DNA of 64,000 bases from Catalimonadaceae bacterium JC749 (GTDB lineage: Bacteria; Bacteroidota; Bacteroidia; Cytophagales; Cyclobacteriaceae). Shown here one piece after another: positions 1 to 64,000 of this stretch (its first letter is position 1; each line of letters begins with the position of its first letter). Location: contig JAJNNC010000014.1 of NCBI GenBank assembly GCA_021730635.1, forward strand, positions 62,001 through 126,000, read 5' to 3'. The notes below the pieces were generated by a model, which was not told where the DNA came from, made no database searches, and saw only the letters and a list, made by a program, of their open reading frames with translations. The position numbers and the translations under genes were made by a program.

Positions 1-693
1 ATCATTATCAGCGATGACGGAAGGGGTATCCACAAAGAAAATATTGTCAGGAAAGCTATTGCCCAGGGTTTGGTTTCCTCAGAAGCCGCATTGAATGATG
101 AAGACATTTATCAGTTAATTTTTCATGCCGGTCTTTCCACCGCCTCACAGGTGTCTGAAATTTCCGGACGGGGTGTTGGCATGGATGTGGTAAAACAAAA
201 GATCCACGAACTTCGCGGAAATATCTCTATCAAAAGCCAGCCGGAAATCGGAACTGCTTTCCATATCAAGTTGCCCCTGTCACGATCCATCATAGAAGGG
301 TTGTTAGTCAATGTTGCTGAAACACGTTATGTGATCCCGCTCAATATGGTAGATCGTATTGACCGCATACCCTACCAGGCACTTGAGAGGCAGAATTATG
401 TGAACAAGACAGTAGTGGTGAATGAAGAACCCCTGTCAGTACTCTCCATCAGAGAGGAATTTCATCATGATCACCAACCTCCAAAAACTTCGGATATCAT
501 CTCTGTCACGCTTGAAGGTATCAAAAAAGGGATTGCCGTAGATCGTATAGAAGGAAAAATACAGGCCGTTCTTAAACCTTTAAGTGAAGTATATCAACAA
601 CAGGATTTTATTGTGGGCAGCACCATCCTGGGCGACGGTAGCCTTGCGCTGGTATTGGATCCTCAGCGAATATTTAATCTTTCAAAAAGTTAA
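1..693 (+). CDS. cheA: Chemotaxis histidine kinase CheA, C-terminal part (cut by window start)
   Basis: The reading frame is open from base 1, so the start, the phosphotransfer domain and the dimerisation domain lie outside the window. The visible 230 residues begin inside the HATPase domain: the G1-type box DDGRGI is at residues 5-10 and the second glycine box GRGVGMDVV at residues 56-64. A CheW-like regulatory domain fills about residues 95-230 and would bind CheW and the receptor array. CheA autophosphorylates on His in response to receptor state and passes the phosphate to CheY and CheB. It is 15 bp from cheW and heads a cheA-cheW-mcp-cheR-cheB run. A TTG at 70 is internal and is not a start. 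Family assignment is secure; completeness cannot be judged. Confidence 0.94.
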   Translation: MIISDDGRGIHKENIVRKAIAQGLVSSEAALNDEDIYQLIFHAGLSTASQVSEISGRGVGMDVVKQKIHELRGNISIKSQPEIGTAFHIKLPLSRSIIEGLLVNVAETRYVIPLNMVDRIDRIPYQALERQNYVNKTVVVNEEPLSVLSIREEFHHDHQPPKTSDIISVTLEGIKKGIAVDRIEGKIQAVLKPLSEVYQQQDFIVGSTILGDGSLALVLDPQRIFNLSKS

Positions 694-708
694 CTCCTCT
701 GTATACTC

Positions 709-1191
709 ATGAATAACAGCCACGAATCCAAACCCTATCTGACATTCTCCTTGGGAGACGAAAAATTTGCCATTAGTATAAATTTTGTGCAAGAGGTAGT
801 GGAGATTGGGCAATATACCAAGGTGCCTCGTAGTCCTGATTATATGCTGGGCATCATTAATCTGCGGGGGAAGGTACTCCCCTTACTGGATACTAAACTT
901 AAACTGGGCTTACCCAAAACAGTAATCTCCAAGAAAAGCCGCATTATGGTGCTTGACCTGCAGGGTTATGAAGACAGAAACCTCCAGATAGGGGCGCTGG
1001 TAGATTTGGCAAAGGAAGTTATTGAAATTAAGGAAAATGAAATACAGGAAGCACCAGATTTTCAAAATTCCCAAGCCTCAGCACCTGTGACCGGTATACT
1101 GAACAACCAGGGAGATATTACCTTGATCATGGATGTTGAAAAAGTATTTTCAGTACAAGATATTATGCAAATTAAACAATCTGTCGCCTGA
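709..1191 (+). CDS. cheW: Chemotaxis adaptor protein CheW
   Basis: This 160-residue protein is a single CheW domain of normal length. It couples receptors (MCPs) to CheA in the cytoplasmic signalling array. Family features seen are the opening YLTFSLGDEKFAI, the segment VPRSPDYMLGIINLRGKVLPLLD in the middle (typical 'G-I-x-N-L-R-G' turn near residues 47-53), and a C-terminal VTGILNNQGDITLIMDVEKV. The ATG at 709 is 15 bp after cheA and is the natural start. The next gene, mcp, begins 24 bp after its stop, which fits one transcript. Nothing unusual is seen in it. Confidence 0.95.
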   Translation: MNNSHESKPYLTFSLGDEKFAISINFVQEVVEIGQYTKVPRSPDYMLGIINLRGKVLPLLDTKLKLGLPKTVISKKSRIMVLDLQGYEDRNLQIGALVDLAKEVIEIKENEIQEAPDFQNSQASAPVTGILNNQGDITLIMDVEKVFSVQDIMQIKQSVA

Positions 1192-1215
1192 GGCCAGCAC
1201 CATAAATTTAGACAT

Positions 1216-3357
1216 ATGATTAGAAATCTTACCATTCGTAAAAAGCTGATTTCAGCCTTTTCATTATTAATCTTATTGATGATTGTGATTTTCACAATAG
1301 CATTCCTGAGGATTAGGGATATGAATGAACGTATCAGTGAGATCACAGATGTGACTTCCCACAAGGTACTGTTAATTGGTCAGATCAAACATGATATTAC
1401 GGCAATTTCCAGAGATCAAAAAAATCTGATTGCTCAGGTTGATGAACAAAAAATGGCTGACATCGGCCGGGGTATAGAGAAAAATATCAAAATCATCAAC
1501 GATAATATAGCCAAACTGGAAGCTCTCAGTGAGGGTGAAATGCTCTCATTAATCAAATCACTCAAGGATGTGCTGGAAGATTACTTTGATGTGAACCAGA
1601 ATATCCAGACCATCGCACTACAAAATTCAGAAATGAAGGCTGAAATTATTTCTGATAATGAAGGGAAGGCTGCTTTTGAAAAAGTGATGCAAACCCTCAA
1701 TTTACTCGCTGGTCAGTCTTCTTCAAAAGATGTTTCTGCCCTTCTATTTGAATTAAAAGAATTCATCAGTCAGATCAACAGTATTGAAAAAGATTTAATC
1801 ATTGCCAAATCCACAGATGATTTAAACAAGCACCTGATGCAGGTCGCTGAAGCAGAACAAAATTATGAGCGGGTAACCGGGTTGCTGGAACAAAAACTGA
1901 GCGGGGAGGCTAAAAATATTTTTAATAAACTTCAGCTTCAGTTCAATAATTACTACAACCTCCATCTCCAGGTTCGTAATCTTGCCAAAACGAACTCCAG
2001 CGGTCAGGCTGAAGAACTTTCTACCACCTTGGGCGAACAGTTGGATGAACAGGCTGATGAGGTCATCGCTCAGATCAACACCATGATCAATAACCAGATG
2101 GAAAAAGATCGCACGGATACCGATGAGATGTATGAGAACGCGATGATGTCTATTCTGACTGTCATTTTTATTGCCATTTTAGCAGGCAGTACGGTAGCCA
2201 TATGGTTGCTGAAAGATGTGACAGACTCATTGAATGTTGCGACTACTGCCATTAAAAAAGTAGCGTCTGGAGATTTTTCTGCTGATGTAAAGACAGACAA
2301 AGCAGATGAGATTGGGTTGATGTTGAAAGAGCTTCAATATATGATTGAAAAACTAAGAAGCAGTGTAGCAGTAGCCCAGCAAGTATCAAAAGGTGATCTT
2401 ACTATTGATTTTAAAGCACAGAAAAACCATGGCGGTGAATTGGATGAAGCCCTGGAAGCTATGGTAGCCAATCTGCGAAGCATTGCTACCACTATCTATA
2501 ATGGCGCTGAAAATGTAGCTTCTGCAAGCCAACAGCTTAGTAGTGCTTCACTACAAATGTCCCAAGGAGCCCAGGAGCAGGCAAGTGCTTCTGAAGAAAT
2601 TTCTTCATCTATGGAAGAAATGGCTGCCAATATCCAGCAGAATACAGATAATTCCAGGGAGACTGAAAAGATTGCCAATAAGGCGGTAAAAGATATACAG
2701 GTCAGTAGTCAGGCGGTAGCCGAAACAGTGGATGCTATCACACTGATTGCTGAAAAAATTGCCATTATTGAAGAGATCGCTTCTAAAACTGATTTGCTGG
2801 CGCTTAATGCCGCCGTGGAGGCGGCCCGGGCCGGTGAGCATGGCAAAGGTTTTGCCGTGGTAGCTGCAGAAGTACGTAAGCTTGCCGAAAAAAGTCAGAA
2901 AGCCGCAGCTGAAATAACAGAAATCTCCGGAAAAACGGTAAAAGCTGCCCAGGAGTCGAAAAGTCTATTACTCAATACCCTGCCTGATATTAACAAAACA
3001 GCTCAATTGGTACAAGAGATTGCAGCCAGCAGTCTGGAACAAAATACAGGGGCTGAACAGGTGAATGCTGCCATACAGCAATTATCTCAGGTAACCCAGG
3101 GGAATGCCACGGCAGCAGAAGAAATGTCATCCAATGCGGAGGAACTCAATAGCCAGGCCGAAGAGCTAAAGACTGCCATCAGTTATTTTAACATAGATGA
3201 GAAAAGAAGTTCTAGGGTATACAAATCCAGAAGCAGGGCCAGACTCAAGACGGCCTATCCGGAATCTTCTTCAGTTTCTACAGGTCAAGTAGAGGCTACA
3301 GGCTTCAACTTAACGCTGGATGATGGGCCTTCTGATAGCGAATTTACTGAACTCTAA
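1216..3357 (+). CDS. Methyl-accepting chemotaxis protein
   Basis: The protein has 713 residues. A first membrane segment lies near residues 12-32, followed by a helical sensor region of about 275 residues of the four-helix-bundle type, a second membrane segment near 309-332, a HAMP domain just after it (about 333-390), and a long coiled-coil signalling domain. The highly conserved hairpin tip, with [18 protein letters not shown] and [14 protein letters not shown], falls near residues 520-560. Gln/Glu-rich stretches on both sides (for example [19 protein letters not shown]) are plausible methylation sites for the CheR and CheB encoded downstream. The sensor lies in the periplasm; its ligand cannot be read from sequence. 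The C-terminal tail (about 60 residues, Ser/Arg rich) ends in EFTEL and lacks the NWETF-type pentapeptide that tethers CheR and CheB in some receptors. Confidence 0.95.
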
Positions 3358-3440
3358 ATGAAGCTGACCTTCTCTTTATTCACCTGTAATGCTCCTTCCA
3401 GGTGAGTAAAGAGAAAACGTATACTGATTGTGCTGACAAT

Positions 3441-4280
3441 ATGAATCCATTGCCTATTGTCCAGATGGATGAAGAAAGCTTTGCCAGGCTTAGCAGCTTT
3501 ATCACTCAAAACTATGGAATCAAGCTCCCGATTGCTAAAAAATCCATGCTGGAAAGCCGCCTTAATAAAAAGGTTAAAAGTCTTGGCATGCGCTCCTATA
3601 AGGAATTCCTCGATTTTATTTTTACTGATAAAGGCAGGCAAACAGAGCTTTATCAGGTCATAGACCTGATTACTACAAACAAAACAGATTTTTTTCGGGA
3701 ACCGGCACATTTTCAATATCTGACATTAAATTTTCTTCCCCAATACCAGCTCATCCATAAACGCAATAATATTAAAATATGGTCTGCCGGGTGTTCAACG
3801 GGTGAAGAACCTTATACACTGGTGATGGTATTGGAAGAGTATAAAAGACGCCATCCGGAATTAACCTATACGCTCATGGCGAGCGATATTTCTGTACGGG
3901 TCATCCAGGCAGCCTATCAGGGAATTTATGACATAGAAAAAATTCATCGAATACCCATAGAACTTCAGCGGAATTACTTCCTGCGAAGCAGGAACAATCC
4001 TCATATAGTGAGAATTAAGCCTATCTACAGAAAAAAAATCAGCTACAAAAGGATCAACCTGATGGATCATCAGTATGGTTTGGGAAAAGGGGATTATGAC
4101 ATCATTTTCTGCCGCAATGTGTTGATTTATTTTAATAGAAATAAGCAGGAAGAAGTCATCGGAAAGTTTTGTCATTGTTTACGCCCAGGCGGTTTATTAT
4201 TACTAGGCCACAGTGAGTCTATTATGGATATGCAGCTTCCACTGACACAGCTGCGCCCTACCGTTTATCAAAGAGTTTAA
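3441..4280 (+). CDS. cheR: Chemotaxis protein methyltransferase CheR
   Basis: CheR transfers methyl groups from S-adenosylmethionine to glutamates of the receptor. From ATG 3441 the product has 279 residues, the usual CheR length. The N-terminal helical domain is followed by the methyltransferase domain with the SAM-binding segment IWSAGCSTGEEPYTLVM and the FCRNVLIYF motif; a closing GGLLLLGHSES is also typical. The frame extends upstream to a GTG at 3402 (292 residues), but the ATG sits closer to the conserved start of the fold and I prefer it; neither has a clear ribosome-binding site. It lies after mcp and before cheB, its functional opposite. Confidence 0.94.
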   Translation: MNPLPIVQMDEESFARLSSFITQNYGIKLPIAKKSMLESRLNKKVKSLGMRSYKEFLDFIFTDKGRQTELYQVIDLITTNKTDFFREPAHFQYLTLNFLPQYQLIHKRNNIKIWSAGCSTGEEPYTLVMVLEEYKRRHPELTYTLMASDISVRVIQAAYQGIYDIEKIHRIPIELQRNYFLRSRNNPHIVRIKPIYRKKISYKRINLMDHQYGLGKGDYDIIFCRNVLIYFNRNKQEEVIGKFCHCLRPGGLLLLGHSESIMDMQLPLTQLRPTVYQRV

Positions 4281-4338
4281 GTCGTGTTATCCTGCTACCG
4301 TTACCCTCTAAAATTAACCTCATCAAAGGCAAAAAAGC

Positions 4339-5400
4339 ATGAAGTCTATCAAAGTTCTTATCATTGATGATTCTGCCCTTGTCAGACAAACACTGACTTC
4401 TATTATACAATCAGATTCTCAATTGGAAGTGATAGGGGCTGTTGCTGATCCTTTTTTTGCTGTACAAAAGATCAGGAAGAATATTCCTGATGTAATCACC
4501 CTGGACATAGAAATGCCTAGAATGGATGGGCTCACATTTCTCAAAGCCCTGATGGCACAATGCCCGGTACCTGTGGTAGTGATTTCCAGCTTAACCCAGC
4601 AAGGAAGCCAGTTGGCGCTTCGTGCCCTGGAACTGGGCGCTGTGGACATTATCGCAAAGTCGGAGATAAAAAATACAAAAGAACATCTGGAAGCTTCTAC
4701 CATCAAAATTATTGATGCTATCAAAGGGGCTCATATGGTTTCAGTCAAACGGTTGGCCTTGCGTCAGCGTCAGTCCCAGTCCATGCCAGTCAGTAAGAGT
4801 AGTCCCTCCAGTCCGCCTATGCCTCTCTATAAAACAACAGACAAAGTTATTGCCGTAGGTGCTTCCACAGGTGGCACAGAAGCATTAAGGTTTTTGCTCC
4901 AAAATGTGCAGGCCAACTGCCCTGGAATCCTCATCGTTCAGCATATGCCTGCAGGCTTTACCCGGTCTTTTGCAAACCAGGTGAATACATTTTGCGAAAT
5001 TACTGTCAAAGAGGCCACGGAAGGAGAAAGAGTAATGCGCGGGCATGCTTATATTTCTCCCGGTGATAAACACATGATGCTCACCCGAAGCGGAGCTCAG
5101 TATATTATTCGTTTGGGTGACGGAGAGTTGGTAAACAGACATAAACCTTCGGTGGATGTTTTATTTGATTCTGTAGCCCAAAATGCAGGACAAAATGCCC
5201 TGGGAATTATAATGACAGGTATGGGAAAAGATGGTGCTAACGGATTATTGCATATGAAGGAGGCGGGAGCTAAAACCATGGCCCAGGATGAAAACTCATG
5301 TGTGGTATTTGGAATGCCCAAAGAAGCAATCCGGATAGGGGCTGCAGATCAAGTGGTTCCTCTCAGTGATTTGCCAAAAAAGATTTTAGCTTATTCCTAA
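4339..5400 (+). CDS. cheB: Chemotaxis response regulator protein-glutamate methylesterase CheB
   Basis: CheB removes methyl groups from (and deamidates) receptor glutamates and so resets sensitivity. The 353 residues comprise a receiver domain (about 1-122; acidic pocket D10-D11, phospho-acceptor D56 in TLDIEMPRMDG), a linker rich in Ser, Pro and Gln (about 138-163), and the methylesterase domain (about 168-350). The catalytic triad is visible as S176 in VGASTGG, H202 in QHMPAG and D298 in GMGKDGANG. The gene closes the chemotaxis run, 58 bp after cheR. No cheY or cheD lies in the window, so the output regulator must be encoded elsewhere or upstream of cheA. Confidence 0.96.
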   Translation: MKSIKVLIIDDSALVRQTLTSIIQSDSQLEVIGAVADPFFAVQKIRKNIPDVITLDIEMPRMDGLTFLKALMAQCPVPVVVISSLTQQGSQLALRALELGAVDIIAKSEIKNTKEHLEASTIKIIDAIKGAHMVSVKRLALRQRQSQSMPVSKSSPSSPPMPLYKTTDKVIAVGASTGGTEALRFLLQNVQANCPGILIVQHMPAGFTRSFANQVNTFCEITVKEATEGERVMRGHAYISPGDKHMMLTRSGAQYIIRLGDGELVNRHKPSVDVLFDSVAQNAGQNALGIIMTGMGKDGANGLLHMKEAGAKTMAQDENSCVVFGMPKEAIRIGAADQVVPLSDLPKKILAYS

Positions 5401-5572
5401 CTTCAGAGACAACACAAATCAGATACTGTACACTCCTGACTGAAAGTCTTTTCTGTCAGCGCTTCCGAAAGGGATGTGATAGTAGTTTTTGCCCAACAAT
5501 CCGCTGTCAAATCAGCATATTGTTTGGTCTACTTGTAATCTGTGAAAATCAATACCATTGTACAGGCTTTCA

Positions 5573-6049
5573 TTATGGGGTGCTTTCATTGCCATTCCAG
5601 ATATCATGCGTCGTTTTCCAGGAACCATCGGCTTGCCGTTGCAAAATATTCAGGTATTTGGCAGTAGAAGTTACAGACTCACCCCCTGCTTTGGGTTTTA
5701 ATATTACTTCGGCAAACCCCCGTCCGTACGCTAAATCACCTTCTACTTTTACCTCATCGTAGTAACTGTTCAGAGAAGTTTCATACTGGTCAAAAATGGA
5801 TTGATAGTAAGCCTGTACCGCCTCTTTTCCCTGGGAAGCTGGCTGGCCTGGCGCCATCAACAGGGCGTCATCGGTAAAATGGATGGCAATATTGGCCGCA
5901 TTGCCTTCATTGAAAGCTACCGCTCTGGCCTTGCTCATGGCTTCAATGGCAGCGATATCCTGCTCTTCCGTAGCGGAGGATGGGTCGCAACTGTATACTA
6001 CCAATAAACCGAAAAGCATAAAAGCCCATAAAAAGAACTTCTGAATCAT
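5573..6049 (-). CDS. SnoaL/DUF4440-like lipoprotein
   Basis: The product of the ATG at 6049 is 158 residues: a signal peptide MIQKFFLWAFMLFGLLVV ending in a lipobox-like VVYSC, then a compact alpha+beta barrel of the NTF2/SnoaL type. Family-like features are the opening helix IAAIEAMSKARAVAFNEGN, the FTDDALLMAPGQP strand-turn, GKEAVQAYYQSIF, and the closing strands with DGSWKTTHDIWN. Proteins of this group (SgcJ/EcaC, DUF4440) are small pocket proteins with varied and mostly unknown roles. The frame continues upstream to 6118, but that start would bury the signal peptide. It faces cheB across a 172-bp convergent gap. Its Cys suggests anchoring to a membrane. No catalytic role can be claimed. 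Confidence 0.75.
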   Translation of the reverse strand: MIQKFFLWAFMLFGLLVVYSCDPSSATEEQDIAAIEAMSKARAVAFNEGNAANIAIHFTDDALLMAPGQPASQGKEAVQAYYQSIFDQYETSLNSYYDEVKVEGDLAYGRGFAEVILKPKAGGESVTSTAKYLNILQRQADGSWKTTHDIWNGNESTP

Positions 6050-6232
6050 ACCGCATAACAAAAAGGGAGTGTTCATGGGGGTAGCATTTTTGTGTGGTTC
6101 CACTATTGAATGCCGCAAATTTAACAGATTACTTAGACGAAATGCTGTATAAGCGTTTTTCCTTTCGCAAAAAATTTCTGCAGTGTCAAGGCAAGAAACA
6201 AGGAAAGCTTTTAATAAAAATCAGGCGCTTGG

Positions 6233-7078
6233 TCAATCTACTGGCGTATATTCGTATGTAAATCTTTCTTCTTCCACTTCGTTGTCATCATCCATATGTA
6301 TCGTCTTTTTCAGGGCCGACTGAATATAGCCTGAGGCATGATAGGCATAGGTGTAGGTTGTCACGTAATTGTCTTCAGCATCCGTTTCTTCTATCACGTT
6401 GTTGAGCCAGGGACGATTCAGCGCTTCATGAGGCAACACCCTGTAAGGATTCCGCTGATCATCATATCTCAAAGTGACTGTAGGCTGAGGAAAGAACTGA
6501 GAGCCATCGTCTGAAAGGTTCCATGTTTTTTTCTCAATGATGTTTCCATTCTCCCACTTATAATCAGTATAGCTGAAATTGAATAAGCCCAAACCAGGAA
6601 TATTCTGAAACTCACTCAAGCGGGTGGTCTCTAATCTTCCATTCAGCGTATAGACATTTTTTCGAAAGAGTTCTTCCGCAATTTTCTGATTGTTTTCGTT
6701 ATAATACAGCACGTAAATGAGTTTGGTCACTTCATCAGCTTCCCAGGTTAAGGTCTCATAGGCCGCCAACTGATGATCCACCTGCTGTCGGTACAGCTCT
6801 CGCCTGACCAGCTTGCTGTCCTGATCATAAAAATATAAATTATGTCTCAGAGGCTCAGAATTATGGATAGAGTGGGTAGTGATCTTAATGACTTCATGGT
6901 TGTCATTATACTCGTAAGTATCATACAGGGTATCGGCATCGTGAGTCACTTTTGTGAGCAAGACACTGGCTTCAGAAGGATCGCCAATCGTGCCGAGAGG
7001 CGTTACTGAATCTTTCTGGCAACCCAGAAAAAGCTGGCTGATACAAAGCATAACAGGCAGAATGTTTTTCATAGTCAT
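6233..7078 (-). CDS. Putative lipoprotein of unknown function
   Basis: This 281-residue protein begins MTMKNILPVMLCISQLFLGCQKD, a clear lipoprotein signal with the Cys near residue 20 (a start two codons later is equally possible). The rest is rich in Tyr, Asp, Asn and Glu and consists of short repeated beta-strand pairs such as DTYEYNDNHEVIKITTH and NLYFYDQDSKLVRREL. This pattern resembles the YD/DUF4595-like beta-repeat lipoproteins common in Bacteroidota, but I do not recognise an exact family. It is probably exported and tethered to a membrane. It reads in the same direction as the SnoaL-like gene, 183 bp away, and its start faces a 440-bp intergenic region. No function is proposed. Confidence 0.7.
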   Translation of the reverse strand: MTMKNILPVMLCISQLFLGCQKDSVTPLGTIGDPSEASVLLTKVTHDADTLYDTYEYNDNHEVIKITTHSIHNSEPLRHNLYFYDQDSKLVRRELYRQQVDHQLAAYETLTWEADEVTKLIYVLYYNENNQKIAEELFRKNVYTLNGRLETTRLSEFQNIPGLGLFNFSYTDYKWENGNIIEKKTWNLSDDGSQFFPQPTVTLRYDDQRNPYRVLPHEALNRPWLNNVIEETDAEDNYVTTYTYAYHASGYIQSALKKTIHMDDDNEVEEERFTYEYTPVD

Positions 7079-7519
7079 GGCTTATGAATAGCTATCCTTA
7101 TTGGTAAGGAAATTACTAAAGTTACCAATTATTTAGGAAACTCCGTATGCCTGGGGTTTTAATCTTGGATTGGATGCTTCGCTATCAAAAAATAGATTTG
7201 ATCATGCATGAAACATCATGGGAAGATGCGCTGTCGGTGTGTTACCACTTGCTATCTTCTGTAAGTTTGTTATTCCACTCCATAGATATAGCTGGTTATC
7301 GGCATAAGAGAATATCATTGGAAGGGTTTAGCATTTTTCGATAAAATGAAAAGAGCCTGATGGCTGCTCAGAAGATGTGTAGAAAGAAATGAATGGCGAA
7401 TACCTGTGGAAGGATACCGGAAGCATTGTAGCAGTTTTTTTCCAGAAAAATTATGGCTAACATAGCATAGACAAAGCAACTTTTCATATTTTAAACCCGC
7501 AATCTATTGGTCTACCTAC
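7079..7519. other. Intergenic region, 441 bp
   Basis: This stretch separates two divergent genes and should hold both promoters. A 65-codon reading frame at 7147-7344 has no signal, no family resemblance and a poor start context, and I do not accept it as a gene. I see no tRNA, convincing hairpin or repeat here. Confidence 0.5.
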
Positions 7520-9130
7520 ATGAAACACGAACCTATGAAACTGCTGGTTTTGGTGACTATTTCCTTTCACCTGATCCTTTTCTCTCCTTTTCTTTCGCTT
7601 GCGGCTCACCCTGACGTTCAACCTGGGGACCCTCCTCAGACCAAAGCCTTACCCCGGATAGCCATTGCCGGAATAGCCATAGAATCCAGTACCTTTTCGC
7701 CAGCCCTTACCCATGAAGAAGCTTTTCATGCCCGACAGGGTGAGGAGGTATTCAGCTATTATCCCTTTTTATCCCAGGACTCATTGTCCCGACGCCGGGC
7801 GCATTGGCTCCCTACCCTGGTAGGCCGTTCAATACCAGGGGGTGCTGTTACCCGGGAAGCCTATGAATCCCTGGTCCGGCAAACGCTTGACTTATTGAAA
7901 AAAAATGCTCCCTATGATGGCCTGTTTCTGGATATTCATGGCGCGATGAGTGTGGTAGGGCTAGATGATCCCGAAGGTGACTTGATCCTTAGGATTCGGG
8001 AAGTAGTGGGTAAGCAAACCATCATTTCTACCTCCATGGATTTACATGGGAATGTTTCATGGCGTCTGGCAGAAAATACGGATCTGATTACCTGCTATCG
8101 GATGGCCCCGCATGAAGATGCCCTGCAATCCAAGAAAAGGGCTGTAGAAAATCTTTTGTCCAGAATTGAAAGTGGAAAAGGTAAACCGGCTTATAAAGCC
8201 TGGATCCCTGTTCCTATCTTATTACCGGGTGAAAAAACAAGTACCCGCGTGGAACCGGGAAAGAGCTTGTATGCGGCGGTGGCACCAGCCGCAGCCCAGG
8301 AAGGCATTATTGATGCTGCGATCTGGATTGGCTATGCCTGGGCCGACGAACCTCGTAACCATGCTGTGGTGATGGTGACAGGAGATGATCAGGCAAAAGT
8401 AACCCGTACGGCCGAACAACTAGCCAAACGCTTCTGGGACGTCAGACATCAATTTGAGTTTGTGGCTCCCACTGGTTCTATTCATGAAAGTCTGGATAAG
8501 GCCCTGGCCAGCGATAAACATCCTTTCTTTATCAGTGATTCAGGAGACAACCCTACCGCCGGCGGAGCCGGTGACGTTACCTGGACTTTACAAGAAATAC
8601 TGGCTCGCCCCGAATTTAAAACTGACAAGGGACCCTCCCTGATCTATGCCTCTATTCCCGGTCCTGCATTGGTAGAAAAAGCTATCGCAGCAGGAGTGGG
8701 CGGAAAAGTAGACGCGTTGGCAGGGGCCGCCGTGGATGCTCGTTATGCCCCTCCCATCCGGTTGACAGGAACCGTAGAGGCCATAGAGCATGGTGACAGG
8801 GATGCGGAAACAGAAGTAGTGGTGAAGGTGGGAAGTGTACAGGTCATTGTTACCAAAAAGCGTAAGCCCTACCACTATGAGCGTGACTTTACCCGACTGG
8901 GACTGAACCCCCGGCAAACAGACATTGTCGTGGTCAAGATAGGTTATTTGGTGCCGGAGCTTTATGACATGAGGGCAGACTGGATACTGGCCCTGACTCC
9001 CGGTGGAGTAGATCAGGATTTGGAGCGTCTGGACTATCGCAGAATCAAAAGACCTATGTTTCCTTTAGACAAAGACATGAAGGAGCCGGATCTGAAGGCT
9101 CAGCTAGTGCCCTCTTCCGATAACCTTTGA
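7520..9130 (+). CDS. M81-family metallopeptidase, MlrC (microcystinase)-like, exported
   Basis: The 536-residue protein has an N-terminal signal peptide (hydrophobic segment about residues 7-28, cleavage near LAA). The mature part matches the M81/MlrC family end to end: an N-terminal metal-binding domain and a C-terminal MlrC_C domain starting near 305 with SDSGDNPTAGGAGDVTW. Zinc ligands known from MlrC are matched by E55 (IAIESSTFSP), H140 (LDIHGAM), D174 and H176 (SMDLHGN); the 34-residue H-to-D spacing is the same as in MlrC. The best-known member opens linearised microcystin, but the natural substrates of most homologues are unknown, so a toxin role should not be assumed. The gene stands alone, with long spacers on both sides. 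Confidence 0.88.
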   Translation: MKHEPMKLLVLVTISFHLILFSPFLSLAAHPDVQPGDPPQTKALPRIAIAGIAIESSTFSPALTHEEAFHARQGEEVFSYYPFLSQDSLSRRRAHWLPTLVGRSIPGGAVTREAYESLVRQTLDLLKKNAPYDGLFLDIHGAMSVVGLDDPEGDLILRIREVVGKQTIISTSMDLHGNVSWRLAENTDLITCYRMAPHEDALQSKKRAVENLLSRIESGKGKPAYKAWIPVPILLPGEKTSTRVEPGKSLYAAVAPAAAQEGIIDAAIWIGYAWADEPRNHAVVMVTGDDQAKVTRTAEQLAKRFWDVRHQFEFVAPTGSIHESLDKALASDKHPFFISDSGDNPTAGGAGDVTWTLQEILARPEFKTDKGPSLIYASIPGPALVEKAIAAGVGGKVDALAGAAVDARYAPPIRLTGTVEAIEHGDRDAETEVVVKVGSVQVIVTKKRKPYHYERDFTRLGLNPRQTDIVVVKIGYLVPELYDMRADWILALTPGGVDQDLERLDYRRIKRPMFPLDKDMKEPDLKAQLVPSSDNL

Positions 9131-9446
9131 TGTGAAGATGTAAAGCATTCAACTTCTGGCCATGATTCCAGGCAGTGGCTAGCACATCGGCTGTTTATCA
9201 ATCGATGCCAGGTTGGCGTTTGTCATCCCATGCTTATCCTGTGTATAGGAAGTACATAACCCAAAGGATCATGATCCACTTCTTGATCTAAAATACATCA
9301 TTTCAGCGAGATTTCTCTTCCCCACCCTTTTACCTACCGCCTACAAAACAGCGCTGTAAGAATTACAAATAGTTCCAACCATTGACTCATTCGCTGTGTC
9401 ACAGGAATGTATTAATCATTTTCTCACATTTAATTTTTTATGTTCT
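9131..9446. other. Intergenic region, 316 bp
   Basis: No gene, tRNA or strong hairpin is visible. The only weak structure is a GCCA/TGGC pair near 9159-9179, too short to call a terminator. Confidence 0.45.
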
Positions 9447-10151
9447 ATGAAACTGAATTTTGATGTCTTCAGAAAGTCAGCAGGGATGTTGAGTAGCATG
9501 GTGTTCGTGCTATGTATGACTAGCTGTTTGGAAGATGATTCGGACCCAGTGCCAGTGGCTTATGTCTCTATTTTTCATGCCTCACCCGATGCGCCTGATC
9601 TGGATGTTGTATTAGACGATCGGCAGCTTTTCAATGAGCCTCTTGAATACACAGACTATTCACGCTATCTGCAGTTTTATACCGGCAATCGGGATCTGGA
9701 GTTTACTCCTTATGATGCCAGCAATGTGTTGGCAGATACTTCCTATAATTTCCAGGCCGGTAAAGTGTATTCCGTATTTGTGACCAATCAGGTGGCAAAT
9801 CTTTCTACCCTGATTGTGGAAGACGAGATAGATTCTCTGGATGAGGATAAAGCTTGGGTGCGTTTCATTCATTTATCGCCGGATACTCCTGCCCTTGACT
9901 TTACCATAGGAGAGGAGGATACCCCTTTATTTGCCAACCGGCTCTTCAGACAGGCTACCGATTTTACAGAAGTAACACCCGATACGTATGACTTATCCGT
10001 CAAAGCGGCGGGAGATGACGATGCTTTGGTAACCGAGTCAGATGAAGAATTCGAAGCCGGTGGCATTTACACGGTTCTTATCCAGGGATTCACCGATACA
10101 CCTACGGGAAATTCCAATGACTTGAGCATACAAATCATTCAGAACCAATAA
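9447..10151 (+). CDS. DUF4397-domain lipoprotein
   Basis: From the ATG at 9447 the product has 234 residues: a lipoprotein signal ending LCMTSC, an acidic linker, then tandem beta-sandwich units. The signature of DUF4397, V(S/R)-F-(I)H-(A/L)SPD-(A/T)P-(D/A)LD, is seen twice: YVSIFHASPDAPDLDV near residue 32 and WVRFIHLSPDTPALDF near residue 140. The second half of each unit contains YSVFVTNQ or YTVLIQGF strands. These domains are common in secreted and surface proteins of Bacteroidota and have no known activity. The frame extends upstream to a GTG at 9396, but this would spoil the signal peptide. Probably anchored at the cell envelope. Confidence 0.83.
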   Translation: MKLNFDVFRKSAGMLSSMVFVLCMTSCLEDDSDPVPVAYVSIFHASPDAPDLDVVLDDRQLFNEPLEYTDYSRYLQFYTGNRDLEFTPYDASNVLADTSYNFQAGKVYSVFVTNQVANLSTLIVEDEIDSLDEDKAWVRFIHLSPDTPALDFTIGEEDTPLFANRLFRQATDFTEVTPDTYDLSVKAAGDDDALVTESDEEFEAGGIYTVLIQGFTDTPTGNSNDLSIQIIQNQ

Positions 10152-10520
10152 TGTTATAATCTCAACGTCGTGCAGTTCATGCCGAAAGCAAACCTGATTT
10201 TCTGATGAAAGGAAAAGTCCCTTTGATCTGCTCAGGTTCCGGCGCTACCTCCCTAGAACTATCAGTTCATGTCAGGAGGCAGGCCGGGTCTGAGGTGAAA
10301 ACGGGTTTGCTTTTGGGACAATGTGACGATAAACAAAACGCCTCAACCCATAGCCATTGCGGTTATTCACTGAAAAACCCTCGCGCCTCTCCCTTCAACT
10401 ATTGCTGCCAACAACCGTGAAGTTTCATGGACAAGGAGGCGTGGCTTCATTTGGATAACCCCGCCCGCCTTACCAAAAAAAACGATACGATCAGTAGCCG
10501 CTGACAGCTTTGTTTTATGC
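10152..10520. other. Intergenic region before gntR, about 370 bp
   Basis: A 71-codon frame at 10205-10420 has no family features and is rejected as a gene. A perfect 9-bp inverted pair, AAGCAAACC at 10187-10195 and its complement near 10305-10313, lies too far apart to act as a simple terminator. The control elements of gntR follow and are listed separately. Confidence 0.4.
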
Positions 10521-10528
10521 TAACTTTG
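10521..10528 (+). promoter_or_regulatory. Possible -7 element of the gntR promoter (TAACTTTG)
   Basis: The octamer TAACTTTG matches the Bacteroidota -7 consensus TAnnTTTG. It lies 52 bp before the TTG start of gntR and about 17 bp before the repeated operator-like motif, so a repressor bound there would block early transcription. No good TTTG -33 box is present at the expected distance, which lowers confidence. Confidence 0.35.
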
Positions 10529-10544
10529 CTTTATCTTTAACATC

Positions 10545-10568
10545 TATGTATGAATATATGAACATACA
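10545..10568 (+). promoter_or_regulatory. PUL1 operator-like motif, copy A (before gntR)
   Basis: The 24-bp site begins with two near-identical tandem octamers, TATGAATA and TATGAACA, preceded by TATG. It also has outer inverted hexamers TGTATG (10547-10552) and CATACA (10563-10568). It agrees with copy C at 20 of 24 positions and with copy B at 16. It ends 12 bp before the gntR start, which fits autoregulation by the encoded GntR protein. The binding protein is inferred, not seen. Confidence 0.65.
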
Positions 10569-10579
10569 GCCATAAAGCG

Positions 10580-11311
10580 TTGAAGAAATTTGAGATAGAA
10601 CATAACAGCGCCTTACCCCTGCACATTCAGGTAGAAAATCTGCTGCGTCAGATGATTGAAGACCCTGCCTATCAGGCTGGTAAATTGCTACCCAGGGAGG
10701 TGGATCTGGCCAAGCGGTTTGGCATCTCCAGGAATACGGTACGGCAGGCGACCAATAAACTTGTCAATGAGAATCTGCTGATCCGTAAGAAAGGCGTAGG
10801 CACGAGAGTGTCTAAAAAGACAGTTTCTACCAAACTGGACCATTGGTTTAGCTTTAGCCAGGAAATGCATGAAAAGGGGATGGAATTTACTAATTATGAC
10901 ATCAAATCAGGTTGGGTCAATGCCAACAGTGAGGTGGCAGAGAAGTTGCAGATTCCCAAAGGAAAGAAAATATTCCGGCTGGAGCGGCTCAGGGGATTGG
11001 ACAAAGGACCGATCGTGCACTTCATTTCTTATTTTCATCCTCGCATCGGGCTCACAGGCAACGAAGATTTCACCAGACATCTATATGAAATCCTGGAACA
11101 GGATTATGCGACAATACCTTCCACCTCAAAGGAAGAGATCAATGCCATCATCGCTGATAAGACATTGGCCAAGAAACTGAATATGAAGCCGGGAGAGCCT
11201 ATTCTGTTCAGAAAGCGGATCGTGTGTGACCCCGGAGACAGACCCATAGAGTACAATGTAGGTTACTACAGGGCAGACCGCTTCACTTATTTGATTGACA
11301 TCAAACGATAA
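10580..11311 (+). CDS. GntR-family transcriptional regulator with UTRA sensor domain
   Basis: The 243-residue protein starts at a TTG (no in-frame ATG or GTG lies between it and an upstream stop at 10559). Residues about 8-75 form the GntR winged helix (LPLHIQVENLLRQMI, the recognition part FGISRNTVRQATNKLVNE, and a wing RKKGVGTRV). Residues about 95-240 form a UTRA effector domain, with FRLERLRGLDKGPIVHFISYF and a closing EYNVGYYRADRFTYLIDI. UTRA domains of the HutC/FarR group bind sugars, sugar phosphates or other small molecules. It precedes GH92 and the susC run in the same direction. Three copies of one DNA motif, before gntR itself, the GH92 gene and susC, make it the probable local repressor or activator of PUL1. 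Confidence 0.92.
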   Translation: MKKFEIEHNSALPLHIQVENLLRQMIEDPAYQAGKLLPREVDLAKRFGISRNTVRQATNKLVNENLLIRKKGVGTRVSKKTVSTKLDHWFSFSQEMHEKGMEFTNYDIKSGWVNANSEVAEKLQIPKGKKIFRLERLRGLDKGPIVHFISYFHPRIGLTGNEDFTRHLYEILEQDYATIPSTSKEEINAIIADKTLAKKLNMKPGEPILFRKRIVCDPGDRPIEYNVGYYRADRFTYLIDIKR

Positions 11312-11352
11312 TTTTTTTGCCTCACAGAATATTACTATATTGAGCAATTAAT

Positions 11353-11376
11353 TATGTTCAAACATATGGACAAATT
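11353..11376 (+). promoter_or_regulatory. PUL1 operator-like motif, copy B (before the GH92 gene)
   Basis: This 24-bp site matches copy C at 20 of 24 positions; the shared core is ACATATGrACAAATT. It lies 110 bp before the preferred GH92 start and 41 bp after the gntR stop, in the position expected of an operator for a separate GH92 transcript. Confidence 0.6.
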
Positions 11377-11485
11377 GAGTGGAGTAGCCTAGAACAGTGG
11401 AAAGGGTACTTGTTGCTTGCTGATACCCTTAGGCTGTAGAAATCTAATGCAAATCATGACAACCCAAAACTTACTCTTCCATACC

Positions 11486-14215
11486 ATGACCTCATTAGCG
11501 GTAAACAACAGAAAAACTACCTTTTTATCAATCCTTTTCTTTTTCATGATCTTTGGGTCAGCCCTGGCTACACCGGATAACATTGCCCCTAACGCTACAG
11601 TCACTGCCTCCACTTCCCTGAATGATGATTTCTCCCCTGAGCATGTGGTAGATGGGATCATAGGCGTGCCTTCTATAGGAGAATGGGCTTGTGAGGGGGA
11701 TACCACAGACTGGGGATATATTCGATTTCCCTGGATACAACTGACCTGGGACCAGCCTCAGCAAATAAACCGGATCATTTTATATGACAGACCCTCTGCC
11801 AAAGATCACATAGCCGGAGGAAGATTGGAGTTCAGTGATGGCACAATGCTATGGGTCAATGAAATACCCAATGACGGCACAGCGAAATCCATTGATTTTG
11901 CCACCAAAACGGTGGAATGGGTGAAATTTGTGACTACCGATGGAAAGGGCAAAGACCTTGGTTTTTCCGAAATTGAAGTTTTTCCCAGTCCGGAGCAATA
12001 CCAGGATTATGTCTCCTGGGTAGACCCCTATATTGAAACCAACAGGGGGCGGTATATCTTTTTTATCACCGGATCCCGTCCGTTTGGTATGGTAAGCGCC
12101 GCCCCGCTCACCAGAAATAAGAACCAGAATGGGGGAGGCTATAATTATAATGAAGATGAAATACTGGGGTTTGAACAGATTCATTCCTGGATGATCTCCG
12201 GAATAGAGGTCATGCCCACTCCCGCTACGGTTGATCCCACCCAAGGTCAACAGGGGTGGAAGTCAAAGTTTTCCCATGAGGGGGAAATAGTGCAGCCGGG
12301 TTACCATCGGGTGTTCCTGCAGGATCATGACACCTGGGTGGAATTTACCACGACAGAAAGAGTCAGCTTCTACAGGTTTCGTTTTACCAAAGCGATGCAG
12401 GCCCAGGTGTTGACCAATCTGGGAGGATATGTGAGCAACAGCACCATGACCGATGCGGTGGTAAAAAAGGTGAGCGACCAGGCGTTGGAAGGTTCTTTCA
12501 GTTCTGTAGACCGCTATTGGGGTGGCCCGAAAGAAGTGAAAATATTTTTTGTGGCGCAGTTTGACAAGCCTTATGAATCCTTACATGGTTGGAAGGGAAA
12601 GGAAATCAGAGAAAACATTGATGAAATTTCCGGCGATAGCGCAGGGGTCGCTGCCAGATATGAGGTGAAGGCGGGTGATGTGGTACAAATGAAGATTGCC
12701 ATTTCTTATACCAGCATAGAAAATGCCCGGAAAAATTTACAAGCCGAATGTACCACCTGGGATTTTGATACCGTCAGGCAGGACTCGAGAAAGGTGTGGA
12801 ACGATTGGCTCAGCAAGATCAAGGTAGAAGGCGGTACCCATGCCCAGACTATTAAGTTCTATACCGATCTGTGGCATGTGTTGCTGGGTCGGCAGAAGAT
12901 TAATGATGTTTCCGGAGATTATCCTGACAGGACGACAGGCACCCGGGAAGGCACCTTTACAGAGGCTGTGTTTAAGGTTAAAACACTCCCTAAAGATCAG
13001 GAGGGCAACGTGAAATTCAACATGTATAATTCTGATGCCTGGTGGCTGACCCAATGGAACCTGAACATTCTCTGGGGACTGGCCTGGCCCGAGGTGATGG
13101 ATGAAATGTCGTCTTCTATGGTACAATACGCCGTCAACGGCTATTTGCTGCCTAGAGGCCCCTGTGGCGGTGGCTACTCCTATATCATGACGGGTTGTCC
13201 GGCCACAAACCTGGTGGTCAGCACTTTCCAGAAAGGTCTTTTGACGAAGATAGATGAAAAGCTGGCGTACGAAAAGTTAAAGCAAAACCACCTGCCAGGG
13301 GGTATGCTGGGCGATAGCGCCGATATTGACTTTTATAGTCAAAATGGGTATTGGCCTGGCAACGCGGGTATCACGGTAGAGGCTGCGTTTCAGGATTTTG
13401 CTTTGTCACAAATGGCCTTGCGTTTGGGTAAAAAGAAAGACTACCGCTTCTTTTCTGATCGCTCAAAAGGTTGGAAAAAACTATTTGAAGAGGATCAGAA
13501 GCTGCTTTTTCCCAAAGACCCTCAGGGTACGTTTATGCATCATAATCCCTTGTCCGGCGCCGGATGGGTAGAGGCGAATGCCTGGCAGGCGACCTGGTCC
13601 GTATCCCATGACATAGCCGCCCTGGCCGAGATGATGGGAGGTTCGGATACCCTTTGTGCCAAACTGAATTATGCTTTTGAGCAAGCTGAATCCAGCGACT
13701 TTGTGTTTGCCTACAACGATGGATATGTGAGCTATGCCAACCAGCCAGGATGCTCCAACGCCCACGTCTTCAACCATGCAGGCAAACCCTGGCTCACCCA
13801 GTATTGGGTGCGAAAAGTGAAGGAAAAGGCTTATGGGGGTATCACGCCAGACCTTGGCTATGGGGGGCATGATGAGGACCAGGGGCAAATGGGCGGTGTC
13901 AGTGCCCTCATGGCGATAGGTTTGTTCAGCCTACAGGGCAACGTTTCTGCCGAACCTACCTATGAGATTACCAGTCCGGTCTTTGACAAGATCACCATAG
14001 AACTTGATCCTGAGTACTATTCCGGAAAACAGTTTACCATTACCACACACCACAACGACAAGGAAAACCTGTATATCCAAAAGGCAACCCTCAATAGTGA
14101 GCCGCTGGACCGTTTTTGGTTTGCTCATGAAACCTATGCAAAAGGCGGTACACTGGAAATATGGCTGGGCCCTGAACCCAACAAACAGTGGGGAACCAAG
14201 GCCTCAGAAGATTAG
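11486..14215 (+). CDS. GH92 family alpha-mannosidase with N-terminal F5/8-type-C-like domain
   Basis: GH92 enzymes are calcium-dependent exo-alpha-mannosidases acting on mannoside side chains or N-glycan-like mannan. From ATG 11486 the product has 909 residues: signal peptide (to ...FGSALA), a discoidin-like domain (about 25-165; 'ATVTASTSLNDDFSPEHVVDG' type start, LTWDQPQQINRIILYDR) and the two-domain GH92 body beginning YVSWVDPYIETNRGR. Hallmarks are EANAWQATWSVSHD (putative acid Glu codon at 13571) and GGHDEDQGQMGG (Asp codons at 13871 and 13877), which correspond to the conserved acid and base regions. Two other in-frame ATGs (11447, 11456) and a TTG (11417) are possible starts but lengthen the n-region of the signal. 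It lies between gntR and susC and defines the substrate type of PUL1. Confidence 0.92.
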   Translation: MTSLAVNNRKTTFLSILFFFMIFGSALATPDNIAPNATVTASTSLNDDFSPEHVVDGIIGVPSIGEWACEGDTTDWGYIRFPWIQLTWDQPQQINRIILYDRPSAKDHIAGGRLEFSDGTMLWVNEIPNDGTAKSIDFATKTVEWVKFVTTDGKGKDLGFSEIEVFPSPEQYQDYVSWVDPYIETNRGRYIFFITGSRPFGMVSAAPLTRNKNQNGGGYNYNEDEILGFEQIHSWMISGIEVMPTPATVDPTQGQQGWKSKFSHEGEIVQPGYHRVFLQDHDTWVEFTTTERVSFYRFRFTKAMQAQVLTNLGGYVSNSTMTDAVVKKVSDQALEGSFSSVDRYWGGPKEVKIFFVAQFDKPYESLHGWKGKEIRENIDEISGDSAGVAARYEVKAGDVVQMKIAISYTSIENARKNLQAECTTWDFDTVRQDSRKVWNDWLSKIKVEGGTHAQTIKFYTDLWHVLLGRQKINDVSGDYPDRTTGTREGTFTEAVFKVKTLPKDQEGNVKFNMYNSDAWWLTQWNLNILWGLAWPEVMDEMSSSMVQYAVNGYLLPRGPCGGGYSYIMTGCPATNLVVSTFQKGLLTKIDEKLAYEKLKQNHLPGGMLGDSADIDFYSQNGYWPGNAGITVEAAFQDFALSQMALRLGKKKDYRFFSDRSKGWKKLFEEDQKLLFPKDPQGTFMHHNPLSGAGWVEANAWQATWSVSHDIAALAEMMGGSDTLCAKLNYAFEQAESSDFVFAYNDGYVSYANQPGCSNAHVFNHAGKPWLTQYWVRKVKEKAYGGITPDLGYGGHDEDQGQMGGVSALMAIGLFSLQGNVSAEPTYEITSPVFDKITIELDPEYYSGKQFTITTHHNDKENLYIQKATLNSEPLDRFWFAHETYAKGGTLEIWLGPEPNKQWGTKASED

Positions 14216-14275
14216 CCTCTGGTGATGAAAAAAGTGGAGGAATAGTTTTTTTATTCAATTATTTTTATCAATTTT

Positions 14276-14299
14276 AATTTGTTCATATGTTCATACATA
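14276..14299 (-). promoter_or_regulatory. PUL1 operator-like motif, copy C (before susC)
   Basis: Read on the minus strand, this copy contains the tandem octamer TATGAACA TATGAACA in full, preceded by TATG. It matches copies A and B at 20 of 24 positions each. It lies in the 188-bp spacer between the GH92 gene and susC, 105 bp before the susC start, so the long operon has its own control site. Confidence 0.65.
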
Positions 14300-14403
14300 T
14301 AAATCCTTTCTGTTATGAATAGTACATAAGCCATAGAAATACTACTACATGCCCTGGCATGTTGAACAACATTACTTGTACCCCACAAAATTATTCTAAT
14401 ACT

Positions 14404-17400
14404 ATGAAACAACCATTCTACTTGATTATCCTGGGTACCCTTTTCTTTTTTCAAGACTCATTCGCAAAGGATATACCCCGTTTCATGCCTGCGTTCTTTC
14501 AGGATAAATCCATATCCGGAAAGGTGACTTCTATGGAGGGAGAGGCCTTACCTGGCGTAAACATTATTGTAAAAGGCACCACCGCAGGCACGGTCACCGA
14601 CGTCAACGGTAGCTATAGAATTGCGGTACCGGATCAGGACGCTGTATTGGTGTTTTCCTATGTCGGTTATTTATCGGAAGAAGTGGCCGTCAATGATCAA
14701 TCGGTTATCGATGTGGTACTGGCTCCCAACCTTGAATCTTTGTCCGAAGTGGTCGTCATTGGCTATGGTACGGCCAAAAAGTCTGACCTGACCGGAGCGG
14801 TGACGTCCGTAAAGGCGGAAGAATTGGAAGCCATTCCTGTCACCTCTTTTGATCAGGCACTGCAGGGGAGAGCCGCCGGCGTGCAGGTCGTACAATCTAC
14901 GGGAGCTCCGGGAGGAGGGACCAATATTCGTATCCGGGGAACCAGCTCGGTGAATGCTAGCAGTGAGCCCTTGTATGTCATCGATGGGATGCTGGTCAAC
15001 AGTAATGTAGGGGAAATGTCCATAGGCGGCAGAGGACCGGCCATCAGCCCCCTGGCTTCTATCAACCCAAGCGATATTGCCTCTATCGAAATATTAAAGG
15101 ACGCTTCTGCCACTGCTATCTATGGTTCAAGAGGAGCCAATGGGGTTGTACTGATCACCACGAAGAGAGGACAAGCCGGAGAAGGTAAAGTAAGTTTTGA
15201 GGCCTATTATGGCTTGCAGGAAGCTGCTAACCAGCTCGATCTGTTAAATGCAGAGCAATTTGCCCAGCTGGTAAACGAGGCAAATATCAACGCGGGGTTG
15301 AATCCTGCCTATGTCAACCCTTCCACTTTAGGGGAAGGAACCGATTGGCAGGAAGAACTTCTGCGGGTGGCGCCTCAGGCCAATTATCAGCTTTCCTTAA
15401 CAGGAGGTAACGAAAAAACCCGGTATGCCCTCACAGGCGGGTATTTTATGCAGGATGGAATTGTGATAGGTTCGGATTTCGACAGGTACTCCTTCAGAAC
15501 CAATCTGGACACAGACGTGAATGACAAGCTAACGGTTGGCACCCAGCTTTCCTACAACAGACTGTCTTCCAATGGTGTATTAACCGGGCCCGGTCAGATC
15601 ATTCCCGGGGTGATCACCAGTGCCCTGCAATTCAACCCCATTCTTCCGGTGTATGACCCCAGAGAAGTACTAGGGTATACTTATGAGCATATCCCCAGGA
15701 TTGGTATCGGCAACCCGATTGCTGAAGCCAGGGAGTACCTGGCGGAAACCAATACTTCCAGAATACTGGGCAATGTGTATGCGCAATATGATATCCTGGA
15801 AGGATTGACTTTCAGAAGTAGTTTTGGCATCGACGGTTTATCTACCAAATCCAATACCTTTGGACCGAACCATCTGAAAAGGACACAAAATAGTTTTGGA
15901 GAAGCCAGTGTCAGCACCCTTCAGGCCCTGAGCTGGCAGAATACCAATACGCTTACCTTCCAAAAAAATATCAATGAGCATCATCACTTCGATGCGGTGG
16001 TGGGGTTTGAAATGCAGCAATTCAACAACGAATCGCTGAATACGCTGGCCTTTGATTTTCCTGATTCCAGGACAGGCTGGCACAATATCAGTGCGGCAGA
16101 GAATCCTCAGGAAGCTTCCAACGGAGAATTGGAATGGAGCCTGGTTTCTTATCTGGGACGGATCAATTATTCGTTTTATGATAAATATCTGCTGACCCTC
16201 TCCGGCCGGATAGATGGTTCCTCAAAATTCGCCAAAGGTAATAAATACGGCTTTTTCCCTTCAGGAGCCTTTGCCTGGAGAGTTTCCGACGAACCTTTTA
16301 TGCAGGACATCGGCTTTATTTATCATTTGAAAGTAAGAGCCAGCTATGGTTTGATCGGTAACCAGTCTATCGGTCCTTATGGATCTCTGGCACTGATCAC
16401 TCCGTTTGGAGAAGGTGTTTTTAACAGCGCTACCGGCAGTACCGTGTTTTTCGGGCGCGAGCCCCTGTCTTATCCCAACCAGGATCTGCAATGGGAATCT
16501 ACCCAGCAGGCCAATCTGGGTATAGACTTTTCTGTCCTGGAAGGAAGAGTGGCGCTCACGGCCGATCTTTATCATAAGAAAACCTCAGACCTGTTGCTGC
16601 AAACGCCTATCCCTCTGACCTCCGGCTTTCAAAATACCCTGCTCAATGTAGGCAATGTGGAAAACCGGGGCATTGACCTGTCTGTCAACTCTGTGAATAC
16701 CAATGGAGCTGTTTCCTGGAGTACTTCTCTTAATTTTTCTGTCAACAGAAATAAAATTACAAACCTGGCCAGAGAAGAGGATATCAATCTGCAGTTCGGC
16801 GGAAACCTGTTGAGAGAAGGAGAACCCATCGGAACCTTTTATGGCTATGTGTTCGATGGCATTTACCAAACCGACGAAGAAGCCGATGCCAGTCCGGTTC
16901 TGGCAGGACAAAGTCCTTCAGCCGGTGACAGAAAATACAGGGACATCAGCGGACCGGAGGGCACACCTGATGGGGTCGTCAATGATTTTGACAGAACCAT
17001 TATTGGTTCTGCTCAGCCTAACTTCGTCTGGGGTCTCAACAATGATGTTGCCTACAAAAACTTTTCGTTGAACTTTTTCTTTCAGGGATCGCAGGGCAAT
17101 GAAATGGTTAACATGAATCTGATCACGCTGGAAAATGTCAATGGACAGCAAAATGTACGGGAAGAGGTCTGGGTCAATAGATGGACACCTGACAATCCCA
17201 GCAATGAATATGCCCGTCCACTGGCTACAGCCAGCGACAATGTATTTTCTTCCCGGTTTGTGGAAGATGCCTCTTACATCCGGTTAAGAAGTATCACTTT
17301 GAGTTATGATCTGGCCCCCGCCATGCTGGAAAGGATAGGTATCGAAAACCTCAGAGTCTATACCAGCGCTTCCAATCTTCTGACCTGGACAGACTATAGC

Positions 17401-17514
17401 GGTTACGATCCGGAAGGCAATGCCTATGGCGCTACCACCAATATTGTAGGCGTAGATGATGGGAACTATCCGCAAACCAGGACTTACTTATTAGGCATCA
17501 AACTGGGATTTTAA
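14404..17514 (+). CDS. SusC-like TonB-dependent outer-membrane transporter (PUL1)
   Basis: SusC proteins import oligosaccharides across the outer membrane, driven by TonB. The product from ATG 14404 has 1036 residues: signal peptide (MKQPFYLIILGTLFFFQDSFA), carboxypeptidase-regulatory-like domain (about 40-115; ISGKVTSMEGEALPGVNI), the SusC signature VVVIGYGTAKKSDLTGAV, a plug domain (about 125-240; PLYVIDGM, SIEILKDASATAIYGSRGANGV) and a 22-strand-type barrel to the C-terminal LLGIKLGF. An ATG 45 bp upstream (14359) would only add residues before the signal. It is followed after 18 bp by susD, the standard pair. The partner GH92 suggests mannose-rich oligosaccharides as cargo. Confidence 0.96.
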   Translation: MKQPFYLIILGTLFFFQDSFAKDIPRFMPAFFQDKSISGKVTSMEGEALPGVNIIVKGTTAGTVTDVNGSYRIAVPDQDAVLVFSYVGYLSEEVAVNDQSVIDVVLAPNLESLSEVVVIGYGTAKKSDLTGAVTSVKAEELEAIPVTSFDQALQGRAAGVQVVQSTGAPGGGTNIRIRGTSSVNASSEPLYVIDGMLVNSNVGEMSIGGRGPAISPLASINPSDIASIEILKDASATAIYGSRGANGVVLITTKRGQAGEGKVSFEAYYGLQEAANQLDLLNAEQFAQLVNEANINAGLNPAYVNPSTLGEGTDWQEELLRVAPQANYQLSLTGGNEKTRYALTGGYFMQDGIVIGSDFDRYSFRTNLDTDVNDKLTVGTQLSYNRLSSNGVLTGPGQIIPGVITSALQFNPILPVYDPREVLGYTYEHIPRIGIGNPIAEAREYLAETNTSRILGNVYAQYDILEGLTFRSSFGIDGLSTKSNTFGPNHLKRTQNSFGEASVSTLQALSWQNTNTLTFQKNINEHHHFDAVVGFEMQQFNNESLNTLAFDFPDSRTGWHNISAAENPQEASNGELEWSLVSYLGRINYSFYDKYLLTLSGRIDGSSKFAKGNKYGFFPSGAFAWRVSDEPFMQDIGFIYHLKVRASYGLIGNQSIGPYGSLALITPFGEGVFNSATGSTVFFGREPLSYPNQDLQWESTQQANLGIDFSVLEGRVALTADLYHKKTSDLLLQTPIPLTSGFQNTLLNVGNVENRGIDLSVNSVNTNGAVSWSTSLNFSVNRNKITNLAREEDINLQFGGNLLREGEPIGTFYGYVFDGIYQTDEEADASPVLAGQSPSAGDRKYRDISGPEGTPDGVVNDFDRTIIGSAQPNFVWGLNNDVAYKNFSLNFFFQGSQGNEMVNMNLITLENVNGQQNVREEVWVNRWTPDNPSNEYARPLATASDNVFSSRFVEDASYIRLRSITLSYDLAPAMLERIGIENLRVYTSASNLLTWTDYSGYDPEGNAYGATTNIVGVDDGNYPQTRTYLLGIKLGF

Positions 17515-17532
17515 TTACAAATGACGACAACC

Positions 17533-19017
17533 ATGAAAAAATTACTCAAAGGCTCAATGCCCGGTTTCCTGATGGTATGCCTGGGTATGCTGATGGCTTC
17601 CTGCAGCGATTTTCTGGAGGAAAACCCACAAAACAGTGTAGCACAAAATAATTTTTATACAACCGAGCAGGATGCGCTATCGGCCGTGAATGCCATCTAT
17701 GCCTATTTAGGCTCTTATAATCTGGACGGAACCGGCCCTTTTCCCGGCAATACGGCGGGTGTATATCACAGCACCTTTTGGGTCACGGTAGGACTTGCCT
17801 CTGATAATCTGATGAATAATCAGGCAGGTGCCATACAGAATGACCAACTCGCTACCTTTTCCTATAACGCTGAAAATGGCAATTTCCTGGAAATCTGGCG
17901 GGTACACTACAAAGCGATCTATCTGGCTAACATTGCCATTGAAAGGATTCCGGGCATTACCATGGACGAAACATTGAAGAACAGACTGGTTAATGAGGCT
18001 AAATTCCTGAGAGGGCTACTGTATTTTAACCTGGTGAGATTGTTTGGCAGTATTCCATTGCTGCTGGAGGAAAATGCACCCCTGAACCCGGAAGCAGCCG
18101 CAGAAGAAGCCATATATACCCAGATTATCAACGACCTGACCGATGCCGAAGCCTTGCCGCCGGATGGAAGCATAGAAGAGGGAAGAGCCACCCGGGGCGC
18201 TGCCCAATCGTTACTGGCCCTGGTTCATCTCACCTTGAAAGATTATGAAAATGCTGCTGCCAAAGCTTTATCCGTAATTGAGTCAGGCAGTTATGCCCTG
18301 TGGGATAATTTTGGAGATGTCTTCAAGCTGTCCAGCCGGGGAGGAAAAGAGGCCATCTTCTCCATCGGTTTCGGGGATGCCGGTGGGGCTATTTCTTTTT
18401 GGGAAGTAGGCCAGTTCAATGTAAGACTGTTGCCGAGAGAACTGTCAACGGAAAGAGCCAATGTGAGCAATACGCAGGGATGGCAAACAGCTACGCAAGA
18501 CCTGTATGAGTCGTATGCTCCTACGGATGAAAGAAGAGCTGTCACTTTTATGACAGAGTTTCCTGACGATGAAGGCAATGTGATCACCCTGGATAAAATC
18601 TATATTAAAAAATACTGGGATGAACCGGCAGACCCTACTGCGGGAGGTTCTGTCAATGATTTTCCGGTCATACGGTATGCCGAAGTGCTGTTGATTTATG
18701 CCGAAGCCCAGGCCGCACTGGGTAATTTTGACGTGGCCAATGATTATTTGAACCTGGTAAGAAACCGGGCCAATCTGGAGAATGTCAGCATCAATGAGAT
18801 ATCAGCCTTTAATGAGGCTATCTTAATGGAAAGGAGAAAAGAATTTGTGGCAGAAGGTAAAAGATGGTTTGATCTGGTAAGAATGGAAAAGTTAGATGAG
18901 AAAGTACACCAGGCCAAAGATGAGGCGTATGAAACACCGATTCCAACCCTGGGACCTGACTACTATCAGTTTCCTATTCCTCAGGAGGAAAAAGATGTAA
19001 ACGAAAATCTGCAGTAG
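17533..19017 (+). CDS. SusD-like surface glycan-binding lipoprotein (PUL1)
   Basis: SusD proteins sit as a lid on SusC and capture glycans at the cell surface. The 494-residue product (from ATG 17533; an ATG at 17521 is also possible) has a lipoprotein signal ending LMASC, followed by SDFLEENPQN, the typical mature start. TPR-like helices follow, with EAKFLRGLLYFNLVRLFGSIPLL around residue 155 and the C-terminal signature AEVLLIYAEAQAALGNFDVANDYLNLVRNRA (about 375-405) and ERRKEFVAEGKRWFDLVRM. It is tightly linked to susC and to the lipoprotein gene that starts 51 bp later. Confidence 0.95.
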   Translation: MKKLLKGSMPGFLMVCLGMLMASCSDFLEENPQNSVAQNNFYTTEQDALSAVNAIYAYLGSYNLDGTGPFPGNTAGVYHSTFWVTVGLASDNLMNNQAGAIQNDQLATFSYNAENGNFLEIWRVHYKAIYLANIAIERIPGITMDETLKNRLVNEAKFLRGLLYFNLVRLFGSIPLLLEENAPLNPEAAAEEAIYTQIINDLTDAEALPPDGSIEEGRATRGAAQSLLALVHLTLKDYENAAAKALSVIESGSYALWDNFGDVFKLSSRGGKEAIFSIGFGDAGGAISFWEVGQFNVRLLPRELSTERANVSNTQGWQTATQDLYESYAPTDERRAVTFMTEFPDDEGNVITLDKIYIKKYWDEPADPTAGGSVNDFPVIRYAEVLLIYAEAQAALGNFDVANDYLNLVRNRANLENVSINEISAFNEAILMERRKEFVAEGKRWFDLVRMEKLDEKVHQAKDEAYETPIPTLGPDYYQFPIPQEEKDVNENLQ

Positions 19018-19068
19018 AGGATGTTATTGACAGACTTATCCAGTAAGAACCTATTTAATACCAAGATA

Positions 19069-19911
19069 ATGAAACGAAGAAAAGGATTGCTTAACAATAC
19101 ACTGATCTTCCTCTTAATGCTAGCCTTCCTGGGATGCGAGCCGGAAGAACAAGGCCCGGAAGATTTTTATGATCACGATAACTTTACCGTAAGCCTTTCT
19201 GCCGACAGAAGTATGGGTAAAGGACAATACAGCCGGAGAGCGGAATCGGGCGATGAAGTCAATGTGGATGTCAACATTCAATCTGCCACTCCCTTAACAG
19301 AACTTGCCATCACCAAAACCATCAATCTTACGGTGGATTCTACTTTTGGCAACAATGGTACGCTGCTCGTAAATGCATCAGGAAACGCACTGGATTATGA
19401 CTTCCACTATGTCGCCGATACTACGGATGTGGACCAGTTGGTAGGCTTTACCTTTGAAGCCACCAACGCAGCGGGAGAAACGGAAGTCAGCGATCTGACG
19501 CTCGCTGTTACCTTGTCGCCCAGAGACAATCTGCCGAGGAAGCGTTGGGCCCTGACCTCTATTCTGCATGTGAATAATAACAACGAAGAAGTCATCAAGG
19601 AATGTGAAAAAGACAATGCTATGTTGCTCAATGCAGACAGCACCGTCGTCATGGATTATGGCGCAGATACGGGAGCGGGAGACTGTGTCTTCGATGGATT
19701 TAAAGTGTATGACCAGTGGTATCTGACAGAAGATGAAAAACAGTTTGTGCTGGTCTATCATGGTTTGTTTGACCCTACCACCACGGTTGAATCCTATGAA
19801 GTGAAAACCCTGACAACGGAAGAACTGGGTATAGAGCTGACCATAGATTTGACCGTGCTGGGCCTGGGTATAGAAACTTTCCTGTATACGTATCAAGCCA
19901 CCCCTCGGTGA
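19069..19911 (+). CDS. SusE/SGBP-position surface lipoprotein (PUL1)
   Basis: The product from ATG 19069 has 280 residues. A lipoprotein signal ends LAFLGC and is followed by EPEEQGPED, an acidic start like the surface-export signals of Bacteroidota lipoproteins. Residues about 35-150 look like an Ig/PKD-type beta sandwich (repeated Thr/Val strands); residues about 155-280 resemble a lipocalin-like beta barrel (KRWALTSILHVNN, ADSTVVMDYGADTG, DQWYLTEDEKQFVLVYHG). The place right after susD is where PULs encode an extra glycan-binding protein (SusE/F type). Sequence of such proteins is poorly conserved, so binding is inferred from position and architecture only. Confidence 0.75.
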   Translation: MKRRKGLLNNTLIFLLMLAFLGCEPEEQGPEDFYDHDNFTVSLSADRSMGKGQYSRRAESGDEVNVDVNIQSATPLTELAITKTINLTVDSTFGNNGTLLVNASGNALDYDFHYVADTTDVDQLVGFTFEATNAAGETEVSDLTLAVTLSPRDNLPRKRWALTSILHVNNNNEEVIKECEKDNAMLLNADSTVVMDYGADTGAGDCVFDGFKVYDQWYLTEDEKQFVLVYHGLFDPTTTVESYEVKTLTTEELGIELTIDLTVLGLGIETFLYTYQATPR

Positions 19912-19952
19912 GGATATAATACCTGCCATACCGTAACGGAAGAAAAATTGAT

Positions 19953-20891
19953 ATGGATATAGCGATCGGCATTGACCTGGGAGGCACCCGAACAAAAATT
20001 GGGTTGGTGAAAGACGATCACCTGATAGCCCATGCGAAAATCAAGGCTGTGACAGAAAGTAACCTGTTAGATCATTTGGGGGAAGTAGCAGAGATTGTAG
20101 ACCAGCTGATGGCGCAGGAAGGGCTTCATACAAATGATTTGTCGGGCGTCGGATTGGCCTTTCCGGGGATTGTTGACAGCCAACGGATGAAGATCCTGTC
20201 CAGATATGTCAAGTATACCGATGCGCATGCGCTGGACCTCAAACAGTGGGCGAAAGATCGATGGAAGATACCGCTGGTGCTTGAAAATGATGCCCGGGCA
20301 GCACTACTGGGAGAATGGCAGTATGGCGCTGGAAAAGGCTCAGACAACCTGGTGCTGGTAACCTTGGGGACCGGTGTGGGTACTGCCGTCCTGATAGAGG
20401 GTAAACTGTTGAGAGGAAAGCACTTTATGGCGGGAAACCTGGGGGGCCATATGACCATCAACCTGCATGGGTCAGTATGCAACTGCGGGAACATCGGTTG
20501 CCTGGAATCGGAAGCCTCCACCTGGGTGCTTCCCCATCAAATAGAAAATGCGGCAGGCTATGCACAAAGCCAGCTAGCGGGTGAAAAAGAGGTGAACTTT
20601 CACCGGATCTTTGCCCTGGCCCAGCAGGGCGATGACCTGGCGGTGCACATCCGAGATCACTGTTTAAAGGCATGGTCGCTGGGCATCATCAGCCTCATTC
20701 ATGCCTACGACCCCGAAAAGCTGGTCATAGGAGGGGGCATCATGCAAAGCAAAGACGACATTCTTCCTGTCATTCAGACCATGGTTCGTAAACATGCCTG
20801 GGCCACAGAGGAAAACATAGCGATAGTACCGGCTGTTCAGGTGGAATTCGCCGGCATATTAGGGGTGAGTTATTTAGTAAATCAACATTAG
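19953..20891 (+). CDS. ROK-family sugar kinase (candidate mannokinase, PUL1)
   Basis: ROK kinases phosphorylate free hexoses or hexosamines in the cytoplasm using ATP. This 312-residue protein has the N-terminal phosphate loop IGIDLGGTRTKIGLV, the second ATP-binding segment LVTLGTGVGTAVLIEGKLL, a GGHMTI metal/substrate His, and the complete ROK zinc signature CNCGNIGCLE (C176, C178, C183). It lies 1 bp before the mannose-6-phosphate isomerase gene and downstream of a GH92 mannosidase, so mannose is the most likely substrate; glucose, fructose or N-acetyl hexosamines cannot be excluded from sequence. It lacks the N-terminal helix-turn-helix of ROK repressors. Confidence 0.92.
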   Translation: MDIAIGIDLGGTRTKIGLVKDDHLIAHAKIKAVTESNLLDHLGEVAEIVDQLMAQEGLHTNDLSGVGLAFPGIVDSQRMKILSRYVKYTDAHALDLKQWAKDRWKIPLVLENDARAALLGEWQYGAGKGSDNLVLVTLGTGVGTAVLIEGKLLRGKHFMAGNLGGHMTINLHGSVCNCGNIGCLESEASTWVLPHQIENAAGYAQSQLAGEKEVNFHRIFALAQQGDDLAVHIRDHCLKAWSLGIISLIHAYDPEKLVIGGGIMQSKDDILPVIQTMVRKHAWATEENIAIVPAVQVEFAGILGVSYLVNQH

Positions 20892-20892
20892 A

Positions 20893-22659
20893 ATGGAAAA
20901 AACGATAGTATCAAATTACGACAAATTCCCTGTCATTGCCGTAGAAGACAAGCAGGATCACTGTTGGGCGGGTTGGGAGGAAATTTGTCGCCAGCTGAAT
21001 CTTGTCATCAACCAGATCCATAAAGAAAAGAAGATCATTGTGATTGACTGCTATCAGGGCGTAGATCATACAGAACTGGAAGCGGCTCTGAGAAAAGGAC
21101 TACAACATGATCATTTTGTGAACGCCAAGGCCGGATTCAAATCAGAAGACGAAATCACCCGGATGGTTTATCCTGATGTGACGGATGACAGGGTCTTTGG
21201 CTATATGACGCGCCTCACAATCCAGGATTATTTTGATGAAGGCAATCTCCAAAGTCTTAGAAATCAAATCGCACAGCTGGCCAAGGGAGTGATCCTTGTG
21301 TATGGAGAAGGGGCGGCTTACGTAGCCGGACAATGGGATTTGCTGGTCTATGCCGACATGGCACGATGGGAGATACAGCAACGGATGAGACGCAATGAGG
21401 TAGGCAATCTGGGACTGCACAATGTGCATACAGAATTTGCACTCCAATATAAACAGTGTTACTTCGTGGACTGGCGGGTGTGTGACAAACACAAAAGAAC
21501 CCTGATGAACCGTTGGGATTATCTGTTGGATACCAATCAACCCGGTCATCCTAACATGGTGACAGGCAAAGCCTTGCAGAAAGGATTAGCCATAGCCTCA
21601 CAAAGACCTTTCAGAGTAGTGCCCTTCTTCGATCCGGGACCCTGGGGTGGGCAGTGGATGAAAGAAGTCTGTGACCTGGACAGGTCTGCGGAGAATTATG
21701 CCTGGGGATTTGACTGTGTGCCTGAAGAAAACAGTATGCTCCTGGGGTTTGGTGCTGTTGTCATAGAAATCCCTTCCATCAATCTGGTTTTTACCCATCC
21801 GGAGGCATTGTTGGGCCAAAAGGTTCACGCGCAGTTTGGAGAAGAATTTCCGATCCGTTTCGACTTTCTGGATACCATGGAGGGCGGTAATCTGAGCTTG
21901 CAGGTGCACCCTACCCAGGCCTACATCAAAGAAAAATTCGGCATGGACTATACCCAGGATGAAAGCTATTATTTTTTAGATGCCAAAGCGGGGGCCCATG
22001 TCTATCTGGGGTTGAACGAAAACATCAATCCTGAGAAAATGATTGAGGATCTGAAAGCGGCCCAAAAGGGAGGACCTTCCTTTCAGGCAGACCAATATGT
22101 GCAAAAATGGGACGTAAAAAAGCACGACCATGTTCATATCCCAGCCGGTACGGTACACTGTTCGGGTAAAGACAGTATGGTGCTAGAGATCAGCGCTACC
22201 CCTTATATTTTTACTTTCAAATTATGGGATTGGGGAAGACTGGGGCTGGATGGCAAACCCCGCCCTATCAATATTGAACATGGGGAAAAGGTCATCCAAT
22301 GGGACAGGACTAAATCATGGACGAGAGAAAATATTATCAATGGCGTCAGAAAAATTGCGGAAGGCGATGGCTGGATAGAAGAAAAAACAGGACTGCATGA
22401 ATCTCAATTTATTGAAACAAGGAGGCATTGGTTTACTGGCAAAGTCACCCATCATACCCAGGGCGGTGTCAATGTCTTAAATCTTGTGGAAGGGAGGGAA
22501 GTCATCGTAGAAAGCCCGACCCATGCTTTCGAACCTTTCGTCGTTCATTATGCCGAAACCTTTATTGTGCCTGCTGCGGTAGGGGCATACACCATCCGGC
22601 CTTATGGCGAAGCGGAAGGTTCCCAATGTGCCACCATCAAAGCATTTGTCAGGGTATAA
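20893..22659 (+). CDS. manA: Class I mannose-6-phosphate isomerase with extra N-terminal kinase-like domain
   Basis: The C-terminal part (about residues 236-588) is a type I phosphomannose isomerase, which interconverts mannose-6-phosphate and fructose-6-phosphate with a zinc ion. Visible metal-site motifs are LQVHPTQ (Gln and His) and HIPAGTVH (His), with a Glu in DESYYFLD; DWGRLGLDGKPR is also typical. The first ~235 residues are not part of a normal isomerase: they alternate helices and strands (KKIIVIDCYQGVD, KGVILVYGEGAAYV, LLVYADMARWEIQQRMR) and recall the nucleoside/uridine-kinase fold, but no Walker A lysine loop is seen. Bacterial ManA proteins are usually 300-400 residues, so 588 is long. 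Start ATG is 1 bp after the ROK stop, indicating translational coupling and a joint kinase-isomerase step. Confidence 0.88.
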   Translation: MEKTIVSNYDKFPVIAVEDKQDHCWAGWEEICRQLNLVINQIHKEKKIIVIDCYQGVDHTELEAALRKGLQHDHFVNAKAGFKSEDEITRMVYPDVTDDRVFGYMTRLTIQDYFDEGNLQSLRNQIAQLAKGVILVYGEGAAYVAGQWDLLVYADMARWEIQQRMRRNEVGNLGLHNVHTEFALQYKQCYFVDWRVCDKHKRTLMNRWDYLLDTNQPGHPNMVTGKALQKGLAIASQRPFRVVPFFDPGPWGGQWMKEVCDLDRSAENYAWGFDCVPEENSMLLGFGAVVIEIPSINLVFTHPEALLGQKVHAQFGEEFPIRFDFLDTMEGGNLSLQVHPTQAYIKEKFGMDYTQDESYYFLDAKAGAHVYLGLNENINPEKMIEDLKAAQKGGPSFQADQYVQKWDVKKHDHVHIPAGTVHCSGKDSMVLEISATPYIFTFKLWDWGRLGLDGKPRPINIEHGEKVIQWDRTKSWTRENIINGVRKIAEGDGWIEEKTGLHESQFIETRRHWFTGKVTHHTQGGVNVLNLVEGREVIVESPTHAFEPFVVHYAETFIVPAAVGAYTIRPYGEAEGSQCATIKAFVRV

Positions 22660-22672
22660 ACAGAACAAAAAT

Positions 22673-24067
22673 ATGCAAACAGAATCCTTGAATCAGGCTT
22701 TAGCCCAGAATAAAGATACTTCAGCTACCAACATACGATATGTCTACCTGGTCTCTATTGTAGCTGCGGTGGGTGGTCTTCTCTTTGGCTACGATACGGC
22801 CGTCATCGCAGGTGCCATTGGTTTTTTACAGACAAAATTTGAATTAACGGCAGCCATGACCGGCTGGGCGGTATCCAGCGCCATCGTCGGATGCACCATA
22901 GGGGCCATGTCGGCCGGCTACCTGAGCGACCGCTTTGGCAGGAAGAAAATATTATTATTAACAGCCGTGCTTTTTGGGGTGTCGGCCATTGGCTCTGCCA
23001 TCCCCCAAAATCTTACCCAGTTTGCCATCGCTCGTTTTGTCGGAGGTTTGGGCGTCGGGGCAGCTTCAATGCTTTCACCCATGTACATTTCTGAAATTGC
23101 GCCCGCCGAAATCAGGGGACGGCTGGTGACCCTCTATCAGTTAGCTATCGTGGTTGGGATTCTCCTGATTTATTTTATCAATATGCTCATCGCCGATATG
23201 GGAGACGAAGCCTGGAATATAGCCTTTGGGTGGCGCTATATGTTCGGCTCAGAAGCCATTCCTTCCCTGCTGTTTTTCGCTTTGTTATTTACAGTGCCTG
23301 AGAGCCCCCGTTGGCTGGCGAAAAAAGGGAAAGAGGCGGAAGCTCTTTCCGTATTGATCAGCGTTAATGGGGTAGTAAAAGCCAAAGAGGTACTACAGGA
23401 AATTAAAAAAGTATTGCAGGTGGAAGCCGGTACGATCAAAGAGTTGTTTGAACCAGGCTTGAGAACGGCCATGCTGGTGGGAGTAGTCCTGGCCCTTTTC
23501 TCCCAGATTACGGGTATCAATGCGATCATGTATTATGCCCCTGAAATTTTTAAGAGTGTGGGCTTTGGTACAGATTCTGCCCTGCTGCAAACTGTTTTTA
23601 TCGGTTCTGTCAATGTGATTTTCACCTTCGTAGCCATCTGGCTTATCGACAAGGCAGGCCGCAAGACCTTGCTGTTGTATGGCGTGGGGGGGATGGTCCT
23701 TTGCCTGTTGGGACTGGGGGCTGCCTTTTATTTTGAATTTACCCAGGGGCCCTGGATTCTCCTCTTCATTCTGGGGTATATTGCCAGCTTTGCTTCCTCT
23801 TTAGGGCCTATTCCCTGGGTGTTGATTTCAGAGATCTTTCCTACCAAAACCCGTGGGGTTGCCATGTCAGTGGCGGTATTCGTTCTTTGGATAGGCGTGT
23901 ATCTCATATCCCAGTTTTTTCCTATGTTACTGGAAAGCCTGGGTGGTGCTTTTACGTTTTGGTTGTTCATGGGTAACGCCATCATCTTGTTCTTTTTCAC
24001 GCTGAAAGTGATTCCGGAAACGAAAGGCAAATCGCTGGAAGAAATAGAGTTAAGCTGGAAACATTAA
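22673..24067 (+). CDS. MFS sugar porter (PUL1)
   Basis: The product from ATG 22673 has 464 residues and 12 predicted membrane helices. Sugar-porter signatures are all present: VGGLLFGYDTAVIAG in helix 1, DRFGRKK in the loop between helices 2 and 3, PESPRWLAKKGK after helix 6, QITGINAIMYYAPEIF in helix 7, DKAGRKTLLLYG in the next conserved loop, and PETKGKSLEEIE at the C-terminus. It resembles xylose/galactose/glucose:proton symporters and would carry the released monosaccharide across the inner membrane. The frame runs upstream to 22604 inside the isomerase gene, but the ATG 13 bp after that gene's stop is the sensible start. Confidence 0.93.
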   Translation: MQTESLNQALAQNKDTSATNIRYVYLVSIVAAVGGLLFGYDTAVIAGAIGFLQTKFELTAAMTGWAVSSAIVGCTIGAMSAGYLSDRFGRKKILLLTAVLFGVSAIGSAIPQNLTQFAIARFVGGLGVGAASMLSPMYISEIAPAEIRGRLVTLYQLAIVVGILLIYFINMLIADMGDEAWNIAFGWRYMFGSEAIPSLLFFALLFTVPESPRWLAKKGKEAEALSVLISVNGVVKAKEVLQEIKKVLQVEAGTIKELFEPGLRTAMLVGVVLALFSQITGINAIMYYAPEIFKSVGFGTDSALLQTVFIGSVNVIFTFVAIWLIDKAGRKTLLLYGVGGMVLCLLGLGAAFYFEFTQGPWILLFILGYIASFASSLGPIPWVLISEIFPTKTRGVAMSVAVFVLWIGVYLISQFFPMLLESLGGAFTFWLFMGNAIILFFFTLKVIPETKGKSLEEIELSWKH

Positions 24068-24092
24068 AGATCATAGACCCTCACTTAAGTCA

Positions 24093-26066
24093 ATGATGAA
24101 GAAAACCCTGCCATTTCTTTGTTGTATGATGCTGTTGTATACCCTTCCTGCCGTAGCGGAGGTGGAAATGCCCAACATTTTTGGTGATCATATGGTATTG
24201 CAACGAGAGACAGCGATTCCGGTCTGGGGGTGGGCTGGCAAGGGGGAGAAAGTAACGGTAAGCCTTCATCAGACATCGGTATCCACCAGGGCAGATGCAC
24301 AGGGAAAATGGATGGTAAAGTTGCCGGCGATGCCCGCAGGAGGGCCTTTTGTGTTGACCATACAGGGAGACAACCAACGCAGGTTTGAAGATGTATGGGT
24401 AGGCGAGGTGTGGGTGTGCGGCGGACAGTCCAATATGCAATGGACAGTCGCCAATACCAACTACGAAGAAAAAGATACGGCTTTTGTCCAGGCAGCGCCT
24501 GTTCGACTGTTTACGGTGCAAGTGGATATGGATTATATGCCTCAACAAGATATCAAAGGCGGAGCATGGAAAACCCTCAGTCAGGAAAGTTTGCAACATT
24601 TTTCAGCGGTAGCCTATCATTTTGGGAAGTTTCTACATCAGTCGCTTGGGGTACCCATCGGCCTTATCAGCAGCAACCTGGGAGCTACTTCCGTGGAAAC
24701 CTGGATGAGCAATGAAGCACTGCTCCAGTTCCCTCAGTTTAATGCTTGGATCAGTCCTATTGTAGAACGGGGAAAAAGTTTTGCAGAAATCAACGCCGAT
24801 TTTGAAGCCACGAAATCCTTATGGTACCAGCAACATTACTACCAAGGACCCGGTATTGAAGAAGAATGGTTTCGGCCAGAGACAGATGTATCTCAGTGGA
24901 AAACAATGGAGCTGCCCAATACCTGGGAAGATACGGAGCTGAAAGACCATGAGGGCGCTGTTTGGTTCCACACTGCCTTTGACCTGCCGGAAGATTTTAC
25001 ACAGGATACTTTTGACCTTCATCTCAATCAGATAGATGATTATGACATCGCCTGGGTCAATGGACATAAGATAGGGGAGACGTATGGGAAGCATAATCAC
25101 CGCAATTATAGGGTGCCTGCTGCTGTGCTCAAACCCAAGGACAATAGACTGGTCGTGCGTGTGTTTGACATTGGCGGGATAGGAGGCTTTACCACCAATG
25201 CCTTTTGGGGAAACCCCATCCTGTGGGGCGAATGGAAGTACAAAAAAGGACTGGTGATCAAGGCCGGTCAGTTTCCGGCGCCGGTGGTAGTCAATGCATC
25301 CCCATTTTCTACACCCGGTGTATTGTACAATGCGAACATCGCTCCCCTGATGCCTTATGCCATCAAAGGCGTGATCTGGTATCAGGGAGAAGCCAATGTG
25401 GATCGTGCAGATGAATACCGTGCACTTTTTCCGGCCATGATTCGTGATTGGCGTAAACACTGGGGGCAAGGCGATTTCCCGTTTTTATTCGTCCAGTTAG
25501 CCAATTATATGGCAGAGCTGGAGGAACCCGCTGATAGCGAATGGGCAGAACTGAGAGAGGCACAGTCACAGGCACTGGCATTGCCCCATACCGGGATGGC
25601 TGTAACCATCGATGTGGGGGAGGCAGACGACATTCATCCCAAAAATAAGGAAGCTGTGGGCATCCGCTTAGGAAAAGCTGCGTTGAAAGTTGCTTATCAA
25701 CAGGATAAGGTCAGTGCGGGTCCTGCCTATGCTTCCATGCAGATAAAAGAGAACAAAGCGATCATCACCTTCAACCATCAGGGGAGTGGCGTGGTGACTA
25801 CTAATAAATACGGCTATATACGGGGATTTGAAATGGCCGGAGCGGATAAAAAGTTTTACTGGGCGCAGGCTGCTATCCAAGATAATAAGGTGGTGGTATC
25901 CAGTGATCAGGTGAAGGTTCCGGTGGCGGTCAGGTATGCCTGGGCTAATAATCCGGGACCGCTGGATCTATACAACCAGGAAGGCTTACCGGCAGCGCCT
26001 TTCAGAACAGACCACTGGAAAGGGATGACCACCGGAAAGAAATACACCGATATACCACGTTTTTAA
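24093..26066 (+). CDS. Sialate-O-acetylesterase-type (SASA) carbohydrate esterase with inserted jelly-roll domain (PUL1)
   Basis: This exported 657-residue enzyme (signal peptide to about residue 23) has the SGNH-hydrolase layout of the SASA family. The nucleophile is S113 in GGQSNMQW, and D512/H515 in DDIHPKNK complete the triad. Between the two halves sits a domain (about residues 255-385) like the sugar-binding jelly roll of GH2 enzymes (TDVSQWKTMELPNTWED ... WVNGHKIGETYG). The N-terminus (LPNIFGDHMVLQRETAIPVWGWA) is the usual small beta domain. Such enzymes remove O-acetyl groups from glycans; despite the name, many PUL members act on substrates other than sialic acid. It fits as the de-acetylating enzyme of PUL1. 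A paralogue, gene 49847-51811, serves PUL2. Confidence 0.9.
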   Translation: MMKKTLPFLCCMMLLYTLPAVAEVEMPNIFGDHMVLQRETAIPVWGWAGKGEKVTVSLHQTSVSTRADAQGKWMVKLPAMPAGGPFVLTIQGDNQRRFEDVWVGEVWVCGGQSNMQWTVANTNYEEKDTAFVQAAPVRLFTVQVDMDYMPQQDIKGGAWKTLSQESLQHFSAVAYHFGKFLHQSLGVPIGLISSNLGATSVETWMSNEALLQFPQFNAWISPIVERGKSFAEINADFEATKSLWYQQHYYQGPGIEEEWFRPETDVSQWKTMELPNTWEDTELKDHEGAVWFHTAFDLPEDFTQDTFDLHLNQIDDYDIAWVNGHKIGETYGKHNHRNYRVPAAVLKPKDNRLVVRVFDIGGIGGFTTNAFWGNPILWGEWKYKKGLVIKAGQFPAPVVVNASPFSTPGVLYNANIAPLMPYAIKGVIWYQGEANVDRADEYRALFPAMIRDWRKHWGQGDFPFLFVQLANYMAELEEPADSEWAELREAQSQALALPHTGMAVTIDVGEADDIHPKNKEAVGIRLGKAALKVAYQQDKVSAGPAYASMQIKENKAIITFNHQGSGVVTTNKYGYIRGFEMAGADKKFYWAQAAIQDNKVVVSSDQVKVPVAVRYAWANNPGPLDLYNQEGLPAAPFRTDHWKGMTTGKKYTDIPRF

Positions 26067-26092
26067 AAGTGACGCATCAATAACTAACAGCA

Positions 26093-27292
26093 ATGATCAG
26101 GAAAGCACACAAAGTAATGGTATGGTTCCTCACCTTCATAGGGCTGTCCTGTACTACCCCTGAAGCACAGAATGAGGCAAAAGAACAAGCGCTGAATTTC
26201 CGGATAGAGGAAGCGCCCGAATGGACAGCCCTTTTTAAGCGGGATTCAGGATGGTTCGGCGGCGATGGCATATTCGCCATTCCTATGGATGGCCGGGAAG
26301 CCCTTTCGTCCCAGGATACCACCCGCAATCTTTTCGTCTTCAGCGATACCATGGTAGGCGAAATCCAGGAGGATTCCCTGCAACCCGGCTATACCATGGT
26401 CAACAATAGTGTTGCTCTTTTACAGGGCCATGAACCCGATCAGGAGAAATTATCTTTTAAGGTACATACCGGTGCGGATGGTAAACCACAGTCGCTTTTT
26501 GTGCCTTCCACGCCCAATTCCGGTCCGGATGACTACTTTTGGTTGGGCGACGGCTTTGTCAATCCGGCCGATGGTAACTTCTACCTATTTGGTTACCGGA
26601 TCATCAACATTCCGGAACGGAAAGTATGGGGGTTTGAAGAGGTAGGCAATGTGCTGATTACGATTCCTCAGGGCAGTCCCTTTCCTTTCCGGGACCAGCG
26701 TCAGATGGATACACCTTTGTTTTTCAAGGAGAAAGAAGGGTTGGGCAGTGGCTCTTTTGGAGCTGGTATTTTTGTGAATACCCAGGAAACCAGGGTACCG
26801 AATCCGGATGGCTATATTTACGTTTACGGTGTCCGAGGCCTGAACAAAGCCCTGGTAGTCGCCAGGGTACAACCAGAATATTTTACAGCCTTTGAACGCT
26901 GGACCTACTGGAACGGAGAAGACTGGACAAGTGATCAGCAGGCCATGGTGGCAGTCACCGACAGTGTGTCTAACGAACTGAGTCTGTCACCCATCTCCGG
27001 TGGCCGGTATGCTTTGGTATTTCAGGTTAATGGGGTGAGCAGCAAAACCGGGATGCGGATAGGAGAAAGTCCGGTAGGCCCTTTTTCCAAAGTACACGAA
27101 CTATGGGATAGCAGTGAGGATCTGGAAGAACCGGAGTTTATTGCCTATAATGCGAAAGCCCATCCCAGTCTTTCCAAGCCGGGAGAGCTACTCATCAGCT
27201 ACAATATCAATTCCATGGCTTTTGCAGCGCAGATTGAAAAGCATCCGCACCTATATCGCCCCCGGTTTTTTAAAGTGATTTTCGAGGAATAA
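26093..27292 (+). CDS. DUF4185/DUF5005-like beta-propeller lipoprotein
   Basis: The 399-residue protein has a lipoprotein signal (MIRKAHKVMVWFLTFIGLSC) and then a repeated beta-strand pattern with Trp/Asp/Gly-rich turns: DSGWFGGDGIFAIPMDG, NLFVFSDTMVG, GDGFVNPADGNFYLFGYR, YIYVYGVRG, SGGRYALVFQVNG and SPVGPFSKVHELW. The 'GDGxxxxP...FxDT' start and the later five-blade-like spacing resemble the DUF4185 and DUF5005 families, some of which are glycoside hydrolases acting on arabinan or related sugars. The assignment is by motif recall only. It is probably an outer-membrane enzyme or binding protein of PUL1, located between the esterase and the mutarotase-like gene. Confidence 0.6.
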   Translation: MIRKAHKVMVWFLTFIGLSCTTPEAQNEAKEQALNFRIEEAPEWTALFKRDSGWFGGDGIFAIPMDGREALSSQDTTRNLFVFSDTMVGEIQEDSLQPGYTMVNNSVALLQGHEPDQEKLSFKVHTGADGKPQSLFVPSTPNSGPDDYFWLGDGFVNPADGNFYLFGYRIINIPERKVWGFEEVGNVLITIPQGSPFPFRDQRQMDTPLFFKEKEGLGSGSFGAGIFVNTQETRVPNPDGYIYVYGVRGLNKALVVARVQPEYFTAFERWTYWNGEDWTSDQQAMVAVTDSVSNELSLSPISGGRYALVFQVNGVSSKTGMRIGESPVGPFSKVHELWDSSEDLEEPEFIAYNAKAHPSLSKPGELLISYNINSMAFAAQIEKHPHLYRPRFFKVIFEE

Positions 27293-27303
27293 GACTTTTC
27301 ACC

Positions 27304-28365
27304 ATGTCAACCCTAGGGAGGAATACCCAAAGAAAGCTTCGAAATGAGGAAGTTTCCTTAACAGTAGACTTGTTCGGCGGTGCGATCACTGATTTTCACC
27401 TGCATTGCCACAAGATAAATCCTTTGACTTTTGCCTTTTCCAAAGAGCAGATGCCGGACAACAACAAGGGGGGCGCACCGTATCAGGGACATTTCCTGTG
27501 TCTGGGCCGGTGGGGAACACCTTCCCCCGGAGAAAAGAAAGCCGGAATTCCTGACCACGGTCAGATAGCGAATATACTGTGGAATGCAGAGAAGCCGCCT
27601 CAGGATCATACTTTCCACATGCAGGTGAGCAGTCCGCTGGAAGGCTTGCGGGTAGAGAGAACCCTCAGGCTGGATCATCAAAAGCCGGTTTATATGGTCA
27701 GAGAAGAAGTTACGAATATCAATCCTTTGGGAAGGCTTTACCAGATGGTGCAGCATCCTACGCTGGCGGCTCCTTTCTTAGATCAGGCCACTATCATCTA
27801 TTGTAATGCCGACAAAGGGTACAATTATGTTTTCAGCCAGCATCCGGAAAAACACCAGTCTGTCTGGCCCGATGGCTTGTGCGAAGACCTTTCCCTTGTC
27901 AATCTGAGTCGGCCCGAAAAACCCTATACTTCGGTGTTTTCTTTTATCGTGAAGAAAGAGGCAACTGTGGCATGGGTGGTAGCCTGTTCACCGACCCATC
28001 ACTTCATGCTGGGTTATGTGTGGAAGCGTAGCCATTATCCCTGGATCAACTTTTGGCTTGACTGGTCAGCCGGGCAAATCAGATACCGGGGGTTGGAGTT
28101 CGGAACCACAGGCATGCACCAACCTTTTCACCAGATCCTGGAAGCAGGTCATACGCATCTGTTTGGAGAAAAAACCATAGCCTTCCTCGATGCAGGAGAG
28201 AAAGTTTCCCGCAGCTACCTTTCCTTTCTCCTTCAGGTGAGCCCTGGTTTCAAAGGAGTAGAAGATATCAGGATGGAAGGAAATCAGCTCCTCCTGCAGG
28301 AGATCAATCAGGGTGAAAACATGTATATTGATACAACTTTTGATCTTGACACGCTATTATCCTGA
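27304..28365 (+). CDS. Galactose-mutarotase-like fold protein of unknown role
   Basis: The 353-residue protein has no signal peptide and should be cytoplasmic. The pattern GGAITDFHLH near the start, followed by long alternating strands (YMVREEVTNINPLGRLYQMVQHPTLAAPFL, with a candidate catalytic His in QMVQHP) and the closing FGTTGMHQPFHQI, is that of the aldose-1-epimerase/GH beta-supersandwich superfamily. The exact family is not recognised, and the usual His-Glu pair cannot be assigned with certainty. It lies 11 bp after the DUF4185-like gene and 3 bp before the enolase-superfamily dehydratase, so it may interconvert anomers of the sugar or acid handled by that block. Confidence 0.6.
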   Translation: MSTLGRNTQRKLRNEEVSLTVDLFGGAITDFHLHCHKINPLTFAFSKEQMPDNNKGGAPYQGHFLCLGRWGTPSPGEKKAGIPDHGQIANILWNAEKPPQDHTFHMQVSSPLEGLRVERTLRLDHQKPVYMVREEVTNINPLGRLYQMVQHPTLAAPFLDQATIIYCNADKGYNYVFSQHPEKHQSVWPDGLCEDLSLVNLSRPEKPYTSVFSFIVKKEATVAWVVACSPTHHFMLGYVWKRSHYPWINFWLDWSAGQIRYRGLEFGTTGMHQPFHQILEAGHTHLFGEKTIAFLDAGEKVSRSYLSFLLQVSPGFKGVEDIRMEGNQLLLQEINQGENMYIDTTFDLDTLLS

Positions 28366-28368
28366 AAA

Positions 28369-29586
28369 ATGAAAATTACAAATATCAAAGCAACCACCGT
28401 AGCCGTACCCCTGGAAGCCCCGATACGGCATGCCAACGGATGTCACTGGGGGCGATTTGTCAGAACTATTGTAGAAGTAGAAACCGATGAAGGCATCACC
28501 GGCCTGGGGGAAATGGGTGGAGGCGGGGAGTCCGCCGAAGCTGCTATCCATGGGTTAAAAAGTTATCTGGTCGGGCATGATCCCATGCAACTGGAAGCGA
28601 TGTACTGGAAAATATGCAACCCTACGGCTTCCCTGTACAACAACCGATTGCAATTGCATGCCGCCCTGGAATTTGCCTGTATCGATATCATCGGAAAGAA
28701 GCTGGGCATCCGTGCCTGCGATTTATTGGGCGGTTCCCTACGGGAAGAAGTGCCTTTTGCCTCTTATATTTTTTTTAGATACCCCAACGAAAAGACGGGG
28801 CAGGGCGGGGAAGAAACGGCTGAGCAGATCGTAAAACATGCTAAAGAACTCGTCCAACAACACGGTTTTCAAACCCACAAACTAAAAGCGGGTGTATTTC
28901 ATCCCGACCATGAAATAGAAGTATTGAGAGCCTTATCGGAAGTCTTCCCGGGCCACAAGGTGAGGATAGACCCGAATGCTGCCTGGAGTGTGGAAGAGGC
29001 CATTCGCATTGGCCGGGCCATAGAAGATTTACCGAACGATTATTTTGAAGACCCCACCTGGGGATTGGAAGGTATGCGGAGGGTCAGGCAAAAGGTGCGT
29101 ATTCCTACCGCTACCAATACTGTTGTGATCAACTTTGAACAACTGGCAGCCAGCATCCGTCAGGAAGCGATGGATGTGATCTTGTTGGATACCACTTTCT
29201 GGGGAGGGCTGAGACAAGCCTGGAAAGCAGGGGTGGTCTGTGAAAAATTTCAGCTGGGCGTAGCCGTTCACAGTTCGGGAGAATTGGGTATACAACTGGC
29301 TACCATGCTGCATCTTGGCGCAAGTACCCCGAATTTATCCTTTGCGGCAGATGCCCATTACCATCATCTCACCGATGATATCATCCAAGGCGGATTAATG
29401 AAATACCATCAGGGTACCCTCAGCGTACCCAAAGGTCCTGGCCTGGGTATTGAACTAGACAGAGACAAGCTAAAGCAATACGCGGAATACTATAAAGAAG
29501 TGGGGGGTTATCCTTACGATCGTGATCCCCAAAGACCTGATTGGTTTAGTGTACTTCCCGAAAAAAAATGGGCTACCATCAAATAA
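28369..29586 (+). CDS. Enolase-superfamily sugar-acid dehydratase, glucarate-dehydratase type
   Basis: The 405-residue enzyme has the capping domain (about 1-130) and the TIM-barrel domain. The catalytic set is readable: KxK at K171/K173 (THKLKAG), metal ligands D201 (RIDPNAAW), E227 (YFEDP) and N250 (TATNTVV), and the D274/H301 dyad ([19 protein letters not shown]). The Asn as third metal ligand and the spacing between these residues match the glucarate dehydratase subgroup rather than mandelate racemase. The enzyme should remove water from an acid sugar to give a 2-keto-3-deoxy acid; the true substrate may be another aldonate or aldarate. It is followed after 8 bp by an SMP-30 lactonase, a logical partner. 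Confidence 0.85.
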
Positions 29587-29594
29587 CAGACATT

Positions 29595-30449
29595 ATGGCA
29601 TTAACGATTGAAAACGTATCAGTATTTGCAGACGGCTTAGATCATACAGAATGTATTGCGGTACATCCGGATGGTTCTGTGTGGGCGGGAGGGGAAACCG
29701 GACAGCTATACCGCATTGCTTCCGATGGGAGTCAGATAGAAGAAATCAATAACACAGGGGGATTTATTCTGGGCATTGCCTTTTCTCCGGATGCCCGTTG
29801 GCTGGCCGCCTGTGATCTGAAGAAAAAGTGTGTCTGGAAATTAGAGCTGGAAAGTAATCGTCTCGAGCCATTTGCGACAGGAGCGGAGGGTCAGACCTTT
29901 AACATCCCCAATTTTCCTGTTTTTGACCGGCAGGGAAATGTATATGTATCAGAAAGTGGTGCTTTCCGGGAAGTCAAAGGGAAAGTATATCGCTTCGACC
30001 AGCAGGGAAATGGGCAGGTGTGGCACAAGGGGCCTTTTAATTTTGCTAACGGTATGGCGCTTTCTGCGGATAAAAAATACCTGTATGTCGTGTGCACCTG
30101 GTTGCCTGGGGTTGAGAGAATAGAAATCAGGCCCGACGGTACTGCCGGGAAAAGGGAAGTCTATGTTACCTTACCGCAAACCTGTCCGGATGGTATTGCC
30201 TTTGACCAAAATGGAAATTTATATGTGTCCTGCTATGTACCCAACAGCATCTATGTGGTAAACCCGCAGCAGGAAGTCAGGCTTTTGGTGGATGACTGGG
30301 AAGGGCATACCTTGTCGAATCCGACCAACATTGCTTTTGGGGGCAAAGATTTTCAGCAGTTATTCACCGCGAATTTGGGAAGGTGGCATATCAGCACCCT
30401 TCCCATGCCTGTACCAGGGTTACAATTAGCCTGCCATCCAGCGCGATAG
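29595..30449 (+). CDS. SMP-30/gluconolactonase-family protein
   Basis: The product from ATG 29595 has 284 residues and no signal peptide. It is a six-bladed propeller of the SMP-30/regucalcin family, shown by repeated blades ECIAVHPDGSVWAGGETGQLYRI, GFILGIAFSPDARWLAACD, NFPVFDRQGNVYVSESG, FANGMALSADKKYLYVVCTW and CPDGIAFDQNGNLYVSCY. Family members hydrolyse sugar lactones with a divalent metal; likely ligands include E in HTECIAV, N in PNFPV and FANGM, and D in CPDGI. It would open the lactone feeding the adjacent dehydratase. An earlier in-frame ATG at 29568 would overlap the previous gene and is less likely. It is the last gene of the 11-gene PUL1 run. Confidence 0.88.
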   Translation: MALTIENVSVFADGLDHTECIAVHPDGSVWAGGETGQLYRIASDGSQIEEINNTGGFILGIAFSPDARWLAACDLKKKCVWKLELESNRLEPFATGAEGQTFNIPNFPVFDRQGNVYVSESGAFREVKGKVYRFDQQGNGQVWHKGPFNFANGMALSADKKYLYVVCTWLPGVERIEIRPDGTAGKREVYVTLPQTCPDGIAFDQNGNLYVSCYVPNSIYVVNPQQEVRLLVDDWEGHTLSNPTNIAFGGKDFQQLFTANLGRWHISTLPMPVPGLQLACHPAR

Positions 30450-30752
30450 CCTTTTATCGGCAGAGGCCTGAAACTTCCTTACAGATTAAAATAGTGCCGG
30501 ATCAACTTGCTGAGGCATCCCCTTTTTTTATGGGATAAAACCATCCTGTGACCATCAGGTTTTGTAGATTTCAAAGCATATCTTGCCAGCTTAAAAGGAA
30601 ATCAATAAATTGAAAGCCGGGAAATCAATACTGATGATAGCGCTGCTTCCCACAGTAGATTAGAATACAGTGAACTGGGAGAGCAGGCTACCTCAGTGAG
30701 GGTGACATATTATTTTTAAACAAAACATCTACATCAATCTAAACTTTTATTT
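30450..30752. other. Intergenic region, 303 bp
   Basis: This spacer ends the PUL1 run and precedes the next sugar-acid block. A weak stem, ATCCC (30517-30521) with GGGAT about 12 bp on, encloses a run of T; it is too short to call a terminator with confidence. No gene is seen. Confidence 0.4.
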
Positions 30753-31640
30753 ATGCAGCTTTCGATACACAACTGGATGCGTGCTGAACCCGTAGCCACC
30801 ACTATCCGCAGAATTGCTTCGCTAGGCTATCAGAAACTGGAAATCGCCGGAGAACCTGAGGCATACAATACCAAAGAAGTCAGGAAGTTATTAAAAGAAA
30901 ATGGCTTACAATGTTGGGGCTCGGTCACGCTGATGCTGGAAGACCGTAACCTGCTGGCAAAAGAGGAGGCCCAGCGGGAAAAATCCATACAATATGTCAA
31001 GGATGTGGTGCGTATGGTCAAGGAACTGGAGGGCCACATGGTGTCTGTAGTGCCAGGCACGGTAGGCAAGATCGTGCCCGATGCCAGACCGGAAGAAGAG
31101 TGGGATTGGGCGGTAGCCTGTATGAAGGAGATCTACGATTATGCTGAATCTTCCGGTATTCTTCTGGGGATAGAACCTATCAACCGCTTTGAAACTTACT
31201 TTGTTAACCGGGGAGACCAGGCGCTGGCGCTCGCCAAAGCCGTTGGCCCTCGTTGTGGCGTCTGTCTGGATACCTTCCATATGAATATCGAAGAAGATAA
31301 TACCTATGAAGCCATCCGCAGAGCCAAAGGCAGATTGGTAGGATTTCATGTGGCAGACAACAATCGCATGGCTCCCGGCATGGGAACTTTGAACTGGCCT
31401 AAAATTTTAGAAACCCTGCATGAGGTAGGTTATGATCAAGCACTTTCAGTAGAATTCTGTGCGCCTCTGGATCGTACACCAGCCAATGTCTATCCCAATG
31501 CTATCGATGAAAATCCGGAAGGCTTGTCCCCGGAACAGAAAAAATTCCTGGAAGACCATGGCAGCACTTCCGTGACCGATGAATTTTATACCATGCTCAC
31601 CCGCAAATCTGCCGAAACCCTTTTACCTTTGATCCGATAA
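30753..31640 (+). CDS. Sugar isomerase/epimerase, ketose 3-epimerase-like TIM barrel
   Basis: The 295-residue protein belongs to the AP-endonuclease-2/xylose-isomerase-like TIM-barrel family. The metal-binding quartet is visible as E141 (GIEPINRFE), D173 (CLDTFHMNIEE), H199 (GFHVADNNR) and E234 (SVEFCAP). The spacing 32-26-35 is almost that of D-tagatose/D-psicose 3-epimerases (33-26-35). These enzymes epimerise ketoses at C3, or isomerise related sugars; the substrate cannot be fixed from sequence. There is no signal peptide, so it acts in the cytoplasm. It opens a four-gene block and is separated by only 1 bp from the next enolase-superfamily gene. Confidence 0.85.
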   Translation: MQLSIHNWMRAEPVATTIRRIASLGYQKLEIAGEPEAYNTKEVRKLLKENGLQCWGSVTLMLEDRNLLAKEEAQREKSIQYVKDVVRMVKELEGHMVSVVPGTVGKIVPDARPEEEWDWAVACMKEIYDYAESSGILLGIEPINRFETYFVNRGDQALALAKAVGPRCGVCLDTFHMNIEEDNTYEAIRRAKGRLVGFHVADNNRMAPGMGTLNWPKILETLHEVGYDQALSVEFCAPLDRTPANVYPNAIDENPEGLSPEQKKFLEDHGSTSVTDEFYTMLTRKSAETLLPLIR

Positions 31641-31641
31641 T

Positions 31642-32811
31642 ATGAAAATAAGTAACGTAGAAGCCTACTGGCTGCGCTGTCCTATTCCCAAGGAAAAGCA
31701 ACATGCCTCCGATTATGGATTGCTCACCGATTTTGATATGACCTTGGTCGTCGTGACGTTGGAAAACGGCTTACAGGGTTTTGGAGAAGCCAAAGCTGCG
31801 GTCGGTTCCTCCGGCGTTTGTGCCTCCATTGTGAGTTGTGTAGAAAACGAATTGAAACCTGCGCTCATCGGCAAAGATGCCTCTCAGATCAACAAGCTCT
31901 GGGAACATGTGTACAATGGCACCCGTGATCACTATGCGCTGAAGAGAGGAAGAAAATTTCCCATCCTGGGCCGCAGAGGCCTCACCATTTCCGCCTTGAG
32001 TGGAATAGACACCGCCCTGTGGGATCTGAAAGGAAAAATGCTGGAGGTGCCGGTGGTGGCCTTGCTGGGAGGGGCGTGCCGCGACCAAATGCCTGCTTAT
32101 GCCAGCGGGGGCTGGGCCGATGTTGACCGCATAGGAGAGCAGTTGCAGGGCTATGTGGCCAAAGGTTTTACAGGTGTCAAAATGCGGGTAGGGGTGATGG
32201 ATGAAACTGTGGAAAAGAGTGTAGCCCGGGTAAAAGCAGCCCGTGAAGCACTGGGCAATGATATAAAGCTGATGGCCGATGCGCATGGTACCTATAGCGT
32301 GCCTGAAGCCAGGCAGTTTTGCCGGGGCGTGGAAGACTGTAACCTGTATTGGTTTGAAGAGCCGCTCAGCCCTGACAACAAACAGGGTACGGCGGAAGTC
32401 AGAGCGGCCACCAGCATTCCTATCGCAGCCGGCGAGAGCGAATACACCAGTTTTGATGTGCGGGATTTAATAGCAGTCAGGGCTATTGATGTAGTACAGC
32501 CCGATGCTGCCATCATAGGCGGTATTTCCGAGGCAGTTCGGGTGAGCCATTTGGCAAGTGTCTACCAGCTGGAACTGGCCCCGCATTGCTGGGGGTCTGC
32601 TTTTTCATTTATGGCGGGTGTCAATGTAGCGTTTGCCTCTCAGGCAGCTACCATCATTGAATTCTCTCTGGGAGGGAATCCTATGATGTATGAACTGGTG
32701 CAGGAGAAGATAGAAGCCAAAGAGGGCATGATAGCCGCTCCTCAACGTCCGGGGTTAGGACTGACCCTCAACTGGGATTTTGTCAAAGAGTATGCCCAAA
32801 AGATATCCTAG
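31642..32811 (+). CDS. Enolase-superfamily sugar-acid dehydratase, mandelate-racemase type
   Basis: The 389-residue protein has the two-domain enolase-superfamily fold. Active-site residues seen are K180/R182 (VKMRVG, a KxR variant of the KxK motif), metal ligands D213 (LMADAHGTY), E239 (FEEPLSPDN) and E265 (AAGESEYT), and the D288/H315 dyad (VVQPDAAIIGG, APHCWGSA). The KxR form and H215 after the first Asp are features of several mandelate-racemase-subgroup acid-sugar dehydratases. It differs in subgroup from the enzyme at 28369-29586, so the two probably act on different acid sugars or stereoisomers. It begins 1 bp after the isomerase stop, a sign of coupled translation. Confidence 0.85.
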   Translation: MKISNVEAYWLRCPIPKEKQHASDYGLLTDFDMTLVVVTLENGLQGFGEAKAAVGSSGVCASIVSCVENELKPALIGKDASQINKLWEHVYNGTRDHYALKRGRKFPILGRRGLTISALSGIDTALWDLKGKMLEVPVVALLGGACRDQMPAYASGGWADVDRIGEQLQGYVAKGFTGVKMRVGVMDETVEKSVARVKAAREALGNDIKLMADAHGTYSVPEARQFCRGVEDCNLYWFEEPLSPDNKQGTAEVRAATSIPIAAGESEYTSFDVRDLIAVRAIDVVQPDAAIIGGISEAVRVSHLASVYQLELAPHCWGSAFSFMAGVNVAFASQAATIIEFSLGGNPMMYELVQEKIEAKEGMIAAPQRPGLGLTLNWDFVKEYAQKIS

Positions 32812-32884
32812 GAAGTATCCCCGAATGCGGGAAAACCCTCGGCTGACAATTAGTATTTGAATGTTGAACTAAAATATAGAAACT

Positions 32885-33376
32885 ATGGCACGTGCACTTA
32901 AAATTAACCATGTTACGCTCATTGTAGATAATTTGGAAAAGGCCGGCGAGTTTTATGAAAAAGAACTAGGCCTGGAACCTTTACCTGCTTTCCTGTTTGA
33001 CTACCCTACCGGATTCTTCAAATTCAATGAGGAGCAGCAACTCCACATCACCGAATGGGAGGATGCCAGTTCTTTTCGTGGGCATATCTGTGTACAGGTG
33101 GATGATTTTAACAGCATCTTTTATCGGATGAAAGAGCTCAATGTCATCGATACCAAGCCCTGGGGCAAAGTGAGACGCTTGCCCGACGGCGCTATGCAGA
33201 TGTTTATCCGGGATCCTTCCGGTAATCTTGTAGAAATATCCTCAGCGCCTGATGCCCAGATTGATCCGGCCATTTTTGAAGATGAACTCTATGAGGAAGG
33301 GCTGTACAAATCTAACCGTAACGATTACCGGGGTTACAAAAGTGAAAACGCCACCCTGTATCACCATAAATCATAA
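32885..33376 (+). CDS. VOC (glyoxalase/bleomycin-resistance fold) protein
   Basis: This 163-residue cytoplasmic protein has the paired beta-alpha-beta-beta-beta units of the vicinal-oxygen-chelate family: INHVTLIVDNLEKAGEFYEKELGL at the start, and GHICVQVDDFNSIFYRMKE with FIRDPSGNLVEISS in the second half. Candidate metal ligands are His in NHVTLIV, His in GHICVQV and Glu in NLVEISS. The last 35 residues, rich in Tyr, Asn and Lys, extend beyond the usual domain. Members include lyases, dioxygenases and epimerases, so a role in the flanking sugar-acid route is only inferred from its place between the dehydratase and the dehydrogenase. Confidence 0.82.
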   Translation: MARALKINHVTLIVDNLEKAGEFYEKELGLEPLPAFLFDYPTGFFKFNEEQQLHITEWEDASSFRGHICVQVDDFNSIFYRMKELNVIDTKPWGKVRRLPDGAMQMFIRDPSGNLVEISSAPDAQIDPAIFEDELYEEGLYKSNRNDYRGYKSENATLYHHKS

Positions 33377-33386
33377 GTAGAGGATA

Positions 33387-34337
33387 GTGAAGCGTATCTT
33401 ATTATTGGAATCGGTGGTAGAAGAAGCCTTCCAGCAATTAAAACAACAGGCACAGCTCTTTACAGCCTATCAGGGTGAATCTATCCGTGAGATCATAGAA
33501 AATAATGATATTCATGCCATCATTACCCGGGGGAAAGGCCAGGTAAATAGCTCCCTGATAGAGCGTTGTGAGAAACTGGAAGTCATTGCCCGCTGTGGTG
33601 TGGGGCTGGATAATGTGGATGTGGCCGCTGCCACCCAAAGGCATATCAAAGTCATCAATGCCCCTGGCGCCAATGCGGGAACCATTGCCGAACATACTTT
33701 AACGCTGATGCTGATGCTGATCCGGAACGCTTACAAGGCAGTCGCTGAGGTAAAAGCAGAACGCTGGGCGTGGCGCAACCAGTACAGTGGCGATGAGCTG
33801 GCCGGAAAAACGTTAGGGATTTTAGGGCTGGGTCATATAGGCAAACGCGTAGCCCGACTGGCCGAAGCCTTTGGCATGAAGGTGGTTTACTGGAACAGAT
33901 CGCAGGGGCAGCATCCCTATCAGCGCTTATCGTTGGAAGAAGTCCTGCGCCTGTCGGATATGGTCAGCCTGCATCTTCCCCTGACAGCACAAACGGCCAA
34001 CCTTATAGGAGAAGCGCAGTTGTTGCTCATGCAACCCCATGCTTTTTTGATCAATACAGCCCGGGGCGGCCTCATAGACCAGGCCGCATTACTCAAGGCC
34101 TTAAACCAGGGTAAGCTGGCCGGTTACGGTGCCGATGTGCTGGCAGAGGAACCACCTCCTGCTGAGGATCCTCTCATCCAACATCCTAACACGATCATCA
34201 CACCCCATACAGGCAGCCTGACAGCTACCACTTACCGCCACATGTGTGTGTTTACAGTGCAGAATGTGTTGGCCGTATTGGCAGGAGAAGAACCTGATCC
34301 TCATTGTATCTTCAACAGAAAAGAATTAGGGATATAG
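33387..34337 (+). CDS. D-isomer-specific 2-hydroxyacid dehydrogenase
   Basis: The 316-residue NAD(P)-dependent enzyme starts at GTG 33387, 10 bp after the VOC gene. It has the split catalytic domain (about 1-95 and 285-316) around a Rossmann domain with GILGLGHIGKRVARL (GxGxxG). Catalytic residues lie in INTARGGLID (Arg), DVLAEEPP (Glu) and ITPHTGSLT (His), and the hinge NAPGANAGTIAEHTL is characteristic. Members reduce 2-keto acids or oxidise D-2-hydroxy acids, for example glycerate, phosphoglycerate or hydroxypyruvate. Here it may reduce a keto acid formed by the sugar-acid dehydratases, which is inference from position. Confidence 0.9.
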   Translation: MKRILLLESVVEEAFQQLKQQAQLFTAYQGESIREIIENNDIHAIITRGKGQVNSSLIERCEKLEVIARCGVGLDNVDVAAATQRHIKVINAPGANAGTIAEHTLTLMLMLIRNAYKAVAEVKAERWAWRNQYSGDELAGKTLGILGLGHIGKRVARLAEAFGMKVVYWNRSQGQHPYQRLSLEEVLRLSDMVSLHLPLTAQTANLIGEAQLLLMQPHAFLINTARGGLIDQAALLKALNQGKLAGYGADVLAEEPPPAEDPLIQHPNTIITPHTGSLTATTYRHMCVFTVQNVLAVLAGEEPDPHCIFNRKELGI

Positions 34338-34553
34338 CTGAAAGGCTAAAGGGCAGGAATACCTCATTTTTTACCCAATGCAATCGTTCAGGGTATCATC
34401 CTTCGGGTTGGCTTCCCTGATAATATCTTCTATGCATTTGAGAACCTTGTGAATCAGTTGCTCGTTTTTTTGTGTGTCAACTTTACTATCTTATCGCCTA
34501 TATCGTAGCATCCAGGTGCTCAGGCGCTTCAACATTCATATCACGAGAAACCT

Positions 34554-35654
34554 ATGCATAAGGACAGACAAAAAAAGCAGGTAAAAATCACTTTCAATCA
34601 CGCTATCAGCTTGAATGAAGCTGGCAAGCATGTACGCGATGGCTTATCTTCAGCCGTTATAACGGGCAAAAATCTATGGACCTGCTGCGATGAACGGAGC
34701 AGCCTGGAACGACTGACACGCCAGCCAGATGGCAGCTTTGGAGATCATACCACTTTTGACCTGAACCAGTTCCTCAAACTGCCGGCTGGGGAGGCTTGTG
34801 AAGTGGACATTGAAGGGCTGGGTGTGGATGGTCATCAATGTTTATGGGTAGTGGGCTCTCACAGCCTGGCTCGTAAGAAGCCCAAAAAGAAGGATTCTCC
34901 TGAAAAGCAGATCAAACGCTTAGCCAAAGTCAAAGAAGATCCCAACCGTTATGTGCTGGCCAGAATTCCTTTGATGAAGGAAGAAGCCACAGGCAATTAT
35001 GTACTATGCCATACCTGCCAGGATGCTCAGTATCCTTCCAAAACGGTGAAGGCCGCGCAGCTGATCAGCGCAGAGCAGGGTAATCAGCTGATGGAAGTGT
35101 TGGCGGAAGATGATCATTTTAAAAGGTTTATGAAAATTCCTGGGAAGGATAATGGTTTTGATATTGAAGGGTTGGCCATTGACAAGGGGAAAATATTTGT
35201 GGGCGTCCGGGGACCCGTACTCAGAGGCTGGGCCGTCATCCTGGAGCTGCAGGTGGAAGATAAGGAAGAAGGATATTTTCAACTCAAGCCCGATCCTCAG
35301 GGCCGACTGTATAAAAAACATTTTTTGCACCTGGAGGGTATGGGCATCAGAGATTTACGGGTCAGAGGCAAGGAGTTGTTAATCCTGGCAGGGCCTACCA
35401 TGGATTTGGATGGTACGATTGCGGTCTATCGATGGAAAGAAGGCTTGAGCCAGCAGTCGGAAGCGATCGTACACCGCAGTGAACTGGAAAGACTTTTTGA
35501 TGTGCCTCATGGCAGTGGCGACACCACAGGCCAGGATAAGGCGGAAGGGATGGCTCTGCTGGATGAGGATCAGGTGTTGATTGTCTTTGATAGCCCTACA
35601 CTTGTCCGAAAACCAGATGAGGCAAGTGTGTTGGCCGACATTTACACGCTCTGA
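34554..35654 (+). CDS. DUF3616-domain protein
   Basis: The 366-residue protein has no signal peptide. It matches my memory of DUF3616: an opening SSAVITGKNLWTCCDERSSLERLTRQPDGSF, the central VDIEGLGVDGHQCLWVVGSHSLARKKPK, a repeat of the theme as FDIEGLAIDKGKIFVGVRGPVLRGWA and a final KAEGMALLDEDQVLIVFDSP. The three 'IEG(L/M)' phrases suggest a beta-propeller built from degenerate repeats. No activity is known for the family. It lies 216 bp from the dehydrogenase and 120 bp from the TerB-like gene, and is probably transcribed on its own. Confidence 0.78.
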   Translation: MHKDRQKKQVKITFNHAISLNEAGKHVRDGLSSAVITGKNLWTCCDERSSLERLTRQPDGSFGDHTTFDLNQFLKLPAGEACEVDIEGLGVDGHQCLWVVGSHSLARKKPKKKDSPEKQIKRLAKVKEDPNRYVLARIPLMKEEATGNYVLCHTCQDAQYPSKTVKAAQLISAEQGNQLMEVLAEDDHFKRFMKIPGKDNGFDIEGLAIDKGKIFVGVRGPVLRGWAVILELQVEDKEEGYFQLKPDPQGRLYKKHFLHLEGMGIRDLRVRGKELLILAGPTMDLDGTIAVYRWKEGLSQQSEAIVHRSELERLFDVPHGSGDTTGQDKAEGMALLDEDQVLIVFDSPTLVRKPDEASVLADIYTL

Positions 35655-35774
35655 GAACCTTGCCTTTACAAAGAAAACGGTCTGTGTAGGATGCCGGAGA
35701 GATCGTTCGTAGCAGATGGCAGCTTAAATTATATCGCTTTATACCGCTAACATAATCGGTAGCTACGGGTTACT

Positions 35775-36566
35775 ATGAGCAAACCAATGGCTTACAGTAA
35801 GATGAAAGAAGAGCAAACTACTTTACTAAAAGGTTATTCTCAGGAAGAGAAAGCTGCTTATTTTGGCGCATTAGCCACTGTGGCTGCTGCCGATGGTCAT
35901 GCCAGTGATGAAGAATTAGAATACCTGGAGATGATGGGAGAAGCGGCAGCGCTTCCGGACAATGTACAGCAAGAGCTGGTATCTATCGCACGCAATCCAT
36001 CACAGCTTAACCTGCAGCAGTGTCTGGAGGTACTCAAGAAAAGCCAATTGCGCTTTTCCTTTGTCAGCGATATCATCAGCTTTGCCAAAGCGGATGGAAA
36101 ATATACGGCGGAGGAGCAGCAACACATCCAGCAGATGTCCGACTATCTGAATATCAATCAGGAGCAGTTCAGTATACTGGATCAGTTTGTCAACAAAGCC
36201 AATGATGCCCAACAGCATGGAGAGGATCCTACCTCACAAGCCTTCTTGCACAAGAATGGTTTAGAGGACAGATTTAAGAAAGCAGGTATCTCCCCACAAA
36301 TGATACAGGGCATGCTGGGTATCCTGGCCCCTATGGTACTCTCTAAAATGATGGGTGGCCGCCGTAAGCATGGTATGAAGGGCGGTGGCTTGCTGGGAAG
36401 TTTGTTGGGCGGCAGTATGTACAGAAGCGGAGGAGGGCTGGGCTCCATCATCTCCATCCTGGGAGGGCTCAACGGCCGGCGGGGTTATAGCAGCATGGGA
36501 TCTGGCGGCTTGGGCAGCATGCTCGGCAAAATATTGAGCAGCGGTAAGCATGGCAGAGGTTGGTAA
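35775..36566 (+). CDS. TerB-like protein with glycine-rich C-terminus
   Basis: Residues about 20-145 of this 263-residue protein form an all-helical TerB-type domain: KAAYFGALATVAAADGHASDEELEYLE and, one repeat later, SFAKADGKYTAEEQQHIQQMSDYL, each with the acidic 'AxADGxxxxxE' motif that binds metal in TerB/DjlA-like domains. After a Gln-rich linker comes a tail (about 185-263) of Gly, Met, Ser and Arg (LLGSLLGGSMYRSGGGLGS), with low complexity and some hydrophobic stretches. The tail may contact membrane or self-associate. Tellurite resistance should not be assumed: TerB domains occur in many stress and envelope systems. A hairpin follows the stop. Confidence 0.75.
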   Translation: MSKPMAYSKMKEEQTTLLKGYSQEEKAAYFGALATVAAADGHASDEELEYLEMMGEAAALPDNVQQELVSIARNPSQLNLQQCLEVLKKSQLRFSFVSDIISFAKADGKYTAEEQQHIQQMSDYLNINQEQFSILDQFVNKANDAQQHGEDPTSQAFLHKNGLEDRFKKAGISPQMIQGMLGILAPMVLSKMMGGRRKHGMKGGGLLGSLLGGSMYRSGGGLGSIISILGGLNGRRGYSSMGSGGLGSMLGKILSSGKHGRGW

Positions 36567-36609
36567 AGAAATCTCTGCATGTTCCTGTGCCGGAAATGAA
36601 CGATGTGAT

Positions 36610-36638
36610 GGGTCAGTGAAAAAGGCTGACCCTGTTTT
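36610..36638 (+). terminator. Intrinsic terminator after the TerB-like gene
   Basis: A 7-bp perfect stem, GGGTCAG (36610-36616) and CTGACCC (36626-36632), with a 9-base loop is followed by TGTTTT. It lies between two convergent genes and ends the plus-strand transcript. Confidence 0.7.
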
Positions 36639-38038
36639 CAGGCTTGTTGGTAGCCAAATAGATTTTTGGTCTTAATAGCCTTGGCGACCTTTTCCGGTAC
36701 CAGCGCCTCCCATCCATGATTTCCCTTTTGGATCATATGGAGCACCTTGTCTGAATAAATATGCAGATGTTGCTCGTTTTTGGGTTTCAGCCCTACAATA
36801 TGCTGACTCTCATAGAGATATTCATAGAGTTTTTGGAGAGGTCCGGGCAGTACTAAATCCTGGCAACCGTATATTTCCTGGCTACCGGGTTTATGGGAAG
36901 GATACACATAGAGCTTGATATTCCTTTTGAAAAGTAAACCCATAGATTCCAGGATTCCTCCTTTGAGTTCCTCATAGTATGACTCTTCAAATATCTTTTC
37001 CAAACCGAAGATACCCAATATGATACCGGTTTTACCCTTGGTGATTTGGGAGATGTAGGAAGACAACTTAAAATATTTCTGGTAATCGGAGATCATCACC
37101 TTTTGGCCTAAAGACCCCAGGATATCTACCCGGTACAGAAAATCCTTATCACTGATGCCTTCCTCGCCTGTCAGGTCGTGTAAGGTGAGCTCAGAAATGG
37201 GTATGATATTATTTTCATCCACATCCTCTTCTTTTTTAAAGGCTTCCAGCCCCGATTCCAGCATGTCCATGGTCACATGGGTTACCGGACGGAACCGGCC
37301 CCTCAGCAGTAAGACATTCTTTTTGTACAAAGTTGTTTGTGGTTGCAGCACAGTGCCATCAGCATCGAACATAGTAGCCCGGGTGTGGCCCAATTTGACC
37401 AGTTTCAGTGCCATCAGGCGGTTATCCACCTTTTGAAAATCCGGACCTTTCAGCCTGAAAAAATCGATCTCCAGGCGTCTGTTGTTCAGGTTATCCATCA
37501 AAGATTGCATCATCGTTTCCGGATTGCTGATATGGGTACAGCCATAGATCAGGTTGACGCCCAGCATGCCCAAGGCCTGTTGTTGCCAGTTGGCATCAGT
37601 GTCATGCAAAATGACATGGATCACACATTCGTTCATGGGTGCTCTGGGAAATAACTGAAAACGTAAGCCCATCCATCCATGTCCCTGATTGGTTTTGTGA
37701 TAGTTCAGGATTTCTACAGTATTGGCGAAGGCAAAAAATTTGGTCGTATCCGCCCGGTCGGGTAAACGCTCCTGCAGCAACTCCATTTCATGGTCCAGCA
37801 TTTTCAACAGCTTTTCTTCACTCACATAGCGTTTGGTCTTACCATAAATGGCATCACTGAATTTCATATCGTAGGCCGACATGGTTTTGGCAATGGTGCC
37901 GGAGGCTCCTCCTGCTTTAAAAAAATGAGAGGCGGTTTCCTGACCGGCTCCGATTTCGGCGAAAGAACCGTAAAGACCTCCATTCAAATTGACGGTCAGG
38001 GCCTTTTCTTTGGTAGAAGGTATTCGCAATATTTCCAT
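36638..38038 (-). CDS. Conserved protein of unknown function (long cytoplasmic)
   Basis: From the ATG at 38038 the product has 466 residues and no signal peptide or membrane helix. The N-terminal phrase LYGSFAEIGAGQETASHFFKAGGASGTIAKTMSAYD is one I associate with a widely conserved protein family of Bacteroidota and some other bacteria; database names for it (such as TonB-dependent receptor) are not supported by the sequence. Other fixed-looking parts are NQGHGWMGLRFQLFP, MLGVNLIYGC and RFRPVTHVTMDMLE. The GASGTIAK segment could be a phosphate-binding loop, but no family motif confirms it. It is encoded alone on the minus strand, convergent with the TerB-like gene. No function is proposed. 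Confidence 0.75.
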   Translation of the reverse strand: MEILRIPSTKEKALTVNLNGGLYGSFAEIGAGQETASHFFKAGGASGTIAKTMSAYDMKFSDAIYGKTKRYVSEEKLLKMLDHEMELLQERLPDRADTTKFFAFANTVEILNYHKTNQGHGWMGLRFQLFPRAPMNECVIHVILHDTDANWQQQALGMLGVNLIYGCTHISNPETMMQSLMDNLNNRRLEIDFFRLKGPDFQKVDNRLMALKLVKLGHTRATMFDADGTVLQPQTTLYKKNVLLLRGRFRPVTHVTMDMLESGLEAFKKEEDVDENNIIPISELTLHDLTGEEGISDKDFLYRVDILGSLGQKVMISDYQKYFKLSSYISQITKGKTGIILGIFGLEKIFEESYYEELKGGILESMGLLFKRNIKLYVYPSHKPGSQEIYGCQDLVLPGPLQKLYEYLYESQHIVGLKPKNEQHLHIYSDKVLHMIQKGNHGWEALVPEKVAKAIKTKNLFGYQQA

Positions 38039-38274
38039 ACAGAGATCCTTTGACGGAGATTTTTTCAGCACGTATTTCGATCAAAATGGCCACAAAAACA
38101 AAACTTGTTGGGATTCGATAGCAAATTTTTCCTGCTTCCCACAACTATCCCGTCTCTCTGTATCATTTTGCTTCTCTTTGATAGCTTTGGGTTGAAATGG
38201 CAACTTCAAATAATGATCATTGCCTTACCACTGTAAAAAAGGGTAGATACCCTTGCATCGGGGTCACCTTGCGG

Positions 38275-38291
38275 AAAAACCCCTAAGGGGT
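38275..38291 (-). terminator. Terminator overlapping the stop codon of the PUL2 regulator
   Basis: On the minus strand the end of the coding sequence forms ACCCC-TTA-GGGGT followed by TTTTT. The TAG stop (38283-38285) lies inside this short hairpin. The three-base loop is tight, but the GC stem and T-run are as expected for an intrinsic terminator. Confidence 0.5.
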
Positions 38292-39395
38292 CTGAAAGAC
38301 TGTAGAAGCGCGTGGGATGATAGTACCATACAGATTGATGGTAACCGGACTTTGGTTCATACTGCCCAGCTTAATGAACATCAGGTTCATGCTTACTTCC
38401 ACCATCTCTTCGCAGGGCTGCTGATACGTCGTTAAAGGATATCTCAGATGCGTTCCATACTTCATGTTATCGTATCCGGCAATTAAAACATCGGAGGTAA
38501 TTTCAAGATGCAGGTCTTCCAGGCTGGATAATAAAACGGCGGCCGTTGAATCATTGCCACAAATAATACCGGTTTTGAAAGGAACAACCTTCATTTTCTT
38601 AACAATCCCAAGATCAGCAGGATCGCCACAGAAAACATTACCGTTGTGGAAGGATAAATTGTATTTTGCCATAGCAGCCCGTACCCCTTCAATTCTTAAA
38701 TCCAGGGAATGCGCTGAATCTGGTCTGAAAAAAAAATGTATGGTTTCGCAGCCGGCCTGTATCAAATGCTCAGCCATCATATACCCGGCATGAAAATTAT
38801 CGATGCATACCAGATCATATGGACTGCGCTGAGGAAACGGATAAATGTCCCTGTCGATCAAAATCAATGGAATGCCGGCTTTGTCAATGATAGTACAGAT
38901 TTCTTCGTTCAGCTTTTCATTCGCCGGGGTACGCTCCAGTGGCGCAAAAAAGATCCCGTCTGCATTCCTTTCAATATAGGTTTGACAAATTTTCAGGGTA
39001 ACCCCTTTGCGCATCTCTGCATTGTTTGCCACGGTACCTTCCCACAGACAGTCAAAAGATCTCTTTTTCGATTGATAAAGAAATTGATCATTGATGGTAG
39101 AAAAAATCTCAGATTCTCCGGAGCCGGGGAGCAACAATCCAAAACGATATTTACTATCATTCATCTTATACACGACCGATGTGCCAAAACCAGCTCTTTT
39201 TTTGACGAGTCCCTCAGCCTGAAGATTATTATACACTTTAGATATGGTGGGACGGGATACCTGCATTTGCTCAGCCATCACCTTTTCCGGCACCAGCAGA
39301 TGACCATAGGTTATTTTGCCACTGAGAATGTCTTCTTTTAATTCTTTATAGATTTGCTGGAACCCAACCTTGCTTTTTGTTTTCTTGACTTTCAT
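38283..39395 (-). CDS. Transcriptional regulator: GntR winged helix fused to LacI-type sugar sensor (PUL2)
   Basis: The 370-residue protein has a GntR-type winged helix at about residues 10-78 (IYKELKEDILSGKITYGHLL, recognition region MQVSRPTISKVYNNLQAEGLV, wing KKRAGFGTSV). Residues about 88-365 form a periplasmic-binding-protein-like sensor of LacI type: RFGLLLPGSGES, DGIFFAPLERTPANEKLNEE, IPLILIDRDIYPFP, DLVCIDNFHAGYMMAEHLIQAG, ICGNDSTAAVLL and DVLIAGYDNMKYG. This is the AraR-like architecture; effectors are normally sugars. It is divergent from the susC of PUL2 across a 773-bp region with several perfect palindromes, so it probably controls that locus and itself. Confidence 0.92.
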   Translation of the reverse strand: MKVKKTKSKVGFQQIYKELKEDILSGKITYGHLLVPEKVMAEQMQVSRPTISKVYNNLQAEGLVKKRAGFGTSVVYKMNDSKYRFGLLLPGSGESEIFSTINDQFLYQSKKRSFDCLWEGTVANNAEMRKGVTLKICQTYIERNADGIFFAPLERTPANEKLNEEICTIIDKAGIPLILIDRDIYPFPQRSPYDLVCIDNFHAGYMMAEHLIQAGCETIHFFFRPDSAHSLDLRIEGVRAAMAKYNLSFHNGNVFCGDPADLGIVKKMKVVPFKTGIICGNDSTAAVLLSSLEDLHLEITSDVLIAGYDNMKYGTHLRYPLTTYQQPCEEMVEVSMNLMFIKLGSMNQSPVTINLYGTIIPRASTVFQTP

Positions 39396-39416
39396 TAACT
39401 ATCATTTAATGGGCAT

Positions 39417-39439
39417 ATGTCAATAACAATGAATGACAT
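39417..39439. promoter_or_regulatory. Inverted repeat before the PUL2 regulator
   Basis: ATGTCA (39417-39422) and TGACAT (39434-39439) form a perfect 6-bp pair with an 11-bp spacer. It lies 22 bp upstream of the regulator start, where an autoregulatory operator would be expected. Short arms keep confidence low. Confidence 0.35.
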
Positions 39440-39491
39440 TTTAGCCTTAAATTTAAGATAATAATGCTAAATAAATTCCCTTTCGCTTGGC

Positions 39492-39521
39492 TACTTTTCG
39501 CTTTCTGATCAAAGAAAAGTA
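39492..39521. repeat. Intergenic palindromic hairpin unit
   Basis: TACTTTTC (39492-39499) and GAAAAGTA (39514-39521) are perfect inverted arms around TGATCA. The same style of hairpin is, from memory, frequent between genes in Bacteroidota genomes; only one copy lies in this window. Confidence 0.45.
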
Positions 39522-39904
39522 AGGGTTCATAATTTACTCACATTATTCTATCAACAGTCAACTTTTATTGTTTTTCATCCTCTTTGTTATAAAAGTACAG
39601 GACGCACCTATAAATGGATCAATTCCCTTCTCTACCTGTTCTGGCTAGCGGCAATTGGGAAACTCTGAGCGACAGTCAGATTACATAACAGATTTAGCAT
39701 TTTGTTTACAAAAGCTGTATGCAAGTCTTTGAAATTGTCTGTTGTTCCCTGTTTCTCCCTAATATATCGCGAAACCACCCTGCCAACATTACTTCCTGTA
39801 AATCAATGAACCTGAATACTTTGTCGGTTTTTGGTCAGCAGCCCTGAAACAGATTTTATCAACAGCTTCCAACGGTAAATGTTAGCATTTATAGGATTGC
39901 AATG

Positions 39905-39936
39905 AAACATTATGTTTGCAAATGTATTGCATGCAA
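39905..39936. promoter_or_regulatory. Pair of palindromes upstream of PUL2 susC
   Basis: Two perfect palindromes lie side by side: AAACAT-T-ATGTTT (39905-39917) and TTGCATGCAA (39927-39936). The word ATGTTTGCA here (39912-39920) recurs at 40052-40060, nearer to susC. They are candidate operators of the divergent regulator or sites for a global regulator. Confidence 0.4.
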
Positions 39937-40094
39937 AACGCTCAAAATATTTTATAAATGTTAAATAGTAAGCAAAATAATTAAAAAATACTAAAAACAA
40001 CTTTTTTCATTGAAAACACTCTGTCGAATTTATAAACATAATTTATAGAAAATGTTTGCATTATAGTTTCTGTAAAATTACATTTATGGTATTA

Positions 40095-40134
40095 ATGTAT
40101 ACATAATGCTAATTAAATGATAAATTTTATCATT
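40095..40134. promoter_or_regulatory. Two palindromes directly upstream of PUL2 susC
   Basis: ATGTATACAT (40095-40104) is a perfect 10-bp palindrome. AATGATAAA-T-TTTATCATT (40116-40134) is a perfect 19-bp palindrome ending 34 bp before the susC ATG. The second has the length and symmetry of an operator for a dimeric winged-helix regulator. Confidence 0.5.
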
Positions 40135-40168
40135 GTTTCCTTTACTTAACAACCTAAAACAAATGTCT

Positions 40169-43100
40169 ATGAAAAAGTGCTTTACCGCTACCTGTTGGCC
40201 CTGCGCTGTACTCATGATGATGTGCTTCTTGCTTCACAGTAAAGCCTTGGCTCAGGAGATGACCATCACCGGAAAAGTGACTTCTCCGGAAAGTTCTGAA
40301 GGATTGCCCGGTGTCAACGTTTTGATCAAAGGAACGAGCCAGGGTACGGTTACCGACCTGGCAGGTGATTACTCCATCAACGTACCCTCATCGGAAGCGG
40401 TACTGGTTTTCAGTTCCATCGGGTTTATGACGGAAGAAATTGCGGTGGGTAACCAATCAGCGATCAATGTGACCATGAAAGAGGATATTGCCTCTCTTGA
40501 TGAGATCGTCGTGGTGGGCTATGGCAAGCAGAAGAAGGTCGATCTGACCGGAGCGGTATCCGTGGTCGATATTGAAAAGATTGACGACATTCCCCGGGCT
40601 AATGTCATGCAAACCCTGCAGGGGCGTGTACCTGGCTTATACATAGAACCCAGTGGGAAACCCAGCGGTGAAACCGGGCAGATTCTGATCAGAGGGTTAA
40701 ACACATTGGGCGACAACTCTCCGCTGTATATCATTGATGGGGTGCCGGCCACGGCGAATAATATCATTTCCGGACGTGGCGCTGCCAACGGCTCTACCAC
40801 TAAAAATGTGTCGCCTCTGCAAAACATTGACCCTAACTCCATAGAGTCCATACAAGTGCTCAAAGATGCCTCTGCTGCTTCCATCTATGGGGCAAGAGCT
40901 TCCAACGGCGTTATCATTGTGACCACCAAAGAAGGACAGGGTAAACTGAAGGTACAGTTAAGTACGAGTGCTACCCTGCAAGAGCGTTTTGGTAAAATTG
41001 ATGCCGCCAATACCATTGAGCGTGGAGAAGCCCTTTGGCAAGCCTCTATCAACGATGGTACCGACCCTGCTATTCATAGTGCGCTGTATTCCTTTGACTA
41101 CACGGGTACAGGCGCCGATGCCGTTTTACAGGGTGTGACACCGGTAGAATGGATTACCGGTGATCCAGCCTCAAAGACGAAAGCACAGGTCCCTGGCACC
41201 GACTGGCAGGATGTGGTGTATCGTCCCGGTTTTCTGACCAACAATAATGTGACTATTTCAGGAGGGAGTGAGTCTTCTGCCGCTTTGCTGCAGTTGGGCT
41301 ATCTCTATAACCGGGGAGTGAAGGAATATTCTGATTTTTCAAAAATGAATATACGGCTCAATACCTCTCATAAATTATTCAATGGCAAACTGAAAATCGG
41401 TGAAAATCTGAATATCGCCAAAACCCGTGAAACACCGGAACCCACCGATCTGGGTGGCGCTGGCATAGATTATCTGGCTACCTATCAGAACCCGATATTA
41501 CCGGTATACACCACCGATGGCGCATGGGCGGGTCCCCTGGGCTCCGGTATGAGCGACAGAAACAACCCCTTGCATATGTTGTACATCAACAGAAACAACA
41601 AGGATAACAACCTCATTCTGTTTGGCAATTTGTATGCCGAGTTAACCCCCATCGACAAGCTGACCATCCGCTCCAGTATTGGTCTGGATTATACCTATTC
41701 AAACAACTGGTGGATACAGGAAACCTATCAGGAAGGATTTCTGACGCAGAATGTCAGCCGGCTAAGTATCTTCCAGGGGCAACGTTCCAACCTGACCTGG
41801 TCTAATACAGCGGATTACCAACTCAATGTGGGAGAGCATGGCCTGAACTTTCTGGTTGGAATGGAAGCCATCAGGGAAGATTTCAGAACCGTAGTGTCGA
41901 GTAAAGAGGATTTTGCGGTGCAGGATATTGACTACTTTCAACTGGATGCCGGTACTGGGGCCGCCAGGGCTGGCGGAGGCCGGACAGGCTATCAGTTGCT
42001 TTCTTACTTTGGAAAGGTTAACTATAATTTCGGGGATAAGTACCTGGCCTCAGCCACCTTACGATATGATGGTTCTTCACGGTTTGGAAAAGAAAATCAG
42101 TTTGGTCTGTTTCCGGCAGCTACCCTGGGATGGAGAATGAACAATGAGAACTTTCTGAAAGAAGTCACCGCCCTCTCTAATTTAAAATTAAGAGTGGGGG
42201 TAGGAAGGGTAGGTAACCAGAAAATCGGAGACCTGGCCAGGTTTGGCTTGTATGCACCCAATTACGGCACCATGGACTTCAGGTCCTGGTATGGCGCCTG
42301 GAGAACCATTGGCACTGCCTATGACATCACTGGGGCCAACAGTGGCATTATGCCTTCTGGCTATGTGGCCACGCAGATTCAGAATGAAAATCTGAAATGG
42401 GAAACTACCGATGAGATCAATACCGGGATAGACTTTGGTTTTTTCAATAATCGCATCAACGGCTCATTCGACTACTTTTTCCGAAAAACAAAAGATATAC
42501 TGATTTTACCTCCTTACGCGGCGGTCATTGGAGAAGGGGGTAATAAATGGGTCAATGGCGCTTCCGTAGAAAATCGTGGTTTTGAGTTGGTACTGGGGTA
42601 TCAAAATATAGTGGGAGATTTTGATTATAGCATCAACGGTATTGTGAGTTCTTTCAAGGATAAAATAACCAAACTGCCTGAATCGGTGGTCAGGTCTTAT
42701 CCGGGCAATGCCGAGCAGGACATTCTGGGACGTTCTCAGCGATCCATTTTTGGCTACGTAACCGACGGTTTATTCCAGAACCAGGAGGAAGTGGATGCCC
42801 ATGCCAATCAGCCGGGGAAAGGGATTGGCAGAATCCGATACAAAGACCTGAATGATGACGGACAGGTTGATGCCTATGATCAGACCTGGCTCGGCACCAC
42901 CTTGCCGGACTATGAATTCGGGTTCAATGTGGACATAGGATATAAGAATTTCATCTTGTCCATGTTTGTGCAGGGTGTCTTGGGCAAACTGATCAATGAT
43001 GGAATTAAAGGGGATTTTACCAGAGTCAACAATGGAATGAACTTTGGCAGAGGCGTTTTTGAGGCCTGGTCGCCCAACAATACAGGCTCACCACTGCCTG

Positions 43101-43387
43101 CGTTGAGTTTGGTGAATTCGAACGATGAATTCAGAACATCCGATTACCTCTATGTCAATGGCTCCTACGCCAAATTCAGAACGTTACAACTATCCTATGC
43201 ATTCCCCACACGCATCACTGACCTGTTGAAGCTGGACGTATTGCGGGTATACATCATGGGAGAGAATCTTTTCGCTATCAAGGATAACAAGGGTGTGAAC
43301 AAAATATATGCGCCAGACCCGGAAAAGCCATTCCTCGCCTACCCGTTGACCAGGAATTTCACTGTCGGAGTAGATGTGTCGTTTTAA
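40169..43387 (+). CDS. SusC-like TonB-dependent outer-membrane transporter (PUL2)
   Basis: From ATG 40169 the product has 1072 residues: signal peptide (MKKCFTATCWPCAVLMMM to ...SKALAQ), carboxypeptidase-regulatory-like domain (MTITGKVTSPESSEGLPGVNV, about 30-105), the signature IVVVGYGKQKKVDLTGAV, plug (PLYIIDGVPATANN, SIQVLKDASAASIYGARASNGV) and beta barrel ending FTVGVDVSF. It imports oligosaccharides across the outer membrane with its SusD partner, which starts 21 bp later. The frame extends upstream to a TTG at 40133 and another ATG at 40163; 40169 gives the best signal peptide. It is not closely similar to the PUL1 SusC outside shared motifs, so a different glycan is expected. Confidence 0.96.
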   Translation: MKKCFTATCWPCAVLMMMCFLLHSKALAQEMTITGKVTSPESSEGLPGVNVLIKGTSQGTVTDLAGDYSINVPSSEAVLVFSSIGFMTEEIAVGNQSAINVTMKEDIASLDEIVVVGYGKQKKVDLTGAVSVVDIEKIDDIPRANVMQTLQGRVPGLYIEPSGKPSGETGQILIRGLNTLGDNSPLYIIDGVPATANNIISGRGAANGSTTKNVSPLQNIDPNSIESIQVLKDASAASIYGARASNGVIIVTTKEGQGKLKVQLSTSATLQERFGKIDAANTIERGEALWQASINDGTDPAIHSALYSFDYTGTGADAVLQGVTPVEWITGDPASKTKAQVPGTDWQDVVYRPGFLTNNNVTISGGSESSAALLQLGYLYNRGVKEYSDFSKMNIRLNTSHKLFNGKLKIGENLNIAKTRETPEPTDLGGAGIDYLATYQNPILPVYTTDGAWAGPLGSGMSDRNNPLHMLYINRNNKDNNLILFGNLYAELTPIDKLTIRSSIGLDYTYSNNWWIQETYQEGFLTQNVSRLSIFQGQRSNLTWSNTADYQLNVGEHGLNFLVGMEAIREDFRTVVSSKEDFAVQDIDYFQLDAGTGAARAGGGRTGYQLLSYFGKVNYNFGDKYLASATLRYDGSSRFGKENQFGLFPAATLGWRMNNENFLKEVTALSNLKLRVGVGRVGNQKIGDLARFGLYAPNYGTMDFRSWYGAWRTIGTAYDITGANSGIMPSGYVATQIQNENLKWETTDEINTGIDFGFFNNRINGSFDYFFRKTKDILILPPYAAVIGEGGNKWVNGASVENRGFELVLGYQNIVGDFDYSINGIVSSFKDKITKLPESVVRSYPGNAEQDILGRSQRSIFGYVTDGLFQNQEEVDAHANQPGKGIGRIRYKDLNDDGQVDAYDQTWLGTTLPDYEFGFNVDIGYKNFILSMFVQGVLGKLINDGIKGDFTRVNNGMNFGRGVFEAWSPNNTGSPLPALSLVNSNDEFRTSDYLYVNGSYAKFRTLQLSYAFPTRITDLLKLDVLRVYIMGENLFAIKDNKGVNKIYAPDPEKPFLAYPLTRNFTVGVDVSF

Positions 43388-43408
43388 CAACCTATGACTT
43401 GTAAAACT

Positions 43409-45169
43409 ATGAAACGTATTATAATCATTTCATTCACGGTATTTGCCCTGTGCGTACAATCCTGCGACGATTTCCTGGATTATAATCCGAAAGGGGTTGT
43501 CAGCTCCGATCAGCTCAATACACCGGAGGAAATAGACAAAATGGTGGTCGCCGCTTATGCTACCCTGAGCAATGATTTCTTCCTTTCTCAAATGGCTTCC
43601 ATACCCTGGGTATGGGGCAGTGTCCGCAGCGACGATGCCTACAAAGGCGGGGGAGGTACCGGAGACAATTTCGACCAGCATATCATGGAAACTTTCAACC
43701 TGATGGCGCCTACCAACGGACAGGTCAACGACATCTGGATATATCTCTATGAAAATATTGGCAGAACCAACGACGCCCTCAGAAGAATGGAGAATATGAC
43801 AGAAGATGAATATCCGAAATTGAAAGAGCGACAGGCCGAATGCAGGTTTTTAAGAGCCCATTGGCATTTCTGGTTAAAGCTTCTTTACAAAAGACCGGTC
43901 TGGGTAGACACTACCGTGCCCAAAGAAGAACTGAATACAGTATCTAACCGGGTGTATACCAATGAAGAATTATGGAATAAGATAGCAGAAGATTTTCAGT
44001 TTGGCGTGGATCACCTGCCTTTGGCGCAGCCGGAAATAGGTCGGGCCAGTAAAGCGGCAGCCTGGGCTTACCTGGCGAAGGTCCGCTTGTATCAGGCCTA
44101 TGAGCAGGATGACAATAATAATGTGACCAATATCAACCCTGCCAGGCTACAGGAGGTGGTGGCGTTGAGTAATAACGTGATCAATGCGGGAAACTATAGT
44201 CTGTCTCCGGATTTTGCTGACAATTTCCTCTGTGGTTTCGAGAATGGGCCGGAGTCTATTTTTGCCGTACAGTTCTCTCAGGATGATGGCACACAAAACG
44301 GAAAAATTCAACTGGCTACGGGGGTTTGCTATAATATGGCTTCGGAATATGGATGTTGCGACTTTCTTAACCCCAGTTATACCATGTTGAACGCCTTCAA
44401 AACGGACCCGGCCACCGGCCTGCCCATGATGAACACGTATAATGACGAATTTCTGTTTGAGATCGACACCTGGGCGAATGTGGATGACCTGAGTGCGATT
44501 GACTTTATGTCGCAAACAGTAGACCCACGCATGGATCATACCATTGGTATTCCTACCCATCCCTGGAAGTATGACCCTGATTTTGTCACCACCAAAGGGT
44601 GGCGGCGTGTTCCGGAGGTCTACGGATACCTGACCAGCATGAAGTCGCTGGAGCATTACAACAGTTCATGTTTCGTAAAACTGGGTCCTTTCATGGGTAC
44701 TTCCCGCAATGCTGACATTCTCCGTTACGATGATGTGCTGCTCTGGCTGGCTGAAGCGTATATAGAATTAGGACAGCAGGATCTGGCCTTGCCCCTCATC
44801 AACCAGATCAGAGAAAGAGCGGCGGGCAGTACCAGCAGGTTAGTTCGAAACGATGGTTCTCCCATTTCTAATTATAAAGTGGAGCCCTACATCAACGGTG
44901 TGAATTGTAACTGGACACAGGAGTTCGCCCGGGAAGCCCTGCGATGGGAGAGAAGGCTGGAATTTTCCACGGAAGGTGTTCGCTTTTTTGACCTGCAACG
45001 ATGGGGCATTGCCGCCGAAACCCTGAATGCCTACTTCGAAAAGGAAAAAGTACTGTTTGGTTTCCTGAAAGATGCCTTTTTCAAGAAAAATAGAGACGAG
45101 TATTTTCCTATCCCGCAGGCACAAATCGATTTTTCGCAGGGGTTATACCAGCAGAACAATGGTTGGTGA
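43409..45169 (+). CDS. SusD-like surface glycan-binding lipoprotein (PUL2)
   Basis: The product from ATG 43409 has 586 residues: lipoprotein signal ending LCVQSC, then DDFLDYNPKGVVSSDQL, the common SusD start. Helical-repeat features are AECRFLRAHWHFWLKLLYKRPVW near residue 145 and the late signature DVLLWLAEAYIELGQQDLALPLINQIRERA followed by REALRWERRLEFSTEGVRFFDLQRWG. The protein ends YFPIPQAQIDFSQGLYQQN, the typical SusD C-terminus. It would bind the PUL2 glycan and cap the SusC barrel. A 404-bp spacer with a palindromic element separates it from the GH32-like gene, so the later genes may have their own promoter. Confidence 0.95.
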   Translation: MKRIIIISFTVFALCVQSCDDFLDYNPKGVVSSDQLNTPEEIDKMVVAAYATLSNDFFLSQMASIPWVWGSVRSDDAYKGGGGTGDNFDQHIMETFNLMAPTNGQVNDIWIYLYENIGRTNDALRRMENMTEDEYPKLKERQAECRFLRAHWHFWLKLLYKRPVWVDTTVPKEELNTVSNRVYTNEELWNKIAEDFQFGVDHLPLAQPEIGRASKAAAWAYLAKVRLYQAYEQDDNNNVTNINPARLQEVVALSNNVINAGNYSLSPDFADNFLCGFENGPESIFAVQFSQDDGTQNGKIQLATGVCYNMASEYGCCDFLNPSYTMLNAFKTDPATGLPMMNTYNDEFLFEIDTWANVDDLSAIDFMSQTVDPRMDHTIGIPTHPWKYDPDFVTTKGWRRVPEVYGYLTSMKSLEHYNSSCFVKLGPFMGTSRNADILRYDDVLLWLAEAYIELGQQDLALPLINQIRERAAGSTSRLVRNDGSPISNYKVEPYINGVNCNWTQEFAREALRWERRLEFSTEGVRFFDLQRWGIAAETLNAYFEKEKVLFGFLKDAFFKKNRDEYFPIPQAQIDFSQGLYQQNNGW

Positions 45170-45355
45170 TGGTCACAGGAAAAGTTTTGTAGGATACCCC
45201 GCCCTGTAGCTAGCCTGGTGCATGATCAGGAACCTGAGATATTGGCTTACACACAGATCAAAGTAAGTGCTGCTTGAACAGGTCTGACAATCAAATCTAC
45301 AGGGTGTCTTTCGTCCGGAATCCCATATCATCCGGCTAATTAACCTTGAAATAGT

Positions 45356-45522
45356 CAATACTCTGTCAATTAAGTAGTTTGTGATTTATGAACGATGCAT
45401 TTTCGCTCTAATCAAGGAACGCCTGCAGCCTGATAGCCGGAGCTATCAAGGCGAGGACAGGACGAAGAGTAGAGCGAAAAGGCGCATTCAGAAACTTTAA
45501 ATAGTTAGTTGACAGAGTATTG
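45356..45522. mobile_element. 167-bp long palindrome, MITE- or REP-like element
   Basis: The ends are perfect 14-bp inverted repeats: CAATACTCTGTCAA (45356-45369) and TTGACAGAGTATTG (45509-45522). Inner arms also pair: TTTTCGCTCTA near 45400 with TAGAGCGAAAA near 45470. The centre is a hairpin, TGATAGC (45431-45437) with GCTATCA (45442-45448), whose axis falls at the exact middle of the element. No protein is encoded. TTGAAAT occurs at both borders (45346-45352 and 45520-45526), a possible but ambiguous target duplication. The structure fits a non-autonomous transposon remnant or a palindromic intergenic element. Confidence 0.65.
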
Positions 45523-45573
45523 AAATCAGAAAAATAAGTTTTGTAATTTTTGACTTTTAAAATATTGCGTTTC

Positions 45574-47073
45574 ATGAGCAAAATTAAAATTATTGTAAGC
45601 TTTGGGCTTATCATCTTAAGCATGGTAAGCGCTCAGGCTCAATTTAGTGTAAACTATGACCCTAACCTTCAATCAACCGAGAGCATGCAATATTTCTCTC
45701 CCAAAGGTGATCATTTATATGTGGGCGATGCGATCCCTTTTTATCACGATAGTACTTATTATCTGTACTGGTTGATCGACTCAGCGCACCATAGTGCCCT
45801 GGATGGTTTGGGTGGGCATCAATGGGTAGTGAGCACTACGAAAGACTTAAAAACCTGGGAGCATCATCCTATTGCCATCGGTATCAATGAAGAGTGGGAG
45901 AAATCCATCTGTACAGGATCGGTGGTCTATGCCAATAATCAATTCTATGCCTTTTATGCCACCAGGCTGGTGAAGGACGGGGAAGTCAACGAACAGTTAA
46001 GCTATGCTATTAGTCAGGATGGATTTAATTTTGAAAAGCAAAAACCGAATCCCTTTTATGAATCCGCTCCAGGCTATAGCAAAAGGCATTTTAGAGACCC
46101 TAAAGTGATCGTGGACAAAGATGGAGCTTTTCACCTGTTGGTTTCCAGTGAAAAGAACAATGCTATGATGAAAGATTGGAATGGTGCTTTGGTACACATG
46201 GTTTCTAAAGACCTGAAAAAATGGGAAATCAAAGAGCCGGTATTAACCGGGCAGGGATCGGTGCCTGAATGCCCCGATTATTTTAAGTGGAACGATTGGT
46301 ATTACTTAATCTATGGCGACAATGGGAATACCTTTTATGTAAAATCCAAAAGCCCATTCGGCCCCTGGCAACAACCGGAATACCAAACATTGGTGGAAGA
46401 TTGGTCCAATGTGGCCAAAACCGCCGAATTTATTAACGGTAGAAGGATCGCGGCGGCCTGGATTCCTTCCAGAAAAGATGACAAAGACAATACCCATGAA
46501 ATTTTTGGAGGTAGTGCCGTTTTCCGTGAACTGATCCAACAGGACAATGGCACGTTAAGCACTAAATTTCCACCGGAAATGATCCCTGCGACCGGGCAGC
46601 CGCTGCCCCTCAAAGCTGTCACTGACGCACAGACCAAGGCATCGGGTACTAATAGCTTTGCCATGAATGCTCCCAATGGGGTAGGAGCTACCTATTTTGA
46701 CAATATCCCGAAAAATGCCAGAATTACCCTGGAAATAGAACCCGATGGTACTCATGAAGAATATGGGTTGGTACTGCGCTCCAATAAACAGGCTTCTGAA
46801 GGGTACAAACTGCGTTTTTCTGCCAACGAAAAGATGGTTACCTTACACAACACAAGTATTTATGCCGTGGAAGGATTAAACAATCGTATCAAAGTAGATA
46901 TTATCATGAAAGATGGAATCATTGATGTAGACATAGACAACAAAAGATGTATCGTCAATCGCTTACCGGAAGAAAAAGGAGAAGGTTTTCTATGGTTATT
47001 TGCCAAACATGGCAACGTGAAGTTCCATTCAGTCAAAGTTTTTCCTATCCTTGAAAATAATAAACTCAACTAA
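45574..47073 (+). CDS. GH32-like (clan GH-J) glycoside hydrolase, exported
   Basis: The product from ATG 45574 has 499 residues with a signal peptide (to about ...SAQAQ). Residues about 45-330 follow a five-bladed propeller with the acid motifs of GH32: FRDPKV (D175) and the EC motif VPECPDYF (E232). The usual first motif WMNDPNG is replaced by YVGDAIPFYHDSTYYLYW, leaving D52 as candidate nucleophile. The last ~150 residues (NSFAMNAPNGVGATYFDN ... VKFHSVKVF) form the C-terminal beta sandwich of GH32. The enzyme probably cleaves a fructoside or a related non-reducing sugar at the cell envelope. It is followed after 1 bp by a ROK kinase and then an MFS porter. Confidence 0.8.
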   Translation: MSKIKIIVSFGLIILSMVSAQAQFSVNYDPNLQSTESMQYFSPKGDHLYVGDAIPFYHDSTYYLYWLIDSAHHSALDGLGGHQWVVSTTKDLKTWEHHPIAIGINEEWEKSICTGSVVYANNQFYAFYATRLVKDGEVNEQLSYAISQDGFNFEKQKPNPFYESAPGYSKRHFRDPKVIVDKDGAFHLLVSSEKNNAMMKDWNGALVHMVSKDLKKWEIKEPVLTGQGSVPECPDYFKWNDWYYLIYGDNGNTFYVKSKSPFGPWQQPEYQTLVEDWSNVAKTAEFINGRRIAAAWIPSRKDDKDNTHEIFGGSAVFRELIQQDNGTLSTKFPPEMIPATGQPLPLKAVTDAQTKASGTNSFAMNAPNGVGATYFDNIPKNARITLEIEPDGTHEEYGLVLRSNKQASEGYKLRFSANEKMVTLHNTSIYAVEGLNNRIKVDIIMKDGIIDVDIDNKRCIVNRLPEEKGEGFLWLFAKHGNVKFHSVKVFPILENNKLN

Positions 47074-47074
47074 A

Positions 47075-48109
47075 ATGCTTTTAGGTTTTGATATTGGCGG
47101 CACCAAATGCGCAGTAATTCTGGGTAACCCCACGGAAGAGGATGGGTTGGATATCATTGACAAAGAAGTGTTACCTACCAACAGGCCTGTCTATGAAATG
47201 ATAGAGCTTTTATTCGTGACAGCCGAACATTTACTACAGAAAAACGCCGTACCGCTTGAAAAAATAGAAGGGATTGGCATTAGCTGTGGAGGGCCTCTGA
47301 GTAGTAAAAAAGGGCTGATCCTGTCACCCCCCAATCTGCCGGGCTGGGATGAAATTCCCATAGTATCCCTGACGGAAAAACGATTCGGAAAAAAGACTTT
47401 ATTACAGAATGATGCCAATGCCTGTGCGCTTGCCGAATGGAAATTTGGGGCAGGCAGGGGTTTTGAAAATGTCATCTTTCTCACCTTTGGTACCGGCATG
47501 GGGGCTGGGTTGATCCTCGACGGCAGGTTATACTCTGGTACCTCAGACCTGGCTGGTGAAGTAGGCCATTTAAGGCTGGCAGCTATAGGACCTGTGGGTT
47601 TTGGGAAAGCTGGTTCCTTCGAAGGATTTTGTAGTGGAGGAGGGATTGCCCAACTGGCTCAAATCAAAGTGAGAGAAAAGCTGCAAATGGGCGAAAAAGT
47701 CCCCTTTTGCAACAGCCTGCAGGAACTGCCTCAACTGACCGCAAAAATAGTGGCGGAGGCGGCCTATCAGGGAGATCCAGTAGCCATTGATATTTACAAA
47801 ACCTGCGGTCATTACCTGGGCAAAGGTCTGTCCCTGCTGATTGACATCCTCAATCCGGAGATTATTATTTTGGGGAGTATTTATGGCAGGGCTAAAGACT
47901 TGTTGGAACCCCATATGAAAGCCGTCATTGAAGAGGAGGCGATCCATGATTCTAAAATGGCTTGTCGCATAGTACCGGCAGGTTTGTCGGAAAATATTGG
48001 TGATATGGCTGCCCTTTCTTTAGCAGAATTTGCCGCCGAGCAGCAAGCGACGTTGCTGAACAGTAAAAAAAACGATAGGAGAGGCAATTATAAAACCCAG
48101 GATAAATAG
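47075..48109 (+). CDS. ROK-family sugar kinase without the zinc motif (PUL2)
   Basis: From ATG 47075 the product has 344 residues. The ATP-binding segments LGFDIGGTKCAVILG and LTFGTGMGAGLILDGRLY and the conserved GEVGHLRL are those of ROK sugar kinases. The CxCGxxGCxE zinc signature that should follow is absent: the region reads GKAGSFEGFCSGGGIAQL, with one Cys. Some ROK lineages lack the motif and use another way to shape the active site. Its place 1 bp after the GH32-like gene and before an MFS porter suggests a kinase for the released monosaccharide, perhaps fructose. No helix-turn-helix is present, so it is not a ROK repressor. The last ~15 residues are basic (KKNDRRGNYKTQDK). Confidence 0.88.
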   Translation: MLLGFDIGGTKCAVILGNPTEEDGLDIIDKEVLPTNRPVYEMIELLFVTAEHLLQKNAVPLEKIEGIGISCGGPLSSKKGLILSPPNLPGWDEIPIVSLTEKRFGKKTLLQNDANACALAEWKFGAGRGFENVIFLTFGTGMGAGLILDGRLYSGTSDLAGEVGHLRLAAIGPVGFGKAGSFEGFCSGGGIAQLAQIKVREKLQMGEKVPFCNSLQELPQLTAKIVAEAAYQGDPVAIDIYKTCGHYLGKGLSLLIDILNPEIIILGSIYGRAKDLLEPHMKAVIEEEAIHDSKMACRIVPAGLSENIGDMAALSLAEFAAEQQATLLNSKKNDRRGNYKTQDK

Positions 48110-48187
48110 TGTCTGTTTCTGTTTATTTTTTGATCGAAAAGCTCACCGGAAGCCCTTTCTGTTACCAAAATATTAATTTCCATTAAA

Positions 48188-49570
48188 ATGATTAATGCCC
48201 TCGTTGCTGATAAAGATTATAAAGTGACCACTACGTTGATCAAAGCGTCTATAGTGGCTGCTTTGGGTGGATTGTTATTCGGATTCGATACAGCCGTGAT
48301 CGCTGGCACTACCTCCTCAGTGAAAACCTTGTACAGTTTGTCCGACTGGTCTATGGGTTTTGTGGTTTCTTCAGCACTGATTGGAACCATATTAGGAACA
48401 TTAATCAGCGCCAAACCTGGAGATAAATGGGGAAGGAGAGATAGTTTGAAAATTCTAGGGTTCTTGTTTTTTATTTCTGCTTTAGGTTGTGCCCTTGCCT
48501 GGGATTTCTGGTCTTTGTCTTTTTTTCGTTTTATCGGGGGCATTGGCGTGGGAGGAGCCTCCGTGTTAGGGCCCATGTACATCGCTGAAATATCACCGGC
48601 AAAATTAAGAGGGCGGCTGGTCATTCTTTTCCAGTATAATGTCTGTTTGGGAATCTTAGTAGCCTATCTTTCCAATGCCCTCATAGAAACAATGAATCTG
48701 GATGTACTTCATGTACAGTGGCGGGTTATGTTTGCTGCGGAATGTATGCCTGCCCTGCTTTTTATCGTGATGTTGTATACTATTCCAAGAAGTCCGCGGT
48801 GGTTGGTTTCTGTTCAAAAGACCGCAGAAGCAGAACAAGTATTGGAAAAAGTAGGGGAAGTAAGGGTTCATGAGGCTTTGGAGGAAATCAAAGCGTCTTT
48901 GAAGAATGTGACGAAAGTCACCCATGAGAAACTGTTTCAGAAAAAATATTTCTATCCTATCTTTCTGGGAGTGGCAGTAGCTGCCTTTAACCAATTCTCC
49001 TTTGTCAATGGATTTCTCTATTATCTAAACGATACGCTGAATGCCATCGGCGCTAGTTTTGGAGGTAAATTTCAGCCGGTCCTGATAGGAGTAGCTAATG
49101 TGCTGGCCGTGACGGCAGCCCTTCTTACCATAGACAAAATAGGCAGGAAAGATCTGTTGCTCATTGGCTCCTGGGGATCTGCTATTCCATTGGCCTTGTG
49201 TGCCTATATTGCATGGACAAGAAACTTGACAGAGTTGTTTCCCTGGGGCATTGCTGCCTTTATTTTCTTTTTCTCCTTCTCTCAGGGAGCTGTCATCTGG
49301 GTTTATATCAGCGAGGTTTTTCCCAATAAGGTAAGGAGCAAAGGGCAATCTTTGGGGAGTTTTACCCACTGGGCTTTGGCAGCCATTGCCGCCCAACTAT
49401 ATCCGCCTATTGTGGCTTCGTCCCACGTCGGGCTGTCCATCCCCTTTATCGTGGGTGGTTTAATGATGATCATACAGTTTTTCGTGGTATGGTTTTTTTT
49501 CATAGAAACGAAAGGAGTGCCTCTCGAACAATTAGAGAGGCAGATGGGCGTCAGCAGTGCATCAAAATAA
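48188..49570 (+). CDS. MFS sugar porter (PUL2)
   Basis: This 460-residue inner-membrane protein has 12 predicted helices and the sugar-porter signatures: LGGLLFGFDTAVIAG in helix 1, GDKWGRRDSLK between helices 2 and 3, PRSPRWLVSVQK after helix 6, DKIGRKDLLLIG in the second half and FIETKGVPLEQLERQ at the C-terminus. The helix-7 segment reads NQFSFVNGFLYYLNDTL rather than QxxGINAxxYY, so its substrate may differ from that of the PUL1 porter at 22673-24067. It lies 78 bp after the ROK gene and would deliver the sugar that this kinase phosphorylates. Confidence 0.92.
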   Translation: MINALVADKDYKVTTTLIKASIVAALGGLLFGFDTAVIAGTTSSVKTLYSLSDWSMGFVVSSALIGTILGTLISAKPGDKWGRRDSLKILGFLFFISALGCALAWDFWSLSFFRFIGGIGVGGASVLGPMYIAEISPAKLRGRLVILFQYNVCLGILVAYLSNALIETMNLDVLHVQWRVMFAAECMPALLFIVMLYTIPRSPRWLVSVQKTAEAEQVLEKVGEVRVHEALEEIKASLKNVTKVTHEKLFQKKYFYPIFLGVAVAAFNQFSFVNGFLYYLNDTLNAIGASFGGKFQPVLIGVANVLAVTAALLTIDKIGRKDLLLIGSWGSAIPLALCAYIAWTRNLTELFPWGIAAFIFFFSFSQGAVIWVYISEVFPNKVRSKGQSLGSFTHWALAAIAAQLYPPIVASSHVGLSIPFIVGGLMMIIQFFVVWFFFIETKGVPLEQLERQMGVSSASK

Positions 49571-49846
49571 TCGTATCAGGGAAAAGGGAATACCAGAAGG
49601 GGTGCCATCATTATCCTACTATCTTTTGTAAGTTAAAGACAAATCCGATAGGAGTATCCCCTTGTATCATGCATTCAAGCAGTTTTAACAAGTAGTTACA
49701 TCGGTCCATTGATTAGTATTGACAACCAATTCCGTTCTTTAATACTCCAACAGCTCTTCGTGCCGTCATGAAACCATGAGCGGTACTTTTTTGATGGTTC
49801 AGGCAAAATTCATATTTTCAAGCCTTCAGTGCAAACTACCCAATCT

Positions 49847-51811
49847 ATGAAAAAACAACTGCTCCATTTCCTTACCCTCTTTATCCTGGTATCAGCCTGC
49901 CAGCATCCTACAGCTGTGAATATACAGGTGGATGAAATATTTACCGATCACGCTGTGCTGCAAAGGGATGCTGAAGTACCCATTTGGGGTACGGCCGATC
50001 CGGGAGGAAAGATCAAAGTGGAAATGGGTAGTGCTGCTGCTTTTGCGGAAGTGGATGAAGAGGGGCGTTGGATGGTGGCGCTGCCTGCTATGACAGCCGG
50101 TGGCCCGTTCGACCTGCATGTGATCGGCGAAGATACGATCTCCTTTCAGGATATTTTAATAGGCGATGTTTGGGTAGCTTCCGGACAGTCCAATATGGAG
50201 TGGCCCCTGAATGCGCAGGTAGATAATTTTGAAGAGGAAATTGCTCAGGCCAATTATCCTGAAATCCGTTTGCTGACCGTGGAAAAAAACCAGAGTTATG
50301 AGCCGCTGAAACAGTTCAACAGCGATGGATGGTTGGTCTGTAGTCCGGAAACAGTGGGTAACTTTTCGGCTGTCGCCTATTTTTTTGGAAGACATATACA
50401 GCAGGAAATAAAGGTACCCATCGGGCTGATCAACACCACCTGGGGAGGCACGGTGGCGGAAGCCTGGACCAGTGAACAATCTCTGATGAAGATGCAGGAT
50501 TTTAAAGAAGTGATTGAAAAGAATAGGCAAGGCCGGCAGGAAAGTGACGAAATGAGCCAGGAGGAAAAATTAAAGCTCAGAGAAGAAATCATACAGCAGG
50601 CAGAGGCGAAGGTAAACGTATCTGGCTTCACACCTTCCTTTGAGACCCAGCCGTGGCAAACAATGGCTATACCTTCGCTATGGGAAAGTGCGGATACCAC
50701 TATGTCGCAGTTTGACGGCTATGTCTGGTTTGCCAGAAACATCCAGCTCCCTTCTCGTGCTGCAGGCAAGCCATTGACATTACATTTGGGTAAAATTGAC
50801 GATAACGACATCACCTGGTTCAATGGTGAAAAAATAGGTGCTACCAACAACTACAGCGAAGAAAGAATCTACGAAGTGCCTGGGAATTTAGTCAAAGCCG
50901 GAGAGAATACTATTATAGTACGTGTATTGGACACCGGAGGTGGTGGGGGGCTCTACGGACCGGCAGAGGACATGTATGTTGCCCAAAACGGACAAAAGCT
51001 TTCAGTCGTGCTGACTGGCGACTGGAAATATGACAACCAGCAAGAACCTGCTTTTCCCTTGACGGGCCAATTCCCTAACGAACCGTCCGTGTTGTTCAAT
51101 GCGATGATCAATCCCTTGATTCCTTACAGCATCAAAGGAGCGATCTGGTATCAGGGAGAGTCCAATGCGTCGAGGGCCAAACAATATCAAACCCTTTTTC
51201 CGCTGATGATAGAAGACTGGCGCGAGCAGTTCGGCCAGGGCGCTTTCCCCTTTTTATTTGTGCAACTGGCTAATTTTGAACCTCAGGGGGCCAGACCCAC
51301 CGAATGGGCTGAGTTACGGGAAGCTCAGGTGATGGCCCTGGATCTGGAGAACACAGGCATGGCTGTCACGATAGATATTGGTGATCCGGCAGATATTCAT
51401 CCGCGCAACAAACAGGATGTAGGCTATCGGCTGGCTTTGGCAGCTTTGAAAGTAGCGTATGATCAAAACAATGTATATGCCGGCCCGCTGTATGATACCA
51501 TGCAGGTAAAAAACGATACGGCTTATGTCAGGTTTACCGAAATTGGGGAAGGGCTGATGAAAATGCCGGATGAGGAATTACGGGGATTTACCATGGCAGG
51601 GGAGGACAAGAAATTTGTGGAAGCGCAAGCCACCATTGTGAGTAAAGAGGAGGTGGCTGTCTATAGTGCTCAGGTGAAAAACCCGCAGGCGGTTCGTTAT
51701 GGGTGGTCTAACAATCCTGATGTAAACTTATACAATAAAGAAGGTTTACCCGCTTCTCCCTTCCGAACCGATACCTGGGAAGAAACGACAGAGATGATGA
51801 GTGAACGGTAA
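49847..51811 (+). CDS. Sialate-O-acetylesterase-type (SASA) carbohydrate esterase (PUL2)
   Basis: The product from ATG 49847 has 654 residues with a lipoprotein signal ending LVSAC. It has the same domain order as the PUL1 esterase: small beta domain (VDEIFTDHAVLQRDAEVPIWG), first SGNH part with S115 in SGQSNMEW, inserted GH2-like jelly roll (about 265-400; TMAIPSLWESADTT, ITWFNGEKIGATNNY) and second SGNH part ending with D516/H518 in ADIHPRNK. It probably removes acetyl groups from the PUL2 glycan. Unlike the PUL1 copy, which has a cleavable signal, this one has a lipid-anchor Cys, so it is likely membrane-bound. A GTG at 49829 is a less likely start. It closes the PUL2 run. Confidence 0.9.
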   Translation: MKKQLLHFLTLFILVSACQHPTAVNIQVDEIFTDHAVLQRDAEVPIWGTADPGGKIKVEMGSAAAFAEVDEEGRWMVALPAMTAGGPFDLHVIGEDTISFQDILIGDVWVASGQSNMEWPLNAQVDNFEEEIAQANYPEIRLLTVEKNQSYEPLKQFNSDGWLVCSPETVGNFSAVAYFFGRHIQQEIKVPIGLINTTWGGTVAEAWTSEQSLMKMQDFKEVIEKNRQGRQESDEMSQEEKLKLREEIIQQAEAKVNVSGFTPSFETQPWQTMAIPSLWESADTTMSQFDGYVWFARNIQLPSRAAGKPLTLHLGKIDDNDITWFNGEKIGATNNYSEERIYEVPGNLVKAGENTIIVRVLDTGGGGGLYGPAEDMYVAQNGQKLSVVLTGDWKYDNQQEPAFPLTGQFPNEPSVLFNAMINPLIPYSIKGAIWYQGESNASRAKQYQTLFPLMIEDWREQFGQGAFPFLFVQLANFEPQGARPTEWAELREAQVMALDLENTGMAVTIDIGDPADIHPRNKQDVGYRLALAALKVAYDQNNVYAGPLYDTMQVKNDTAYVRFTEIGEGLMKMPDEELRGFTMAGEDKKFVEAQATIVSKEEVAVYSAQVKNPQAVRYGWSNNPDVNLYNKEGLPASPFRTDTWEETTEMMSER

Positions 51812-51840
51812 ACTTTCCCGAAGACGAAATAGAGGGCAAT

Positions 51841-51866
51841 AAAAAAGGGACGCGTGAGATCCCTTT
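51841..51866 (-). terminator. Intrinsic terminator of the DUF1573 gene
   Basis: The stem AAAGGGA (51844-51850) and TCCCTTT (51860-51866) has a 9-base loop. On the minus strand it is followed by a run of T (complement of the A-run at 51841-51846), so it mainly ends the DUF1573 transcript; it lies between convergent genes. Confidence 0.7.
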
Positions 51867-51907
51867 ACTGGCTCAATGTGTCTAAAGCTTATTTCCAAAA
51901 AAAGATG

Positions 51908-53005
51908 CTATTCGCCACTTTCCGGCGTGTTTACCCTGCCGGTGAGTGTTAGCTGTTGTGTAGGAGCGGTTGGATCATTGGAGAAGATAGTCACTGTTTT
52001 ATGTTGTTTTCCTCTTCTTCCATGAGAATTGAAGCTTACCGTAATGGTGCTGCTTTCTCCAGGAGCCAGCGTATCCTTAGACAGTTTGGAAACCGTACAG
52101 CCACAGTTGGCTTTGGTTTCTCGGATGTTTAAAGCACTTCTGCCCGTATTGGTCAAGGTAAAATTGGTTTTTACCACAGACCCTTCGTTGATTTCCCCAA
52201 AATCATAGGCTTTTCTTTCCAAGGTGAGACGGGGAGCCTTTTCCAGTTCCTCCTGGGTCATCGGGGGGAAATATTCTTCAATAGTAGACATCACATTAAA
52301 CTCTTTGATGCTGTCTTCAGCCTCATTGGTGAACAGGCGAATATGGTCAGAAGAAAAGCCTAAACTCTTTCTGGCTTTCGCATCTAAAATAACATTAATA
52401 CTTCCTTTTTGCTGAGGAAGCAGCTCTTGCGGTGTCACTTCCACCTGAATATAAGAAGGCGTGACAGCGTTGCTGCTGAAAATGATAGGTTCGGGGCCAT
52501 CGTTGTAGATGTCAAATGATTTGGTGAAAGGCTCCTTGGTAGTTACTTTACCCATATTGAAAGAGCGGTAACGGCTGCGAAGATGGCCTATTTGCGTTGG
52601 AAAGTCATCTTCCGGTGTTTTGGGTTTGGGTTGTACCATCCCCTTGATATGCAGGACTGTCAGATTAGGTTCTGTGTTAGAAGTTACAGATACCGTTTTA
52701 CTAAAAGTACCTGGTCTGTTTCTGGGGTCATATTCTGCTGTAATACTTCCTTTTTCTCCCGGAGGAATTGGTTCTTTTGTCCAGGAAGGCGTGGTACATC
52801 CGCAGGATGCTTTCACGTCGCTGATGATAAGCGGCACCGACCCTGTATTGGTGAAGGTGAACTCATGAGAAACGGGACCGTTTTCTTCCTGAACGGTTCC
52901 AAAATCAAATGATTTTTCCGCGAAAGCAATGACAGGTTTTTGATTTTGTGCAAATGCAAAAAGCGTTAAAAAGAGAAAGGGCAACAACGTTAGCTGCTTT
53001 TTCAT
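51908..53005 (-). CDS. Secreted protein with DUF1573 domains
   Basis: The product of the ATG at 53005 has 365 residues: signal peptide MKKQLTLLPFLFLTLFAFAQ, then an ASH/MSP-type immunoglobulin-like DUF1573 domain (about 25-125; FDFGTVQEENGPVSHEFTFTNTG, KASCGCTTPSW), a less typical middle domain (about 145-240) and a second clear DUF1573 domain (about 265-360; YDFGEINEGSVVKTNFTLTNTG, KANCGCTVSKL). Each DUF1573 unit keeps the Cys-Gly-Cys motif. Such proteins are common in Bacteroidota, lie in the periplasm or on the surface, and have no known function. The frame runs on to 53206, but that start would overlap trpS and place the signal internally. Confidence 0.87.
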   Translation of the reverse strand: MKKQLTLLPFLFLTLFAFAQNQKPVIAFAEKSFDFGTVQEENGPVSHEFTFTNTGSVPLIISDVKASCGCTTPSWTKEPIPPGEKGSITAEYDPRNRPGTFSKTVSVTSNTEPNLTVLHIKGMVQPKPKTPEDDFPTQIGHLRSRYRSFNMGKVTTKEPFTKSFDIYNDGPEPIIFSSNAVTPSYIQVEVTPQELLPQQKGSINVILDAKARKSLGFSSDHIRLFTNEAEDSIKEFNVMSTIEEYFPPMTQEELEKAPRLTLERKAYDFGEINEGSVVKTNFTLTNTGRSALNIRETKANCGCTVSKLSKDTLAPGESSTITVSFNSHGRRGKQHKTVTIFSNDPTAPTQQLTLTGRVNTPESGE

Positions 53006-53204
53006 GTTGACTGATATTGTATGTTTGAATTTGGATGAATCACTAAGGGAAAAGAACAATTTCTGTGCTAAAAGCATTATGCTAATGTCAAAGCAAATTC
53101 TTTTACTCTCAAAAAGCAAGATACTGTAATTTTTAGCTGTATTTTCTATTTTATCAGCTTCTGTAGTGGAAAATACTTTTCTTTGTAGAAAAATAAGACA
53201 ATCC

Positions 53205-54173
53205 ATGGCGCGAATTCTTACAGGTATACAAAGTTCTGGTAGACCTCATCTGGGCAACATCCTAGGAGCTATTCTTCCTGCGGTTCAATTGTCACAGCAG
53301 AAAGATAATGAATCCTTCTTCTTTATTGCTGATTTACACTCTCTGACAACCATCAAAGATGCCCGGCAGCGTATCCATAATGTTGATGCTGTGGCAGCTG
53401 CCTGGCTTGCGTTTGGTTTTGACACGGAGAAGAATCTTTTGTATCGGCAATCCAGGATTCCGGAGGTATGCGAGCTTACCTGGTACCTCAACTGTTTTAC
53501 GCCATATCCCATGTTAGCCAATGCGCACTCCTTCAAAGATAAACAAGATCGCCTTTCTGATGTGAACGCCGGGTTGTTTACCTATCCGGTACTCATGGCG
53601 GCCGATATCATTTTGTATGATGCGCAATATGTGCCAGTAGGCAAAGACCAGCAACAGCATTTAGAGATTACCCGTGATATCGCCAATGCGTTTAATGTCC
53701 AATATGGCGAGACCTTTGTGGTACCGGAAGCGCGCATTGATGAAACACGAATGATCATACCGGGAACGGATGGGCAGAAAATGAGTAAATCTTATGGCAA
53801 TACCATTGATATCTTTCTACCTGATAAACCCCTTCGCAAGCAGGTCATGGCTATTGTGACCGACAGCACACCACTGGAAGAGCCTAAAAACCCGGATACC
53901 AGCACAATATTTACGCTTTATAGCCTGGTAGCAGAGGAGGAGGAGGTAGCGGCCATGCGGGACAACTTCCTGCGGGGTCATTATGGCTATGGGCATGCCA
54001 AGCAGGCACTCTATGAAGCGATTATCAGTAAATTCAAGGAAGAACGCCAGTTGTTCAACCATCTCATGGAAAACAGAGAGGAGCTAGACCGGCGTCTGGC
54101 AGAGGGAGAATCCAAAGCCAGGGATATTGCCAGGCAAACACTGGCCAGGGTAAGAGAAAAGCTGGGTTATTAA
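53205..54173 (+). CDS. trpS: Tryptophan--tRNA ligase
   Basis: The 322-residue class I aminoacyl-tRNA synthetase charges tRNA-Trp. From ATG 53205 it begins MARILTGIQSSGRPHLGN, in which PHLGN is the HIGH motif. The second signature, GQKMSKSYGN, gives KMSKS (about residues 193-197). Other family features are PVLMAADIILYDAQYVPVGKDQQQH and the length close to 325-340 residues of bacterial TrpRS. It is divergent from the DUF1573 gene, with about 200 bp between starts. No T-box or attenuator-like leader is evident in that spacer. Confidence 0.96.
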   Translation: MARILTGIQSSGRPHLGNILGAILPAVQLSQQKDNESFFFIADLHSLTTIKDARQRIHNVDAVAAAWLAFGFDTEKNLLYRQSRIPEVCELTWYLNCFTPYPMLANAHSFKDKQDRLSDVNAGLFTYPVLMAADIILYDAQYVPVGKDQQQHLEITRDIANAFNVQYGETFVVPEARIDETRMIIPGTDGQKMSKSYGNTIDIFLPDKPLRKQVMAIVTDSTPLEEPKNPDTSTIFTLYSLVAEEEEVAAMRDNFLRGHYGYGHAKQALYEAIISKFKEERQLFNHLMENREELDRRLAEGESKARDIARQTLARVREKLGY

Positions 54174-54222
54174 GATGAAAAAAACAACCTTTGGCTAAAA
54201 CAGGCTCAAGGGGATACCCATT

Positions 54223-54651
54223 TTAGGATATGTGAGAAGTCTCTGCACTCCAGACAACCTCCTCATCATTCTTGCCAATTTGCAGGATCAGCCGGGTAGG
54301 GGAAGGAACCAGTACCAAACGGGTCAGCTTGTTGGGGTATTCATCCACATCTACAATCACACCGCCATCTGCAGGATGATACGTTATCTTATTCTTTTCT
54401 TCTTGTTTAACGTATTTATTGGCCAGATAAGCTGTGGGTAATAACACATCGTTGTCAGGACAAAGCTCATCATGAACGTCGGCCAGCACATCCTCCAGAA
54501 AATCTCCATAATTTTCTACAAATTCATCTTCCATTTCATGTAGTTCTTCTTCTACTACATCATAGGTTTTGTCGTCATACCCTAATTCACTCAACTGGTT
54601 TTTCTTTTCTACCAGGGCAATGAGTGCTTTATCCAGTGATTGCAAGTCCAT
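54223..54651 (-). CDS. Small acidic protein of unknown function
   Basis: The 142-residue protein is strongly acidic and has no signal peptide. Its first half is helical (LIALVEKKNQLSELGYDDKTYDVVEEELHEMEDEFVENYGDFLEDVL) and its second half is made of strands (ITYHPADGGVIVDVDEY, TRLVLVPSPTRLILQIG). Coding quality is good and the gene ends 50 bp from the convergent trpS. I do not recognise the family, though similar proteins seem usual in Cytophagales. No function is proposed. Confidence 0.75.
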   Translation of the reverse strand: MDLQSLDKALIALVEKKNQLSELGYDDKTYDVVEEELHEMEDEFVENYGDFLEDVLADVHDELCPDNDVLLPTAYLANKYVKQEEKNKITYHPADGGVIVDVDEYPNKLTRLVLVPSPTRLILQIGKNDEEVVWSAETSHIS

Positions 54652-54854
54652 AAATAGATGTAAAGAGATTCAAATATTATATGCTAAATTCAGAAGTATT
54701 AGTTTAAGTTGCAAAATATTCAGCAGAAATGTTCTTAGAAAAGGTATGAGAGCGTGAATTTGCGCAGTAATCACCCAGCGAGCCTGCCTGATGCCTTGCG
54801 AAAATGTGTTGACAGGCTTGTAGACAAACACAAAACAAATTGGAAGATTTTAAC
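54652..54854. other. Intergenic region between divergent genes (first part)
   Basis: The full gap between the acidic-protein gene and the phosphohexomutase gene is 311 bp. This first 203 bp is AT-rich and holds no gene, hairpin or repeat I can support; the promoter of the next gene follows. Confidence 0.4.
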
Positions 54855-54884
54855 TTTGGCTATCCGTTGGATTTTTTAACTTTA
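54855..54884 (+). promoter_or_regulatory. Candidate promoter of the phosphohexomutase gene
   Basis: TTTG (54855-54858), 18 bases, then TAACTTTA (54877-54884) fits the Bacteroidota pattern TTTG / TAnnTTTG with one mismatch. Transcription would begin near 54890, leaving a leader of about 70 bases. Confidence 0.45.
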
Positions 54885-54962
54885 CTATATGAAATAGGTT
54901 AACAACCTAAAGCTAAATGCTTTTAACATACGCTAAAAGTTCACCATTTTTAACACCTAACT

Positions 54963-56690
54963 ATGGATTATACTATTAAGGAAAAAGCTAGTCAGTGGTT
55001 ACAAAGCAACATTGACAAAGAAAGTAAAAAGGCTATAGAACATATGCTGACAGAGGAAGGCTCTTCCGAACTTGTGGAGGCCTTTTACAAAGATCTTGAG
55101 TTTGGCACCGGTGGTCTTCGTGGGATCATGGGTGTGGGCTCCAACCGGATGAACAAATATACTGTGGGTATGGCCACCCAGGGATTAAGTAATTATCTGC
55201 TCAAGACCTATCCTCATGAAACGATCAAAGTGGCTATAGCCCACGACAGCCGCAACAACAGCAGAAAGTTTGCCGAAGTAACCGCAGCAGTATTTTCCGC
55301 TAATGGTATTCAGGTTTATTTTTTCGAAGAGTTAAGACCTACCCCTGAGCTTTCCTTTGCCATTCGTATACTGGGTTGCCATAGTGGGGTAGTGCTCACT
55401 GCTTCTCACAACCCCAAGGAATACAATGGGTATAAAGCTTATTGGAACGATGGGGGTCAGCTGGTGCCCCCTCACGACAAGAATGTAATTGAAGAGGTGG
55501 GTAAAATTGAGAACATAGACGCTGTGAACTTTGAAAAAGATGAGCGTAAAATTCAAATGATTGGCAAGGATATCGATGAAAAATATCTGAGTGCGTTGCA
55601 GGGAATTTCACTCTCTCCAAAAGCCATCAAAAACCAGCACGATCTGAAAATTGTCTATACTCCCATTCATGGCACCGGGATCACTTTAGTACCTCAGGCG
55701 CTGCAAAGGCTTGGTTTTACCCAGGTTCACATTGTAGAAGAACAAGCTACGCCCGACGGCAATTTTCCCACCGTAGTCTACCCTAATCCCGAAGAATCCG
55801 ATGCCCTGAGTTTAGCTTTGGAAAAAGCCAGGGCCATCAATGCCGATTTGTTGATGGGAACCGACCCGGATGCGGATAGGGTAGGTATCGCCGCCAAAAA
55901 CCAGCAGGGAGAATTTCAACTCCTCAACGGAAACCAGACCGGTAGTATGCTGATTCATTATCTGCTTAAGAAGTGGAAAGAAAACAACAAACTGGATGGT
56001 AAGCAATTCATTGCCAAAACCATCGTGACAACCGATTTAATCCATAAGATCGCAAATCATTATAGTGTAGACTGTTATGATACCCTTACAGGCTTTAAAT
56101 ACATAGCCGAGCTGATCAAGGAGAAAGAAGGCATACAGAAATTTATTGGTGGGGGAGAAGAGAGCTATGGCTATCTGATTGATGATTTTGTGCGGGATAA
56201 AGATGCTGTGGCTTCCTGTGCGATGATTGCCGAGATGGCAGCATATGTCAAAGATCAGGGCATGAGTCTTTTTGATTTCTTAATGGAAACCTATGTGCAA
56301 TTTGGTCTTTATCAGGAAAAACTGACTTCTTTGACCAAAAAAGGGAAAAGTGGCCTGGAGGAGATTAAAGAAATGATGCGCCAGTTGCGGGAGACGCCTC
56401 CCAAGACCATTGCCGGGGAAAAAGTAGTGAAAGTAGTGGATTATCTGGAGGGTACCGAAAAAGATATGCTGACCGGTGATCAGAAACCTATAGATTTTCC
56501 TGAATCTGATGTATTGCAGTTCTTTACAGAGAAAGGCACCAAAATATCTGCCAGGCCTTCGGGAACGGAACCTAAAATTAAATTTTACTTTAGCGTCAAC
56601 GATCAGCTGCCTGATAAAGACCAGTATGATCAGGTTTTCAGGAAGCTGAATGCTAAAATTGATACTATCATTCAGGAAATGCATTTGTAA
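54963..56690 (+). CDS. Phosphoglucomutase/phosphomannomutase (alpha-D-phosphohexomutase)
   Basis: The 575-residue cytoplasmic enzyme interconverts hexose-1- and hexose-6-phosphates. All four domain signatures are seen: the phosphoserine loop TASHNPKEYNG (S148), the magnesium loop GTDPDADRVG (about residues 299-308), the sugar-specificity loop GGGEESYGYL and the phosphate-binding loop RPSGTEPKIKFY near the C-terminus. GEESYG is the form found in enzymes that accept both glucose and mannose phosphates. Length is that of the PgcA/YhxB type (about 570-580). It links glycolytic hexose phosphates to nucleotide-sugar synthesis. A strong terminator follows. Confidence 0.95.
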   Translation: MDYTIKEKASQWLQSNIDKESKKAIEHMLTEEGSSELVEAFYKDLEFGTGGLRGIMGVGSNRMNKYTVGMATQGLSNYLLKTYPHETIKVAIAHDSRNNSRKFAEVTAAVFSANGIQVYFFEELRPTPELSFAIRILGCHSGVVLTASHNPKEYNGYKAYWNDGGQLVPPHDKNVIEEVGKIENIDAVNFEKDERKIQMIGKDIDEKYLSALQGISLSPKAIKNQHDLKIVYTPIHGTGITLVPQALQRLGFTQVHIVEEQATPDGNFPTVVYPNPEESDALSLALEKARAINADLLMGTDPDADRVGIAAKNQQGEFQLLNGNQTGSMLIHYLLKKWKENNKLDGKQFIAKTIVTTDLIHKIANHYSVDCYDTLTGFKYIAELIKEKEGIQKFIGGGEESYGYLIDDFVRDKDAVASCAMIAEMAAYVKDQGMSLFDFLMETYVQFGLYQEKLTSLTKKGKSGLEEIKEMMRQLRETPPKTIAGEKVVKVVDYLEGTEKDMLTGDQKPIDFPESDVLQFFTEKGTKISARPSGTEPKIKFYFSVNDQLPDKDQYDQVFRKLNAKIDTIIQEMHL

Positions 56691-56711
56691 GTGCACATCC
56701 AATAGTTGGCT

Positions 56712-56746
56712 AGCTATCCTCGTTTATCGATGGATAGCTTTTTTTT
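56712..56746 (+). terminator. Strong intrinsic terminator after the phosphohexomutase gene
   Basis: AGCTATCC (56712-56719) and GGATAGCT (56732-56739) form a perfect 8-bp stem with a 12-base loop, followed directly by a run of eight T. It ends 56 bp after the stop codon. Confidence 0.88.
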
Positions 56747-56999
56747 CAACAATACACGCAAAACATTAAGGGCCATGAAGGTAGGGTAGTAACAATGGCA
56801 ATAGAAATAGACCTTTTCTGATAAGATAGCCTTCTCGATACTATCAAGAGCCTATCCATCAGGATTGTTTTGAAAGTAAAGAGCAGATGATTACTTTATG
56901 CGATAGTCAGAAATTTTGATGTTAAAGCACCCTGTAGCTATGTTTTTTACAGATTCTTCCTAGCCACTAATTGTAACCGTCTCATTGGAAACATAAAGT
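56747..56999. other. Intergenic region upstream of merR (first part)
   Basis: This stretch between the terminator and the palindromic AT-rich block before merR contains no gene or RNA that I recognise. Confidence 0.4.
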
Positions 57000-57065
57000 A
57001 GTATAAAATTTTATACTTTTTTTATATAAAATATTACTTTATAATATTTTTTATTATTAATTTTG
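57000..57065 (+). promoter_or_regulatory. Palindromic AT-rich control region of merR
   Basis: AGTATAAAA-TTTTATACT (57000-57017) is a perfect 18-bp palindrome. A second pair, AATATTA and TAATATT (about 57029-57047), follows, and TAATTTTG (57058-57065) matches the -7 consensus TAnnTTTG, 46 bp before the merR ATG. The layout suggests a regulator site just upstream of the promoter, perhaps for autoregulation by MerR. Confidence 0.5.
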
Positions 57066-57111
57066 TATATAAAATTGTAATAGTTAAATAATAACTCTTA
57101 AACTACCGTCC

Positions 57112-57456
57112 ATGACCTATAAAGAAAAAGAGATTGAGAAGAAATATTATTCTATCGGTGAAGTTGCTCATCAGCTTAATATTACTGCTTCTCAAATACG
57201 TTTTTGGGAAAGTGAGTTTGACATCATCAAACCTCAGAAAAACAGAAACGGAAAAAGACAATTTACGAAAGAGGATATAGAAAAGCTCCGAATGGTACAC
57301 CATCTGGTGAAAACACGAGGGTATACCTTACAGGGCGCTAAACAAATGTTGAAAAGTAATACCCAGGGTGTTAAAGACAATATGGAAATTATTGAATCCC
57401 TAAAAGAGATAAAAACATTTTTGATGGAGTTGAAGCATCAGCTGGATGCCTGTTAA
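57112..57456 (+). CDS. MerR-family transcriptional regulator (short)
   Basis: This 114-residue protein has a MerR winged-helix domain at about residues 13-82: YYSIGEVAHQLNITASQIRFWESEF, then the wing NRNGKRQFTKEDIEKLRMVHHLVKTRGYTLQGAKQML. The rest is a short helix (ESLKEIKTFLMELKHQL) for dimerisation. There is no effector domain and no metal-binding cysteine cluster, so it is not a metal sensor of the classic type. It stops 2 bp before dprA and is probably co-transcribed with it. Palindromes lie in its promoter region. Confidence 0.9.
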   Translation: MTYKEKEIEKKYYSIGEVAHQLNITASQIRFWESEFDIIKPQKNRNGKRQFTKEDIEKLRMVHHLVKTRGYTLQGAKQMLKSNTQGVKDNMEIIESLKEIKTFLMELKHQLDAC

Positions 57457-57458
57457 AC

Positions 57459-58637
57459 ATGAAGGTGGCAGAAAAACAAACAAAACATCTGTTCTCGGAG
57501 GAGAAATTACATCTGATAGCCCTAAGCATGGTTCCTCAGGTAGGAGGGATCACAGCCAAGCAGCTGATCAGTTATTGTGGTTCTGCTACTCAGGTTTTTA
57601 CAGCAAGTACCCGGCAGCTGGCGCGTATACCAGGCATAGGTAGTAAAACAGTTCAGGCTATACGGAATACCGGGATATTAGATAAAGCCAGGCAGGAGAT
57701 GGAGGCTTGCACAAGGAAGGGGATACAGATCATTACCAGTATGGACCCGTCCTATCCTTTTCGTTTGCAGCAGATTTATGATGCGCCCCTGGTCCTATAC
57801 TATCAGGGCACTGCGCCCCTGGAACATGCCCGGGTCCTGAGTGTAGTAGGAACCCGTAAAGCTACCCCTTATGGTATACAGATTGTAAAAGAACTCATAG
57901 CGGCCCTTTCTTCGTATCATGTTTTGGTGGTGAGCGGCCTGGCCTATGGAATTGATATTTGTGCCCATCGCACAGCTTTAACCAATGGAGTTTTAACCGT
58001 AGGGGTGATGGCCAGTGGTCTTGATATTATTTATCCCTCTGTCCATCGGAAAGAAGCCATCGCCATGACCCGACAAGGCGGTTTACTGACCGAGCACCCT
58101 TTAGGATGCAAACCTGACCCCAGAAAGTTTCCTGCGCGTAATCGGCTGATTGCCGGTCTGTCGGATGTCACTGTGGTAGTAGAGGCAGCCGAGAGGGGAG
58201 GGGCACTGATTACCGCTAATCTGGCCAATGATTACAATCGGGAAGTCTTTGCCGTGCCCGGGAGCTGGCAGCAACCTTATTCAAAAGGGTGCAATCATTT
58301 AATAAAAGATCACAAAGCACATATTCTAACCAAACCGGAAGATCTCGTATATATGATGAAATGGGATCTGCCTACTACAAATGCCCCGAGACCGGCATCA
58401 AAGGCTACTATTGACATAGCCCAATTGCCTTTGGATGAAAAAGAAAGGGCTGTTGTCAGATTTTTGCAGGAGTGTGAGGAAGAAGTCATGATGGATGTAA
58501 TCAGTTGGAAAACACAGATTCCGATCTATCAACTGGCTTCAGTCTTACTCCAATTGGAAATAAAACATGTAGTCAAGGTATATCCTGGTAAAAAATTTAG
58601 AATAGCCTTGGATGAGATACCTGCATTATCAAACTAA
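57459..58637 (+). CDS. dprA: DNA-processing protein DprA
   Basis: DprA binds incoming single-stranded DNA during natural transformation and loads RecA. The 392-residue protein has an N-terminal helix-hairpin-helix region (LARIPGIGSKTVQAI, about 50-65), the extended Rossmann fold (about 75-310) with VVSGLAYGIDICAHRTAL, PRKFPARNRLIAGLSDVTVVVEAAERGG and NDYNREVFAVPGSW, and a C-terminal winged-helix-like domain (about 325-385). The ATG at 57459 follows the merR stop after 2 bp. The rest of a competence system is not in the window; dprA is widely conserved even in species not known to be competent. Confidence 0.95.
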   Translation: MKVAEKQTKHLFSEEKLHLIALSMVPQVGGITAKQLISYCGSATQVFTASTRQLARIPGIGSKTVQAIRNTGILDKARQEMEACTRKGIQIITSMDPSYPFRLQQIYDAPLVLYYQGTAPLEHARVLSVVGTRKATPYGIQIVKELIAALSSYHVLVVSGLAYGIDICAHRTALTNGVLTVGVMASGLDIIYPSVHRKEAIAMTRQGGLLTEHPLGCKPDPRKFPARNRLIAGLSDVTVVVEAAERGGALITANLANDYNREVFAVPGSWQQPYSKGCNHLIKDHKAHILTKPEDLVYMMKWDLPTTNAPRPASKATIDIAQLPLDEKERAVVRFLQECEEEVMMDVISWKTQIPIYQLASVLLQLEIKHVVKVYPGKKFRIALDEIPALSN

Positions 58638-58658
58638 AAGCATCTTACCCATAAGAGA

Positions 58659-59741
58659 ATGTCGTTAAACTATTATCATATTCTGGAAGTAGACTATAAT
58701 GCTTCACAAGAAGATGTGAAATTAGCTTATCGCAGATTAGCCAAAAAATATCATCCGGATGTAAATGCCAACGATGATGAGAAAGCAGAAATGTTTAAAC
58801 TGGTTAATGAAGCTTATAAAGTTTTGTCTGATGAAGACAAAAAAGCAGCGTACGATCTCAGACTCCTTCTTGGTATTCAAGAAGATTATCATGCGTCCAC
58901 CAACAACGACTATACTTACGATGCCCGTAGTCGTACGTTTCGTCCTAGATACCGCCCCTACTATAGAAGAAGAGAACCTGTTACCTACTCTAAAAAAACC
59001 TATGTAGCTGTCACTGCATTTTTAATATGTGTGGCTTCAGCCATTTGGCTGGTACCTATTTCTCTTTCCAGATATTCATCCTCCTATAACTATGATAAGG
59101 GATTGGAGTATTACCAGAACGGACAATATAATGCTGCCTTAAATAGTCTGGATCGGGCTATTATTGACTTTGGAAGCAAAAATATCGAAGCCTGCCTCTT
59201 GGTCGGGACCATCCTGATGAATGAGTTTGGTCAGTTTTCGTATGCCATGGAATATGCCAACAAAGGTCTGAAAATGGCAAAGACTGATCGGGAGAAGGTG
59301 CAGCTGCTGTATATGAAAGGACTCTGCTACCAGGCGGGTGCTGATTATTTCGCCGCCTTAAAGCAATTTGAGGAAGCTGTGTTGTTGTGGCCGGCCTATG
59401 ACAGTCTGTATTACGCCATGGGAAATATCTACGCCTTTCATTTAGATAATTATTCCTTGGCCATCGAGAGCTATACCAAACTCATAGCCCTGAATCCTTC
59501 TTTTGAAGAAGCATATTATAACAGAGCTTACAGCTATTTTAAAATGGCAGAAAATGAAAAAGCTTTGTTGGATGTGGAGCAGTATATGTCTTTTAACAAT
59601 GAAAATGGAGAGGCCTTTCTGCTGAAAGCAGAATTAGAACTAAAATCAGGAAATTCAGAGGAAGCCTGCGCCTATTTTAAAAGAGCTTCTGCCCTGCATG
59701 TAAGGGAAGCAAAGAAAAAAGAATTAAAATATTGCCCTTGA
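58659..59741 (+). CDS. J-domain protein with membrane segment and TPR repeats
   Basis: The 360-residue protein starts with a full J-domain (about 4-68; [31 protein letters not shown], with the HPD motif that stimulates DnaK ATPase). A basic linker (about 88-108) leads to one membrane helix ([20 protein letters not shown], about 110-130). The C-terminal 220 residues are TPR repeats such as [38 protein letters not shown] and [24 protein letters not shown]. With this topology one side recruits DnaK and the other binds proteins. It is 21 bp after dprA. A convergent gene with TPR repeats follows after 5 bp. Confidence 0.9.
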
Positions 59742-59746
59742 GGATA

Positions 59747-60391
59747 CTATTTCAGTTCTTTCCGGTTGCATACTTCTCGGATGACCTCATAAGCTTTCAG
59801 GTCTCCCATTTCTCCGGCTTTGCTTAAATCCAGGCATCCTTCCCGGATCAGACCATGCTCGATTCTTAGAATGCCCCTTAGGTAAAAAGCATCAATATTT
59901 CTGGGATTGATTTCTAAGATTTTGCTGCAATCGTTGATGGCATCCTGATAGGCTTCCAGCTCTTTTCTGGCTTGTCCTCTCTGAAAATAGGCCTGAACAT
60001 GGTTCTCATTCAGCCTGATAGCCTGGCTATAGTCCTCAATGGCACCATAATAGTCCTGAAGATTGAATTTTATATTACCACGTTCAAAATATGCCTCCGG
60101 AAAAGAAGGGTTAATGTCCAATACCTTATTGTAATCTTTCATAGCCCCATGCAAGTCTTCGAAAATCATCTTGGTTTTGCCCCGGAAGAAGTGCGCATTG
60201 TAATCCATGGTATCTTTTTCAATGGCATTGTTGAAATTCATGATGGCTTCTTTGTAAGCGCCTTCTCCAAATAATTTTCTTCCCTTTTCTATGAATTCGT
60301 GAGAAGTATATTGAGCATACAGACTATTATACCCTGTGAACAGGAAAAGTCCTGCCAGGTACAGATTTGATAGAATAATTCTTTGCCACAT
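59747..60391 (-). CDS. Exported TPR-repeat protein
   Basis: From the ATG at 60391 the product has 214 residues: signal peptide MWQRIILSNLYLAGLFLF to ...YNSLYAQ, then five TPR units of 34 residues (for example EFIEKGRKLFGEGAYKEAIMNFNNAIE, AHFFRGKTKMIFEDLHGAMKDYNKVLD, AYFERGNIKFNLQDYYGAIEDYSQAIR). It ends with a Cys-containing helix (HGLIREGCLDLSKAGEMG). TPR proteins are scaffolds for binding partners; this one probably acts in the periplasm or at the outer membrane. An upstream start at 60457 would place the signal internally. It converges with the J-domain/TPR gene. Confidence 0.87.
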   Translation of the reverse strand: MWQRIILSNLYLAGLFLFTGYNSLYAQYTSHEFIEKGRKLFGEGAYKEAIMNFNNAIEKDTMDYNAHFFRGKTKMIFEDLHGAMKDYNKVLDINPSFPEAYFERGNIKFNLQDYYGAIEDYSQAIRLNENHVQAYFQRGQARKELEAYQDAINDCSKILEINPRNIDAFYLRGILRIEHGLIREGCLDLSKAGEMGDLKAYEVIREVCNRKELK

Positions 60392-60527
60392 AGTTACACT
60401 TTTTGTTAACCAGTGGTAAAAATCGCTATTGATAGTCGTCCTGTCAAATATCCTCACGGTGAATAGCGTAAGATTCGGACCGGCAAGAGGGTCAAAATTA
60501 AAAATTCAACAGCTTCTCAACAGGAAA

Positions 60528-61442
60528 TTACATAGCTGCATCGGTTGCTGAGAGCCAGTCGATACCTTTCTGAAGATATTGGAGGGTATAGCTTTCCCTA
60601 CTCCCTGGTTCTGGCTGATAATTGTAATGCCAACTGGCCAAAGGTGGTAAACTCATTAAAATAGATTCTATTCTCCCTTCAGTATCCAGGCCAAACTTCG
60701 TGCCTTTATCCAACACAAGGTTAAATTCAGCATAACGGCCGCGGCGGATCAGCTGCCACTTTTTTTCTGGGGTGCCAAAAGGAATGACTTTGTTTTTCTC
60801 CATTAGATAAGTGTAGATGGGAGCAAAATTTTTACCTACATCCTGTACGAAACTAAAAAGTTGTGATTTTGACATGTTTTCGCCAGGGGTGAGTCTGTCG
60901 AAAAAGATGCCACCGATGCCCCGGGTTTCTTTTCTATGTTTGATATAAAAATAGTCGTCTGCCCATTGTTTAAAACGCTCATAATAGCTGGGGTGATGCC
61001 TGTCGCAGACGTTTTTCAGCTGCTGGTGAAAGAATTGAGCATCTTCCAGATCTACATAATGAGGGGTCAGGTCGATGCCACCACCAAACCATTGTGTGCC
61101 ATTGCTCATTTCAAAGTACCGTACATTCATATGGATGATAGGCACCATGGGATTTTGAGGATGCATCACTATGGATACGCCGGTGGCATAAAAGTCAGCC
61201 TTGTCCAGTTGAAGTGCTTCCAGAATTTTTTCAGGGGTTGGGCCGTAGACAGCTGAGAAATTTACCCCCCCTTTTTCTATAATATGCCCCTCAGCGATAA
61301 TGCGGCTTCGGCCACCCCCACCTCCCTCACGCTGCCATGTATCTTCCTGAAAACGGGCAACAGTATCGGCTTTTTCTAATTCCTGGCATATGTGATCCTG
61401 TAAATGCTGAAACCAGGCAGCTATATCCTCTTTCGTTAGCAT
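60528..61442 (-). CDS. hemF: Oxygen-dependent coproporphyrinogen III oxidase
   Basis: HemF performs the oxidative decarboxylation of coproporphyrinogen III to protoporphyrinogen IX in haem synthesis, using O2. The 304-residue protein is the usual length. Family motifs include EDTWQREGGGGGRSRI, KGGVNFSAVYG, HPQNPMVPIIHMNVRYFEM, WFGGGIDLTPHYV, YYERFKQWADDYFYIKHRKE, RGIGGIFFDRL, GRYAEFNLVLDKGTKFGL and RIESILMSLPPLASWHYNY. The start ATG at 61442 opens directly at the first conserved helix. It implies an aerobic life style. It is flanked by the TPR gene and the four-repeat protein, all on the minus strand with spacers of 136 and 159 bp. Confidence 0.97.
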   Translation of the reverse strand: MLTKEDIAAWFQHLQDHICQELEKADTVARFQEDTWQREGGGGGRSRIIAEGHIIEKGGVNFSAVYGPTPEKILEALQLDKADFYATGVSIVMHPQNPMVPIIHMNVRYFEMSNGTQWFGGGIDLTPHYVDLEDAQFFHQQLKNVCDRHHPSYYERFKQWADDYFYIKHRKETRGIGGIFFDRLTPGENMSKSQLFSFVQDVGKNFAPIYTYLMEKNKVIPFGTPEKKWQLIRRGRYAEFNLVLDKGTKFGLDTEGRIESILMSLPPLASWHYNYQPEPGSRESYTLQYLQKGIDWLSATDAAM

Positions 61443-61601
61443 ACTTTTTCTTTTTCATGAGAAGGAGCCTGAAGAGGTTACCTTATCACAGATAATACGT
61501 TGAAAAGATGCTTGAAATTACATATTTAATCACAAACCGCAAGGTGATAAAGACCTTAACCAACACACCTTACAACCTGCCATTTCGTGAAGAAAAGAGG
61601 T

Positions 61602-63845
61602 TTATTCAGATTCCGGTATATAGGTAGAAAGCAGGAGAGAACCCCGGTTAACAGTGATATCGTCAATAAAGAATCCTTCTTTCAGGTTTCCGATCCCTGT
61701 GAGTTTGCGTTCACCACTTTGTTGAAATCTTATCACAAACTGATTGGTATATTCCATGCCCAGCGTAGAAATTAGGTGATCCAGGTCCAGCGAATAATAC
61801 TGAAAAGTATCTATGGTGTTGTAATGAAAATCAGCCGCTTTCTTAAATGTTTTCCCGCCATCCTGGCTCAGCCAGATGCCATCTGTTGTATCCTTTCTTT
61901 CATAATTATCATACAGCCAGAAGCCTAAGGTTAATTTTTGCTGATGCTCCAGTTGAAGATGCAAATCCAGGGCGTTGGTACTGGCGGTGCCATCTACCAA
62001 CTTGCCCAAGGCCAGTGACTGTTGGCCGGTATGGCTAAGGGTATCGGCAAAACCAATATACCCTTCGGGTTTGATGTGAGCCGCTGCGGCTGTAGAGAAA
62101 GCAGGGTTAATTTTCCAGGAAGCTCCAAGCTCGCGAGTCTCAAAATCCTCTGCAAAAGGAATACTGGCATATTCAATCACAGGAACTTTTATTTCAATAT
62201 TATCCAGATAAATACCATCGCTGCTCATTCTATTTCCCGTAAAATCATCGTCGTCGTGCTGCTGAAACCGAATGGCAAAGCGGGAGGTCAGGGGTAACCC
62301 TTTTGCGGCTGCCAGTGCTTTGATATTCAGGGAAACCAGCTTGCCAAAATATTCGTCTGCCCATTGATCACCATCAAAGTCCAGGACTTTTACAAATTGC
62401 TTGCCCCCATCGGCACTGAAAAAAAGACCATCCTGCGCATGGGTTTCATCATAATGATCATAAATCCAGAAGCTTAGTTCAGCCCGATCCTGTCCGGCCA
62501 GGTTGAGGTAAAGATCCAAAGCGTTGGTAGTATAAGTTTTGTCTGTCATACTGCCCAATCTAACACTTTTTCCGGCCCTATCAGGAGAGGAAACTACCTC
62601 TACCACACCATGAGGGGTAACATTACCACTGATATCAGACAGTGCAGGATGACCCCATTGCCAGCAGGAAGCAAGTGTTTCCTGCTCGAAATCTTCTGTA
62701 AAGGGTAGCATGGCAAATACTTTCTTTGCTGATTGTACCCTGATGTTATCTATCAGCAAGCCATCGCTGGAAAACCGACTGCCAGAAAAGTCATCGTCAT
62801 CAAACTGCTGGAATCTGATAATACACTGTTCGGTTAAGGTCAGCCCATATTTTTCTGCCAGATAGCTTACATTGATGGGAGGAAGTTGTCCGAAAATCTG
62901 ATCTTTCCACTGATCGGGGTCAAAATCATAGACCTTTGTAAAATGCCGGCCTCCATCATTGCTGAAATAAATGCCATCCTGCTCATGGGTCTCATCCTGG
63001 TTGTCATAAATCATCAGGCTCAAGGTAACTTCTTCCTGACCAGCCAGGTTAAGATACAAATCCAATACATTGGTATGGTAACATTTGTCTTGGCGGCTGC
63101 CTAGTCTGAATACATGGCCTTGTGTAGTATCGAAAGGAACGATTTCTGCCACGCCTGAGATGCTCACTTGTGCGTTGGGATCGGTTAAGGAAGCATGGCC
63201 TACAAGCATAGCCTTGGATAGCTGGCGATTTTCAAAATCCTCATAAAATGGCAAGGAAGCATAGTAGGGAGGGCGAGAGGACAGCTTTACTTCATCCAGA
63301 TAAATACCACTGCTGAATCCGGGTCCGCCTACGAAATCATTGGCGTCATATTGTTGGAAACGGATTACAGAATTTTCGCTTAATGTGAGGTGATGTATGC
63401 GTGCCAGTTCGCTCAAATTACAGGCGGGAAGGCTTCCCCTGGTTCTGCTGGGCCATAGGTCGAAATTAAAATCAACTATTTTGACAAAATCATGGCCATC
63501 CACACTCAGGAAAATCCCATCTTCAGCATGTGTTTGCTCCAGGTTGGCATACATAGAAAACTCCAGAAATATGTGTTGATGCTGGGATAAATCAAGGGTA
63601 AGGTCAAGTCGGTTCAGATTCATTTTTCCATCGGTACGTTTACCCATGCGTACAGCATATTCACCTTCCAGCAGTTGAGTAGGAGAGACTTCTATTAAAC
63701 CATATTCAGTGCCAGCTTCTTTTTTCCATTCGGAGCCTAACTGGCCACTTTCAAAATTATCAGAGAAAAAAACCTGCTGTGCAGCGATATGCTTTGGTAA
63801 AAGTAGAATTACTGTTAGTAGAACGTAAATGTTCGCAATTTTCAT
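61602..63845 (-). CDS. Secreted protein made of four ~180-residue beta-sandwich repeats
   Basis: The 747-residue product starts with a signal peptide (MKIANIYVLLTVILLLPKHIAAQ). Four repeats follow, at about residues 28-193, 195-374, 376-556 and 558-735. Each begins with a 'LPFxEDFExxxL' motif, carries LGxxxDxxxxTNxLDLYLNLxxQ, then an 'IYDxxDETHxQDGIxxSxDGGxxFxKVxDFxxDxW' block and ends with IRFQQxDxDDF...SSDGIxLDNI. The acidic DDDDF and DGIYLD loops look able to bind calcium. The pattern resembles MAM/jelly-roll adhesive domains of secreted Bacteroidota proteins, but I do not recognise an exact family. There is no type IX secretion C-terminal domain at the end (STYIPESE). A role in adhesion or surface layers is only a guess. 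Confidence 0.83.
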   Translation of the reverse strand: MKIANIYVLLTVILLLPKHIAAQQVFFSDNFESGQLGSEWKKEAGTEYGLIEVSPTQLLEGEYAVRMGKRTDGKMNLNRLDLTLDLSQHQHIFLEFSMYANLEQTHAEDGIFLSVDGHDFVKIVDFNFDLWPSRTRGSLPACNLSELARIHHLTLSENSVIRFQQYDANDFVGGPGFSSGIYLDEVKLSSRPPYYASLPFYEDFENRQLSKAMLVGHASLTDPNAQVSISGVAEIVPFDTTQGHVFRLGSRQDKCYHTNVLDLYLNLAGQEEVTLSLMIYDNQDETHEQDGIYFSNDGGRHFTKVYDFDPDQWKDQIFGQLPPINVSYLAEKYGLTLTEQCIIRFQQFDDDDFSGSRFSSDGLLIDNIRVQSAKKVFAMLPFTEDFEQETLASCWQWGHPALSDISGNVTPHGVVEVVSSPDRAGKSVRLGSMTDKTYTTNALDLYLNLAGQDRAELSFWIYDHYDETHAQDGLFFSADGGKQFVKVLDFDGDQWADEYFGKLVSLNIKALAAAKGLPLTSRFAIRFQQHDDDDFTGNRMSSDGIYLDNIEIKVPVIEYASIPFAEDFETRELGASWKINPAFSTAAAAHIKPEGYIGFADTLSHTGQQSLALGKLVDGTASTNALDLHLQLEHQQKLTLGFWLYDNYERKDTTDGIWLSQDGGKTFKKAADFHYNTIDTFQYYSLDLDHLISTLGMEYTNQFVIRFQQSGERKLTGIGNLKEGFFIDDITVNRGSLLLSTYIPESE

Positions 63846-63875
63846 GGGTAAGTAAGTTTTTGCTAGTTATTGTAA

Positions 63876-63905
63876 CAAAATTACATAAAATTTAAATATT
63901 ACAAT
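63876..63905 (-). promoter_or_regulatory. Candidate promoter of the four-repeat protein gene
   Basis: On the minus strand, ATTG (63902-63905), 18 bases, then TAATTTTG (63876-63883) fits TTTG / TAnnTTTG with one mismatch in the upstream box. It lies about 31 bp before the ATG at 63845. Confidence 0.4.
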
Positions 63906-63910
63906 AATCT

Positions 63911-63931
63911 TTTGTATATTTTTTATACAAA
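63911..63931. promoter_or_regulatory. Inverted repeat upstream of the four-repeat protein promoter
   Basis: TTTGTATA (63911-63918) and TATACAAA (63924-63931) are perfect 8-bp inverted arms separated by five T. It lies just upstream of the candidate -33 box, where an activator would bind. Confidence 0.4.
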
Positions 63932-64000
63932 TTGGACATATTCTAGCAAAAGCAGGGTTTACTTACATGCTGATAACAGTGTCAGATTTTTGAAAAGAAA

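Follow-up and report, generated by a model that had tools for sequence, protein, structure and literature searches.

Genes of the locus

The window, the 64,000-nucleotide stretch of Catalimonadaceae bacterium JC749 DNA analysed here, contains a PUL (PUL1), of which the genes given coordinates below are oriented on the plus strand. Its gntR gene (10580-11311, TTG start) encodes a 243-aa one-component regulator composed of a GntR winged helix-turn-helix (wHTH) and a UTRA domain. This is followed by the gene for an enzyme of the GH92 (alpha-mannosidase) family with an N-terminal DUF7402/F5_F8-like domain (11486-14215, with a possible alternative start at 11458). A string of genes then begins with susC (14404-17514), encoding a TonB-dependent receptor with a plug domain, and susD (17521-19017), and continues with a 296-aa protein that has no Pfam family and adjoins susD in several relatives (19021-19911), a ROK-family sugar kinase (19953-20891), a 588-aa ManA-like protein (20893-22659), an MFS sugar porter (22604-24067) and a SASA-domain (sialate O-acetylesterase-like) protein (24093-26066), whose homolog immediately precedes gntR in three orthologous loci. 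The 588-aa protein has no Pfam match and its match to mannose-6-phosphate isomerase (ManA) is weak, at 27.7 bits far under the curated cut-off of 116.2 bits. The string also includes DUF4185, MR_MLE and SGL genes, and a sugar-isomerase-like gene and a 2-hydroxyacid dehydrogenase gene are found further on. PULs are usually regarded as being under the control of SusR, hybrid two-component or sigma/anti-sigma systems.

Three related sites and their shared element

Three similar 24-bp sites had been proposed from the sequence at 10545-10568 (A, plus strand), 11353-11376 (B, plus strand) and 14276-14299 (C, minus strand), each preceding a PUL1 unit. These coordinates are exact, with A lying before gntR, B before the GH92 gene and C before susC, and a recount returns the reported identity of 20/24 for both A-C and B-C; the pair A-B, which had not been given, agrees at 16/24 positions. 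When the three intergenic stretches are dinucleotide-shuffled, a pair at 20/24 never arises (0/300) and a pair at 19/24 arises once (1/300). When the window is scored with a matrix derived from the three sites, these reach 31.7-35.1 bits and everything else stays at 11.6 bits or less.

The core of the sites was initially described as two tandem octamers of TATGAACA, which is exact for site C but not for A, where the pair reads TATGAATA-TATGAACA, or for B, where it reads TTCAAACA-TATGGACA. A search of the window for the 16-bp tandem with up to 3 mismatches recovers A, gives two matches in C that overlap each other, and misses B; these 3 matches compare with 0.76 expected, and 5 of 100 shuffles attain the same number. 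The tandem core is rejected because orthologous sites retain an inverted repeat and vary the tandem. Judged from the sequences, the common conserved element is this 14-bp inverted repeat, TATGTWYRWACATA, with the spacing GT-N4-AC.

A third half-site, ACAWA, sits 3 bp past one end of the palindrome. Predicted operator A (10545-10566, plus strand) thus consists of the imperfect palindrome TATGTATGAATATA at 10545-10558 and ACATA at 10562-10566, operator B (11353-11374, plus strand) of TATGTTCAAACATA at 11353-11366 and ACAAA at 11370-11374, and operator C (14278-14299, minus strand) of TATGTATGAACATA at 14286-14299 and ACAAA at 14278-14282. The distance is fixed, as 25 of 100 flanks match the half-site at 5/5 positions at a gap of 3, compared with 0-2 at the other 21 gaps and 0-3 at any gap in the opposite orientation, and half of the sites (25/50) have a full match on at least one side. 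Extra weaker half-sites on one or both sides of the palindrome, 7-12 nt from its centre, have been described in the GntR family (PMC4494728); the half-site reported here begins 10-11 nt from the centre and, in its constant spacing, resembles that class.

Promoters and the sign of regulation

The promoter consensus of Bacteroidota is TTTG/TAnnTTTG. A candidate promoter of this type precedes gntR at 10509-10539 on the plus strand (TTTG at 10509-10512, N19, TAtcTTTA at 10532-10539), and operator A begins 5 bp past its TAnnTTTG-like box, across the expected transcription start. No convincing promoter is apparent by eye at operators B and C. A promoter with a -7 box beginning no more than 30 bp ahead of the operator is present in only 6/35 loci (window included) compared with 0-1 for permuted controls, and 3 further matches in the same scan lie downstream of the operator start. 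Since this arrangement is seen in few loci, repression by occlusion is proposed mainly on the basis of the protein family. It could be envisaged that the sites activate transcription, with GntR as an activator or dual regulator, given the uncertain placement of B and C with respect to promoters; the position of operator A and the description of NagR, a characterised HutC member, as a repressor make this improbable.

Conservation among gntR orthologs

Orthologs of gntR are seen in Chryseosolibacter, Dyadobacter, Chitinophaga, Olivibacter, Pedobacter, Gramella and Flavobacterium, among others, and none is found in the sole other genome of the genus (best E 9.6e-4). The operator stands before gntR in the window and, as the sequence-only reading had proposed should be checked, recurs in orthologous upstream regions: in the 350 bp before gntR, a palindrome with at most 1 mismatch occurs in 27/47 loci (window included), against 0-4/47 for 19 control palindromes permuted so as to keep the composition, and in 17/21 further orthologs from other families that were sampled after the motif had been fixed (controls at most 1/21). 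As the loci were de-duplicated at 95% identity only, close relatives such as several Chitinophaga are counted more than once in these figures. No site with up to 1 mismatch is present near gntR in 20/47 and 4/21 loci. Counted across the 47 loci, the window being represented by its bases 1-40000 only, there are 34 exact palindromes and 60 that allow up to 1 mismatch (the controls reach no more than 1 and 10, respectively), of which 58/60 fall outside ORFs according to a crude ORF prediction. Sites also precede both GH92 and susC in three relatives and susC in a fourth. In the 27/47 and 17/21 upstream regions the pattern TATGT-WYRW-ACATA, at up to 1 mismatch, conforms to the GT-N4-AC spacing rule published for HutC regulators, a set that included one Bacteroidetes transcription factor (PMC4494728).

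Occurrence in whole genomes

The 8.0-Mb genome itself contains 4 exact 22-bp sites where 0.018 are expected, namely B, C and two that are unlinked to the locus, and at 1 mismatch 3 more, site A among them, where 0.74 are expected; the other two, C4:149400 and C1:946399, may therefore be due to chance. A genome-wide scan, suggested at the outset as a check, hence returns few copies. The notion of a PUL1 regulon stands in so far as the sites precede PUL1 units, but since two unlinked exact sites exist the regulon probably extends past PUL1.

Chance or AT-rich low-complexity likeness might be suspected from the AT-richness of the sites and from the tandem octamer, whose occurrence in the window is by itself only slightly out of the ordinary. 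Such an origin is refuted by the shuffles and by both ortholog tests, the later-sampled orthologs included, and with the excess of exact 22-mers its probability is practically nil.

Across 36 gntR-positive genomes there are 48 exact 14-mers compared with 20 for the reversed control, and in 20 of the 160 gntR-negative genomes the figures are 13 and 11; these tallies take in four genomes of genus g41. Two thirds of the 14-mers in gntR-positive genomes (32/48) lie within 20 kb of gntR, and 12/36 of these genomes contain no exact 14-mer anywhere. Enrichment of the bare 14-mer is insufficient as proof of distal targets, with 16 sites in 36 genomes away from gntR, close to the 20 sites in 36 genomes of the reversed control; to discriminate genome-wide takes the 22-bp form that includes the third half-site. 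The repeats might instead be bound by a different factor, such as a Crp-like regulator, with gntR merely one of its targets, which would agree with the sites at unlinked genes and with the ortholog loci that have none near gntR. This is very improbable, as exact sites clearly exceed the reversed control only in gntR-positive genomes, where they cluster around gntR, and the sites share their GT-N4-AC geometry with those of HutC regulators (PMC4494728).

As a conserved regulon the distal targets are unsupported, except for a 461-aa GH94-like gene. This gene scores 36.5 bits for the GH94 superfamily in Pfam, above the cut-off of 27 bits, and has a profile match to chitobiose phosphorylase (E 5e-4); a single-sequence search returns no PDB match. 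Homologs occur in 10/40 other genomes, and the 11 homologous loci have no good operator of their own, the best (2 mismatches) being at a locus that also has gntR. The gene is linked to the regulon by its own exact site and by the 7/11 loci that hold gntR, GH92 or ManA-like genes. For the PSCyt gene, no site with up to 2 mismatches to the 22-mer is found at the 22 loci from other genomes (of 25 in the set; closest 72% identical) or at two paralogs in the same genome. A 166-aa gene on contig C56 has no homolog at E 1e-10 among 19 other genomes. A weak candidate is C7:178193, a site some 120 bp ahead of a susC/susD pair; it differs from the 22-mer at 2 positions, a level at which 14 sites are expected.

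The regulator and its effector

The GntR protein matches PF00392 (E 7.7e-18) and PF07702 (E 1.3e-33), both above cut-off, and has the N-terminal winged helix and C-terminal, chorismate-lyase-like UTRA domain that define the HutC subfamily; it is the only UTRA regulator found in its genome. In this architecture it is like NagR/YvoA of Bacillus subtilis and DasR of Streptomyces, and phmmer aligns it nearly full-length with the NagR chain (E about 1e-24) and from residue 32 onward with the DasR chain (E about 1e-19). Unlike these proteins, its predicted operator is the inverted repeat described above and its predicted targets are a SusC/SusD and GH92 system. The phosphate ligands of NagR, Arg133, Arg135 and Tyr167 (PMC4333415), align with R136, R138 and Y169, and this Arg pair and Tyr are conserved among the 68 orthologs (R in 66/68, R in 56/68 and Y in 68/68, respectively). 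Other contact residues differ: in the pairwise alignment Ser165 (phosphate) and Glu145 (sugar) of NagR are replaced by H167 and F148, and the ligand therefore cannot be deduced by homology.

The predicted functions of the genes suggest mannose. Downstream of operators B and C lie the GH92, susC/D, MFS, ROK and (weakly matching) ManA-like genes, and the commonest partners of gntR in 23 ortholog loci are the ManA-like protein (18/23) and the MFS porter (17/23). A possible, though doubtful, alternative is that the local GntR does bind the sites but answers to another effector, such as fructose 6-phosphate or an amino sugar phosphate derived from N-glycans, and that the PUL substrate is not a plain alpha-mannoside. 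NagR responds to amino sugar phosphates (PMC4333415), the kinase can be placed no finer than ROK, GH92 is present in only 4/23 of the ortholog loci, and the SASA, DUF4185, MR_MLE, SGL, isomerase-like and dehydrogenase genes would fit this reading. Against this stand the frequency of the ManA-like and porter genes, the recurrence of GH92 and ManA-like genes at further sites, and the annotated genes of the window, among which there is no GlcNAc-6-phosphate deacetylase or deaminase.

Proposed switch

The original proposal that the local GntR binds all three sites, a predicted interaction, is supported by the genome scan and by the orthologous upstream regions, and A-C are very probably docking sites of the adjacent repressor. 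The preferred reading, to which we assign a probability of roughly 0.86, is that A-C are operators of a HutC-type autoregulated repressor encoded at 10580-11311, which would control an alpha-mannoside PUL and be released by a probable mannose-derived sugar phosphate. A GntR dimer would recognise the inverted repeat, and the third half-site may strengthen binding or recruit a second subunit. Autoregulation is suggested by the operator position and the protein family: bound at operator A, just downstream of the TTTG-N19-TAnnTTTG-like promoter, GntR would block transcription of its own gene. Bound at operators B and C, it would repress the GH92 gene and also the tightly packed susC-susD string with its ROK kinase, ManA-like, MFS and SASA genes. 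Once alpha-mannosides are degraded, mannose would be imported and phosphorylated, and the resulting hexose phosphate, most likely mannose 6-phosphate, would bind the UTRA domain and free the operators. GntR probably also binds the unlinked site before the GH94-superfamily gene.

A bolder elaboration, which we regard as rather unlikely, would be a three-half-site operator that switches cooperatively, with a HutC dimer on the inverted repeat and the direct-repeat half-site occupied by an overlapping second subunit or dimer, within a Bacteroidota-wide one-component mannose regulon. In this organism unlinked genes would have come under the regulon too: the GH94-superfamily gene, an F420_oxidored-like gene that precedes RND efflux genes, a PSCyt/DUF1501 operon and maybe another susC/susD pair.

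The closest precedent for the preferred reading is ManR (BT2103) of Bacteroides thetaiotaomicron, whose predicted regulon (PMC3878776, Table 2 and section 10) is of a type in which a GntR regulator controls genes for alpha-mannosidase, SusC/D, mannose uptake and phosphorylation/isomerisation; the likeness is one of regulator type, a GntR-family one-component protein. It had been remarked that a PUL run by such a regulator is less common, which is fair but not new, because the predicted ManR was already published (PMC3878776). The locus adds a new, well-supported case to a kind of switch that is already known.

Alpha-mannoside loci outside Bacteroides thereby gain a concrete predicted operator of a one-component switch, and scanning other genomes for the motif could reveal mannose genes whose function is unknown, the 461-aa GH94-like gene being an example. 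With its fixed spacing, the third half-site offers a clean case for what extra half-sites do in GntR regulation. Overall, the repressor looks like a mannose-sensing switch that is present in many related bacteria.

Three related sites and the conserved palindrome

The gntR gene (10580-11311, plus strand) encodes a GntR/UTRA regulator that is the sole UTRA protein found in its own genome. The sequence-only reading placed 24-bp candidate operators before gntR (site A, 10545-10568, plus strand), the GH92 gene (site B, 11353-11376, plus strand) and susC (site C, 14276-14299, minus strand); these coordinates are confirmed and the identities of 20/24 for both A-C and B-C are reproduced, while A and B agree at 16/24. 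When the three intergenic stretches are shuffled with dinucleotides preserved, a pair at 20/24 arises in 0 of 300 shuffles and a pair at 19/24 in 1 of 300. With a matrix built from the three sites, they score 31.7-35.1 bits, whereas no other position in the 64-kb window exceeds 11.6. The start of gntR is apparently a TTG at 10580; the preceding in-frame stop (10559-10561) falls within operator A, and the stretch from there to the TTG contains no ATG in that frame.

A scan of 23 Bacteroidota gntR ortholog loci, of 25 returned, reveals a recurrent 14-bp inverted repeat, TATGTWYRWACATA. Orthologs are present at E 1e-30 in 36 of 196 same-family genomes, and the Bacteroidota and same-family loci together, less 26 duplicate rows, make up 47 loci including the window, which are not independent because duplicates were removed at 95% identity only. 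In 27 of the 47 (17 exact), the 350 bp upstream of gntR contain the palindrome with at most one mismatch, compared with 0-4 for 19 other palindromes rearranged from the half-site letters; of the 36 same-family genomes, these upstream counts exclude the loci of G047, G049, G110, G112, G145 and G155, as well as the second gntR copies of G059 and G087, none of which was obtained. A held-out set comes from a phylum-wide search of 395 genomes, 22 of which have a match at E 1e-40 (21 without the own genome), and here the palindrome is found, again with up to one mismatch, in 17 of 21 orthologs (8 exact) and controls in at most one.

Over their whole length the 47 loci (the window being represented by bases 1-40000) contain 34 exact and 60 near matches, against at most 1 and 10 for controls; the 60 reduce to 50 non-redundant matches at 80% identity, and a few overlapping matches in one locus are counted separately. 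By crude ORF prediction 58 of the 60 lie outside ORFs, next to gntR, GH92, susC, MFS, ROK, ManA-like, DUF4185 and some unannotated genes. In some relatives (L107:10026-10051 and L057:9779-9796) the region upstream of gntR carries overlapping or chained half-sites that exceed one palindrome.

An ACAWA half-site is located 3 bp past the palindrome end in 25 of 100 flanks at 5/5 matching positions and in 41 at 4/5 or better, compared with 0-2 and 2-13 flanks, respectively, at the remaining 21 gaps, and 0-3 flanks (5/5) in the opposite orientation whatever the gap. This third half-site directly repeats the right arm of the palindrome, hence the tandem appearance: the core of two tandem octamers, TATGAACA, described earlier does look present, but it is produced by a third half-site flanking an inverted repeat. 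Extra half-sites beside GntR palindromes are reported in PMC4494728.

Linkage to PUL1 genes

In all three relatives for which close homologs of GH92 and susC were obtained lying side by side (L128, L129 and L130), counterparts of both B and C are found, and L123 likewise carries a site before susC. In these four loci and in the window, the operator before susC has its third half-site on the flank that points away from the gene. Among the 23 Bacteroidota loci, some of them short, gntR neighbours comprise ManA-like (18), MFS (17), susC or susD (8), GH92 (4), SASA (4) and ROK (2) genes. From 14404 to 30449, susC and the subsequent window genes are never more than 41 bp apart, and some 16 kb may therefore be under the control of operator C.

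Matches elsewhere

In the 8.0-Mb own genome, TWTGTWYRWACAWANNNACAWA has four exact matches (B, C, C23:626416 and C56:276628) against 0.018 expected, and three with one mismatch (A, C1:946399 and C4:149400) against 0.74 expected. With up to two mismatches there are 47 matches versus 28 for the reversed pattern, and therefore meaning can be attached to the few best matches only. On C23 the exact 22-bp operator-like site is followed by a gene (L031:9471-10853) for a 461-aa GH94-superfamily protein whose invariant stretches include KNTVETD and NGGDW; the distance is 32 bp to the earliest possible start codon of this gene, a TTG, or 86 bp to an ATG in the same frame. Homologs occur at 11 loci in 10 other genomes of the 40 searched; 7 of these loci also contain gntR, GH92 or ManA-like genes, one of the 7 belonging to a genome without gntR (G001); a good operator of the gene's own is present in none of the 11. 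The protein may be a mannoside enzyme whose specificity has not been described.

On C56 the site stops 1 bp short of the start of a 166-aa F420_oxidored-domain gene, behind which lie RND efflux genes of TolC/HlyD/AcrB type; the region (L032:3727-12401) also has a divergent sigma-54 activator gene, and 19 other genomes searched hold no homolog of the F420_oxidored-like gene. The C1 site precedes a PSCyt/DUF1501 operon, and neither it nor the C56 site is conserved in the relatives examined. A second susC/susD pair has a two-mismatch site (C7:178193) about 120 bp upstream.

The 36 gntR-positive genomes contain 48 exact 14-mers versus 20 for the reversed control, with none in 12 of them; 32 of the 48 sit within 20 kb of gntR, 8 of these in four genomes of a single genus. 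Twenty gntR-negative genomes sampled from 160 contain 13 versus 11. In a relative (G159, contig C100), L115:4979-5000 is an exact 22-bp operator match with no homolog of the PUL1 genes across the 9.9 kb examined, and represents another unlinked candidate target.

Proposed effector and mode of action

The regulator aligns with NagR over nearly its full length and with DasR from residue 32. Sugar-phosphate contacts listed for NagR in PMC4333415 are Thr90, Arg133, Arg135, Ser165, Ile166 and Tyr167; by alignment Arg133, Arg135, Ser165 and Tyr167 correspond to R136, R138, H167 and Y169. Across 68 orthologs R136 is Arg in 66, R138 is Arg in 56 and Lys in 10, and Y169 is invariant, as is Y230, the equivalent of the sugar-contacting Tyr228. 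Unlike NagR, in which Glu145 contacts the sugar, the window protein has F148. The effector could thus plausibly be a phosphorylated sugar that is not an amino sugar phosphate, and mannose 6-phosphate would be favoured in view of the downstream genes for GH92, a kinase and the ManA-like protein.

Operator A starts 5 bp downstream of TTTG-N19-TAtcTTTA, which fits the Bacteroidota promoter consensus. In 6 of 35 loci, window included, such a promoter is placed with the beginning of its -7 box no more than 30 bp ahead of the operator (permuted controls, 0-1), and three further promoter matches in the same loci lie downstream of the operator start. Bound GntR would occlude the promoter, and this layout hints at repression by such occlusion.

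Relation to known regulation

The second PUL of the window (40133-51811; susC, susD, GH32, ROK, MFS and SASA genes) adjoins a gene (38286-39395, minus strand) for a one-component regulator that fuses a GntR winged helix to a LacI-type periplasmic-binding-protein sensor, so that both PULs have a GntR-type regulator alongside. According to a prediction in PMC3878776, the GntR regulator ManR (BT2103) of Bacteroides controls the uptake of mannose, its conversion to fructose 6-phosphate, oligo-alpha-mannosidases and SusC/D. Judged by gene content alone, the window system looks the same as the ManR regulon described there, and what it would add to this already predicted type of regulation is a well-defined putative operator.
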